From contig NW_011887292.1 of assembly GCF_000151315.2 (NCBI RefSeq), positions 1,899,181 to 1,963,180 on the forward strand: a stretch of DNA of 64,000 nucleotides, in the 5' to 3' direction. This DNA comes from Capsaspora owczarzaki ATCC 30864. Taxonomy: Eukaryota; Opisthokonta; Filasterea. The position numbers and the translations under genes were made by a program. The notes beneath the pieces were generated by a model. It did not search any database. It had not been told where the DNA came from and saw only the letters and a list, made by a program, of their open reading frames with translations. Positions 1 through 64,000 of this stretch are shown here, in pieces. Every line of letters starts with the position of its first letter. Position 1 is the first letter of the stretch.

Positions 1-1618
1 TTGTTCCAGTCCTGGTCGTACTCGTACTTGTAGGCAAGGCTGCGACCGCGGTCGATGAGGTCGCCGGCCTGGTCAATCCAGTTCTCCTCCTCGAGGACCT
101 CGGGACGCTCGATCACCTTCTCGAGCATGTCATTCCACTCGTCCAGCCAGCTCTTGATGTTCTGGTCGTTGGCCACCCTGGCAATCAGACGACGCGCGGC
201 GTTGAGGAAGGGATCAATCGACTTGTTCCCAGTAAACTCCTCGACAAACGACTTGGCAGTCGACTCGACGTCCATCTCCTTGTCAATCTCTTCGGCCTGG
301 CGCTTCACGTCAAGAGCGGCCTCCTTGGCGTTTGCAGCAGTGTCTTGGATGAGCTGCACAAAGTTGCGCAGGCCCGTCTTGAAATCTTCGTTGCGGGTGA
401 GTTGCTGGAGCACGCCATGCAAGCGGTTGCCAAACTCTTGCTTTTGCTCCTGTGTCAGAGATGAGGGTTTGAGGTGAGAAACAGGATGCCACGCGTGCGC
501 GCGCACACACACGCACACACACTCTCCCGACCACTGTAGTCGTATACGCATTTGCTCCCCCCCCCCCAAAAAAAAAACATTTTGTACCTCGGTCAGTTGG
601 AAGGAAGCGAAAACAGTGTTCTGGCTCGTCTCGAGGGTGAAGCAGTCTTGAGCAATGCTCATCAAGGACGTGATGGAGCCGCGGAACTCGGACGAGCGGA
701 CCAGCATCCGTGCGAGGGCGCTGATTGCCGCCTTGCCTTTCTTGGCAGAGCGTTCCATCTTGCCGCCATCGGCGGCCACATCAGGCGTCTCGAGCTGCTG
801 ACCAGCGGCAACGAGATGTTGAAGCTTCTCTCCTTCGTTCTTTTCCTCGATCGCGCGCGCAGTAGTGTCGAGCAGATCCTTGGCATGCTGGACGATGGTT
901 TGTCCCTTGCTGGACAGCTTGGCTTGGGGCTGCTCCAAGGTCTGCTCGGCCGTGTCGATGGCACTGAGCAGGGCCTCATTGGAGGGGAGCTGCGTGTCGC
1001 CGAGCTTTTGGGCAGGGCGGATTTGCTACGTTGTTGTCAGAAGGTCAGATCGGAACCAAGGGGTGGTGGTGGTGAGAGAATGATGGGCAAACCAAAAGAA
1101 ACAGCTCCTACTGAGATTTGAAATGAGGGCCGTGGTGCAGAAAGCGGCGCCAAAAAGACCCGAAAAAGAAGACAAATCCCGATGAAACAACAACAACAAC
1201 AACAAAAAACAGGTCGGCGTCGATTCGCCACGCATCTGCCCTATTGCCATCACCGCTCCAAGTCCATCGGTATGTAGATGCCCATGGATGGATCTACTAC
1301 TACTACTGAGATCCAGTGAGACTGACTCGGCATGATTGCGAGGGCAGGGCGAGGCGAGGTAGATGCGAAAAGACGTGAGAGCAACTTGAACGCCAGGGTT
1401 GTTTCACAGCGCATGCCGTTTTTTTTTTTTTTTTCTTCTGCTTTTTTGCTGTAAATGTCGCGAAAAACACGTTTTCTCTTCCCTTCGCAACAGCTGGGCG
1501 CTTTGGGCGACTCTCATCCCAGCACGACACGTAGCTGCCGCAGACAAGCGAAGGGAGGAGCACAAGTACAAACCTCGCGCGCATGAACTTGCGAAATGTC
1601 CGACTCTGGAATTGGCAT
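1..1618 (-). CDS. HAM1-like (BPI/LBP-like) domain protein, 5' part
   Basis: Partial gene running off the left edge. Exons read on the minus strand: 1618-1574 (start MPIPESD, tentative), 1025-588 and 449-1, joined in frame by GT-AG introns. The product is highly helical. Its last exon reads FVEEFTGNKSIDPFL, then RLIARVANDQNIKSWLDEW, and ends in KYEYDQDWN. This pattern (a 'GxSxDxxxxA' segment, then 'xxWxxxxxxxxxKVL' and a KYxxDxD segment) resembles the N-terminal domain of the fungal HAM1-like proteins, which are thought to bind lipids or membranes. That family match is from memory. The first exon is only 15 codons and the intron after it is about 550 bases, so the true start could differ. Function beyond possible lipid binding is unknown. 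Confidence 0.5.
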
Positions 1619-1923
1619 TGTTGTTGTTGCTGTTGTTGAGGTGTGTGTTTGTCGAAATGTTGAACACTGTAGAATGTCGAATGAAGACTGCGACAGGCAT
1701 CCCCTTTTAAACCGGTGTTTGTGTTTTTGCACACCGCCTGCTTCAAAATACGCACACAGAAAACAAGGTCTCGCTTTTTTGGACATTACAGCAGATCGAC
1801 GTGCAACATGTGTCGTATGTCGTGTGATGTGATTGGGGAATCCACCGAAAAAAATCTTTGGCAAAAATACAGTCCAACTCGTCGGAAAAATGTCACGGCA
1901 AACAAAAGCACGACAACTTTTCA
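1619..1923. other. intergenic, no gene seen
   Basis: This is the 5' flank of the HAM1-like gene and the 3' flank of the PycTM-like gene, both on the minus strand. The open frames across it are short and low in complexity. Nothing recognisable. Confidence 0.5.
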
Positions 1924-2723
1924 TTACAGGCTGGCCGGAATGCTGGGATCGTGCTCATGCATAAACCCAGCAATTACCCTAAACCCTTGTAGCACAACAA
2001 ACCCAGCGACCAATAGCATTAACCGAGTGAAAGACTTTGAGAGCAGGTCCTGCTTGTGTTTGCGGATGAAGGAGAGTTTGAGCACCTGCGAGGCATACTC
2101 GACCGCCAAGTCGTCCTCGGACATTGAACGCAACTTGGCCAGGTAATCCGGCAGGGTGGGTCGCATAAATCCGTCAGGGGTTTGCTGCCACACGAAAAAG
2201 ATGCCGGCCGGCTGGAGGTTGCCGTTGATGACATGGGCACCAGGGTTTTCCGCGGGGAAGATGGCTTTGAGCGTCAGGTTGACATGGTGCACAATCAGGA
2301 TGGAGTACGCGGCCAATACGAGGGCATACGATGCGTTGAAAGCCGTGATACCTTCGTTGAGCATCATGCGAATGACGTCCATCGACGACGCCTCAAACAT
2401 GACGCCGCCGAGCAGAGCCGACTCGAATGCGACAATCACGCCTGCCTTTGTATCCAAGAAGCGGATGGTCTCCTGAGTGTCGTTCATGGCCGTTTTGAGA
2501 AAGTCGAGCTGCATCTTGGACGCGGCAAGATTGCGATTGATGGTTGCTGCAACGTCGACGAAGTGCGCCGATGTGGGCAGGACCGCCCCACCGGCCGCAG
2601 CTGCAGGCGTACCAGAGGCAGTAGCAGCAGCAGTTGTAGCACTCGTAGGCGTAGCTTGCTCTCTTGGCTCGCCCGCGTTGATGCTTTGGAACTGGCTTTG
2701 GCTTGCGCTCGGGCTCTGGTCGA

Positions 2724-2773
<50 letters not shown>

Positions 2774-3261
2774 TTGTGCTTTTTGGCTTTGTTGTGCAGA
2801 CGCTCGACGATCGCAGAGCTGGCGAACGTGCTCATCTGAATGCTCGGCACTGTTGCGACGCCGTCTACAATGCGAACAGACCAAATCGATCGAGTGATTC
2901 ACCAACGCCCAGACATGCAAAGGCACGCTTCAGCAACATTGCATTCACAGAGAAGTCTTATTCAAACCCCGGATCACCCCCCCCCTCCCCTCCCGCACCT
3001 TCCCTCTTCTCTTTGCAACGATCCGGGAGACCAGGAGACAGGATCTAACATTCACTCGTTCAAGCTTTTGACTTTATTTTTTATTTTTGTTTTTTCCACC
3101 CGTTTCTTTGCGTTGCTTTGGTCCTCGCTTCCCTCACCTGGAATAGCTCGTCCGATCACAGTCGTCGTGTCCGTGTCCGACTCGACGCCATCAGGGTCCG
3201 TCTCCAGCATTGTAAATCGGCTCGGGCCACGCTGCAAAGTAGGTTTGTGCTGCTTGCCCAT
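1924..3261 (-). CDS. PycTM-like (DUF5706/Pycsar effector) membrane protein
   Basis: Two exons, 3261-3138 (start MGKQHKPTLQ) and 2864-1924, joined by a GT-AG intron (GTGAGG donor, TTGTAG acceptor) that keeps frame, giving about 354 residues. Residues 1-135 are low complexity, including a Ser-Gln dipeptide run encoded by a CAGAGC-type hexanucleotide repeat. From about residue 145 it resembles the bacterial Pycsar effector TM family (PF18967, formerly DUF5706): a helix with the motif FLDTKAGVIVAF (about 175-186), a second hydrophobic helix (ASYALVLAAYSILIVHHV), a loop with IFFVWQ and MSEDDLAVEYASQVLKLS, a basic KHKQDLL segment, and a final membrane helix (LMLLVAGFVVLQGF). In bacteria this fold is activated by cyclic CMP/UMP from a PycC cyclase and damages the inner membrane. 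No cyclase lies nearby, so a signalling role here is only inference. Host membrane and ligand are unknown. Confidence 0.72.
2690..2775. repeat. CAGAGC-type hexanucleotide repeat in coding sequence
   Basis: The plus strand shows GGCTCT tandem units. On the coding strand they give the Ser-Gln alternating tract of the PycTM-like protein. The tract stays in frame, and its length may vary between strains. Confidence 0.8.
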
Positions 3262-3829
3262 CTTTCGAAAAAATCGAAAGATCAAAAGATCAAAAAAGCG
3301 GTGTGAAATGGACTGTCTCAGCGACCTGGAACAAACAAAAAAGCGGTCAAAATGTTCCAGAGGCGGGACGGACTATAGTATGCACCGGACCGGGTGAGAA
3401 AAGAGGGAGGGGAGACATTCAGAACACAGTTTGCTCGACATTGAATTATAATTTTGTACTATGATTCTCGCTGCCGCAGCACAACAACACAACACACAAG
3501 TAAAACATAAAAGAAGGGATAAATGATGACGGGTGCTGTTTGTCGTTACTTGCAGACGGTGAGAGGGGATTGGAGGGGCGGGCGGGCGGACGGGAGAATG
3601 AAGCTGACGCAGAAAAGAAACAGAAAAACAAGAAAAGGTACACCCAATAGAAACAAAGACAAGACCCTCAGCATCAAGCTGTAGGCCAGACGAAATGGAT
3701 TCAAAGAAACCGGAGGGGGGGGGGGAAAGCAAAGGAAAAAGGGCATGAAAGGGCACGAAAGAAAGACGGAAAAGAAAAAGACGAAAAGACTCACACAACC
3801 AATAACACCGAGAAACGCAACAAGGTAGT
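3262..3829. other. intergenic between CYRI 3' end and PycTM-like start
   Basis: Contains A-rich runs and a nine-base G run near 3715. No coding signal that I can support on either strand. Confidence 0.5.
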
Positions 3830-6761
3830 TTATGCCAACAAAGCCTTTGTTTGTTTCGGAGTGTCTTCATCACCAAGGTGCTTGGTGGTGAATCGCAACG
3901 CGTTGAGAAGGCCTTCTACGGACGCGGTTGGTTGATCCTTCAGGATTTTAACAGAGCCACGGACCTGTGAAAACCAAAACGAACAAAATCAGCGACTCGG
4001 CACTGGTAATGCCATGCAGGCAGAGCTAACAAACGACACAGTCCCAACAAAAGGCAAGCGGAAGGAACAGGGAAACAAAAAAACGTACATCAATGACAGA
4101 CTTCTTGTGGAAGGCTCCTGCAGAGTGAGTGTGATCGTATAGAATGATGGCACCGACCATCACACGCAAGCAGAAAAGGGATGTTTCAGCATTCTGGAAT
4201 CGGCTGGCGAAATCACTGAAAATGGATGAAAAAAAAAAAAACAAAAAAAAAACGACCAAACAAAAATTCCATTCAAAATCAAGTGAGCACTTTGCACCAG
4301 CCAGAAGCTGGACCACACTGCAGAAGGTGCACGTACGGGTTGGCAACCATCGTTTGGCAAATGATGGCAATAGTAGCCAAGCATTCGGTAACATTGTCCA
4401 CGGGCACGGTCTTCTTGTTCTGAAAAACCAGAAAGAGAAACAACAAAAGGTAAGCAAGTCGGTTCAATGCGCGCCGTCAAAAGAATCATCCAAGGCCAGC
4501 CGTCAAGTCCAGCACACGTACATCATTCACAAACTTGCTGACAGCGTTCACAAGGCAGAAGAGCATGGGGGTCGGTGTGGCAAAAAACAGTGACATGCGG
4601 TTGGCGAGCTCGTCTCGGACTACCAGGTTTTCGGCGTGAATGCTGTTGCTCATCTTCATCTTGTTGAGATTTCGGCGATAGAAGCTAAAGTCGTTTTGGA
4701 TGTTTGAGTTTTTCATCTATGGGAGGTAGGGAAGAGTTAGAAACAGGCGAGCCGCTGGTGTTGAGACCCCAAAAACGAAACAAGACATGAAAATGGAACC
4801 AACACGTTACCTTGGCATCGTCAAAGCTAAGGACGAAATCAAACACGTCAGCGAGCTGTTTGACGAGCGCCTGCTTGCTCTCGAGGTTTTGCAAAGGATT
4901 TTCTTTGCAAAGCGCATCAAGAAGCTTCGGGAGCACGTTATCAGCTGCCAACAAGTCGAGTTCAGGGAAGAAGGGATGCAACGTCAGTCCAAACAACGAG
5001 CTGAACAACGCAGGTCTGAGCAAAAGCAAGCACCGAAGGGACCTCACCTAGTGCGCTGGAATACTCGTAAAAGGTCTTGAGCTTCTCGACTTGCGGAATA
5101 ACAGCTGCCCAGGCAGCCTCTTCTGACTCTTGGGAAGGCTTAGAGATGGCCTGCACATCGTCGGATGGTCAGAGAGGGAGAGAGGGAGCGGGAGTGAATG
5201 AGCTGTTCGTTGGACGTTGCCATCATTCCACACCGCCGCAGGTGCGCCATCGTGCGCATTGCACACACACGCTGGGCTCGACACGACACGGACGCAATGG
5301 GGGGGGGCGCTTACCGCTCGAATCTGGTCGCCGCAACCTTCATAGTTCTTCAGCTGGCCAAGGATCTGCGACGCCTGTTGAAGCACCTCGTCGACCATTG
5401 CCCAGACTTCGGACTCGGCAGTGGTTGGCCGAGCATCTACAGCATAAGCAGGGAGAAGCAACAGTGAGTCGAGGGTTTCGGGTTGCTGGCAGATCAAAAT
5501 GAGGAAACGATGTGATTTTGAATGCAAATAAAAAAAAAACCAATTCGCAGAAAAAAAAAAAAAAAAAAAAAAGCCACAACAAATCGAGCAACAATAGGAA
5601 AAAAAAAAACGAAAAAAAAAAAAGTCATGCATGCGTGTCTTTGCATTGAAAGTTGATGCAAAGCGGCGGGCGAAAGGTCATAGCGTCGAGCCAGGGAGGG
5701 ACGCTGAATTGCAAGTCGAGCTGGCCAGCAGCACGAGAGGATGCTGAAACGCTGGTGCGAGACAACGGATGAGAAAGGGCAATACGAAAACGCACGAAAA
5801 CGCGCCACCGCGATGCGTCCATTTTGCCCTTTCGTCAGCGCCCCATCTCAGACCACTCGCATCGCGTGGCAAGCAGAGGCAGAGCAAAAGGGTGCTGAGG
5901 TGCTCTTGGTTCCAATCTCTCCCCCCGCTCTCCAATCGCGCAAGAGCCCCTGATGTTACAGCGTCAACCCAAAAAAAAAAAAAAAAAAGCGGCAAAAAAA
6001 TTACAAAATGAAAATGAAAAAGGGAAAAAAACCGTTCACAGCTCATTGTCGCTTCCCAGTCGACGAAACGCGATGAACAGAGAACAGGCGGGAAGCGAAG
6101 GAATTATTGCTCCTGGGTCGCCCGGGGAGGGGGAGGCGGGACCGCGCTGTGAGCTTGCTTGCCTTCCAGGTCAACCTCCAGAATGAACAAAGAAAAAAAA
6201 AAACCTCAAAGAATAAAAAAAAAAAAATCAAAAAATCGAATTATCGGTCAGCCGCGTGCCGGGACGCGACTGGATGGAGAGGAGCCAGGCAACGGCGTCT
6301 CCCAGAGCACTGCCATCGTGCGTGCCGCCGCAGCCGTCGAATCGCATCCCTGGGCTGGACGGAGGGTCGGACGACTCGCGGGGACAAAGTTGTCTCTCAC
6401 ATGGTTGAAAATGCAAAAGCGGCCGGTCCTTCTTTCGGGCCGCCTCCACCGCCCCCCCCCCGCCTCCGGGCTCTCCGAGTGCCCTCGATGGTAAGATCAC
6501 AAAGTCATCGCCGTGGCACACTCGGATCGCCGCCCGCCAAGGAGCGCAGTCGCAAACATTCAACTTTTTTTTTTTTTTTTTTTGTGATGGTTTTTCGTCG
6601 TCGTTTCTGCATTTCTCGTCGTTGCCGAACAGCGAACGGTTGAGGATGGAGAGTAGAGAAGGAGCAACATGTAGTGCTGTTGCCGTACTCTCAAAGTCCA
6701 GGAAGACGTCGATGCTGGTGGACCGGCCGTCGCCGCGCATGGCCTGAAGCAGATTGCCCAT
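3830..6761 (-). CDS. CYRI: CYRI (FAM49) Rac1-binding WAVE antagonist
   Basis: Eight exons: 6761-6689, 5436-5315, 5150-5048, 4944-4811, 4716-4522, 4419-4337, 4215-4089 and 3964-3830. They give 323 residues, against 324 in human CYRI-B. The N-terminus MGNLLQ keeps the myristoylation glycine. Collinear matches to the family include [57 protein letters not shown] and [15 protein letters not shown]. The double arginine used by CYRI-B to bind active Rac1 (R160/R161) is present here as R158-R159. Known role: CYRI sequesters GTP-Rac1 and limits Scar/WAVE and Arp2/3 activation at the plasma membrane. Intron 1 is 1252 bases and rich in A/T homopolymers; the others are 84-164 bases. Confidence 0.95.
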
Positions 6762-7039
6762 CGTGAAAAAAAAAAAAAATGAAAAAAAAATGAAAAAAAT
6801 GAAATGGTCTTTCAGCTCCGTCGAGAATTGGTGTCCGTTGCTCATTTCTGAGAAGCAACAGAAAACCGCATTGCTCTGACAAAGGTCAGCGATTGGTCAA
6901 GCGAGATGGACGAAAAACTAAAATAAAACACAAATACGCACACACACACACACCGCGATTCGAACAAACTGAAAACGCATGTACTTTTTTTTTCTTTCTT
7001 TCTTCCACTGAGATCTACAAAACACCCCCACCGATTGGT
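6762..7039. other. intergenic between CYRI start and ERMP1 3' end
   Basis: Contains a pure A tract next to the CYRI start codon and a short CA repeat near 6938. No gene seen. Confidence 0.5.
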
Positions 7040-10000
7040 TTACAACACATCGTTGGAACGACATAGCGCCTTTTCTTCAAGAGGAGCCTGATAGGAATCT
7101 TGAGGCAAAGCCGCAGAGCTGCCAGAGAAGGGCGCAGGGAGGGAAACAATTTGGGTGATGCGGAAGGCAAGTGGGCCTGGCGCGTTCGACTTGCCCCACG
7201 TCCGTGCCCAGGCTGGCAAAGACTTGACAGCTTGAGCTTGGAGAGGCGAGTTGGCAGAGTAGCTGGAGATGAGGTCAAGAGACAGGCTGGCTGGCTGGCC
7301 GGAGAAGACCATCCAGAGCGAGAATGTATCCGACCGGCGCCGGTGGATGAGCCCGTACTGCAGGCCAGTGCTCAGGTACGTCGACCAAGACGATGAAGGC
7401 TTGGGAGGGACGGTGGGTGACAGCGACCATGCCGTCAGCGTGGCGTCAGGCGAGGCGGCGCTGCCCGCGGCAGACCAAGCCGAGAAACGCAGCAAAAGCA
7501 CGGCAGCTGCAGGTGCAGTAATGGACAACGACACATTGACAGATCCCGCGCTTGGAGAGTCGCCGAGCAGCGATTCGACAGTGACGGTCGGTTGGGTCAC
7601 ATTGAAGACCGGGACGTGGCCATCGTAGCACAAGGCAGGTTGCGTTGTGTACTTGTATGCGAGCGCTTGGCAGCCCTTCGTGAACGGCATGGATGTGGTC
7701 ATGGCGTGGACAACGGTGGACAGCGAGCCGGGATTGGGTGCGCCGAGCGACAGCGTGCACGCCGGCGTGGTGCTGCCATCACCCAGGTCGCAGAAATGCG
7801 TCACGTCGACCCGCCGAGGGCGATCGCTCGTGTATGGCGAGACGCCCGCACAAGCGACCACCACCATGATGACTGCGATGGCGCCGACGCCGATGGCCGA
7901 CTTCCAACGATACTGCGCGCGATGCGAGAAGGCCAGGGTGACTGGCAAGAGCAAGAAGGCCACCAAAACACCAATCAACCCAGCATACAAGACGTCCAGA
8001 ATGACCGTGTCGCCCGTGACGCCAAAGCGATTCATAAAGGGCGTGAAGGCCACCGCCACTCGCCACGCCGTGCTCATCGTGACAAGAAGCGGGAGCAGCG
8101 TCCAGATCAGGTAGAATGGCAGCCACACGCGAATGTCGCGGGGATCAATGCGGAAGTGGAAGAAGCGCACCCGGATGGGATCGTACGTCCATCCAGCCAG
8201 CACGAGGTACGGAACAAGTGCCATCACGAAAAAGATGCTCCACCAGAAGAAGAGCAAGGACGAACCCACGTTGGCCGTCACGAGCCCGCCATGCAAGAGC
8301 AGAAAGAAGGTGGCAACTCCCAAACAGCAAGTGGCCTCAATGACAAAGGGGCCCACGCTCGACTCAAAGCGCAAAAGGACCGAGCGGTAGCCAATCTGAA
8401 CGAGAATGATGCCCAGGATGGACCACGAGCCAAACAAGAAGACGGCGAACGGAATGTTCGAGTACCACGCAAACGTGTTGAGCTTGCCAACAACAGCGCC
8501 GGCCACCAGCGGCAAGACCACCGCAGCCACAAGCGAGAGCAACACGAACGAAAAGCCCAGCAAGAAAGGGACAATGAGGTGGTGCCCAAGGCTGCGGCGG
8601 GATGGATACCGGTCTCGGAAGATGAAGAGCAAGACAATGCCACACGCAACGGAGGTCGACATGGACAGGAAGAGCATACCAATCGACATGGGCGCGTCGA
8701 AAGCGACAAAAGCCGTTCCCACAATGTCCATCCAGACGGCCTTGGTGTTGGAGGCAGTGTAGCCGGCCATGTAGTCCGACGCGAGGATGCCGTCCATCAT
8801 GCCACGGACATTGTCGCCAGCGTGCTGCAGCGTACCCGCGGCATAGTCGGCGAGTCCATCGAGGCCAGTGTGGTACTGGTAGCCGTCGCGAAGAAAGACG
8901 CAATCCACGCCGACAATGTTGCCGCGCACAAACACCTCAAAGTCGGTGCCAGAAGGCACGACGCTCGTTCCAAACACATCAGCAGAAAGCGAGTTGCCGT
9001 ACGGGTGAGGCACGTTGTCACGGTACACATCTGCCAGCCACGATTGACGCGGACCGAGCTGAATCATGCCCAGAGGGCCCCAGCCGCCGGCAGAGTCCAA
9101 GTTGATGACTGTCTTGCTGTTTTGTGCCCAGCGATGCGCATTCACAAACGCATCCGCGCCAAACAGACCGCACTCCTCCGCCTCGTTGAACAAGAGAATG
9201 ACGGCGTGCTGAGTCGGGGGCTTGTACAGCAAGCTATGGAAGAGCTCGAGCAGCACGGCCACGTTGGCGCCATTGTCGCTTGCACCGGGCGAGTACGGAA
9301 CAGAGTCAAAGTGCGCGCTGACCACAAGCGACGAGACCAACGAGGGATGGGCGCCCGAGGAAACCCCGACCACCACATTCACGAGCTCTGCGTAGCTCAT
9401 ATAAACGGGCGAGCCGCTCTGCTGTTGGAAGGCGCGAGCTGTGGCCGTCACGCTGATGGCAACGTGCGTGAGGCCGTCCGGCAACATGACAGAAGCATTC
9501 CACGGCACGGGCAGGTGAGTTGGCCAGAGTCGTGGATTGAAGCCAGGCAGTGTGTTGCACGAGCTCGTCAAGGTTGGATACGCTGCAGTGAGCTCGCGAC
9601 ACACCTTGGCGACAATGTAGTCGACCGTGCTGAGCGCCGTGTCGTCGAACGCCAGCCGACCCACAATCGGGTAGTTGCCATCCTGGCGCACGCCTGCATC
9701 CACAGAGCTGTAGGAGATGTTGACCAAGTCTTGGAGGTATGGGAATGACCGACCTAACAACAGCAAGATGAAGAAGACAAGATTGTGGTCGGAAAAGGGT
9801 TAGTTTGTGCTTGAACGCGACCGAGGGTGCTTGAATGCACACAAACAGCCGACAGGCAAGGCTGCAAACAAGCACGAAAAGCTTCTTTTGGCTCCGAGAT
9901 CGAGCACGAGAGACCGACATGTGAAGACATGTTCAATTGGGAGCGCGCTCCAAAGTGGACCTTGTGCATTGGCAGGTTGGGGGGGGGGGCCAAGAAACTG

Positions 10001-10505
10001 CCGACCACAAGCAAGTACCGACCACACCAACCAGACTCTGGTTGTTACCTTCGGAGAACAAGCGGTTGCTGGCGGAAGCGGGCAACGGGTCGGGCAGGGC
10101 ATGCTCGGAGATGGCGACCATGCCCCAGAGGAAGGCGACGTAGCCAATGCAGCCCAGCCACATGAGAAACGCGACGTACGGGCGTCGTCTAGGCGTGCCA
10201 GCTATGCCAACAAGTTGCCAAAAGGTGACCACGGTGAGCACAGCTTCCCATTGTCAAGCGATGGTGACGCCAAAACTCAAACTCGTGCTTCATTTGTCGC
10301 TTCTCACTTGCACCCAAGCGGTCAATCTGCCTCCTCCACCACCAACACCACCACCACCACCAACATGAACACCAACACCACTCAATTGCTCTGCTCCTTC
10401 CGACTCACGCAAATCGACGGCGACGCCATTGATCAGCGAGCGGCCGTCGGCGAGCTTGTCGTCCGCATTCGAATCATTGTCGAGAAGCTCGTCGTGCATC
10501 TCCAT
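7040..10505 (-). CDS. ERMP1: ER metallopeptidase 1 (M28 family)
   Basis: Three exons, 10505-10409, 10243-10049 and 9753-7040, give about 1001 residues (human ERMP1 904). A membrane helix (YVAFLMWLGCIGYVAFLWG) lies in exon 2. The luminal M28 zinc-peptidase domain follows, with the metal and catalytic pattern AHFDSVP (H about 245), GASDNGAN (D about 257), NEAEECG (E 290/291), INLDSAGG (D about 317) and a later QYHTGLDG. After that come about nine hydrophobic segments and a C-terminal luminal domain. This order is that of ERMP1/Felix-ina, an ER membrane peptidase. The exon 1-2 acceptor (AAG after a weak pyrimidine stretch) is the least certain junction. The start ATG at 10505 is the first in its frame after the upstream region. 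Confidence 0.9.
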
Positions 10506-10690
10506 GTTGTTGGAGATGATGCGCTCTCGCTCGATGTGAAGGTGAAAATGAATGATCTCGTATGAACACCACCGTTGAAAGTAATTATTTCATACAATAA
10601 TTTCGTAGAAATAATAATAATAATAAAAAAGATGCGTTCAGTTCTCAGTTCTCAGTTTTTTTGTTGTTGTTATTGTTGTTGTTTTCGGAG
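10506..10690. promoter_or_regulatory. divergent promoter region, ERMP1 / YqcI-like
   Basis: Only about 185 bases separate two divergently oriented starts. The interval has an ATAATAATAATAA stretch and a TTGTTG-rich run directly before the plus-strand ATG. It must hold both core promoters. No specific motif identified. Confidence 0.45.
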
Positions 10691-11998
10691 ATGCTCGCAT
10701 TGGCAGCTTTCATTGTGGCGCTGGGTGCCGCGCCGTTTCTCCTGTTCAACGTTGCTCTGAGTGTTGGCTCGGTGCTTGGCGTGCTGGCTGCAATTCTCGC
10801 GGCCTTGGTTGGCAGTGCGCAGGTCATGATGATGACCGACAACTACAAGGAGCACTCATCAAAGAACGCCACAGCGCCCAGTCAACGCGGCGGCGTGTCG
10901 GGTGGCACTGTCGCTGCACTCACCTCAATGAAGCTGTACGACGCATCGACGACATCCAGTGGCGCAACCAGCAGCAGCAGCAGTCGTAGCATGATGGGAG
11001 CGATCGCCGACTGGTTCGTGTCGTCAGCGCTCTCTGTCGCGTCATCTCGATCGTTGCTCAATCGCAAGGGCCCTTCGCCAGACTCGGACGACGGCGACGA
11101 TGATGCCAATGATGACGACGCTGCATCCGACGATCTCGCGTCTGGCCCGCCGAGCACTCACACGCAGCGGTTGGCGGGAATCGAGCAGCATTACAATCCG
11201 GCCTCCGCTGACGAGTGCGATGCGCTGCGAGCGTTCAAGCACGTCCAGACGAACACGCAGTGCATCTTTGCTCCACGCGCCAAGCTGTGGGGTTCACGGA
11301 ACTGGGATGACTACATTTCCCTCGATGCAAACATTTATCGCTCCATCCCGATGGTCCTCCGATTCTGTCAAGCGTTGGACATGGACGAGTTGCTCGACGG
11401 ATTTGTGTTTGCCATTCCGTCCACTCCGTATGGCGCCACCGTGGACGCCTTTGCCGGCACAGTCAACCGCGTGCTTCGCATGCTTTCGCACTACGATCCT
11501 GCAGGTGTTCGCATCATGGAGAAATCGTATGTGGGTCAGCGCGGCTGGGCGTTCGAGCTGGCTGGCGAACCCTTCTTTGTGACCACGTTTGCGCCGTTCT
11601 ACCCTCCAAATCACAGCCGACACGCGTTCGGCGCTCGCTGGGACGACTCTGCCACGAACGAGGGGGCCGAGCAACCACAACCATCGGTCAGCCCGTCCAC
11701 CAGCACCGCTACCAACGATCTTTCACCCGCGCAGCTCAGCGACCGGTTTTGCTTTGTTCTGTTGCAGCCGGAACGGTCGTTTGTTCGACGCAAGATTGGA
11801 GACGACACTCCACACACCAACTGGGCTGTGCCAGTCACCCCTCGCGACCGCATTCGTGCTGCCTATCGTGACGCCGGTCGAGAGTACATTGTGCCGCCGT
11901 CCATCCACTATCCGACCGCCAACCATATTGTAGAAGCAGTGCATCCGCACAGCGACCCGATTGTTGAGTTTTGGAAGCAAAAGCCAGTGTCTGGGTAG
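10691..11998 (+). CDS. YqcI/YcgG-like membrane-anchored protein
   Basis: Single exon from ATG 10691, 435 residues. The frame is open further upstream through a TTG-repeat, but without an ATG. N-terminal hydrophobic segment (MLALAAFIVALGAAPFLLF and beyond, residues 1-45) suggests a signal anchor. Residues 60-165 are Ser-rich and then acidic (DSDDGDDDANDDD). The C-terminal 270 residues resemble the YqcI/YcgG family (PF08892): NTQCIFAPRAKLWG, GWAFELAGEPFFVTTFAPFY, NHSRHAFG, FCFVLLQPERSF, RDRIRAAYRDAGR and VEFWKQK. Family function is unknown in any organism I recall. A Ser/Thr/Pro insertion (about residues 325-352) splits the domain. The family match is from memory and moderate. Confidence 0.6.
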   Translation: MLALAAFIVALGAAPFLLFNVALSVGSVLGVLAAILAALVGSAQVMMMTDNYKEHSSKNATAPSQRGGVSGGTVAALTSMKLYDASTTSSGATSSSSSRSMMGAIADWFVSSALSVASSRSLLNRKGPSPDSDDGDDDANDDDAASDDLASGPPSTHTQRLAGIEQHYNPASADECDALRAFKHVQTNTQCIFAPRAKLWGSRNWDDYISLDANIYRSIPMVLRFCQALDMDELLDGFVFAIPSTPYGATVDAFAGTVNRVLRMLSHYDPAGVRIMEKSYVGQRGWAFELAGEPFFVTTFAPFYPPNHSRHAFGARWDDSATNEGAEQPQPSVSPSTSTATNDLSPAQLSDRFCFVLLQPERSFVRRKIGDDTPHTNWAVPVTPRDRIRAAYRDAGREYIVPPSIHYPTANHIVEAVHPHSDPIVEFWKQKPVSG

Positions 11999-12089
11999 TT
12001 TTGGCTGTGATTGCGTTTGGTGTTGTCGTCATTTGTATATTATTATTATTTTTTCATGAAAAAAGCACCCTTGTCGCCGCTGCACAGTT
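11999..12089. other. convergent 3' ends
   Basis: 91 bases between the stop codons of the YqcI-like gene (+) and NUFIP1 (-). It contains ATATTATTATTATT and an A/T-rich core that probably serves transcript ends on both strands. Confidence 0.4.
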
Positions 12090-13524
12090 CTAGCCGCGCT
12101 GCTGGTGAATAGCCTCTTGAAGTACGGCATGAAGCAAGCCTGTGCCATCATGCGGTTGTTCAAAGGTCTTTGATTCGAGCAGGTGCTGAAAGCACGCGAG
12201 CAAGAGTTGTGCATTTCGAGCGAGATCGGTGCGCACCAGCTTTTCAACAAGCGTCAGGCGGCGGCTGGTGGCTGAATTCGGCAGAGCGTGGTTACTGGAA
12301 GTGGTGCTGGTGGTGGAGGAGGAAGAGGAGGTCGTGGACTTGGAATCGGACTTGGTCCCAGGCTGACGCTTGACGTGGGCAAATGGACACTTTGTGCCCT
12401 TGCGGCACGTCCCTCGCGCAAAATACTTGCATGGTCGCTTGTTGCTTGGCCCATTTGCAGAGTCTGCTTCTGGCAGCACTGGAGAGGCTCCCATTGGCTC
12501 CTCCGAGGGTTCACTGTCGTCGTCGTCTTCGTCGTCGTCATCCTCATCATCGTCGTCGTCGGAGCTTTCTGTCGCATGTATGCCGTCGTCGGTTTGATTG
12601 TCTAGTCGCACTCGCTTTGCGTGGATTCCCCTCTTCTTCTGCTGCTGCTACTGCTGATGATGAAACGCGTTTCTCGCTGGCTCGCTTTGTTGCTTTGGAC
12701 TTTGGCGGCAGCTCAGCTTTTGCTTCCATATTAGCGTTGGTGGGGTAGCGTTTTCGTCGCTCTGCGCGCCACTTTTCAATCTCTTCGGGGGTGTCCAAGC
12801 ACACAAATGTCTGAGGACAAACCAACAAGCAACAACAACAACCAAAAAAAAGTCAGAGCGCTTTGACAGTGCACGAATCAAACACCACCCAAAACACAAT
12901 CTGTCTGCAACTACCTTGCCAACAGGCGGGTGGCAGTCTTGGCGATGGCGTATCACAACACGCTTGCACGCAGTAAACGCACAACCGTTGAGGTCGCACA
13001 AAATGTGATCAATCCGGGTGTGCATGTCGAGTTTGGCTTGAGAGGCAAACTGCATGCTGCATGGTGCACATCGCACGAGCGTGCCTGTCGACTCGTGCGA
13101 CCCGGTATCTGATGGCACTGTTTCGGTGGAACTAACAGAAGTGGCTATCAAGAGTGGCGGCGTGGCGAGACCAGACGACGACAGCGGCGCTACTCGTGGG
13201 CTTGGAGAGTGGTCACCAGCCGTCGGCGTCCCTTTCTCGAGCATTTGCAGCAGAATCGACGGCGGTCCGACCGGCTGCATGGGCTGCTGTAGCAATCCTG
13301 TCTGGAAGGACTGCAGCGGTATTGGTGGCGGGAGATTCAGCAGCGAGGCGAGCGACGTCGTGCCCGCGGTTGTTGCCGCCGCGTGGAGTCGGGGCAGCGG
13401 GACCATCGCAGCAGTTGCAGCAGTTGCAGCAGTAGCAGGGCTCGATTTGGCGTTGCCGCCAAGAAGCAACTCCATTGGAGTTGGAATGTACTTTGCAGAC
13501 TGCTGGTGTGGCGTTGGTAGCATC
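12090..13524 (-). CDS. NUFIP1: NUFIP1 homologue, box C/D snoRNP assembly factor
   Basis: Exon 1 13524-12915 and exon 2 12810-12090. Exon 1 has a Pro/Ala/Gln-rich N-terminus and a C2H2 finger (CAPCSMQF...DMHTRIDH) followed by the family segment LCDLNGCAFTACKRVVIRHR. Exon 2 opens with TFVCLDTPEEIEKWRAERRK and YPTNAN, the NUFIP conserved peptide that binds SNU13/15.5K. It continues with an Asp/Glu-rich tract, a CCCH finger (CKYFARGTCRKGTKCPFAH) and a helical end TLVEKLVRTDLARNAQLLL. This is the NUFIP1/Rsa1 order. One oddity: the PEEIEKW frame and the acidic/CCCH frame differ by one base, with the switch near 12600-12660 and no plausible intron there. A single-base error in the GGGG run near 12628 would join them. 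Known role: scaffold for R2TP-dependent snoRNP assembly in the nucleus. Confidence 0.85.
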
Positions 13525-13922
13525 AAAATGAATCTGGGAGCCAAAGCAGAATGGGAAAAATTGATGACTGACCACGCGCGCTCGTGCTCAGGCTGTACTC
13601 GTGTGAGAGTCAAAGAGCATAGGATCTACTCGTGTAATGTCGGATGTCAACCATCGAAGCAAAGGGTCGTGCTGTGTGCGACAGTGGAGCGAAATCCACT
13701 TCCTTCCTTTCCGTCCTTTCCTTTCGTCATGTTCAGGCCAACAATCGAAACAAAAACAGAAACAAAACACCTTGTTCTTGGCTTGTAACAAGTATACCTC
13801 AGCATCATTCTGAAACACTCAGCGCGCGCGCACCAGCACTCAACAAGCAAAACACCAACAAGAACAACAACAAATTAAAAAAAAAAGCGCGTCGTCGTCT
13901 CAAGTTCTGATCTGATTGCTGT
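13525..13922. other. intergenic, NUFIP1 upstream / Cys-rich gene 3' flank
   Basis: About 400 bases with A-rich stretches. The open frame of NUFIP1 continues upstream of its ATG for about 30 codons but has no earlier ATG. Nothing else seen. Confidence 0.5.
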
Positions 13923-15390
13923 TTAAGCCATCACAACCTGGCCGCCAGCCTGGAGCTTGGCCAGAGCAATGGCGCGGTTGGAGAGGATGGCGGCGGCAAG
14001 GTTGCCGGCGTTGTCGAGACCAGGGAGCAGGGTCCAGGCGCGGCAGCAGCAAATGCCGCCAATGATGGTCTGGTTCTTGTCGCAGCAAGTGGCGCCGTGG
14101 AGGACGATGGCCTCGCCGCAAATGTCAAAGCAGGTCGGGCAGCAGCTGCAGTGAGTGAACGCGGGGGTGCAGCATCCGGCGGGGGTGACGGCGGCGGTCA
14201 GGGTGCGGTCAAAGTAGACGACGCCGACTTGGTCGCACTGATTTGATCACATCAAAAGGAACAAAAGTGGTGAGCGACAAAAAAAATGCACACAAAATGC
14301 ATGCAACTGTGAATGTTGCAAAATGCTGGGTTGAGAAAAAAAAAAAAAAAGCAAAAAAAGGCGCAGCTGGCAATGCTAATGTGCTCTTTTTTCTTCCTCT
14401 TCTTCTACCTCTTCTTCTGGTTCTTTGCCTTTCCCCCCCCCCCTTTCTCCTCCCCCTCTCTTGCTTCGTTGCTTGGCTGTTCCTCTGATTTTTCAGCCAT
14501 TCTCATCTCATCTCATTTCAGTTCGTGGTTTTGCTTTCGTCACGCTGCATTTTTTCGCACTCAATGAATAAAAAGCCTTAAAAAGGGTTTGTGTTGGATT
14601 TTTTTGATTTTTTTGATTTTTTTTTTTTTTTGATAATTGTGTTGGCTTTTTTTTTTTTTTTTTTTTTCAAAGAAGGAGTTTTCACAGGAAAGCAGAAAAC
14701 AAAGAAAAGAGCAAAAAGAAGCACTGTTGGTGTACTTTGAGCATTACGCATCAGCTACGCAACACACAAAAACAAAACCCATCCACCGCCTGTGACAGCA
14801 GGGTGTCCTTTGTTGTTTAGATTAGATTTGAAAAAAAAAAAAGCGCGGTTTTTTCCCTTTTTTTTTTCATTTGTTTCTTTTTGTTGCTGTTTTGAGATTC
14901 CGTTCTGCTCTGTCCTGCTCTTGCGTGGGCGAGTGCGCAGTGCCTGGAACTAGCACACCACGCTCACACGCACACGCACACGCGCATTGCAACGCGAGAA
15001 GTGAACAGAAGAGGAGAGTTCGGCAGAGAGAACAGCAATGAGCCGTTTCTTTTTTTTTCTTTTTTTTTCTTTTTTGCTTTCTTGGGAGTCAGAATCCCGC
15101 GCTCGTTTCTCCCCCTCGTGTGAGAAAGGGCGCTGTGAGGCAGTGCGGAGACGCAGGTTTCCGCTTACCAAGCACCAGCAGTTGCACCAGGGGTAGTTGT
15201 ACTCAATCTTGTTCTCGTAGACGGCAACGTAGGTGCGGCGAAGGAGATCGTCGACGGCGGCGCACATGCACAGGTTGAGGGTGCAGCAGGCCTGCAGGTA
15301 CAGCTGGGTCTTGTAGCGCTGCGATGCGGGCGCCATGTACATGAGCGCGTTGAGGTTGGGGGTGCGGGTAGCCTGGAAGATCGGATCCAT
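13923..15390 (-). CDS. conserved-looking cysteine-rich protein, unknown function
   Basis: Two exons, 15390-15169 (74 codons) and 14237-13923, joined in frame (GTAAGC donor, AATCAG acceptor), 178 residues. No signal peptide. Cysteines cluster in pairs and triplets: YLQACCTLNLCMC, YPWCNCWCLC at the splice junction, AGCCTP, HCSCCPTCFDICGE, ATCCDKNQ and GGICCCRAW. The tail is Ala-rich with AAAILSNRAIALAKLQ. A YVAVYENKIEYNYPW strand followed by VYFDRTL suggests a small beta fold stabilised by metal or membrane attachment through many Cys. I do not recognise the family. The 931-base intron is very T-rich and contains several pure T tracts. Confidence 0.65.
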
Positions 15391-16433
15391 GGTGATGGTG
15401 GTGGGTGCGCGTGTGTTTTTTTTTTTCTTCAGAAAATGAGACTGAGTCCTAAACCGGGTTTGGCTGATAGCGTGTGAGGTGTGGGGCACAGCGGTTGAGA
15501 GCGACGGATACGGTCGATCAGGAAGACCAGGAGGTGCTTGTTGTTCAAAGAGCTGTGGTGATGACTGAGAATTCAAAACGGAGCCAATGCGAGGCGCGGC
15601 AACTGGGGAGAAACGCTTCCACGTTCCTGAAATTATTTTTAGTGATTTTTTTGTTTTTTCCCTTGCTTTTTGTTGTGGACGTCATGAAATCGCGCCCTCC
15701 CACGATGACCCTCCCTTTGGGCAATGTACGCAGATGCTCTGTGGCGGCATGAGGAGGCACAAGCGCGCACACCAGGCATTTTGCTGGACAAGGGTTCTGC
15801 TGGGTTGCTTTCCACTTGTTGTTCCCGCGCCAACATTTTGATCTCCGACGGGCAACGTTTGGTTTCCGACGAGCAACAGCGGTTTTCCGACAAACAACAC
15901 TTTTTGAAATAAGGGGAGTTGGAACGCGACAAGGACAAGGAGAGGGTTGCAGAGAAAAGACGAGAGATGAGAGGGTGGGAAGTGCAGTTTCCAATTTTTT
16001 TCAGGAGTTGAGACTCTTGTGCGAGGACTCAATAATTTCTAAGATATGAGGACGGTGCGGCAGTATGTGAAGTTCCGAAGCGTCAAGTCTGGTCCGATGC
16101 ATCCAGTCTGTCAATGAACTTTTTGCTTTCGCCCGCTTTCGACTGATCTTCAACGCACGTTTCTTTCACATTGACATAATGGACCGTACTCTTGGAGACG
16201 TCATCGACCAACACCTCATCCTCAGTTCCATTTTGAACCTTCCGGCTGACCACGAGATACGCAAGTGGCCGGTTGCGGACGTCGCTCTCGTCGAGGCCCT
16301 CTCTACAGCAGCTTTTGAATGAGGAACTGCCAGCCGACCCCAAGGCGGCCACAAAGAGGCTCGTCGCCTTCAATCTGCTCCAACATTTGCTAGACCAAGC
16401 AATGATTGGAGTTAGCCCCCCAAATGAAAGGCG
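15391..16433. other. gap with weak minus-strand open frames
   Basis: A short imperfect repeat built on TTCCGAC-GAGCAAC occurs about three times between 15840 and 15900. A minus-strand open frame at 16083-16373 reads well in its C-terminal 65 codons (for example LAYLVVSRKVQNG and VLVDDVSKSTVHYV) and could be an exon of an unrecognised gene. No gene model that I can support. Confidence 0.4.
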
Positions 16434-17021
16434 CTACAGCTTGGGCAGCTTGTCACACGCACCAATCACCTCCACGGCAAGAACGATTCTGTTTTGATCG
16501 TAGTCGGCCACAAGGTTTGGAGCGACCTCCTCTTGAACGCACGAGCGGATTCGGTCGGTCGTGAAGCAGAGCCGAACACAATCAGCCTCTTGGTCGTAGA
16601 CGGGCTTCAGTTCCAACGGCGGTTTGCCATTGATCCTCTCACGAGTCGTCCATTTCGTGTGGAATGGCAGGCGGGTCGAACAATGCGCGATGCCAAGCAC
16701 ACTCAAATTCGTTGAACCGCTCAAGCGGAAAAAGTGGAAGTCCTCATCATCTTCACTCACAGTATGCGTCGCAGAAGCTAGCTCAGTGGCGGATACTCGT
16801 TGAAAATAAATGTAGAAAAAATCGTACTTGTCGCAGTACCTCCAATGGACATTCAGCCAGCGTCCAGTCTCCAGGGAGGACGGCAACAAGGCGCCTTCAG
16901 AGCTCAGGGAAGGTGTGAAGGAATACGTCGTTTGTGCCTCGCCAAGCTTGCAACTGGCCGGCGGCGGCGATGCGGTGCGGTGCAGGTGCGGGCAGCTAAA
17001 CGGGGAAACAGATGACGCCAT
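16434..17021 (-). CDS. tandem DUF2283-like protein
   Basis: Single exon, 195 residues, ATG at 17021. The C-terminal 60 residues match the DUF2283 pattern (PF10049, a small mostly prokaryotic domain): a YDQEADCVRLCF strand, then EEVAPNLVADYDQNRIVLAV and EVIGACDKLP. The central part looks like a diverged second copy: WRYCDKYDFFYIYF, a HTVSEDDEDFHFFRL stretch, then NLSVLGIAHCSTRLP. Both halves end in a V-x-G/V-I-x-x-x-x-x-LP strand. The N-terminal 50 residues are Ser/Pro-rich. Function of DUF2283 is unknown. The assignment is by eye. Confidence 0.55.
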   Translation of the reverse strand: MASSVSPFSCPHLHRTASPPPASCKLGEAQTTYSFTPSLSSEGALLPSSLETGRWLNVHWRYCDKYDFFYIYFQRVSATELASATHTVSEDDEDFHFFRLSGSTNLSVLGIAHCSTRLPFHTKWTTRERINGKPPLELKPVYDQEADCVRLCFTTDRIRSCVQEEVAPNLVADYDQNRIVLAVEVIGACDKLPKL

Positions 17022-17567
17022 GGGAGCTTCTGGAGCCGACTAGTGATGATACGATAGGACGTGTCTGAGAGAACGGGTTGGTTGCGCGGGTCGGTGCCGA
17101 GAATCACAACAACCAAATGCGTTTCGGCTGAAGCAGGCGTCGTTGAAATAGCCCGCCAAGAGTGGTTACAGCTAGCCAAGCAACGAATGTGGCGCTGTGC
17201 AGCAGAAGTCGCGGCAACAAGTGCTGACAGCGGAGGAGGTGGGAAGCGAGGTGGTCGGAAGAGAGGTAGGTTGAGGCAAGGCAATTGTGCGTGAGTGAAC
17301 ACACTCCAAATACAGATACACATCAATCCATAACACTTTCTACCTTTTTAAAATATCTAGTCAAAAAAGGTAGTAGAAAAAACCGCCGGAGGCGGAATCG
17401 CGAAGCGCGGAACGCAGAGACGCAATCGATAGAGACACACACAATAGAACGACTCTCAGCGATTCGGCTCCGAGCACGACACCCCTTGTTGTTGCCCGAC
17501 AATACTTTTTTTTTTCCATCTGGTCATTCGCAGCCTTCTTCACTCCTAAAATTCCCACTTGTCCATC
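17022..17567. promoter_or_regulatory. divergent intergenic region, DUF2283-like / ATP12
   Basis: About 545 bases between divergent starts. Several minus- and plus-strand open frames cross it, but none is recognisable. It contains a T tract just before ATP12. Confidence 0.4.
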
Positions 17568-19113
17568 ATGTTCTCGGTTTGGGCTCGCGGCAGTGTTTGG
17601 ACCCAGACAATGGTGAGGACGGCCATGCGGTGGAGCAGCTCGAGTGCGCCGCCGCCACCGCCGCCCACATCTCCACCAACGCCGACCACCAGCATCGACA
17701 GCATTCCGCAAACAGCAGCAGGGGATGCCAGTCGCGATCCGGTGTCTGCAGGCGGCGGTGCCTCGCCTGGCGGGGCTGTTCCAGGTGAGTGCTTTGCGGC
17801 TCGTTTTCCCCCACTCGCAGCAGCAATCACATCAACAATCACATCAAACCATGAACAACACAATCCCCTCCCCCTTTGTCATTCTGCTCATTATTCCTTG
17901 TCTTTGACGGGGTTCGCGCGAGGACAGAGCGAAAGCGCTTCTACCGCAGTGTCACAGTCAGCGCAGCTCCCGCAACCGCTCCTGCGCCTGGATTTGTCAT
18001 CAAGCTCGATGACCGGCAGCTGCGGACTCCGGCTCGATCGCTGCTCGTTTTGCCAACCAAGGCCCTTGCGGTCGGCGTGGCAGGCGAGTGGGACTCGCAG
18101 CGCCCGACCATCAAGCCTCACCTGATGCCGTTGGTAAGCAAACCCCAAACCACAAAGTCCATGAAGCTGGTCGCGTTCAAAAGGATGTTTGCTGGTTGTG
18201 TGATACATGCGCATCGTGGTGTAGTTTGTTCTATTGGAACAGCAAAACCCCGTTCAGCAGCCCAGCAGCAAGACGCCGGAAGGGGGAAAAGAAAAGACCC
18301 AACCTTGTGCTTTTCCCAAAAAAACTCACTACGACTTTGCCAATCAATCTATCGCGCACACACCCAGACGGCGCTGTCGAACACTGCAACCGATCCGCAC
18401 CGTCAGCGTGATCGCAATCAACGCGTGGAAGACTTGCTACGCTTTTTGGCGACAGACACTGTGTGGTATGTTGGCGATTGTTTTTTTGACCCCTGCATCT
18501 TTTTCTCTGTCAGTTTGTTTCATTCGTTCGAGGCGCTGACCAATTGAGTGCTTTGGGTTTTGGGTGCTTTCCACGCAAACATAGCTGCCGTACGCCCGAC
18601 CCAGCTGCATTCCAGGAAATGCAGTCGACGCATTGGGATCCGCTGGTGCACTGGTTTACCAAGCGCTTTGGTGTTGAGTTGAATGTCAGCGAGGATTTGT
18701 TTGGCGGTGTCCATCCCGAGGCTACCACGGATCGCATGCGCGACGTGCTCAAGAACATGAACGAATGGACGTTTACAGGTAAGTGTGTCGTCACCATTTG
18801 CTCCTTGTACATGCTTGCTTTTTTTCGAGCGCAAGCCTAACAGCCCACCACCCTACCCTGTTTTGCGCCAAACTCAGGTCTGGAGACGGCAACGCTAACC
18901 GCAAAGTCCATGGTCATTGCCGCGGCGCTTGGCGGAGGTTACATTGACGCAAACCAGGCGACCATTTGCGCCCATCTCGAGGAAGAGTTCCAGACTGAAC
19001 GCTGGGGCAAGGTGGAATGGGGCCACGGCATGCGCCACGCCGATACACGCATGACTTTGGCCGCTGCTGGCCTGTTTATGCGACTTGCAACTGAGAACGC
19101 ACGATTGTTGTAA
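17568..19113 (+). CDS. ATPAF2: ATP12, mitochondrial F1-ATPase assembly factor 2
   Basis: Five exons: 17568-17784, 17928-18133, 18368-18465, 18585-18778 and 18878-19113, giving 316 residues. The N-terminus (MFSVWARGSVWTQTMVRTAMR) is Arg-rich and amphipathic, as expected for a mitochondrial presequence. Family landmarks in order: RKRFYRSVTVS, GFVIKLDDRQLRTPAR, VAGEWDSQRPTIKPHLMPL, LSNTATDPHRQRD, LLRFLATDTVC, THWDPLVHWFTKRFGVEL, GLETATLTAKSMVIAAAL, LEEEFQTERWGKVEWGH and ADTRMTLAAAGLFM. ATP12 is the chaperone that holds the F1 alpha subunit until the alpha3-beta3 hexamer assembles. The stop codon is only 141 bases from the convergent ZZZ3 stop. Confidence 0.93.
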
Positions 19114-19253
19114 TGGGGTTGTTGTCATGGGGTTGTTGGGGGGGGGGTAATAATTTACTCATTAAGGTTGTTAAAAATAAACATGAATCAGAAACGATGA
19201 AGCAAAGCCAGGACCATCTCAGCCGTGTTTCAAACATTGTCTGATCCAATAAT

Positions 19254-19294
19254 TTAATTGTCGTAGTTGGCATCATGGGCCTTTCGTTGAAGGA

Positions 19295-19326
<32 letters not shown>

Positions 19327-22300
19327 GGAGAGGGGATCGAAGAAAGCAGAGCAAACCATCAAATGAGCGCCACAACCAACCAACCGCTTTGAGCAGCCCA
19401 CTTTGATCAGCAAATACAAGCACATCATGCCAGTCGACACCCCCCCCCAAGTGCTTACAGCATCGAGATAGCTATAACCGTGGGCCATGAGCTGTGCATA
19501 ATCGGCATCCTTGACAAAGTCTGTTTCGGGAACTGCAACGCGCAACAGGACGTGGGTTGCATCGTGCACGGCTGCTCGAACAATCCAGCGCGGAGGAGGG
19601 GAGTGAGGGCCACAGCCACCTGCGAGAAAACACACCACACAAAGACGACGCACCATTACTCCAGCCGGCGTTGTGACACGCGTCGCACAAATCCACTTGA
19701 TTCTCTTCGGTCGAGCAATCCGCACAGTTCCAACGCGTCCCAAGGATTGGTGACATCTCGCAGCCATCACACTACACAAACAAGGGGCAAGGGGGGGGCG
19801 ACAAAATATGAGGTTTGCAAAAGTGAGTCCCGCAGGAAAGAGCAGAACAACCGCGAGAGGACGATGAACGTTTGTGTTTCTCACCACAAATCCAGTGTGT
19901 ACAACAGCTGCCGTCTTGCGTGCTGCAATCTCCTTCTTGAGGCGTTTGAGTCGAAGCAGTTCCTGCAATCCACATGATGATGTAACACGAATGAGCATCC
20001 ATACTTCCCGCGGGCGAATCGAGCCAACAAAACCGTTCCTGCTTTGCTCAAGTGCCGCGCGTACCTGATACTCGGCAGACTTCTTGACGTCCTCATCCAA
20101 GCCGTCTTCGTCATCAGAGCCCGGAGGGGCAGTGTTGGGACCAGGGGCATCCTCTTGCTCATTCATCATGACTCGCGGCGCGGCAAACATGGTTGTCTGC
20201 TTGCGCGATTTGCGCACCTTGGTCGGAGGACGAACAGGCTCTGGTGCTTCCTCTTGGGCAGCAGGAAGCGATGCAGCTGCAGCCACGCTGGACTTGGTCG
20301 ACGCCGCGCGCTTTGATTCTTTGGATCGCGGGCGAGAGGGCACAGGAACTTGACCATACACAATCCGCCCGCCTTCGATGGCGTCTTGAATGGCGCGCTC
20401 GAGGATTTCCCGCTCGCTCAGACCTTCGGCGACGGGCGAAGGCAGGGGCACCGTGCCGGGGAGTTTTCGCCCGAGCCTAGCCAGCTTGAGCGTGTACTTT
20501 TGGCAGCGCGAAGCAATCTGCTGCCGGCTTCGAGTCTGCATGATGGACTCGATCACGGAATAGCGTTCGCCCGAGCTCGCGTCTGGTCGCAGCGGATACT
20601 GAACGAGCAAGCTATCCAAGAGCGCCTGCTCCTCCATCGACCAGGGCAGATTGAATGTCGGATTGAGCGCGGCGTTGTTCGCTTCCTCTTCGGCAGCGCG
20701 CTCCCGTGCCAGTTCGTCTTGACGTCGGCGCTCTGCTTCAGCAGCAGCTTCGGCCTCTTGCTCCGCGAGCATGCGAGCCCGTTCCTGCGGATCCCGGCTC
20801 TTGCGCGAACGGGTCATCACCAGCACGCCATCGTCCTCCCAGTCGCCCTCTGAAATCTGGCCGCCATCCGGCTCGGCGGCGTCGGTCGTAGACTGCTCGT
20901 CCCGTTGCTCGGCCATCCTGCGAGCAATCTCGGCCGTCTCCTCAAGTCCGCGCTTTGCAGCAGCTCGAGCAGCAGCTGCTGCAGCCTCCAGGATTGCGTT
21001 TGTCACAGCAGGCGGCGGGTCAAAGATGAGCTTTGACGCCGCAATGACTGGCGCTGTGATGACGGCAGCACTCGCTGCTGCAGGAGAAGGAGCGATGGGA
21101 GGGATGTCAGCCGCAGTTGATAACGTGGTAGTAACTGGAGCCGCAGCTCCGTCCAATTCACTTCTTTGTGCGCCGTCGCGGTCGGACTCTGTCTGATGAA
21201 TCGACGACTCGGGCGTCAGCGCCGGTGTAGTGTCAGCATCTCGCTGGAGGTCAGCGTCCGCCTGCGGCGTGGATGCCTGCGACTTGGGCTCGCGTCTGTT
21301 CGAAGCCACCTGCGCCATGACGGCCGCTTTTGCAAGGGTGGGCGCTTTTGCCTTTTGCATAGCATTACCGCGCGCCGTTGAGCTCTGCTTGCTCGTGAGC
21401 AGGCCCTTTGATGTCTGATATGGAGCGTCGTGCAACCCGTAGCGCAACCAGTCGATGTCGGGCAGCGCGACCACCTGTTGGCGATCAGGAAAGTGCCATC
21501 CGTCTTGAGCCTCCGCATTGATGGCTCTGAAGAGCAATAGAAAAGAAAGGCAGGCGTATGAGCAGTGCGTTTTGACACAGCGGGGGGGGGAAGGCGAAGG
21601 AGGAGAAAAGAGGTATGACAACAATGAATGGCAGATTTCTGCAATGTTTCTTCTCGCTCCCATGCACGCACATGTCCTCTCTCGAAAGCCAGCGCCTCAC
21701 ATCCAACAACATTCATCCAGATGTAGATAGATACTCACGCGTCTGAAGCCAGCTGTTCGGCTGTCACTGGCCCGGCTAAAGGTGAATCGACGCGCTCGAA
21801 CGAATCGGAACGGAGCTTCAGGGCACGAAGCAAACCAAGAGGCTCGACGGCCGCTTTTTGACGCAACTCATTCAAATGATCAATGTCTTGGAGCACGCGA
21901 ATGCGCTGGGCCTCGAGCGCCACCATTGTGCGGATGAGCAGCAAGTAATCTTGATTGTTTCGCAGCAGGAGGTGGTCGGTCGCGAACGAGTACGACTCGG
22001 CCTCGCTGGCAGGAGGCTGTCCGGCCTGTTCTGCACGAATGGCCTCGGCAATCTCGAGATGAGTGCTTGCATCGGTGGTCGTGGTCGCAATTGTGGTGGC
22101 AGATTCCTGCTCCGGTTGTGCATCACCGTTGCCGCCGGCTGTGGCACTGGAGCTCGGCATGGGCTTGATTTGGCTTCGAGTAGCATCGAGCTCATCCCCA
22201 GCGAGACCAAGGCCTTGGGCGCTGGCGTCTTGAGCGCAGAGTTGCATCCACGAGCTCGTTGCTTGGTCGACGGTAGCGCTTTCCACCGCCCGCGCCTGCA

Positions 22301-22748
22301 TTTCGCCGTCGTCCTGCGCCTGCGCTGGAGAAGGGACAGATGTCTCGGCAGTGCCTACATGAGCTCTGGGCGACGCCGGCAGCTCGTCCTCGCGCTCAGC
22401 CACCGGCTCGGACTTGACTCTGAACAATCCAATGACGACTTGCGCTGGCTGCGCTGCTGAGGCTTCCGCTGTCCCAGTCGCGTCTCCCCGCTGGGAGCTG
22501 GTTTGTTCTGCTGCTGGCTGGTATGCAAGCACGGTGTGGTCTGCCGAGCCCCCATCCTCCTGCTCGTCCTCCTCGTGGCGACGGGCGCGTTTCGATGTCG
22601 GCGGGGCGGCACTGCCTGCTCGCCGTTTCACGGTTGGCCGCGGGGGTGGCTTGACAAAGTCATTCGCGTCGTCACTGCCATCGCCATCATCGAGCGGTGG
22701 CGTCGACGCTGCTTGGTCCTCTTGTCTTCGTCGGCCGCGTTGTTGCAT
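19254..22748 (-). CDS. ZZZ3: ZZZ3, ATAC complex subunit with Myb and ZZ domains
   Basis: Six exons: 22748-21739, 21526-20065, 19962-19885, 19771-19654, 19619-19459 and 19280-19254 (the last only nine codons), giving about 951 residues (human ZZZ3 903). The N-terminal 600 residues are low complexity with a helical patch (DYLLLIRTMVALEAQRIRVL). A Myb/SANT domain starts near 628 (NLPWSMEEQALLDSLLVQYP, then RSRQQIASRCQKYTLKLARL). It is followed by AEYQELLRLKRLKKEIAARK and a ZZ zinc finger (CDGCEMSPILGTRWNCADC, VDLCDACH, a DATHV strand) ending in GYSYLDA. This order is specific to ZZZ3, a histone H3-reading subunit of the ATAC acetyltransferase complex. Its divergent neighbour, the RCR ligase, starts about 350 bases away. 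Confidence 0.92.
19296..19325. repeat. GGC trinucleotide run in the last ZZZ3 intron
   Basis: About nine GGC units on the plus strand, which read as GCC units on the transcript just upstream of the acceptor of the last exon. Confidence 0.8.
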
Positions 22749-23105
22749 TGATTTTTTTGGCGCCAAATTTTGGCGGATTTTTTTGTTTTTTAATTTCTCT
22801 TTCCCTTGCGAAAACAGTCAAACAGACTGTACTCCAACAAACATGATTTAATTGGTACGGTTTTTGCAGTCCAGTCTTTGCTTTTGTTTTCTCGTCCTTG
22901 ATTTTTGTTTTGTAAGCTTTTCACTTGCTTTTTGCTGTTTTTGTTTCATTCCTGAGCTTTTTTTTTTTTTTTTTTTTGTTTCGCTTTCGTCATCTTCGCT
23001 GTTCGCTCTCTCTTCAATCTCATCTCGCGCGCGCGTGTGTGTGTCTGTCTGGTCTGTGTATCTGTGTTGTGCATGTGTGACTCTGGCAGTGTCACTCTTC
23101 TCGCA
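22749..23105. promoter_or_regulatory. divergent promoter, ZZZ3 / RCR ligase
   Basis: About 350 bases, T-rich on the plus strand, with a 19-base T tract near 22960 and a short GT run near 23033-23044. No named motif recognised. Confidence 0.4.
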
Positions 23106-25346
23106 ATGCAATCGTCGCCGGGCGTCTCCTCGTCTTCAGCGGCGTCGGCGTCGGGCTCCGCGCCGCACAGCCAAACGAGCAAACTGGCTTTCATTCGGGA
23201 TGCGGTCGCGAGCATGCTGCGCACCACCACACCTGCCAACCAGCTGGCCGACCTGCGCTGCGTGTTGCAAGAGCTGCTGCAGGACGTGGACCGCCATGCG
23301 CGGCGGAACAATGTGTCGCCGTGGCCGCCACACAGCCTGCTCTCAGCAGCACCCCGCGCGCCAGCGCCAATGCCGCCGCCGCCGCCGCTGCGCACTCATG
23401 CCTCAGCCCCTGCCGCAACGACCTGCGTCCCCATGAAGCTCTACCAGAACGATGACATGGATGACGACGACGACGACGGGCCGGGTCTCACTGATCGCCG
23501 CATGGGTGGCGCGGCATTTGGCACCGCTCAGGCTCAGGCTCAGGCTGTTCCCAGCGCGCCAATCTATGCATCTCTCGACGACGACTCGTCGTACGAGCTC
23601 GTCGATGGCGATTTTCTGCAGAGTTGTTGCAACCATCACGTCCAGCGCCAGCACGACGACGAGCAGTCGCTCGCGCTTGCACGACAACTCGACGCGCAGT
23701 ACCGGCGAGAAGAGGAAGACTCTTGGGCCCTCGCGCAGCGACTCCAAGAGCAAGAAGAGCAAGAAGACCGAGCCCGCGCCGCAAGGGAGCATCGCCTGGC
23801 CGAGGCAAAGTCGCTCGAATTTGTGCGGCAACTCCAGGAGCAAGAAGAAGCCGAGGCCTGCTGGCGGAAGCAACAGGAACAGGCCAGCGCCGACGCTGCA
23901 CGGCGGGTGGCCGAGGAGGACCGTCGCCGCGCTGCAGACAACATGCGCAACAAGGCTCAGAATGAAAAGTTCCTTGAAAGCGTGCAGCAAGGCTATGCCA
24001 GGTGTCCAAACGCCGCATGTGGCCAAATTTTTGAATGCATCCCCGGAGCGAGGCACGAAGGGGAGGCAGACCAGCAGAATCCGGCGTTCGTGCCAAAGTG
24101 GACCGAGTCGCCCGAAGTGGTGGCAGGCCACTGGAGGCAACACCGCTTCCGGTGCATTGCGTGCAACACTGAGTTTTGCTCCTCGTGCCATCAGTCTCCC
24201 TACCACACCGGTTTCACCTGCGAAGGTCTGAAACAGCATGATGCTGCCGTCAAGTGTCGTTACTGCGGCCGGGCTGTTGCTGGGTACGTCTCGGGCATTC
24301 CGTGTTGCGACACGCCCGAGTGTTCCGAGAAAAAGACCCGTGCCTGCACCAAATCGCTCCCGTGTGGTCACGCTTGTTACGGCGTTTTGAATGAGGCGCA
24401 GTGCATGCCCTGCCTTGAGCCCGGCTGCGGCGCGCACGTCGCCTCCGGCGTCAACCAAAACGGCCAAGACGACTGCTCACTCTGCTATGCCGAGCCTCTC
24501 GCCCAGGCCCCATGCATCCGGAATGCATGTGGCCACGTCTTCCACCACGCGTGTCTTGTCCAACAGATTTCCGCTGGTCATTCTGGCAAACGGTGAGTGC
24601 TGAGTGTCTTTTTTTTTGTCTTTTGTGGGTTTTTTTTTGGGGGGGGGTCTGATTGCGAGGCGGGGAGCACAGTCCCAGATTGTGGTGGCTTGCATCTGTT
24701 GAACTGACTGCCAGCTTTTTGCCATCTTTTTGATTGCTGTTTGTGCGCGCTGGACCCCCCTCTTTCTTTCCGTAGCATTGTTTTCACGTATTTGAAGTGC
24801 CCTCAGTGCCCCAAGTTGATCTCTCACCCGGCGCTGGAGGCTCAGTTGAAGCCGCACATGGAGCTCTACGAGCTGATCAAACAAAAGGCGCTGGTTCGAA
24901 TGGACCACGACAACGACATTCCAGATCGGGCTGGCTTAAGCGAGGAAGAAAAGGTGAAGAGAGCATTGGCGTCCTACTCGTATTACAAGTGCTTCAAGTG
25001 TCCGTCTTGGTATTATGGCGGTCGCGTTGAGTGCGGCGAGAACGCAGACGCTCCTTTCAACCCCGAAGAGCTCGTCTGCGCCGGCTGCAGCACGGCAGGA
25101 TTGAGCAACTGCCCAACTCACGGCGCCGAGTACATTGGGTTTAAGTGCAAATTTTGCTGCGAGCGCCTCTCTACCTTCTTTTGCGCGGGCACGACGCACT
25201 TTTGCGAACCCTGCCACCGTGCTGGGTTTGGTGCGCCAGTCAAGCCGTGTCGTGGCGCGCCGCACTGCCTGCTCGGACCAAACCATATTCCAAACGGCCA
25301 GGAGTATGCGGTGGGTTGCGCTCTGTGCTCCAATCTGCAGCACTAG
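23106..25346 (+). CDS. compact RING-Cys-relay (MYCBP2-type) E3 ubiquitin ligase
   Basis: Two exons, 23106-24592 and 24776-25346, 685 residues. An in-frame ATG at 23073 would add 11. Residues 1-170 are Ser/Ala/Pro-rich. A charged coiled coil rich in Gln/Glu/Arg (about 190-295) follows. An IBR-like zinc region begins at CPNAACGQIF (about 300) with FRCIACNTEFCSSCH and CRYCGRAVAG. Then comes a RING (CSLCYAEP at 457, CGHVFHHACL, and CPQCPKLISH after the intron) and a TC-type domain: YYKCFKCPSWYYGGRVEC, NPEELVCAGC, CPTHGAEYIGFKCKFCC, STFFCAGTTHFCEPCH. Aligned from memory to human MYCBP2, C582 corresponds to relay Cys 4520, E594 to E4534, C632 to Cys 4572 and H643 to H4583; F4573 is Ala here. MYCBP2 esterifies Thr/Ser through this relay. 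Human MYCBP2 is about 4,600 residues, so this is a miniature. Confidence 0.88.
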
Positions 25347-25547
25347 TTTGACCTGCACGACCGGCGTCTCGTTGTAGGTTGTACATTTTTGTGTATGTCG
25401 TTGTGGATTTGTGAAGTGGCACTGAATAACTTTTTTGTATTGCCTAATGGAATAGTTGTTAACATGAAACCAACGAACTCTTCAAACGCATGGATTGAAA
25501 TGAGTGATGGGGGGTGGGGTGGGAAAGAATAACACGGTGCGTTGTTT
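25347..25547. other. convergent 3' ends, RCR ligase / SH3BP5
   Basis: About 200 bases between facing stop codons, with no coding signal. Confidence 0.5.
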
Positions 25548-27723
<2,176 letters not shown>

Positions 27724-27736
27724 TCTGGTGGAAAGG

Positions 27737-27768
<32 letters not shown>

Positions 27769-28105
27769 GCAGCAAAAATCCAATGGAAAAAGGACGAAAA
27801 AATAAAAAGTGAAACTGAGTTGTCCAAATGCAACTGTTCAACGTTTTTATTGCAAGAATCCAAATGCTCGATCTGACAGAGAGTCGCACGACGCACGTCC
27901 TTCGCGCTCGCATCCACCTTGAACCTGATTGGGACAAGACGACGAAACTCAGTCAGGTTTTTTTGGGTTTTTTCTTGTTTTTGGTTTGAGTGCCAGCACA
28001 GCAGTCTCCCCACTCCCCACCTTCCACACACACACACACACTCATCAACACCTTGTTGACTTGAACTCCAACGAGCCTGACTGTCTCACTTCCCGCCGTT
28101 CAAGC
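27724..28105. promoter_or_regulatory. divergent intergenic region, SH3BP5 / SLC10A7
   Basis: About 380 bases. A 27-base A tract lies just upstream of the SH3BP5 start codon, and a short CA repeat near 28025-28039 precedes SLC10A7. Several open frames cross it without recognisable product. Confidence 0.4.
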
Positions 28106-29931
28106 ATGTCGAGTTGGGTGGACGGCCTCCGACGCAACTGGTTCCTGGTCGGGCTGGTTGTTGTCATTTCGTTGGCGCGCGTTGTGCCCTGGCTGGGTCA
28201 GACCGGAGGTAACACAGACACACAGACACACAGACACACAGACAGATAACTCGCCCAGAAAACGCGATCTTGCTGCTTCGGAAAATCGGACATCGGACAT
28301 CGTTCGGGGTCGTTCACCTCCAACATCGACCTCGCTGTTGACGATGGTTGTTGATCACTACGCGTTTCAGTGCAAGGATGGAGATTACTGATTCTCGTGA
28401 GTGGGCTTGACGTTGCGGTTGTACAGGTGTGCTGCATCCCGAGTACACGGTCAAGTACCTCGCTGTCATGGTGATCTTTTTCATCTCCGGACTGTCACTC
28501 CGCAGTGAGGTATGAGTTACTGTTTGCAAGATGGTCAGAGGGGGGGGGTTGTTGGCTGGTCTGCTTGGCACTCCAAAAGGGCAAAAACAAAAAATTCAGG
28601 TTGCTGAACCAACCTTGTGTGTTCTCATTCTCTTGCTTGTCGTCTGGTTTGCCAATCTCAGGAGTTTAGTCAGGCCATCATGCAGTTTAGAATCCACATG
28701 TTTGTTCAAGGCTTTACGTTCATCCTAGTGCCGTCGATTGTGATGGTGATTGTGCACTTTTTGTTGTAAGCGTCGCCGAGCCTGCAAACGATGTTTGTCC
28801 GTCCTCCAAGCCACGGCTCGTTTGTTGCTCACTCGCGAGCGATTGATTCATGCAGTCTCTTTACGAGCATCGACCCATGGCTACTGCGTGGCCTGCTCGT
28901 CGTGAGCTGCATGCCACCGCCTGTCTCTTCCGCCGTCATTTTAGTGAAAGCCATCGGCGGCAACGAAGCTGCTTCCATCTTCAACAGTGCGTTGGGCAGT
29001 TTGATGGTAAGCGATTGGACGGAGGATTTGTTGTCACTCTCGTTCGCGCAGTTGCGCGCGTAAGGTGAATCCACGCTCAAGTCGTGTTTTTTTTTTTTTT
29101 TGTTTTGTTTTTTTTTTTCGATTGTTTGTTTCCCTTTTTTTTTTTAACAACACTCGCTCCTAGGGCATCTTTATCACGCCAATGCTGCTGTACGCCCTGG
29201 TACACGTGTCGTCCGCCGTCCCGTTCATGTCCGCGGTCATCAGCCTGTCCATCTCTGTGATCGTTCCAATCATTGTCGGACAGTTCGCACGGCGCTTTGT
29301 TTGGAAGGCGATCGAACCGCTCGGCATCCCGTTCGGTGACATTAGCTCGGCAATGCTGCTGCTGATTATTTTCGCCACCTTCTGCGACACCTTTTCAAGA
29401 CAGTTCATTGTCGCATACGGGGACATTGGCACTGTCATTGTGATGGTGGTTCTCGGGCAACTCGGCCTGCTGGGGCTCGTCTTTGTCCTCTCGCGCATGG
29501 TGGTTCCACGGGTCGTCGCTTGGTACTATGCGCGCATTGTCCCGCTGCTTGTGGCAATCGGCATTTCACGCGCTTCTCCCGGCTCCACTTTCGGGCCCAC
29601 CGCTGGTCCGAGCAGCCCTGCGTTGCGCGGCCGCCTCACTCCTCAAGTGGACGGCGTGAACAACCCCAATGACAGCTTTGCCTCCGAGTGGCTCGAAAGC
29701 ATCCAGGTCTTCTCTCGCGGCGACATTGTCTGCTTGCTCTTCTGTTCAACGCACAAGTCGCTCACGCTGGGCATTCCGCTGCTCAAGGTGTTGTTTGGCG
29801 CGCATCCCCAGTTCCACTTGGTCTCCTTTCCACTCCTCGTCTATCACCCCACCCAAATTCTCCTGGGCGGGTTGGTCGTTCCGATGGTCCGGCGGTGGCT
29901 TCTCCAGCGTCGCGGACTTGGCCTTCCATGA
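28106..29931 (+). CDS. SLC10A7: SLC10A7-type bile-acid-transporter-fold membrane protein
   Basis: Five exons: 28106-28208, 28427-28509, 28662-28765, 28856-29006 and 29164-29931, 402 residues, with about ten hydrophobic segments. Matches to SLC10A7 run throughout: [113 protein letters not shown] and [18 protein letters not shown] hydrophilic loop of about 60 residues ([14 protein letters not shown] onward) before the last two helices is longer than in animals. SLC10A7 is a Golgi/secretory-pathway protein linked to calcium homeostasis and glycosylation; its substrate is not settled. Confidence 0.94.
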
Positions 29932-29952
29932 TAGAAAATCCAGTTCATAATC

Positions 29953-29958
29953 AATAAA
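29953..29958 (+). promoter_or_regulatory. polyadenylation signal of SLC10A7
   Basis: AATAAA 22 bases after the SLC10A7 stop codon. The next gene starts 79 bases later on the same strand, so the transcript must end within a very short space. Confidence 0.5.
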
Positions 29959-30036
29959 TTAAGTGTTTTTCAGTGGTGCCTGCTTTAAATCTCAGTCTTT
30001 TTTACTCATCCCTCAAGTCCATTTTGTCACACAGTC

Positions 30037-31756
30037 ATGGTAGCGTTACTGATCCGATGCAATGCAATGCAATGCAATGCCATACAATGCGCACTCCAAT
30101 CTGACGCCGTCTTTTTTCCTCTCCCTTCCTCTCGCTTCCCTTCTCTGGCCTGTCCCGCCTTGCTTTCTCTTGGTCTTTTTTGTATCGTTGCTTCTCCACA
30201 GCTGGAAACGATCGCGAGTGTCGACACTCGGCATGAAGACATGATTGTAAGTTCAGCCGTTGAGATCTCAGCATTTGGCGCTTTGCAGCTCGTCGTCGTC
30301 GTCGTCGTCGTTGTCGCGTCTGCTGCTTTCATGTGGAAGACGTTGCGTTGTGTCTCGTATAGATGTTTGCTGCGTTGTCACCGTTTGGCAGATGGACTGA
30401 TTTGAAAGTGGAACGCGCTCCTCTCATCACAGCACGACGCGCAGCTCGACTTCTTTGGCAAGCGACTCGCCACCGCCTCGTCCGATCGCACCATCCGCAT
30501 CTTTGATGTCGTTGGAGACAAGCACACATTCGTGACCGAGCTCAAAGGGTGCGTCGTCATTGTCGCTTGTTTCGCCGCCACGTTCGCAATTCATCCTTTT
30601 GTGTGTGGGCAATGTTCACCGCTGGCTGTGTGCTGACGTTGTGGCACTCGTGGCTCTTCTTGGGCTGTTTTGGTCTGACGCTGACATGGGTAGGCACGAA
30701 GGGCCAGTCTGGCAAGTGGCGTGGGCCCACCCAAAGTACGGCAACATTCTCGCGTCGTGCTCGTACGATCGCAAAGTCATCATTTGGCGCGAGTCTGCCG
30801 GCCAATGGGTCAAGGCATACGAATACGCTGGACACACATCATCCGGTAAGCACGAAACGAATGCGCGCTCTTCGACATTTGAGTTGCCGAGTTTCGCGTC
30901 CGGTCGCTCAACCAACTTTTTTTTTTTCGCTCTCTCGCTTTGCAATTTCAATGTCTCCTTCCACAGTCAATTCGATTTGCTGGGCTCCACCAGAATACGC
31001 GTCGCTGCTTGGTGACGATGTCGGTCTTGTTCTTGCATGTGCTTCTTCGGATGGCTTTGTCTCAATTTTGACCAACAACGGTGAGGCTTGCTTGCTTTTT
31101 GCAGTCCGCGAGAAAAAGAAAAAAAAGAGCCTCCAAACTCGTGTTTGCGTGCTTTTGCTGTGCACTTTTCTCATTCTCTTCGCTGCGCGGTTTTGACGTT
31201 GATCTGCTGGCTGACAGAGAGCGGATGGGAGCCGGAAAAGTTCCATGCACATGACATTGGCTGCAACGCCGTCAGCTGGGCACCCGCCTTCAACGCGTTT
31301 GCCGGTAGCGATAGCAACGGCGCTGCTGCTGCGGCTGCTCCTGCCAAGCGCCGTCTGGTGACTGGTGGCTGCGACTCGAACGTGAAGATTTGGCAATTGC
31401 GCGACGGCAAGTGGATCCTGGAGGGCAACCTGCCGCAAGCGCACACAGACTGGGTTCGCGATGTCTGCTGGGCCCCCAACATCGGTCTGCCCGTCAACGT
31501 GGTTGCAAGCTGCGGACAGGACAAGCGCGTGGTCATCTGCACGGAGAGTCGCGAAGGTGAATGGAAGTCAAAGGAGCTGCCCGTTTTTCCCGATGTTGTC
31601 TGGCGGGTGAGCTGGTCTGTCACTGGCGATATTCTTGCTGTCAGCGGAGGCGATGGCAAGGCGTCTCTCTGGAAGGAGGATTTGGATGGCAACTGGGCCT
31701 GCATCAGCGAGATGGACGATGCGGCCTCGAATGCTTCGGCTGCCGACGCTCATTAA
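30037..31756 (+). CDS. SEC13: SEC13, COPII coat and nuclear pore WD-repeat protein
   Basis: Six coding exons: 30037-30039 (the ATG alone), 30202-30246, 30433-30548, 30694-30845, 30967-31080 and 31218-31756, 322 residues. Spliced N-terminus [16 protein letters not shown] aligns without gaps to human SEC13 (MVSVINTVDTSHEDMI). WD blades follow: [114 protein letters not shown] and [17 protein letters not shown]13 forms the SEC13-SEC31 outer cage of COPII and is part of the Nup84/107 complex and SEA/GATOR. The Ala run in blade 4 is the only insertion. Confidence 0.95.
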
Positions 31757-31991
31757 GTTTGGGTTTTTGCTTTTTTCTCTTTTGATTCTTTGTATTGGTT
31801 CCTTTTCTCGCCTTTCGCTGTTCCCCTGGCCGGGGTCTCGAATGTTATCGTTGCCAGATGCGTTTCTCGTATATTTTGTTGTTGTTGCCACTGCGTATAT
31901 CAAGCGTTTTCTTTTGAAGAAAAAAACAAACAAAAAACAGACAGACAGACAGACAGACAGACAGCAAAAAACACTCCTAAAGAGCTGGAAT
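31757..31991. other. convergent 3' ends, SEC13 / UbiA
   Basis: Contains a short CAGA tetranucleotide run near 31938-31964. No coding signal. Confidence 0.5.
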
Positions 31992-33170
31992 CTAATACCA
32001 TTTACGGTGAATGTACTGCGACCAGATGTGCAGGAGCACGTAGAAGATGGAGATAATCTCGACGAGCTTGTGCTTGCTCTTGCGCTGAGGAAGAACGAAA
32101 TGCAGGGTCAGGGCGACAAGCAGCAGCGCCTGAATCGGCCAGAGCATGTAGGAAAGTCCCATCACATGCGACGACACCACTCCGAGGGAAACGGTGAACA
32201 AAACGATCGCGTAGGTCGGCCACTTGCCCAGAACGACACGGTAAGTGCCCTTGAGGGGATCCAGGGTCGGGTCGAGCTTGCGGCAGACCTCATACGTGAA
32301 GGCGCCGGAAAGCGCCACCGTCCCCAGCCAGTAGGTGCGCGGATCCCAGATCAAATCCGGGTTGGTGATGGCCGAAATGTGCAGCGCACCGACGTAGATG
32401 GACGCTTGGTGGGTCAAGGCGTACAAAAAGACGCGGGGGTCGAGCCAGTGACCGATGCCAAACTCAATGTACATGAGGACCAAGTAGACAATTTGCAGCC
32501 CGAACGTCGCCCCTGCCAGTGGCGAGAAGACAAACCAAAGCACGACCGCGTAGACGCACAAGAGGGCAATTTCGAGGCGGATGGCATTCACGAGCTCGTC
32601 GTAGAGAATCAGCCCGCGCGGCAAGGGTCGGTCTGGGTGCACCTTGACGTCCTTGTCGTAATCCTTGACGTCGTCCATGCAACGCAGCGTGATGAGGTAG
32701 AGCAGCTGTCCAGCAACGACGATCGCCAGGGTTTGCCAGTACGAGAATTGGCCGCTCGTGACGGGCAGCGGGAGGCTGCTGTCCGCCAGCGCAAACCCCG
32801 ACAAGCAGGGCCCCAGCGCCAAGAGCACGTAGACTGGCAGCGGCGCGCGCTCGTTGAAGAAGGTCGTCCAGTTCTTGATTGCACTGTGCCATGATGATGA
32901 TGATTGCGGTACAACAAAGATGAGTTTTTTTGGCTTCAGCGGCTGCGTTCCCCTTCCCCCCAGCCCACCCCGCCTCCTCCCAATCACCACGATCAGTAAA
33001 GTGCGTTTGTTGGTGCGGTTGGTTGCTTCTCTTGCTTGTGACTCTCGTTCGACAGGTGCGTCTGTCTCAATGATGCACCAACAGGTCGGACAATCTATCG
33101 CTTCATCATCTCCCATGCGCAAGAGCAGCTGCTGTACAGAGCATCGTCGCAGCATCCCCCAACGCAGCAT
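31992..33170 (-). CDS. UbiA-superfamily prenyltransferase
   Basis: Integral membrane prenyltransferase with about eight hydrophobic segments. The core is at 32890-31992 (IKNWTTFFNERAPLPVYVLL to the end). The first Asp-rich motif is RCMDDVKDYDKDVKVHPDRP (substrate Mg-diphosphate site, equivalent to NDxxDxxxD). The second region reads YEVCRKLDPTLDP followed by TYRVVLGKWPTY. The family transfers isoprenoid chains to aromatic or other acceptors; the acceptor cannot be told from sequence. The frame stays open upstream for another 100 codons to an ATG at 33170 (MLRWGMLRRCSVQQLLLRMG, Arg-rich and possibly a mitochondrial presequence). The stretch 32890-33110 is unlike the family, however, so an unseen intron or a later start is possible. 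Confidence 0.82.
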   Translation of the reverse strand: MLRWGMLRRCSVQQLLLRMGDDEAIDCPTCWCIIETDAPVERESQAREATNRTNKRTLLIVVIGRRRGGLGGRGTQPLKPKKLIFVVPQSSSSWHSAIKNWTTFFNERAPLPVYVLLALGPCLSGFALADSSLPLPVTSGQFSYWQTLAIVVAGQLLYLITLRCMDDVKDYDKDVKVHPDRPLPRGLILYDELVNAIRLEIALLCVYAVVLWFVFSPLAGATFGLQIVYLVLMYIEFGIGHWLDPRVFLYALTHQASIYVGALHISAITNPDLIWDPRTYWLGTVALSGAFTYEVCRKLDPTLDPLKGTYRVVLGKWPTYAIVLFTVSLGVVSSHVMGLSYMLWPIQALLLVALTLHFVLPQRKSKHKLVEIISIFYVLLHIWSQYIHRKWY

Positions 33171-33413
33171 CAACAATAACAACAACAACAATAACAATCA
33201 TCATCAACAACCCAGATCTTAGAGTGGAGTGGGACAGCCGTTTCATTGTTGGTACCTCGCGCTGCGTGGTGTGCCCAGCGCTTTCGCTTTGCCAGCTGGA
33301 TCCGCGTCTCCCGATCGTGTTGCTGCAACCATGGATTATGGATTGAAAACAAGAAATGAACTGAATTGGAAATCAGAGTATTTGGCACTCTTTCTTTTTT
33401 CTTGTCTTTGAGG
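33171..33413. promoter_or_regulatory. divergent region, UbiA / mitochondrial DnaJ
   Basis: About 240 bases between divergent starts. No motif recognised. Confidence 0.35.
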
Positions 33414-35948
33414 ATGATGCTTCGCGCGCCAAGCAGTTCGCTGGCAGAAACGGCGACGGGAGCAGTGGTCGCAGCGCATTCAGCTGCCGTGGCCGCCTGC
33501 TCAACCACCGTCACCACTACAACCACTACCACGACTGCCACTGCTGCTATGACTGCAGTGCACCCATCCCCATCGACGGCGAGTCTGACAGCTCATCAAC
33601 ATCAAGCACGACGAGCCGCGTCGAGCAGCGCTGCGCGTGTGCCGCACATGGCGATCGCAGCGCAGCCATCGTCGCCCTCTGCCAGTCCTCCGCATGCAGG
33701 CGCGGCACGTATGCATTCCACGCGTGCTGCTCGAGGCGCAGACACGACGAGCGGCCGGGCGGCAGTCTTTGGCTCGGTGCTTGAACGCGCGGGCTCCACT
33801 GCCAAGACTTGCTCGCCGTTCGCGTCTTCCCGCGGCTTCCACACAAGTGCAGGTGAGCGCATTTTTCGATCGAGCGCATTTTTGAGCCGTGTGCCATCAT
33901 GCCTTTTGGGGTGTTGCGTTTCGCGTTGACACCGAAGCGAGCTTGGAGAGCGTGATGGTTGTGGATGAACAACGGAAACATTTTGCGTTCACTTTTTTTT
34001 TTTTTTTTTTTTTTTTTGGTCATGTTCCATTCTCGAATCTTCTACCAGCTCCGCTTGCTGCCAGCAAAGACTTGTACGCCACCCTCGGAGTATCCAAGAC
34101 AGCTACAGTGTCGGAAATCAAGAAGGCATATTATCAGGTACCTCAACAATGTCGTCAATTTGTTATGGTGGCGTTTCGATGAAGCTCAGCTGGAAAAAAA
34201 AAACTCACATTTTTGTTCTTGGTTTGTCAGCTGGCCAAAAAGTACCACCCCGACACCAATAAGACGGACAAGGACGCAGCAAAAAAGTTCTCCGAGATTA
34301 GCGAGGCGTACGAGACCCTCTCGGATGAAACCAAGCGCCAGCGCTACGACACATACGGCACGACCGGTGATAACCAGTTTGGAGGAGGCGGTAGCGGCGG
34401 CTTTGATCCGAACAGCGACATCTTCCACCACTTCCAAGATATTTTCCGTCAATTTGAGCAAGGTGGCGGCGGCGGTGCGTTCGGTGCCGGCACTCGCGGC
34501 GGAAAGCGCCGAGGCAGCGATGTTCGCGTACGTATCTGTCTTGATGCAATTGATTGGCTGATGTTTGCGAAGAAGCGAAGAGGTTCTCCCCGCCCCCCTC
34601 CTTCTCTCTCGCATTTTGGGACAATGTGCCGAAATTCTCACTGCACCTGCTGATGGAACTTGATTGCAGATTGGGTTGGAAGTGTCCTTCATGGATGCGA
34701 TTGATGGCACGACAAAGACGATCGACTTTCCGACCGTCACTGCCTGTACTCCTTGCAATGGTACTGGCTCGAGCACGGGCAAGACAACTCGCTGCCCGAG
34801 CTGTCGTGGTACCGGCATGGTGAGTTGCATTGCTCGTCAATTCTTGGAGAGTTAGTTCGTGGGGCGCTCACTCTCTTTTTCTTTCTCTCTCTCTCCTCGC
34901 CCCTAATTCCAACCCCCGACATGCTTGTAGGAAACTGTCTCAACTGGCATGTTTGCCATGCAAACCACGTGCCGGAAATGCAGCGGCGCGGGCCAGGTGG
35001 TGCAGGATCCTTGCAAGTCTTGCCACGGTCAAGGATCGGTCGAGTCGCACCGGAAGCTCGATATCAAAATTCCACCAGGTTCTGACCACAACCAGTCTAT
35101 TCGTGTCCCAGGAGCTGGCGAGGCTGGCACGAAAGGCGGCGCAACGGGTGATCTCTGGGTTGTGCTTCAGGTAACTACGACGCCAACCGTTTTGCTTTGC
35201 AGGGAATTGCAGTTTTTCAGCTGGTTTAATCGAATTTTCGTTTAACTTTGTTGTTTTTATTGCTCCTCTTCACTGAACAGGTGGGATCGCATCCTTCCTT
35301 GGAGCGTCAAGGACCGCACATTATCTCTCAGGTTGAAATCGGATTGAGTCAGGCTCTGCTTGGAGGAACCGTGCCCATTCAAGGCCTCCGCTCCAAGTTT
35401 ACGCTTACGGTAAGCGAGCATGGACGGGTCGCGGGAGGCAGGGGGGGCTGGTAGTTTGTTTGTTGTCCTCATTTCACGAATTTCTCAAAATCTTGCTGCA
35501 CCAGATCCCACCGAAAATTGCAGATGGTACCATGTTGCGCATGCGTCGTCTCGGTGTCAAGACAGAAGACGGACAGGGCGATCACCTCGTTTCTGTTCGC
35601 TTGAAATTGCCACGGTTTGTGATTCATGCGCGGTTGTCTTGTTGTGCTGCTGTTCGCCCTCGACAATGATGAGCAAAGCTCACCCGATCTTCTTTTTTTT
35701 TCAATTTCGACAACAGAAACTTGACAGAGCTGCAAAAGGCTGCGCTCATTCAGTTTGCCAAGGACGAAAAGTACACTGGCACCGTCAACGGCGTCGAAGA
35801 CGCGTCCGCATCGTCAACGTCGTCCTCCAACGCCAGCTCTGCGTCCGACAACAGTGGCAAGACCATTCTTGACAAGTTTAAAGAAACCTTCTTCACCGAC
35901 AAGGACGCCAAAGACGAGAGTGACAAAAAGGCAACGGGCTCGGGGTAG
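33414..35948 (+). CDS. DNAJA3: mitochondrial DnaJ (TID1/Mdj1-type Hsp40)
   Basis: Eight exons: 33414-33852, 34049-34137, 34231-34527, 34670-34819, 34931-35170, 35281-35409, 35505-35614 and 35717-35948, 561 residues. The N-terminal 150 residues are Ala/Thr/Ser-rich with scattered Arg, fitting a mitochondrial presequence. J domain: [27 protein letters not shown] with intact HPD, then [12 protein letters not shown]. Gly/Phe segment: [11 protein letters not shown]. Four CxxCxGxG zinc modules: [24 protein letters not shown] and CKSCHGQG. Substrate-binding C-terminal domains follow ([28 protein letters not shown]). This is a type I DnaJ and co-chaperone of mitochondrial Hsp70. The Asp/Ser/Lys-rich tail is lineage-specific. 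Confidence 0.93.
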
Positions 35949-36977
35949 AACATTGTTGCGTCAAGAAACGGCGAGGTTTGGGCCGGGTTTGCTCTTTGGT
36001 GCCACATCGCACCGGGTAGATAATTATTGAACGGTTTGTGCTGTGTTCTTTGAATAAATCAGTCGCTTCAACGAAGCAAGGGCAAGTCTTCTCCAGCGTC
36101 AAGGCTTGGATTCTCAGCGCAACCTCAGGGATTGCATCCAGCGCAAAACTTTCGCAGCGATTCGAGGGCATGCACTAAATGAATGATAACTGAATAATCG
36201 AGAGTGTCGAGGAGGCATCATGCCAGGTTAATAGCGAAATTCGGAAAATGCAGTGAAATGAGAAACATGCAGAGGAAATAATAAAAAAAAATGTGGCAAT
36301 CTTTGGTCAACAGCGTGCGATTGAAGCGACAAGCCATTGGTTTTAGAATTGTCATAGCGTCGTCTTGCCGACGTGTCTGGATCCCAGGTGCAACTAGAAG
36401 GAGCACGCTGCGAAATTCTTCGTGGCGGATATGTTTTTGTCGTGATAACATATTACCGAGCAAACTTTGAAGCAATGGCGAGGCCGCCTGCTTCCGCACG
36501 CAGACACGAGCACGCACACACGCGATGCAGGTGGGCACAGGTGCGACAAGGGCAAGCGACTCGTTCAAGGACGGGGCGACAAAACGGGCTCGCGGTGCAG
36601 CACTGGAAAACACATGGCTCTCCCCATTTGCCGCAGGTGGTATTATGGGGCGCGTGTCTGCTTGAACCAACACCACAATCGCGTGGCTAAGAAAGCGATA
36701 TTTCTTTGAATTTGGTGAGGCCTTTTTTTTTTGGTGATGCAACAATTCTCAGAGGGAAAAAGAGGACGTTCGGACAAGGCGATTGATCATGCATCGTCGT
36801 TTCGCTCTCTTTTTTTGCCCGTACCACAAACAAGACGCGGATCGGGTTGTGAGGCTCCACATTACAATAAATAAACCCTTTCACAACGCAATTGCTTGTT
36901 TTTTTTTTTTTTTTTTTTCCCTGTGCGAAGCCCGCAGTCTTCATCGCTCACTCGCTGAGCGAAAAACCAAAAAAAAA
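35949..36977. other. intergenic with a possible minus-strand Cys-rich exon pair
   Basis: About 1 kb. The minus strand has a Cys-rich open stretch at about 36660-36465 ending LAIASKFAR before a GTAATATG donor-like site. A TTTCGCAG acceptor-like site about 50 bases on continues in frame to FAINLA and a stop near 36220. No family recognised, so no gene is called. Confidence 0.35.
36053..36058 (+). promoter_or_regulatory. polyadenylation signal of mitochondrial DnaJ
   Basis: AATAAA about 105 bases after the stop codon on the coding strand. Confidence 0.45.
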
Positions 36978-39900
36978 ATGTCGTTCCGGGCGCTGCAATC
37001 GACGCCGCGCACGCCGCTGGACGCCAGCTCGCGAGCAGACACGCCGAGTCAGAATGGCTCTGCTTCTGCTTCGACGCCGCACGAGCTCGATACGCAAGCG
37101 AGATCGACCTCCGCTGCTGCCGCCGTCCACGAATCGCCTGCAGCCGTTCTGTCGGCATCGTCTGCCGCTAGCGAGCGTGTTGTTCGCCATGGTGAAGAGG
37201 TACTGCTCGTTCCCGTAGCTTGATCTCCTTGGTTATTCAGCGGCCTTATTTTGATGTATCGTGCTGTGTTGATTGAGGGTTTGCAGGCGGGATGGTCGTT
37301 GATAGAGCGATTGTTGTCTGCGTGCAGCTTTTTTTTTTTTTTTTTTTTTTTTTGGCGGGAAAACTCGCTCCCCATTCCTTCTGCTCTTCTCTCTGTGCTG
37401 TGCAATCAGACTCACACTGGTGCCGCTCGTCACCTTGATACATTGATGCAGGTGAGTTGCATGCAGGTTTACAAGGAGGCTCTCGAGCTGCAAGGAGCCA
37501 AGTTGCTGCAAGAGTCGGCGGACAAGTACCAAGCACTGCTCGAGATGGTCACCAGCGTCTTTGCGCGACGGCACAGCTCCACCCAAGCGCAGATCGTGGC
37601 GTCGTTGGTCGAGGCAGGATCGTTGCCAGCCCAGGCCAGTGCCACCGCGGCTGAAGACGCGACTTCAGAGGAGGCTATCGCGAACGCGATCGAGCAGGCT
37701 GCAATCACCAACGGCAACTTGCACAGAACGCTGGTCGCCATAAGTCGCCAATTGCAGGAGAACAATCGACCCATCGTGAAAATTCGTCTTCTGGCTCTCA
37801 AAAACCAGGCGGCCCTGCGAGACGAGTTGGGCGAGGCTGCACGAGCGCTCGATTTGTTGCTGCTGGTAAGCGTGATTCTTAGTTACGGTTGTTGAGATGA
37901 CTGTATCGCTCTGCTGAGGAGTGCACGTGCATGGAATGGGTGTTGATTTTGTTGTGTGTTTGTTTTAGGCGACCGACGTCGACCACACGGATGCGCAGCT
38001 CTGGGTTGGGGTTGCGCGCCTCGCTGTCCGGGAACGAAAGTTGTCGCTCGCTCGCTATGCGTACGAAAAGGGTATGTGACTTGCTGTGTATTTTACGGCT
38101 CGGACGATTGCTTGAGGATGGTGGCACTGCTCACTTTGGCGCATTTTTTTTTTTTTTTTTTTTTTTTTTGGTTTCGTGCTGTTTTGTTTGACTTGCAAAA
38201 ACAGCGGTAGAGCTTGAGTCGTCCTCCAACATGCAAACCTTGGAAGCACTCTGCTCTGTGTTGTTTGCTATTGACGACCTTTTGTCGTGCTTGATGCTGC
38301 TCGCACAAGGGCTCGAAATTGATGCCCATTGGGCGTTTGGGCAGCAGCTGCTTCGCGTCATCCACCACCAAAATGCGACCGTGCTGGAGTGTGTCCCTGG
38401 CCTCTTGTTCCCCATTTGGCAACCGCCAGGCGCCTACTCGACACAGCCGGATCCTCTCCAAGAAGCTCGCCCTGCACGAGCCTTCAATTCGGCCGTGCTG
38501 TACGGCAGCGCCGCCGTCAACTTTTCCGGTGCTGCTCGCCACAATCCGACGCTGGGTCTGTTGCGGCATGCACATGCTGTTGCGGGACCTGTACGCCAAC
38601 CCCTGGCGCGATACGACTTTCGTTCGCTTGTTGTCATGAGCGAAGACGATCTCATGCAGTTTCCGCCAATGTTGCTCCGAAAGTCTTACCGGGATGACAT
38701 GAGCATCAAAGACCCCTCGTTGCGCAACGCCATGCAGGGGCCCCAGCGCATGTCTACAATCTCTACCATGACTCACAGCATCACACTGCCGACCCCTGGC
38801 TGGGACGAGCTGTTGCGGTTTTTGCTCTCGCATGCAACCAAAAAGAAGGACAGGTGAGTTTTGCATTGATTGTTTTTGGGGTGGTATTTGCGTCTTGAGA
38901 ATTGATATTGCTATGGTGGCGAGACTGGACACAATTGGTGGGCACAATCTCACTTTGATGCAAAAAAAAATGTGTGTTTGATGCTAGCTCGGCGAGCGCG
39001 GTTCGAAGGATTATTGTGAAACTTCAAGGCGATACCCAACCAGCAGAAGGCGTTGTACCCCCTTCTGGTTTGGGTGAATCTGACTTGATGAACGCTGCTG
39101 CTCTGCTGGCGTCGAGCGATGGAACCGGGGCGTCCGAGCCGATGGACATGTCCATCGACAACCAGGCCTCTCAAAAGCTCTCCCGAGAAAAGCGCAAATT
39201 GATTGAAGTGGAAGGTAACCAACCTGCTGCGCCGTTCAGAAGCGATCGTGGCCCCACAACCACTTCCTCGACTGCCGACGACGCCAGGTCCGCCTCGAGC
39301 CCCATTACTCTCGACGACGACTCTGCGACCGGCGTCTCGACCACAGCCACCACCACCACCACCACCACCACCACCACCACCCTTGCCTCAGGAACACTGG
39401 CCAACAGGCGGCGGTCACGCAACATTCGAACCAATGACACAGAAGTCGGCGCCGCCTTCGTCAAGCAACGTGCCCCCATCCAACCATCGATATCCTTCAA
39501 GGGCGGAAGCGTCTTTGTGCGCCTTGCAGAGTTGGCGCCCGTCGCCCTCTGGGCCGAGTGGTGTGCTGCCGTTGGGATTGACGTTGATCCAAGTCTGCAT
39601 GATAAGAGCTTAAACCAACCACCCTCTCCGACCGCCTCAGGGGCAGTCGAGTCCGCCGCCAGCCCCATGGACTTGGAGCTCGACGGGGCGTCCCGCCGAG
39701 GGCAGTCGTTCAACCCGAAACTGAAAATCGCCCACCAGATAGCTGAGCTCCAATCACGCTTTTTTGCACGCCACGCGAGCCGACTGGCCTCAGGTTCGGA
39801 AGATTGCCCCTTGCAGAGCACAGCAGCTGACAATCGCGTGACGACCCAAGCCCGGAGAGTGCAGCCCGCTGCAGTCGCCCGACCGATGGACGCGATCGAT

Positions 39901-42900
39901 GCCGACGAACGAAACGCTGTCGAGCAATTTGTGCAGTCGTTGAATGCCGGCGATGTTGCACTCGGTCCTGGCGCGTCCATTGCAATCTGGATGCGAGAGG
40001 CCTTGTTCCGAGTATCCCAGCTCTACGACTCGCAGGATGCCAGCTGGGCTGCAATGCACTCGATGATTATTGACTACGTGTTGGCCATCCGGAATCTTGG
40101 CACATTGGTGCTGATGCCGGCGAGTGCTGGCGCCCCGAACAAGCACACTGAAACGTTTGGACGGACGGCGTCGAAAGCAGCGAGGTCTTCCGATGGGATG
40201 GAGGTTGACGATTTCCGAACCCGCAACGTGCCCGGAATGAACCCTTCGGCTGGCTTGGCGGCAGGTGGTGCAGAACCAAACGATAGCGCTCGTCGCGAGC
40301 AGGAATCTCGCGCAGCAGTGTTGCTAGCGATTGAAATTTTGATTTCAATGAGAATTCGCGCCACTGTCCCATCGACAAGTGCTGTCGAGGCGCTTCTTCC
40401 TCAATTGCTTGCGGATTGCAATTTGGCCTTTGCGTTCTTCACGACAGAGCAGCAAGTACGGCTGCTTTACCTTGATGCTGTTGCTCATGCGTGCTTTGGC
40501 AACCGCCTGCATGACGCGTTGCTCTGTCTCGAACATTGCTCCACGCTGCTGGCTCGTTGCAAGACGCGCTCTGTGCCTTTGCGCGTGTCCAACGCCCCAC
40601 TTGGCTCTCGCATCGACCCTACCAGTCTCAACCACGTGTACCAGCTGCTTGTCACATCACGCTCTCTGCACACCTCGCTATCTGGCAATCAACCCGCGAA
40701 TCTTGTGGTTACCTTGGCTCCGCTAGTCCTCCCGCGATGGACCTTTGTGGCGTTTGACGATTCCGGCAACGCCGATGAAGATGTTGGTCCGGAACGGCGA
40801 GTATCGGCCCGCAGATCTGCTGCTGCGGCTGCTGCTGCTGCTGCTGCTGCTGCTGGCACCTCGAGTGCAGCCGCCATCCCGCCTTCCTTGTCGCTCAGCG
40901 ATATTCCCAATATGAGCCCCATACGTTTGCGAGACCTTCTCTTGGAAGCAAGTCTCCGTGCTCGTGCGCACGGAATTGTCTATGCATGTGCCTCGGTCAG
41001 CTTGGGTCAGACGCTGGCTCGAATGCTGCCACCAAAGGCGTCCGGTTCTGCCACAGCCACTGTCAATCTTCCAGCCGATACAAACGGCAGCAATCCTACT
41101 GTCGAGGACGTGCCTATGCTCTCCAGGCTGACCACGAAAGAGCACCAGGCAGTGTTGTTGCTACTTGAGCACATTCGCGGCTCTCTGCAGCACGATTTGC
41201 GCCTGCTGCAACAGGACGAACACGCGCAATCCGATACCAGTCCTCGCGAACCGGCGTCCTGGCCCGCTGCTCCTTTCCGCTTGCTTGCCGTTCTCTTCTT
41301 TCGCCTGCTTGCCATTGCGGATGCTGCCCTTGTTGAGTTTCGCAACGGCCTGACCGGCCTGGCGGCCACTCGGCAGCACAAACTGTTGGCCATCGCCCGT
41401 GGAGAGACCGCTGGCCCGGCTGTCAACGCCACTGGCCTGATGGCGTACTTTCCTGTGGCTGAGCGTCTGGGAATTGAAGCGTTGGAGTGCTCGCGTCTCG
41501 TGCTCCAAATGCTGCTTCCTCGGCTGTCTGAAGCGACTCGACCTTCCGGAGCTGCCCCTGGCCGCCAGAACAAGCGGTCTCGCATCGAACCAGTCGCGAG
41601 CGAGACTCAACACGATCCCGGGCACGTGACAGTCTGCTTCCTCTTGGGCCAGCTTGAAGTGCTGGGCGCGTGTGATACAACGGATGTGCAAAGTTTGAGC
41701 TCTTCGTCCGCAGACCAGTCGCAGACCACAACCCTGGCTGCGCCGAGCGCACACAGCTCGTGGTCGGCGAACAATGGTCCGTTGGCCAACGAGCTTGCAG
41801 CAATGTTCAACGTGTGGATTGGTGCGCGTCGCGCGTTCTCCCATGCCTGCTTGGACACGCTTGCCCAAACGGGCGCCTACGCGAGCGCCGTGCTCGGGCT
41901 CAAGGAGTACCAGGAGGCACTGCTTGAAGCCAGCCCGGACCTGCCGGAACAAACTGCGATGCAACTGTTGAGCACGGCGGATACCACAGACACCACGGCT
42001 GCATCTCGGGTCCTGTTTCTTTGTCTTCGCGCGTTATACGGGTTGATTCTGACCAGCTCTGGGGCTGTGGATTTGGCAGGACGAGTCGGGGACGACAAAG
42101 GCACCTCCATCGTTGCTGCGTCCACCCTCGGCGCGTCCGCTCCTCATGCGGTTTCAAACACGCCGGCATCCAACCTCGCCAACACTGCATCTTCTTTGGC
42201 TTCGGCCCCGGGCATGTCGGCTGCAGCCGGAGCTGGCAGCACATCCAGCACCTCGCGCCAAACGCGAGAGCAAGAATACCTCGCCACGCACATTGACCAA
42301 ACCAATCCGACAAGCTGGTTTCTTGACATGCAGCCACTGCATGTTCCGGCAATCATCCATGCCACTGTGCACTTGAGATCGAGCGCTCCCCTGAGCACCC
42401 TCACTCGAGCGGTGCTTGTTGGCCCTGAAGCCCCGATCGCGTGGAAGGCTCGCGCAAGGCTCGTCTACCCTCCTTCTGTCTGCGCAACCATGGAAGCTGC
42501 TGCCTCCCCAATCTTGGACGTGATTGCTCGAGGAAGTGCGCCGACAGATGAATTGCAGCCAGCGTCGGCTTTGGAAGTCGGCGTGGCCAACCCTGTGAGT
42601 CTCAGAGCTGGCTTTGTCGAGACACCCGAGTTTATCAAGCTCCTGTGGGAGGCCCTGGAGCTCGCGGCCGAGGCGGATCTTGAGAATTGGAAGCGCATCA
42701 AGCGCAACTTGCGTTTCCATTGCGAAGATGGCATCACGCTGCTCGACGACTTTGAAGAGTACGTTGCCGTCACAATGCGACTTTTGCTCTTTCAACCCAG
42801 CAATCCGGACATCTGGGCGCGCCTGGGTGTGCGTGCCCTGCTTGAGTTTTACACTGCTCTCGACAACCCTTCGTGGACGGACATGGTGCGTGTGACGTCG

Positions 42901-45228
42901 CACTTCCACTGTCGCTTTGCCGAGTTTTTGGTCACCAACAGATCCGTTTCGCTATCGGAGCAGTTTGCGGCTGCTCAGCGAGCCAGTGTCACGACTTTCA
43001 CCGCCAGCCTTGCCGATTGGACTGAGTGGCTTTCTGCGACGGGCGACAGTGCCCCCTCCGAGAGCAACGACAGCGAAACCACGCCGCTGACGTTGGCAGA
43101 ACCCGCCACTGGCAAAGACCACATGCTCTATCTTTTGTCGTTTCCTGCCTTGCCTCTCATTGCCATTCGCAGCTTCGGAATGGCAACTCTTCTCCAGCCC
43201 GAAGTGTCGTATTGCTGGGCGGACTTGGCGGAAACCCTGTTTATGGCCTTCACCAAACGCAAAATTGTCGAACGAGCCACCTCGATTACCGCGAGTCAGC
43301 TCCCAAGGGACGCGCAACGCGCTCTGGAGCTGTACTGGAGCGCTTACGCCAGCTTGACGGAGTCCGTCGACGCCCTCAAGCAAGCCGAACAGCACGTCAG
43401 ACGCGCCATCGACCTTCCAGACGACTTGGCTGCTCCGAAGCGTGAGCGTTATCGAGCAAACCTGTCCCTTCTCTTGGGTCGCATTCTCGAAAAACAGTGC
43501 ATCCAGGCGACGCGACCTGACGCTGGTATTCCTGTGCACGTCTATGGGTACGGCATTGGCCAGAGCATCGGGGGTGCAGACCTGGACGAAGACACTGCGC
43601 CCGATTGTCCGTGGCAGCTGCGAGTACCCCTGTACAGCTTTGCTGCCGAGTCTGCGGATGCCGCGGAAGAGTGTGTGCGTTGTTACGAGCAGGTTCGTGC
43701 ACACCGCATCAAGATCAAGTCGAAGGAAAACGAAGGCTCGTACCGACGCGCGGTCGTGCTGATCAAGCTGTTACTTTGTGCCAATCCGCCTGTAGAGCTG
43801 GTGACGTCCCTGCTGATTTCCTATTCAGCCATTGTTTCTGCGACCGCTGGTGGACGTCCGCTTCCCTACTTGGTGCCCCTGGCCGAGCAGTCGTCACCCA
43901 AAGAGTACCCGTGCATGCCGCCTGGTGACTGTAGCGAGCATGTCGCGTTCGAATGGTGTGCTGAAGCCATTCTTGAGCTCAGCAAGCTCAAGTCGGACAA
44001 TGAAAATTCGTGGTACACGTCTTATCGTGCCAAGCTACTGCTTTTGTTGTGCGAGCGCTTTAGGCGGCGCATGGAGCGCTTGTCTGAGCTCCCTTCCAAC
44101 AATCGATCTGCCTCGACCACTCGCGCGCAAATAGCACAGCTCCGCAACGACGTCCTGAGCATGGTGGCGTTCAAGTCTCCGCCGAATGGCCTCCAGCTGA
44201 CCAATCGCGAATCCCAGCACTTGACGGACGTCAAAAAGTGCCTCGTTCGAATTGCGAAAATGCGCGAGCGCGCCGCGGGTCACGACGCCTGTTTGTTTGG
44301 CCGCTCGGTACGATCCGAGCTTCTTGCCCTTGGCATGGCGCTGGACCGCGATCGCTTGTTTGCAATGCTGCATTGGCTGGTCAAGGATACGCGCGCAGCG
44401 GACGGCACCCTGCTCATCAAGTTCACGTTGACGTCGTCCAACTCTGCGTGGCGAGCAGCATCCCATGCGAGCGGCGGAATTCGCCTCGGACCAGGGGGAG
44501 GCGGTATGGACACGAGTGAGGCGACCGCGACCGCAGAGACCGATTCTGGTGAAGAGGAGCGCATGCTCTGGATGTCGCGCGATCTCGAATATCTGCAGCG
44601 TATGGCCGCGACCATGTGCGCAGCGCTGTGTTGGCCGGATGCAGCTACGGTTGCCGTCAAAAGCGGCGGCGCCGCCGCCGGCTCTGCCACCAGTGCCAGC
44701 ACCTCCAAGGCCGCTGCTGCTGCTTCTGCCGATGGAGGGGCTGGAAAGGGCGGAGCAAACGCCAAATCGGCTTCAACCGCCATGGTGGTTGGCGACGGCG
44801 TTTCTCCCGTGACAGAGCAACCGCCAGAGTCTCCAGGCGCTCCAAAGTCAGCCTCACCAATGCAGACTGAGAGCTCCACTCCGGCCGCCGAACCAGAAGG
44901 AGGAGCCTTGTCGCAAATGCTGGCATCGCTCGGCGCATCCAGCGAACGATTGCTGCTTAGCGATGCCTTCTGCAACCTCGTCTCCGTTGTCTGCACACTG
45001 CATGTCTGGAAGCATCTCCTTAGCGAGCACCGCCTCAATCTCGTTGAGCACATTCTCGTCAAGCTGCATCGGCGGGCGTTGGACGCGCTGTCGGAAACCC
45101 GCGTCCGCCCGACGTCAAGTCCAGTCCCCCAATCCGGCGTGCCAACCCAGCTCGAACCTTCGCAGTCGTCGGACATTGACGCAGCCTTGGCCTGGTTCCG
45201 GCAGGTTGGCCTTCGTGCGCTTGCCTGA
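36978..45228 (+). CDS. CABIN1: CABIN1/HIR3 subunit of the HIR histone chaperone
   Basis: Five exons: 36978-37199, 37410-37865, 37969-38071, 38205-38853 and 38988-45228 (one uninterrupted 2081-codon exon), about 2556 residues. The exon 2 start could instead be 37467, 19 codons shorter. TPR-like N-terminus matches CABIN1: YKEALELQGAKLLQESADKY, then TDVDHTDAQLWVGVARLAVR, LARYAYEKAVELESS and LLAQGLEIDAHWAFGQQLLR. It is followed by a basic NRRRSRNIRTN patch at the position of RRSARVRNT in CABIN1, and a long helical repeat body (for example NPDIWARLGVRALLEFYTAL). Human CABIN1 is 2220 residues. CABIN1 scaffolds HIRA and UBN1 for replication-independent H3.3 deposition. Low-complexity Ala/Ser/Thr stretches are scattered, including a Thr run at 39347-39380. 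Confidence 0.85.
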
Positions 45229-45419
45229 AAGCAAGTGTTTTTTGTACCAACTGTATGGTAGAATGTATGCAATACTTTCAAATATTCCCCACCCCCTCCA
45301 CCCCCAAATCTTCAATCTCAAACACCCGCGAATTGCACACCGAGTTTAATAGCCTGGATCTTTTTTGTGTCTTTGAAATCCCCAGTCCTTGATTATTGCG
45401 TGTTGTGCGAGTTGGTCCA
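45229..45419. other. short spacer, CABIN1 / YIPF3
   Basis: 191 bases between tandem plus-strand genes. No coding signal. Confidence 0.45.
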
Positions 45420-46916
45420 ATGTCGACGGCGATTGACTTTGGCGAGGACGACATTCCGCCCAGCCAGCGGCAACCTTCCCAGCCACAGGATCAGGCCAAC
45501 ATGCCCTCCTTGTGCGTACTTTTTTTGCCTTGTACTCTGGTTGGATTGGGTTGTGGGGAGTTGGATGCTGGACTGACTGAACGCTGCTGTCGCTCGTCGC
45601 TTTGGCGCTGCAGAGGCGGCGCGCTGTCTGCCGCCATGATGTCTGGACTGGGTCAACAGATTGCTGGCAATGTAAGGTTTTCAAGCTGCACCGTGTCTCG
45701 GACGCACCTTTTGCCTCCCAAGGCAGAGCTCAGCGTTTTTGGAGATTGGGCGCAGTCAAAGCGCTGGGTCCCGTCGCCCCATCGCCACTACACTCACTTG
45801 CATGGTGTGGATGATGCTCTTTGTGATTGGCTTTATTGAACTCTGCGTTCATGCGCGGCTGGCGCTGTGATTGCACACGCCCAAACCCAAAACGGACAGA
45901 TGTGGAGCGCTGGCTCAGAGCAGGCCAAGCAGGCGTATGGCGCCTATGCACGAGTCGATTTACTACGTCCTTACTTTGATGTCGAGGTGCACCAAGTTCG
46001 AGCACGGCTGCTGCGATCCTTCTTGCCAACCCGACCATCGCGCGATGTCGATCCGGTTCCGACCGAGCTCTACGGGCCTCTCATGCTCGTATTCTCGCTC
46101 GTGACTGTTCTATTGTTTGGCATGAAGCATTCCGGAACAGAAGTGGTAATGTCATGTTCTCAACGATGCTTCCTTCTTGGAAACATTCGGATTGCACCGA
46201 GTGCCGCTGACTAGCGAATATTGTGTTGATGGTGTTCTCCCCCGTGTCCCAAACTCGTTTCAAACGCGCCGTTCACGCCTGTAGCGCGAAGGAACCCTCA
46301 TGGGCACGGCGCTCGCCATTTGCTTTGGCTACTGGATTGGCGGCTCGAGCATTTACTTTTTCTTTGCTTACATTTTCAACACGTCGTTGAGTTTCCTCCA
46401 AATACTGTACACGACGGTAAATGCATTGCAATGTCTTACTGCGACTTCTTGCGTGGGATGTGTGTGTCGGGGTCACGAGAAGCAACAAAGGGAGAGGTTG
46501 GTTTTTCACTTTTTGTACTTTTTGTTTCTCTTGTTTGTTGGTTTTGTTGCCATCGTCAGGGCTACGGACTGGTCGCATACTGCGTGTGTCTTCTTGTCGC
46601 CACAATGCTTCCCGGTTCGAACGCATTCCTTCTCGCCTGGGCAGTGTTAGGCAGTCTGTCTGCAGCCAAAATGGTGCGTGAGACACGAATTTGTTTCTTG
46701 ATGGTGCTGAGCGTGGTGGCAAACCGGGTTGTGCTGACATGTCCCGTCTTGCATTGGATTGCACAAATTTTGCTTGTCACACAGGCTCTTGTATTTTTCA
46801 GCCGCACGGCAGATCGCAAGCAAGGGCTCATCGTTGGCTCGGTCGTGTTTGTCATCCACTGGGTGTACCTCTTCTACCTGTTCCGGGCGTATCACATGAT
46901 TGTCGGCCCATGGTGA
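45420..46916 (+). CDS. YIPF3: YIPF3, Golgi Yip1-domain membrane protein
   Basis: Six exons: 45420-45511, 45614-45671, 45900-46145, 46285-46416, 46560-46673 and 46785-46916, 257 residues. The conserved core is collinear with human YIPF3: YARVDLLRPYFDVEVHQVRA, ELYGPLMLVFSLVTVLLFGM, REGTLMGTALAICFGYWIGG, SFLQILYTTGYGLVAYCVC and VIHWVYLFYLFRAYHMIVG. Five hydrophobic segments follow a cytosolic N-terminus. YIPF3 works with YIPF4 in the Golgi and is reported as a Golgiphagy receptor in animals. The N-terminal 80 residues are shorter and differ. Exon 3 begins at a GGACAG acceptor right before ATG, which is the least certain junction. Confidence 0.92.
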
Positions 46917-47676
46917 TTTACTGTACTCTGTTTGATTGTGCGGCTCGAAGGTGTCGTTGTCGTAATGAACGATGAGGACGCTCGTGAAAAAATAAAAAAA
47001 AAAGGTTGACTGTGATTCGTTTCATTGCGTGTAGTGCAGTTGAGGTCGGGTTTTGTTCGTCGGAGTAGATATGAATGCTTGAGAAACAGAAAGGGGGGAT
47101 TAAAAGTCGAAGAGGAGGGGGGGGGGAACAAGTATGTCGGAAACCGCCGTGTAGCGGATGCGTGTGAAGGTTCATGCGCATCTTTGGTTTGGAGGTCCCT
47201 CACTGGTGTTAATGAAGACACCAGCATGCGTAGTCTATCGGAAGGTTGTAAAAAGCATGTGCGGCGGTGGGCAAAGACATCGAACAGACAAAAGTCCATC
47301 TGAGCTTTGATGATTCGCACGCACACGACTCTGATCCGAGATGCCGAGCAGCCTTTTCTATGATGCGGAACGGGTCCTCGCACGGACAGATCAGCACACA
47401 ACACACAGGCAGCCAACAACCCCCACCGACTCGCATCGAAACAGCAATTGCGCTCGTGCTGCGGTTGAACGGCTTGTGTTTCTAGTGTTTCGTCCGGTTT
47501 TTGAAACAGCGTTATGGGACTGAACAACGCCAAGTCCGCACGGATTGCTGTTTGCTGTTGTGATCTGGCAACCACCCAGTGCGATGTTTGAACATGCATT
47601 TGCCGCAACGATCTCTTCAAGTCTCTGCATCCTACTCTGCATGCAGTCCACATGTGTGTGTGGCGAATGCTGCTGT

Positions 47677-47713
<37 letters not shown>

Positions 47714-48084
47714 CTTTCGCCCCGCCCACTCCATCGCTTTCCATGCATTTTGCTGTTGGACTGCGTAACAATCGTTCATTCAAACCAACATATTTTTGAT
47801 GAAAACCGGTTTTTCTCGTTTTCCCATTTTTCAAACCAACATATTTTTGATGAAAACCGGTTTTTCTCGTTTTCCCATTTTTCATGTGGTTTTTTCAGAA
47901 ATGTACGCAACAAAAAAAAAAAATAATAATAATAAAAAAAATCCATTCATTCTTTTTTTTTTTATTTTTTTTTTCTTTTTCCCCTTCTCTCAGCTCTTCC
48001 TTCCTTCCATCGTTTCTTCCTTGTGTCGCCGTTTTCACCTTCGCTTCATCTCCCCTCCCCCAAACAGCATCCTCATTCCACAAA
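46917..48084. other. intergenic, T- and A-rich, with a 51-base duplication
   Basis: Holds a 30-base A tract near 47680-47707, a duplicated 51-base unit, and a T/C-rich stretch ending CTCTCAG near 47994. That stretch could be the acceptor of a 5'UTR intron of the following gene. A long minus-strand open frame covers most of it but looks non-coding. Confidence 0.5.
47781..47882. repeat. tandem duplication, two identical 51-base units
   Basis: The unit CAAACCAACATATTTTTGAT... runs from 47781 to 47831 and is repeated base for base from 47832 to 47882. 51 is a multiple of three, so an open frame passes through it, but I see no gene. Confidence 0.9.
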
Positions 48085-48746
48085 ATGCGCTTGACTGCCT
48101 TCACCACGGCGCTGGTTGCCGTCGTTGCCTTGCAAGTGGTTGCGAGCGCGATTGCCTCGCCTGCGGCTGCGCCTGCTGCAGTCCGTCTGCGCGCCCGCCG
48201 CGATGTCACCGACGAGAGCTTCCTCAAGCTGAACGAGCTGAATGTGCAGGTCGCAGACGGCGTCGCGGGTAGCTACCCCTTTGTCGAAATCTCCGCCCGC
48301 AATCCAGAGACCAATGTTCCTGCAGGTTCGCTTCGCTCCATCTGCTCATCTGCTCATCTGCGCACCGTGTCGCACTCCCTTCCGTCTCAAGGCCCCACAC
48401 ATAGCGCATTCGCTCAGCTCGCTGCATGCGGAGCCAGCCCAACCAAACCCCTCTCCCCCGCCCCTTTTCCCCTCCACATGCATACGTGGGGAAACGAGTG
48501 CGACGTCATAACGCGGTTTTTTTTTTTTCTTCGTTTTTTTCTTTTCCACCTCCTTCCCTTTGTTCGCTCGCCATCGCCATCGCGCCTTCGCCCATCGCAT
48601 CCGCGATTGTTCCGTTTGCTTTCATTGCCTCCAACGCTGATGTGCTTGTGCGTGAGGTGGAAATCCCCTCGAGTCGGAGGGAACAACAGCCATTCTTGTG
48701 CGTTGTGTGGAACAGCCGCAAAAAAAATGTTGAAAAAGAACCAGAT

Positions 48747-48784
<38 letters not shown>

Positions 48785-51150
48785 ATTCTTCTGATTTGCT
48801 GATTATTCTGGCGCGTCGTTCTTCTTCATCACCGAACAACAAACAATGCAAGCAATGCAAACAATTCAACAACCACAGAACATCCAGAGCTGTGCTTTTT
48901 GGGAGATTTGGAAAATGCCCGGAATGACGATGAACTCAACTTGCAACTATGTGTGTGTGCGACCAACAGGAGCCTATACCTCGGATCAACTCTCACTGGT
49001 CTTTTACGACGCCGATAGCAACATCTACCGGGTGGTCGACTTGAGCAGCGTGACTTTTAACGCGGACGGTCTTGCTTTGGTCGCGCCGAACTGGGTGACC
49101 GACCCCAAAGTCACTGTGCACGTTGCTGATGTGACCGACCCGTCCATTGCGCTCTTCCCGGAAGCTGGTGCTGTGTGCCTGTATGACGACCCCGCCAGCT
49201 CGTTCCATGTGGGCGACCGCATTGCTGGCGACCCTTTCGATGCCATCGTCTACGCCTCCGATCCTGCAACGGTGGCGCAGCTCAGCGCATACCTGCTCAA
49301 CGGACAGCCTGCAATGGCCATCGCCACCGAGGCGTCAGGCGTGGACAACTCCAACGAGCGCTGCAGCCACTTCATCTCCAGCAACACTCGCGCGTGGAAT
49401 CCCGTCTTCGAGGCTGCATCGCCTGGCCAGCAAAACCCCTGCACCGGGTATGCTAGCGCGTACAACTTTGTTTTCACTCAGCTCAATGTGGGCACGCTCC
49501 TTGGAGTCTATTCGCCCCTGCAGAGCATTCGTCTCACTGACGTCCAGCGCTCGCCCCAAACATCGCTGAAAGGCTTTGCCCTTGTCATCACTACCAGCAC
49601 CACCATCTTGTTCGCTGCTGAGTTGGGTGTGGACCCGGTCTGGGGCACTGACACTGGCATGACCGACGACAATGGCGATTGGCTCTGGGCTGCCGACTCT
49701 GGCAGTTTCATCTTCCCCGAGCTCACCGAATTTACCTCCAGCTCTGGTGCTGTAGTCATCTACAGCTTGGATGAAGTCCCGAACGGCATGGCGAACCTGG
49801 AGCCTGGCAACCCGCCGACCAGCTCTGGTGTCCGCGACGTGCTTGTCTGGCGCCTCGTGGATGAAGATGGTGAGACAACGGAATCTTCCGCGCTGGCTGC
49901 CCTGCTCACGCCCGCTCAGCCCTCTCTATTCGATGGAGCGTTCGATGACGAGTTTGAGGATTTCGGCTATCTTCGCTGCTCGTTCAGCCTCCCCAAGTCG
50001 TACCGTCGTCGCCCCTTGTCAGCATTTGTCTGCCACGCCAGTCCCTCCTCGACCCCGATCCCCGATCCCACTACCATCCCCATCCCCGAGCCCACCGATG
50101 CCTCGTCTGCCACCCCGGACGTTTCCTCGACGGAAGTCCCTTCCTCGACCGAAGACGTCTCGACCACTGATGTCGAGGTTTCCACCACCGATGTTCCCTC
50201 GCCGACCGAAGATGTCTCGACTACTGACATTCCCTCGCCGACGGATATTCCTTCGCCGACTGAGGATATCTCGACAACTGAGATTCCTTCGCCGACCACT
50301 GAGATTCCTTCGCCAACTGAGGATGTCAGCACCTCGGATGTTCCTTCCCCCACTGATATTCCTTCGCCGACTGAGGAAGTTTCGACGACTACTGATATTC
50401 CTTCACCGACCGATGTTCCTTCGCCCACTGAGGAAGTTTCGACCACTGATATTCCTTCCCCCACTGATATTCCTTCCCCCACTGAGGAAGTTTCGACCAC
50501 TGATATTCCTTCGCCAACCGATGTTCCTTCGCCGACTGAGGAAGTTTCGACCACTGAGGTCTCTTCCGCAACTCCCGACGTTTCTTCCGCTACACCTGAC
50601 GTTTCTTCCGCTACTCCTGACGTTTCTTCCGCTACGCCTGACGTTTCTTCCGCCACTCCTGACGTTTCTTCCGCCACACCCGAAGTCTCTTCTGCTACCC
50701 CTGAAATCTCGTCTGCCACCCCTGAAGTCTCTTCTGCCACCCCTGAAGTCTCTTCTGCTACTCCCGAAGTCTCGTCCGCCACGCCATCCGCTAGTAGCAC
50801 AGCAGTTCCGTCTGGATGTAAGACACTTTTGGTTTTATGGTTTGACTCTTTGCCCAACATGTGCATCTTTTAATGTGTTTGTCCTTGTTATCATTTCTGC
50901 ACCCACAACAGCGTCGGGCTCGAGCAGCACTAGCTTCAAGGTTGTCATTGCATTCACCGTGATTGCAGTCATCCTCTTTATCGCCTTCCTGGTGATCAAG
51001 GGCCGCAACTTGCTCCCCTCGTCGGAATCCGTTTCCCATCAAGGCTACGTTCGTGACTTGAGCACCAACGACGAAGACGCCTTCGACGGCGACAGCGACA
51101 GCGACCGCAAGCATCTCAAGGTGGAAATTCCTGAAGAGGAGATGCTCTAA
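48085..51150 (+). CDS. repeat-rich type I surface glycoprotein, unknown family
   Basis: Three exons: 48085-48325, 48970-50817 and 50912-51150, 775 residues. Signal peptide MRLTAFTTALVAVVALQVVA. The ectodomain of about 380 residues has a few paired Cys and no family I recognise. A 12-residue repeat of the type IPSPTEEVSTTD follows (about 50200-50560), then a 7-residue SSATPDV/SSATPEV repeat (about 50566-50790). Both are Ser/Thr/Pro-rich and likely heavily O-glycosylated, forming a stalk. One membrane helix (VVIAFTVIAVILFIAFLVI) precedes an acidic cytosolic tail (DGDSDSDRKHLKVEIPEEEML). The layout is that of an adhesin or mucin-like receptor. Exon 1 covers only signal peptide and linker. The 644-base intron is T-rich with a 37-base T tract. 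Confidence 0.75.
50200..50790 (+). repeat. coding tandem repeats of the surface glycoprotein
   Basis: Two adjacent arrays inside one exon: a 36-base unit (12 residues, roughly nine copies, diverged) followed by a 21-base unit (7 residues, about a dozen copies). Copies differ mostly at third codon positions, so selection on the peptide seems likely. Confidence 0.8.
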
Positions 51151-51154
51151 ATGC

Positions 51155-51189
<35 letters not shown>

Positions 51190-51609
51190 TGTTTTTGCTT
51201 TTTTGTTTTGCTTTCCGTTCGGTGGTGTCATTTCGTTTCGCGTTAACTGTGTGTTCCCGCTTGAGTTTGTTGACTTGTTTGCAACAACTATAAAAGATAA
51301 CCCCTATCCAACTCTTCGAGCAGAATCGCCAACCTGGTGCACTTGTAAGCTCTCCAAAACGCTCAAAACTAAGAAATCGTTTAATTTACAAGTCGAAAAC
51401 AATCATAAAAAGCAAGCAGAAAAATTACAAACAATGTTGTACAGTCAACAAAACTCTCAGCAAAAAAAAAAAAACCTCAACAAAAGAAATTATGTAAACC
51501 GAATCAAAACGCTGGTAGAGCAGCTCGGCAGGTGAGAGCGAACTGCCTGCCATGGTGTTTTGTGTATAAAAGTATAAAAGACGCTCGTACCGTTGAAAAA
51601 AAAAGGCGT
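51151..51609. other. convergent 3' ends with GT repeat
   Basis: A GT dinucleotide run of about 30 bases follows the glycoprotein stop. The rest is A-rich. An open frame crosses it without a recognisable product. Confidence 0.5.
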
Positions 51610-54301
51610 TCAGTTCAGCTCGACGGGCTCCTGCTGCACAATTTCCTCCAGCAGCTCAATCAGCATGTTGAGCCCAAACAAAAAGTTTGAGTCAGGCCCA
51701 GAAGCCGCGCTCCCGTCTATTTCGCGCAGCAATGTCTCGTGCTCGCTTGAAATGCCGGGAATGGAGCCCGCGCCAGGGGCCAGAGGAGACTTTGGAGCCA
51801 GAGCGGACGTGTGAGCAAAGTCAATGATACGAACATCCACCATGCTCGGATCAAACATGGCACTCGGCTCGGAGGGTGAAGTAGACTCGTCGTCGCTTGA
51901 CGCGTTCTCGCAGGCGGAACCGGGAACGTAGCCCTCGTACAAGAGCAGCAGCGACGCGGAGGGGAAGCGGAAATCAACTTGCTGGATCACCTCCGATAAG
52001 CGGCGAATCTTGGCCAAAATAGCGCGGACAGCATCAAAACGAACGCGATCGCCATTGAAGAAGAACAGCACGAGGCCATACGCAAACTCTTCCGCCGTCG
52101 ACGAGCGGCCAGTGTACTTTGTCACGTGGGCGAACTTGTCTTGGAGAGCACGGTACACTTGCATACCGCAGAGCCGTAAACCAAGCGTGACCGACGTCGA
52201 GTTGACGCACTTCGCCATCTGGTGCAGCCGACGCTCGAGCTTGACATCGTCGCCGTGTTGACGCGCTCCCATTTTCAAGTCGAGGACACAAGGGCGGTAG
52301 TATCGGCGGGTCAAGTCCTCGAGCACAAGCCAGGTGGCGTCCGTGCGGAGTTCGCCTGTAAGCGGGTCTGCTGAGCTGTCAGAACGCAGTTTGCTCATCG
52401 AGCGGTCGTAGCAGAGCCGAGGCCACTGATTGACGCCAGACGTGTGAACTTCCAGCGTCGAGAGCCACGTGGACGAAGCGGCTGAGCGCATTGCACTGGC
52501 CGACGAGGGACTGACACAGCGGCTGTCAATGGTGTAGAGTGAAACGCGGCGTCGGACACGATTGTCCAACTCTCGAGCATCGGCCTCTTCTTCGCTCGTG
52601 GAGGATTCGGTTGACGCCACAGGCGAACTTGCGTCGCTGGCGTCAATGGCTGGGAACAAAAGAGTGCCCAGCTCCACAGCGGGGAGAGACTTGTTGGAGA
52701 CGGCGGCAGGGGAAGCAGTCGGCGAGCCTTCGAGAGAGGGCACGGACGAGTCGGCTGATGGCGAGGCGCTGCTCCAGTCGGACTCGGACGAGTACGACGC
52801 AGGGCCTTGGCTGGAGGCATCGAGCACTGCGGTCTGGATGGCGGCAAGCGCTGATGCGCGACTGACCACTGCGGCGTTTTCGCTCACCAAGCGAGCCGCG
52901 GCAGCAGAGAGCCCCGCAAGCTCGGCAGCGGTGACGCTGTTGAGCGTCGTGTTGGGCGAGCTGCCTGAATCGGGGGGAGTGGAGAAGCAGTTTGCAATGA
53001 GCATCTGAAGCGAGCTTGCGTGCGAGTAGTGTGGCGACAGATGCGCATGATCGCGATGGCTCGAGTGCTGGTGGTGGAGATGCTGCTGCTGGTGTGATTG
53101 GTGCTGACCAGAGTGATGAGCGTGGTGGTTGTGGTGGTGGTGGTTGTGGTGGTAGTGGTGGTGGTGGTGGTGAAGGTGGTGGGGATGGTGTTGGTGAGGA
53201 CTGTTGTGATGAACGACCGAGAGGTGCGGCGTTGAATCCCCGGTTGCCGAACTGGAAGGCTCGCTGCCATGCACGGCAGTCATTGCATCAAGGGCAACAG
53301 GGGAGGGTGCCGGGGACGGGGCCAACACGTTGAGTGAAGCGGCGCTGCTGCCAGTGCTAGTGCTGGTGCTGGTGCTGGTGCCGGCTGCGCTGCCAGCAGT
53401 CGCGCGCGCCGCCGAATGCGAAACATCCTCGAGAGAAGATGCGCTTGCCGCCGAACTACCTGTGCTGCAACGGCCACTAACAGAGCCAGTAGCTGGCACC
53501 AAGCTAGACGGCGAGGCAGGCGCCGCAAAAGTAGCCGAAAGCTGCTCGGCGGGGTGGTGCTCTGTGCTCTGGAAGATGCCCGAGCAATCGAGCGATGAGG
53601 AGGCCGACGACTGACGACTGTGGCCAAGCAACGAGTGCAGCGGCGAGGTTTGGCTTTCTGCGGCAAGCTCGGCCTGCTTGGCTTGCTTCCGCGAGTCCTG
53701 CACGGCCTGACGCTGCTGCAACTGCATTTCGTCTGCAGGGGTGCAGTCGCGCACATTGCCGGCCAGCACAACCTGGCTGGATTGAGCGTGGAATGTAATG
53801 TCGACCAAGCCAAAGTAGGCTGGGATGAACTCTTGCAGCCGGGTGAAGGGAGCCACACGGGACTGCTGCTCGGCCTCCTCCGCGACGAGCCGGCGCACAG
53901 TCGAGTAAAACTCGTACTCGCGCAAGGCAAAGTCCTTGCACACCCGCCCTGCAGGCAGCCGCAGCATGCAACTGTGCCCGCCGACTTGGTGGGGCGACGG
54001 TGCGAGGGGATCGGCGCCGTCGACAGAGTCAGTGCTGCTGGTGCTGCACAACCGCCTTCGCCGTCCGTCCGGCAGCACAACCACCGGTCGGTGTTTGGCG
54101 TGGTATGTGTGCGATTGCGGCACTGAGGGTGTTATTGGAGTGGTGGTGGTGGTGGTGGTGGTTGTTGTTGTGGTTGATGGTGGTGGTGGTGATCTTGGTG
54201 ATGCATCCAGTGGCGACGACATTGAGACATGGAAGCGCGATGTCGTTGTTCTTGTTGATGTTGATGCTGATGATGTTGGTGTTGTCGGGTTGGGTTGAGG
54301 T

Positions 54302-54333
<32 letters not shown>

Positions 54334-54387
54334 GTGCGGCCTGAGCGAGGGAGGTATTGGTGGTGAGGTTGGCAGTGTGTCTAGCAT
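51610..54387 (-). CDS. IP6K: inositol hexakisphosphate kinase family protein
   Basis: Main exon 54486-51610. ATG chosen at 54387 gives 925 residues, but the frame is open back to a CCGCAG acceptor at 54487, so an upstream exon may exist. N-lobe: VGGHSCMLRLPAGRVCKDFA (about 137-156) and ALREYEFYSTVRRL. About 450 residues of insertion follow, Ser/Ala-rich with a His-rich stretch (about 397-440). Then comes the catalytic PxxxDxKxG motif PCVLDLKMGARQHGDD (about 698), LGLRLCGMQVYRA, a SLLLLYEG strand (about 810) and the metal-binding RIIDFAHTS (about 852), ending LNMLIELLEEIV. IP6K makes diphosphoinositol phosphates (IP7) from IP6. A Ala run at the N-terminus is encoded by a CAG/CTG-type triplet repeat. 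Confidence 0.9.
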
Positions 54388-56256
<1,869 letters not shown>

Positions 56257-59200
56257 TTACACACAGGTCTCGGGACCAGGCAACTGCTGCATATCCAGAA
56301 CCTTGCGGATGTCGGTGAGAACCATGACATCGTGCACGCCATAGGCCCGGTTGTACCAGTTGGGGGTGCGACCCTTGAGATCCACTCGACTAATGTACGT
56401 GATTTTGGAGGTCGCGGCATCATTCTTTTCGATATAGAAGCTGTGCTGGTAGACAGTTGCGCGAACGACGCCGGGTACCTCTGGCACGGACGGGTGTCGG
56501 ATGGATACGCACACCAGCACGCATTTTCCATTTCCAAAGTTCTTCCAAGACCTGGGCAACGAGCAAAATGAAGCAAGAACAACAAGGAAAATCAGTGGTG
56601 CGCTCCAACGCATTCATCCTATTGCGTGCATCCTTCCGCCCAAAATGAGTTACCGGAGAAGAATGTAATCACGAGGCCGGATGGGCCCGCGGCCTCGTCG
56701 CGTGTAGTGGAAGACATCCATCTCCTTGGAAATCTCTTCGACCAAATGCTCCTTCTCGACTTCGGGATCCCAAAGGTATCTATCCCGCAGAACAGGGTTG
56801 TGTGGTCGAAAAAGGGTATCACAAAACGCCAAAGAAAAAATCAGCTCCAAGCATTCAAACATGACAGCAAAGAAGGCGGGGGGAATGTCACAACACGCAC
56901 CGCTGATGGACGAGTCGCTCAAGAGCACGTTCTGGGGACGTGTTTGCGATTGCTTGACCACACCACGTCTGGAGCATCTCGTCTTCCTCGCGCTTGTAGG
57001 CAATGCGAACCGCATCCGTTCGAGTGTGGAAGAAGAAGGACTTGAACTTGCCGGACGCTTCGTTCATCAGATTGGTTGTTTGCTGTTGCATCAGGCTGGC
57101 AAAGTATGGTCGGTGGGTCGCATCAAACAGATGCAAGAGACCAGGTGGCGGGACTTGGCCAGTCGTGACGTCCAAGGCCTGCTCGAAGATTCCGTCACTC
57201 ACCTGGCCATTCCCAAACAAGGAGAACAAGAACAATAGCCAATAAACGTGAAAATCAACACAGAAAAATGCCAGAAAAGGAAAGGAAAGCAAACAAGCTA
57301 CGCCAAAAGCTGCAATCACACGCTTACACGGAACAGCGCGTCAGTGTCTTCAATCATGTGCTGCAGGCAGTTGGAAGCAACTTCCTGGGCTTGCGCCTCA
57401 CGCAGGGCAGACTCGCGACTGTCAGCCTTGGTGAAGGTGTTTTTGCCTCCGCTTTTTGGCGGATTGCGGTCGACGTGGAAAATATTGGGCGCAAATACCA
57501 GCGCAAGATTGCGAGCGTCCATTTGGTTGCCCTTCTTGTCACCAGACCCTTGGGCATTGGCAGCAATCTTGACAAGCATGCTCAGCACCAATTGCAACGC
57601 CTCGCGGTTTTCATCGGGAAGAAGCGGAATGAGTAGCTGCATCATCTGATGCCGGGTTTGTTCAGTGTTGGTTTCTGCACGAGAGGGAACGAGGCGCACA
57701 AAACAAGAAGGCAAAATCAGAACATTCGTGCACAACAACATTCTTTAGACAAACACGAAACGCCATGAACGCATGAACGGGTCTCACGTACTCTCTGCTT
57801 CGATGAAGATCTCAACCAACGTGGACGTCAAAAGAGGCTCGGGCAAGTCGCGGAAGAACTGCTTGACGACATCCGCCACGTCGTGCGGCGAGAAGCTGGT
57901 GAAATCAATGGTTTCGGTGCCCTTGTCGCACTTTTCGCGCAAATCTCGAATGCGAGCCGTAGCACCGGCTTTACGGAAGAGGCCTTCCACTTGAGCGCCT
58001 GTTGCGCGAACGGGAAGAAAAAAAGGACCAAAAGTAAATGAGAATTTTTTGTTTAAACAAAAAAAAGAGACCGCCACGATTGTGCACTTTGCGAACTGAC
58101 AGTGGTTGCCAAGGTACATGAGCGCGTCGTAGATGCTCAACGGCAATGGCTGGCCAGTGCGCTCGAGGATGGTCTGCAATGGAACTCCAAACACACCGAC
58201 CGCTACCAAACAAAAACAAATTCAAAAAATAAAGACAAAAAAAAAAAAAAAAAGTCAGATGCCCATTCCTCTCCGCAAAAAAAAAAACGTCCCTGCCCGG
58301 CTTCAGAGAGACGAAACAAAGCCATCTCACTCTGCACATACCATTGTACACGATTTTGCGGTTTGGCTCAAGTAGCTTCGTCAGGCTGCGCATCACTTTC
58401 TTCTCCCATCGCTTAGTGAAGGAGGAGTCCGCGCCAGCTCGATTGTCCAGCATGCCAGTGAGCGACAGCACGGAGAGACGCTGCACGACGAGCATTTCCC
58501 GACACGAGAGGTTTGCAATCACCTTCTCGGAGCTCGACGGCGTCGAAGGGCGCCCACCTGTGCTCTTTTGGCGCATGAACGACGTCCACTTTTGCGCATA
58601 AATCTTTGCCAGGGTGATGTTTTCAAGGGGGGAGTCTGACAGGCGCCGTGCCTCCTTGAACGAGCGAGACCATTTCTTGCTATCGCTGCGGAAGGTCCAG
58701 TTGCTGCTCAGCGCAGGAGTTAGCTGTCATTCGAACAAGAAAAAAAAATAGAGGAACAGAGGGTGAGGAGACAAGTGACAACAAAATGCCAAACATGCGT
58801 GATGACGATCTGCAGACATACTGGGCCGGCGTCATCGAGAGATTCAGAAAGTGTGTCGGTGCTGCCGTCCATGTCTTGGGCAGTCGCGCCAGCCCCTTCG
58901 GCTTTCCGGCCTCGACGGCTACTGCCTCGAGATCGCCGACGCGGGGGACGCGGCTGGAAGTCTTCATCCGCTGGAGCAGCGTCGACTTGGATGGATGGCG
59001 TGTCTTCTTCATCACTTTCCTCATCCGACGACTCAATCTCCGAAGACTGGACCTTGGCTAGAGAGCGACGGGCTTTGGAGCCGGGCGACTGGTGCGAGCA
59101 AATAGTCACTATGAGCACCAAGCACCGTTTTCAAATGGAGGCAAAACGAAATAGGAAACATGCCACAAACCTTGCGAGCCCGCCGAAGCAAGGCAGCGTT

Positions 59201-60278
59201 CAAAATCAGGACACGCTTGGTCACAGGTTGCAGCTGCTCGTCATTGAGAAAATCGTGATCGGCTTTAACTTGTGCAGGGTCGCATTCAATATTTTCTGGA
59301 ACACGGCATTTAAAAAAATTATTAAAAAAAAAAAGGTGTCAGCCCAAGCGTCGCGCAAAATGTCCCTCGGACGCAAGAATACAGGGTGGCAGTTGGGGGT
59401 GCCGGGGGGAAGGGGGGGGGGGAAAGGCAAAAGCTCACCTCGATAAAACTGGGCATACTGGGGAAAACCAGAGCGTTGCAACCACAAGCACGCCTCCTCG
59501 GCGTCTTCTTCGGGGTCCGCCTCTGAATCGTCATTGACGGAGAGTGTTGATGACCGGTGATTGTCACTATTCAAACTCGTAGAACTGGGGGACGGAACGT
59601 AGTTTGACACATTCTCTGCGCAAAAGACAGCAAAACAAAAAACATTTAAAGTCAAAATGGTAATGTTGCGATCTGCACTGCAACGACACTCGTTGACGAG
59701 CGCGAGAAGAACGTACCTTCGGATCGAGAATATCGGTTGATGGAGGTTGGACGAGAGTTCTAAAAACCAAAAAAACCAAAAGCCAAACGAAAAAAAAAAA
59801 AAAAAAAAAACCTGCGTGAGTGACCATGTGCGCAATCTACAGTGTTGGAAGAAGGGCGAGACGAGTACGAACCGGCTGAGACACTCCGGAGGGAGTTCGC
59901 AATTCTGGCACAGACAGCCCAGTGGAGGTGCGCGGGCTGGAGGCGCCGTTGGCCGCCGGCGACGCAATGTTTGAGGGGGCACCCGCCTTTGGGTTTGGCG
60001 AAGCAAGAGCAGAGTTGTCAATGACAGTCGAGCCCACGCGAAGAAGCAACGCACCCAAGTCGGGTTGGGCTGCAGAGGAGGGGGAATCAGCCGCGCGACT
60101 CGAGTTTGGCGATCGACCCTGTTTGAAAAAAAAAAAAAAACCCGAACCGATTGCAACCCAGGGTCAAAAAATGGTAAGCCAAACGCGCATTGACAGTAAT
60201 CGCTGCGTGAGGGTGGCCGCAGTTCGTTCCAATCGCGTCGACGTTGAGGAGGCAAAAATTGCTGCTTACCGAAGACAT
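56257..60278 (-). CDS. DLC1-type Rho GTPase-activating protein (SAM-RhoGAP-START)
   Basis: Thirteen exons: 60278-60270, 60118-59873, 59759-59717, 59615-59439, 59295-59171, 59088-58822, 58723-58342, 58202-58101, 57998-57792, 57674-57328, 57202-56901, 56779-56654 and 56551-56257. All are in frame, 875 residues. SAM-like domain (about 138-200): EEACLWLQRSGFPQYAQFYR across an exon junction to DPAQVKADHDFLNDEQL, as in DLC1. Middle: Ser/acidic linker and NWTFRSDSKKWSR. RhoGAP (about 417-635): VFGVPLQTILERTGQPLPLS, GLFRKAGATARIRDLR with the arginine finger R459, FFRDLPEPLLTSTLVE, LALVFAPNIF. START (about 636-875): SDGIFEQALD, YLWDPEVEKEHLVEE, WYNRAYGVHDVMVL. DLC1 proteins inactivate RhoA/Cdc42 at adhesion sites. 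Exon 1 is nine bases (Met-Ser-Ser). Confidence 0.93.
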
Positions 60279-62087
60279 GCTCCAAACGACCAAAACGCGC
60301 TACCCTTGGCAGCCAGCACTCAAAGATTGAAAGAACAAGGAACGGGGAGGGAAGAGGAGCTCAAAGGAGGTAGACGGAGCGGGTGCAAACGAATGCCACG
60401 CTGTAACCCTGTGTGTCAAAGCGAAATTTCAGAACGAGCGACGTCAGGATCGGCATTTTCCAATCAGGAAACGTGCAAGTACAAGAGTTCATGCAGCACC
60501 CATCGCAAGAATTGGAGAGATGCGAGAGGGTGATGTTTGAGGAAGCGAGAATAGAGTGAGACGTGAGCGAGGGAGTGAGAGTGAGTGACAAGAGGGAGTG
60601 ACAAAAGTGAAAAAAAGCAAAAAAAAAAAAGGATTTTCAGCGCATTCTTGGTGCACCAACGCTTTGTTCCTCCTACGTGACTCCTCCAACGGGTCGCGCG
60701 CCAGTGCACTGCCGAGAATTCCAGTGCCGGCGGACCATTGGCGACAGAATCGCAGACCGCGCAGAAAGGTCAACAGCAGCAAAGAAAGAAGGAAAGAAAC
60801 CGAAAAAAAAAAAAGAAAAAAAAAAGGCACGCAAAAAGCAGAAGAATCAACAGCAGAGCAAAGAGTTCCAGCCCGCGAAGACAGCACCCCGCCCGTCAGA
60901 AGCACAGAGGCATGAGGTGACGAAGATGATAAGCCCTGCATGTCCATCGGCGGGATTGTCGCTGCAGCAAGAGACGCGAGCTCAAAAGGCGCAATCGCAG
61001 AGGCAAAAATCGCACGGTAAAGAATGCCCTCCTCTTGAACGAAAAAAAAAAAAAATCATAATACAATAAAAAAAATAAAAATACAGGACAAGAATCAAAA
61101 GCAGGGTTCCAACTTGATGGCTCTTCGTTTCTCTGCGTCAATGGGGGGAAAAGGCACCACGGGCGATATCGATGCAATGCTTCGCTCCGAATCCAGACTC
61201 AGAGGATTGGCTGATTGAACGACTCGAAAAAGAATACTTTCCAATGCAAAATGCAAAACGAAAAAAAAAAAAAAAAATTGCTTTCAACGCAGTCTGTCTG
61301 TGGTCTCAGCATGTCCCAGAGCGCGGTGGCCCCGCTCGACAGGACGGCATAGGGCAGCGCGTGCAGTGCTGTTCTAACGCAGCAAGCAGCAGAGTCCTTG
61401 CCGCCCGGGTGTGTGCTGGACATGGCACCAGACAGCACAACCGCGTGCGAACACTCCAGCACATCGCGCTGGAATGAATTTCGATCGCTTCCCTTTTTTT
61501 TTTTTTTTTTTTTTTCTTTTTTTCGTTTCTGGATTGTCTTGCGAATCTCCCTCGATCCCCCGCCTGTCCCGTCAACAAAGTCACTGTCACTCGAGCAAGC
61601 CCTGATATCGCAGCGATGGTCTCGCAAGAACACGGCCGCCGCGTATTTACCGAAAGAAACGAAAAAGGAGGGGAAAAAAAGGTAAAGAAAGGCAGAAAAA
61701 AAAAAAAAAGAATGGCTTGACTTTTGGCCGCTCTCCCTTCATCGCAATCAATGCCAAATTCAGGTTGCCTGGAAGGGCTGGTTTAAGGGTGGAAGTCGCT
61801 CTCCCTCCTGCAGGTTTATTTAGTTTGGGACTGCTTTTGGGGGAAACGCGTTTCTCTTTCGGATGTCTACAAAATTGGACAGTCAACGTCATTCTCGATC
61901 GCGATGGCCAACTCATACTGCTGCGTGCACTGTAGCAGCTCACTGGAGACGCGTGAAACACCACCAACTTGAAGGAAAAAAGAATTTTTCGATTTTATCA
62001 TCTGCGACTCGCATCATCCTGTACAGCAACCAATTTACACGCGCGCCAACTTAGTTTTTTTTTCTTCCCGCCATCCGCTTTGGCAAG
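60279..62087. other. gap, no gene seen
   Basis: 1.8 kb upstream of the DLC1-like gene and downstream of the GPI-type gene. Many A tracts on the plus strand (near 60622, 60803, 61041, 61260, 61695), one T tract near 61495, and A/G-rich stretches. Open frames are low complexity. It may contain 5'UTR introns of the DLC1-like gene. Confidence 0.45.
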
Positions 62088-62768
62088 CTATCCGAGAAGA
62101 GCAAAGGCGGACATCAAGGCCATGGCCATGCCAATCACAGACATGGACACAGTCAGCGCTGCGGAGGCATTGATGTGGAACGAGCCGTGGACGTCCGAGC
62201 CGAAATCGTCGCAAGCACCGCCCGATCCAGAAACGCCGATGGTCTGGCACTCGAGGCAGTTGGGCATGCAATCCATCGAGTACCAAATCTGGCCATTGCC
62301 AATGTCCATCAAACGAGCATAGCCAGTCGGTGTCGCCACGCAGGCGCCGCTTTGGAGGGTCGTGGCGGACGTCGCGTTGCACGCAGTGCCAAGTGTGGCA
62401 GTGATTGTCGTCTCCTTGAGCGGATGGGCGGTGATCCACTTGTCGCCGTTGGTGCTCGAGTAAATGCACGTGCCTGGGGCACCCGTAGTCGTCGACGCGC
62501 AGGTGCCGCAAGCGGAGTCGCAGCCGATAGAGTAAGTAACCTGCGTGTCGGAGATGACAACAATCCGGTAGTACGTGTTAATCAGCGCGCTGAAGGTGCA
62601 AGCTCCCGAAGCCACATAGTTGGTGGCGGCAAACGGGATGAAAGATTCGCATTGGTCTTCGGTGAAGACGCCAAACGCAGCATTGACAGCAAACGCCGGC
62701 TGCGAAAGTGCAACCAACGCCAGCACCATGCACACGGGCATGAAGGCGACAGATCGGGCGATGGCCAT
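62088..62768 (-). CDS. secreted Cys-rich protein with GPI-like C-terminus
   Basis: Single exon, 226 residues from ATG 62768. Signal peptide MAIARSVAFMPVCMVLALVA, cleaved perhaps after SQPAFA. The mature part has about 13 Cys, with two similar units: YYRIVVISDTQVTYSIGC-DSACGTC and YARLMDIGNGQIWYSMDC-MPNCLEC. Each unit is a strand-rich stretch ending C-x3-C-x2-C, so it looks like an internal duplication. The C-terminus AALTVSMSVIGMAMALMSAF is hydrophobic with no basic tail, as for GPI attachment. Family unknown. It is likely a cell-surface protein. Confidence 0.7.
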   Translation of the reverse strand: MAIARSVAFMPVCMVLALVALSQPAFAVNAAFGVFTEDQCESFIPFAATNYVASGACTFSALINTYYRIVVISDTQVTYSIGCDSACGTCASTTTGAPGTCIYSSTNGDKWITAHPLKETTITATLGTACNATSATTLQSGACVATPTGYARLMDIGNGQIWYSMDCMPNCLECQTIGVSGSGGACDDFGSDVHGSFHINASAALTVSMSVIGMAMALMSAFALLG

Positions 62769-64000
62769 CGTGATGGTATCTGCTGTTTTGTTCAATTGAG
62801 CTAGTCAAGTTGGGTGAGTGGTTTTAGAAAATGGAGGGGGCGGGAAAGCCCGTCACGAGCGTACATTATTTCTCACTCGTACCCTGGCTTGAAAAACTTT
62901 ACGGCAAGCAGTTTGTGGAATGTGAAAAGTGTGAAAGATGAAAAGTGTGAAGTCGTGCCTGCTGGGACACCGCTCACGCGAGCAAATCAGTAATCTGCTC
63001 ACCTCCTCGTCCTGGTTCCACTGTCGTCTTCTCCTTCTCGTCAATGTGTACAGCACACAGACAATGTGGTTTGATGCGCGTTTGCCAGCGACGTTATTGA
63101 ACACTACTTTTCCAAGGGTGAGGTCGTTGGTGCGCAGTTTTGCCTTCCTTTTGAATTCAGATCATTTTGGGAGAAAAATGTTTCGATCGACTTGTTGATT
63201 TCCACATCCCCACGCTACCACAGGCTTTCCCCCGCCCCCCCCATTTTGCTCTGCTCAAACCTCTGATACCCCAGTTTATTGATGAATTTAACAACTCTTT
63301 GCAAGGTGTCTGGCGACTTTATCTCGCGTATTTTGGTAGTTTGGGTGAGAAGTGGTGTGGTGGTTGTTTTTGATCTGGTTCCCACGACCCCACCTCCCCC
63401 TTTCCAGCTGTCTCATAGAAATTCAAAAACTCAAACCTCATCCGCTGGTAGTTTGATGTTAGATTTCCAGCGCAGTTATTGGGCACGTCGCTCATGCGTA
63501 GTCAAGCAAAGTGGTAGGTCTGAATCGGATTTGAGAGTTTTGCTGAAACGCTCAAAACAACACACGACATTGATCAACCCACCTGTAATCCTGAACAAAG
63601 ATAAAAGACTGCGTAATTGTAACGTTGTTGAAATTCCGTCATCTGGATATTCCAGATCTACACGAGCCATCCCAGCAGCGTCCACAGAATTGCCGCAAAG
63701 TGAAAGAACGAAAAGTGAGCACAACTTTCGAGGCAAAAAATCGAGCAACGTAGGGTAGAGAGAAACACAATATCACTGCTCTATACGCATTGTCGATCAC
63801 CCGTTCTGTGTTACTCTCGTTCCCAGTTTCAACTGGACTGCCTTTTCCGATTCGGGCATCGCAGTCCATTTCGATTTTTGTGCGTTTCAATTTGCTTTCG
63901 AGTTATTGTCGCGATCTCTTTTTTTTTTTTTTTTTTCGCTGAAACAACACGCAATGCATACAACGACTTTCATGATCTGCCACTCCAACCCAACCTGACC
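62769..64000. other. right end of window, no gene seen
   Basis: 1.2 kb. Open frames of 70-159 codons exist on both strands but show no family features, and their codon use is unlike the genes in this window. A T tract lies near 63921. Confidence 0.45.

Follow-up and report, generated by a model that had tools for sequence, protein, structure and literature searches.

Capsaspora owczarzaki ATCC 30864 appears to encode a compact RING-Cys-relay (RCR) ubiquitin E3 ligase, in which ubiquitin would be passed from C582 to C632 and esterified onto a hydroxyl group; we put the probability of this reading at about 0.83. The gene lies within a 64,000 nt stretch of contig NW_011887292.1 (hereafter the window; GC content 54%). 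The small protein that it encodes in this single-celled organism joins a MYCBP2-like module to a different zinc-binding front, and the sequence suggests that the product is likely to be a stand-alone enzyme. A natural RCR protein of 685 residues in a tractable relative of animals would make the relay, the acceptor pocket and non-lysine ubiquitination testable without the giant scaffold, and would set the properties of the catalytic module apart from those of the neuronal hub. Transfection and gene targeting are feasible in Capsaspora, according to the accessible parts of three reports (PMC6001378, PMC9170242, PMC10959527).

The gene model is a computed one, with two exons on the forward strand (23106-24592 and 24776-25346) that are spliced into a frame of 685 codons running from the ATG at 23106 to a stop codon ending at 25346. 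Exon 1 encodes residues 1-495 together with two bases of codon 496, reaching from the N-terminus to half-way through the RING, and exon 2 supplies the second half of the RING, a linker, the tandem-cysteine (TC) domain and the stop codon. Between them, inside the RING coding region, is a GT-AG intron of 183 nt (24593-24775, forward strand) with a gtgag donor, a pyrimidine-rich stretch and a ccgtag acceptor. A second in-frame ATG is located at 23073, 33 nt upstream of the first; translation from there would add 11 residues to the N-terminus. All features of the protein described below are likewise encoded on the forward strand.

The strongest evidence comes from the C-terminal part of the protein. 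When all PDB chains were searched with the whole protein, residues 446-683 matched the solved RCR module of human MYCBP2 (5o6c, E 2.7e-44; 6t7f, E 3.3e-43), and the RING of FANCL (E 0.0074) was the sole row from another protein at E<=0.01. Exon 2 alone recovered the same two structures (6t7f, E 1.3e-32; 5o6c, E 1.8e-32) and, besides these, just a ribosomal protein (E 2) among the rows at E<=10; a single shuffle that preserved its composition retrieved no MYCBP2 chain and one unrelated row (E 0.044). Pairwise alignment with human MYCBP2, the sole relative aligned, gave 88 identical residues among 221, divided into 21/58 in the RING, 16/41 in the linker and 51/122 in the TC domain, and crossed the exon junction without a gap. 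The Cys and His residues of the aligned MYCBP2 fragment are identical at 29 of 33 positions. Among these are all eight in the RING pattern, the two relay cysteines and the histidine of the triad, whose glutamate is conserved as well. The four exceptions are C4417, H4477, C4614 and H4617, in a numbering anchored on C4520 by which the aligned part of 5o6c starts at 4379.

The RING-H2 domain (24468-24824, residues 455-512) is split by the intron and has a C3H2C3 pattern, all eight Cys and His residues of which are common to MYCBP2; Pfam detected it as zf-RING_2 at E 3.9e-4, under the cut-off of that model. The TC domain (24969-25337, residues 561-683) sits directly C-terminal of the RING, in the same order as in MYCBP2. 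It was recognized by no Pfam model, exon 2 yielding LRR_10 alone (E 0.16), and an NCBIfam search returned nothing near any cut-off.

Within the TC domain, the upstream relay cysteine C582 (25032-25034) aligns with MYCBP2 C4520, the triad glutamate E594 (25068-25070) with E4534, the downstream esterifying cysteine C632 (25182-25184) with C4572, and the triad histidine H643 (25215-25217) with H4583. The residue next to C632 is alanine (A633, 25185-25187) where MYCBP2 has F4573. The numbers and roles of E4534, C4572, H4583 and F4573 are those that we take to hold for MYCBP2, and F4573 presumably lines a hydrophobic pocket that favours threonine. The two proteins also have in common the stretch FFC-x-GTTHFC-x2-CH. 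The first-pass annotation of this DNA had described a C-terminal module of the MYCBP2 type, with a RING and tandem cysteines, four catalytic positions in register and alanine in place of phenylalanine beside the second relay cysteine; the alignment bears out each of these points, and the spliced translation reproduces its coordinates, protein length and residue identities for C582, E594, C632 and H643.

The N-terminal part of the protein appears to be built differently from MYCBP2. A proline-free segment at residues 182-296 (23649-23993), 74% of which is E, Q, R, K, D or A, is probably helical, and residues 166-295 matched no Pfam model above cut-off. The annotation had called a coiled coil here, a claim that found no support in a crude periodicity test: hydrophobic periodicity in residues 182-296 was not in excess, the observed value being reached by 960 of 2000 shuffles, and two other segments gave similar outcomes (911/2000 and 1249/2000). 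The segment contains three copies of the pattern S-x-x-[LF]-[AV]-x-x-L-[QD]-x-Q, at residues 188, 206 and 236, which resembles what we take to be the consensus of ubiquitin-binding MIU motifs. Among 10000 shuffles, 2 contained a single copy of the pattern, as against three copies in the protein, a comparison that is purely descriptive since the pattern was drawn from the protein's own sequence.

Overlapping the end of this segment is an IBR domain (23952-24221, residues 283-372), which matched PF01485 at E 3.9e-7, scoring 30.5 bits where the model requires 24.3. A shorter query that began at residue 291 still exceeded this threshold, with 25.2 bits (E 1.8e-5), and by eye the Cys and His residues of the domain are C300, C305, C350, C353, C358, C361, H367 and C372. 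Nine control sequences (four shuffled with Cys and His fixed, four fully shuffled and one reversed) gave no IBR match at E<=1; other families were matched weakly in three of the nine, the strongest being Prok-RING_2 at E 0.011, under cut-off. A profile made from four IBRs of the same genome failed to lift the query above 1000 shuffles, among which it took rank 29 of 1001, and with locus L005 left out of the profile the query ranked 86th among the 1000 matches listed. The miss may reflect a long stretch inserted after the second cysteine of the query and before the third, which a small profile would penalize. A phmmer search of the PDB with residues 283-453 returned no row at E<=10. Elsewhere in the genome the same residues had a single match (E 3.2e-4, with 41% identity across query positions 60-101), in a frame that by eye has RING1-like, IBR and RING2-like stretches and so resembles an RBR protein; pairwise, 16 of 36 residues around the HTGxxC end are identical between the two.

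Downstream of the IBR is a second cysteine-rich stretch (24255-24428, residues 384-441), which includes C-x3-L-x-C-G-H-x-C and by eye looks presumably NFX1-like; Pfam was silent at E<=10 for residues 371-453. Taken together, the IBR-like zinc region of the earlier annotation stands by Pfam and by its controls, against a miss by the small local profile and the empty PDB search, and by Pfam the upstream zinc cluster does have the IBR similarity on which that interpretation had been staked. Of the overall interpretation, the compact MYCBP2-type RCR module with its IBR and its alanine is retained, and the coiled coil is left unsupported by the crude test.

The genome contains at least 10 IBR loci, nine of which were over the cut-off. 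One stretch belonging to this group, locus L012 (C7:354492-354614 and around, reverse strand), encodes the RBR-like protein that residues 283-453 had matched; the IBR of this protein is interrupted by a long acidic insert, and its C-terminus is hydrophobic. The stretch scored 31.3 bits in the genome-wide IBR search, above cut-off, and its protein matched three IBR models in Pfam (E 5.8e-5 to 9.9e-4), each under the respective cut-off.

Our data are consistent with a model, drawn from homology with MYCBP2, in which the RING-H2 would dock a ubiquitin-loaded E2 and ubiquitin would move to C582 by transthiolation. It would then be relayed from C582 to C632, and H643 and E594 would help to transfer it from C632 to a hydroxyl acceptor as an ester. 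The E/Q/R-rich segment, the IBR and the further zinc cluster would stand in for the PHR scaffold, and this front part probably recruits or binds the substrate or ubiquitin. The alanine at position 633 may loosen or shift the preference for threonine and so widen the choice of acceptor. It is by analogy that we infer the relay, the ester product, the acceptor choice and the role of the front part.

MYCBP2 itself is described, in the accessible part of PMC9527308, as the 'first example' of an RCR enzyme, one that relays ubiquitin over about 24 angstroms to a second cysteine in a Cys-His-Glu triad, has no lysine activity and favours threonine by means of a hydrophobic pocket. The C4520S mutant is catalytically inactive (PMC12664034, as far as the available text goes). 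Other available excerpts single MYCBP2 out among the atypical E3s of the human E3-ome (PMC13061254) and present it as the relay enzyme (PMC12664034, PMC13008643), with a table in the last of these labelling it 'RBR-like'. The legend of a review figure on PHR proteins names RLD, PHR, RBD, FBD1, MBD and RING, and the domains in that legend do not include an IBR.

The Capsaspora protein resembles MYCBP2 (also PAM/Highwire/RPM-1; 5o6c, 6t7f) in its RING-H2 followed by a TC domain, its relay cysteines, its triad Glu and His and its 29 of 33 shared Cys and His residues, but differs in its length of 685 residues, its upstream IBR and its A633 in place of F4573. Within the 685 residues no PHR or RCC1 domain was matched by Pfam at E<=1, the matches being to IBR and RING models only. 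RBR E3 ligases (RING1-IBR-RING2) likewise carry an IBR alongside RING domains; in contrast, the Capsaspora protein has its single IBR ahead of its only RING and then a TC domain, no RING2 was recognized, and its predicted catalytic cysteines are those of a TC domain. Judged by domain content, then, the predicted product is an RCR E3, and neither a PHR protein (an orthologue of MYCBP2/Highwire/RPM-1) nor an RBR. A further parallel is RNF213, whose zinc-binding RZ finger likewise depends on a cysteine to transfer ubiquitin and accepts targets that are not proteins (PMC9527308, accessible part); the domain is a different one, and RNF213 and ZNFX1 were absent from the Pfam and PDB matches, which is the extent of the comparison made.

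Across the genome searched (27,456,641 bases in 29 contigs) the TC domain was detected at a single locus, with no second match even at E<=10, and PHR (PF08005) gave no match in a search run without a positive control; these two results fit loss and primitive absence equally. Tentatively, RCR chemistry may be older than the animal PHR scaffold, a scenario that we hold to be possible rather than probable: an ancestral holozoan IBR-RING-TC enzyme, with an alanine pocket and a wider range of hydroxyl acceptors, would have been followed in animals by fusion of the module to a giant neuronal scaffold and narrowing to threonine. The Capsaspora protein could instead be a secondarily shrunken PHR protein of the MYCBP2 type, the filasterean lineage having lost the giant scaffold and gained or kept the IBR. 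With this the single TC copy and the silent PHR search are compatible, yet it also requires a domain swap with the IBR, unless a comparable region precedes the RING in MYCBP2, and we regard it, too, as possible rather than probable.

Whichever history applies, our preferred reading of the present-day protein as an RCR E3 draws its support from MYCBP2 being the only strong solved relative and from the conservation of the catalytic residues. Several observations point the other way. A 14-residue C-terminal loop of MYCBP2 that bears C4614 and H4617 is absent, C582 and E594 are separated by two residues fewer than their MYCBP2 counterparts, the active-site phenylalanine is replaced by alanine, and the RING scores under the Pfam cut-off. 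On the strength of the first three of these, the protein might be a conventional RING E3, or a scaffold that binds an E2, in which the TC domain folds but has ceased to relay ubiquitin and the E2 modifies lysine directly. However, the relay cysteines, the triad glutamate and histidine and the FFC-x-GTTHFC-x2-CH stretch would be unlikely to persist at 40% identity in the absence of catalysis, and this makes an ordinary RING function improbable in our estimation.

Far less probable still is that C582 or C632 serves as a zinc ligand, which would leave no relay. The domain is rich in cysteine, and its last zinc site in MYCBP2, for which C4614 and H4617 are possible ligands, may have been lost or rebuilt in Capsaspora, given that these two residues have no counterpart and that C654 is an additional cysteine. 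Against such a role, C582 and C632 align with the relay cysteines of MYCBP2, the gaps near them are short (two residues after C582 and one before C632), both lie outside CxxC and CxxH pairs, and the neighbouring pairs of this kind are all kept; the assignment as relay residues, on which the earlier interpretation depended, thus stands. As to an IBR gene and an RCR gene joined in error, the splicing is known by computation alone, but the single unbroken frame of exon 1 covers the IBR, the second cysteine-rich stretch and the front half of the RING, which exon 2 completes, so that with the intron cutting the RING itself an origin from two neighbouring genes is very unlikely, and we give this artefact the least credence of all.

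We also looked for relatives of the module beyond Capsaspora. Exon 2 gave no pattern match in viral contigs and seven in prokaryotic genome contigs, none of which was confirmed. With a two-row alignment as query the viral contigs yielded 420, and again not one was confirmed; the collections are prokaryotic or viral, so these null results are uninformative about other eukaryotes. A DNA pattern for GTTHFCxxCH was found in one viral and two Marinomonas contigs, and was set aside as chance-like, with stops in frame and a best tblastn E of 0.12. Our literature search found no paper combining MYCBP2 with Capsaspora, and the titles and abstract openings that it listed included no RCR enzyme in a protist.

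Some observations on the assembly and on the remainder of the window were made in passing. The published coYki arm (90 bases) and one coYki primer were unmatched in the assembly, as was an 18-base SSU rRNA pattern; the coWts arm (PMC10959527) matched at 100 of 100 bases and both GAPDH qPCR primers (PMC9170242) matched exactly, facing each other apparently across an intron. These matches make the assembly almost certainly that of Capsaspora owczarzaki, with the coYki locus perhaps missing from it. A Pfam scan of 20 frames of the window characterized several neighbouring genes. The convergent neighbour of the RCR gene (25548-27783, reverse strand) encodes an SH3BP5-like protein, probably in several exons, with matches to PF05276 at E 5.3e-25 (25551-26153) and 1.5e-6 (26503-27783). 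A gene at 10661-11998 (forward strand) belongs to the YqcI/YcgG family (PF08892, E 2e-6), its 28.2 bits lying just over the required 27; this family is mostly bacterial, and the gene is a possible candidate for horizontal transfer. An unbroken frame of 2084 amino acids at 38974-45228 (forward strand) matched no Pfam family at E<=0.001, and contains many leucine-rich, probably helical stretches as well as runs of Ala, Ser and Thr. Long frames elsewhere in the window include an M28 peptidase domain (7040-9766, reverse strand), an SBF-like transporter domain (29182-29931, forward strand), a UbiA prenyltransferase domain (31992-33197, reverse strand) and an inositol polyphosphate kinase domain (51610-54774, reverse strand).
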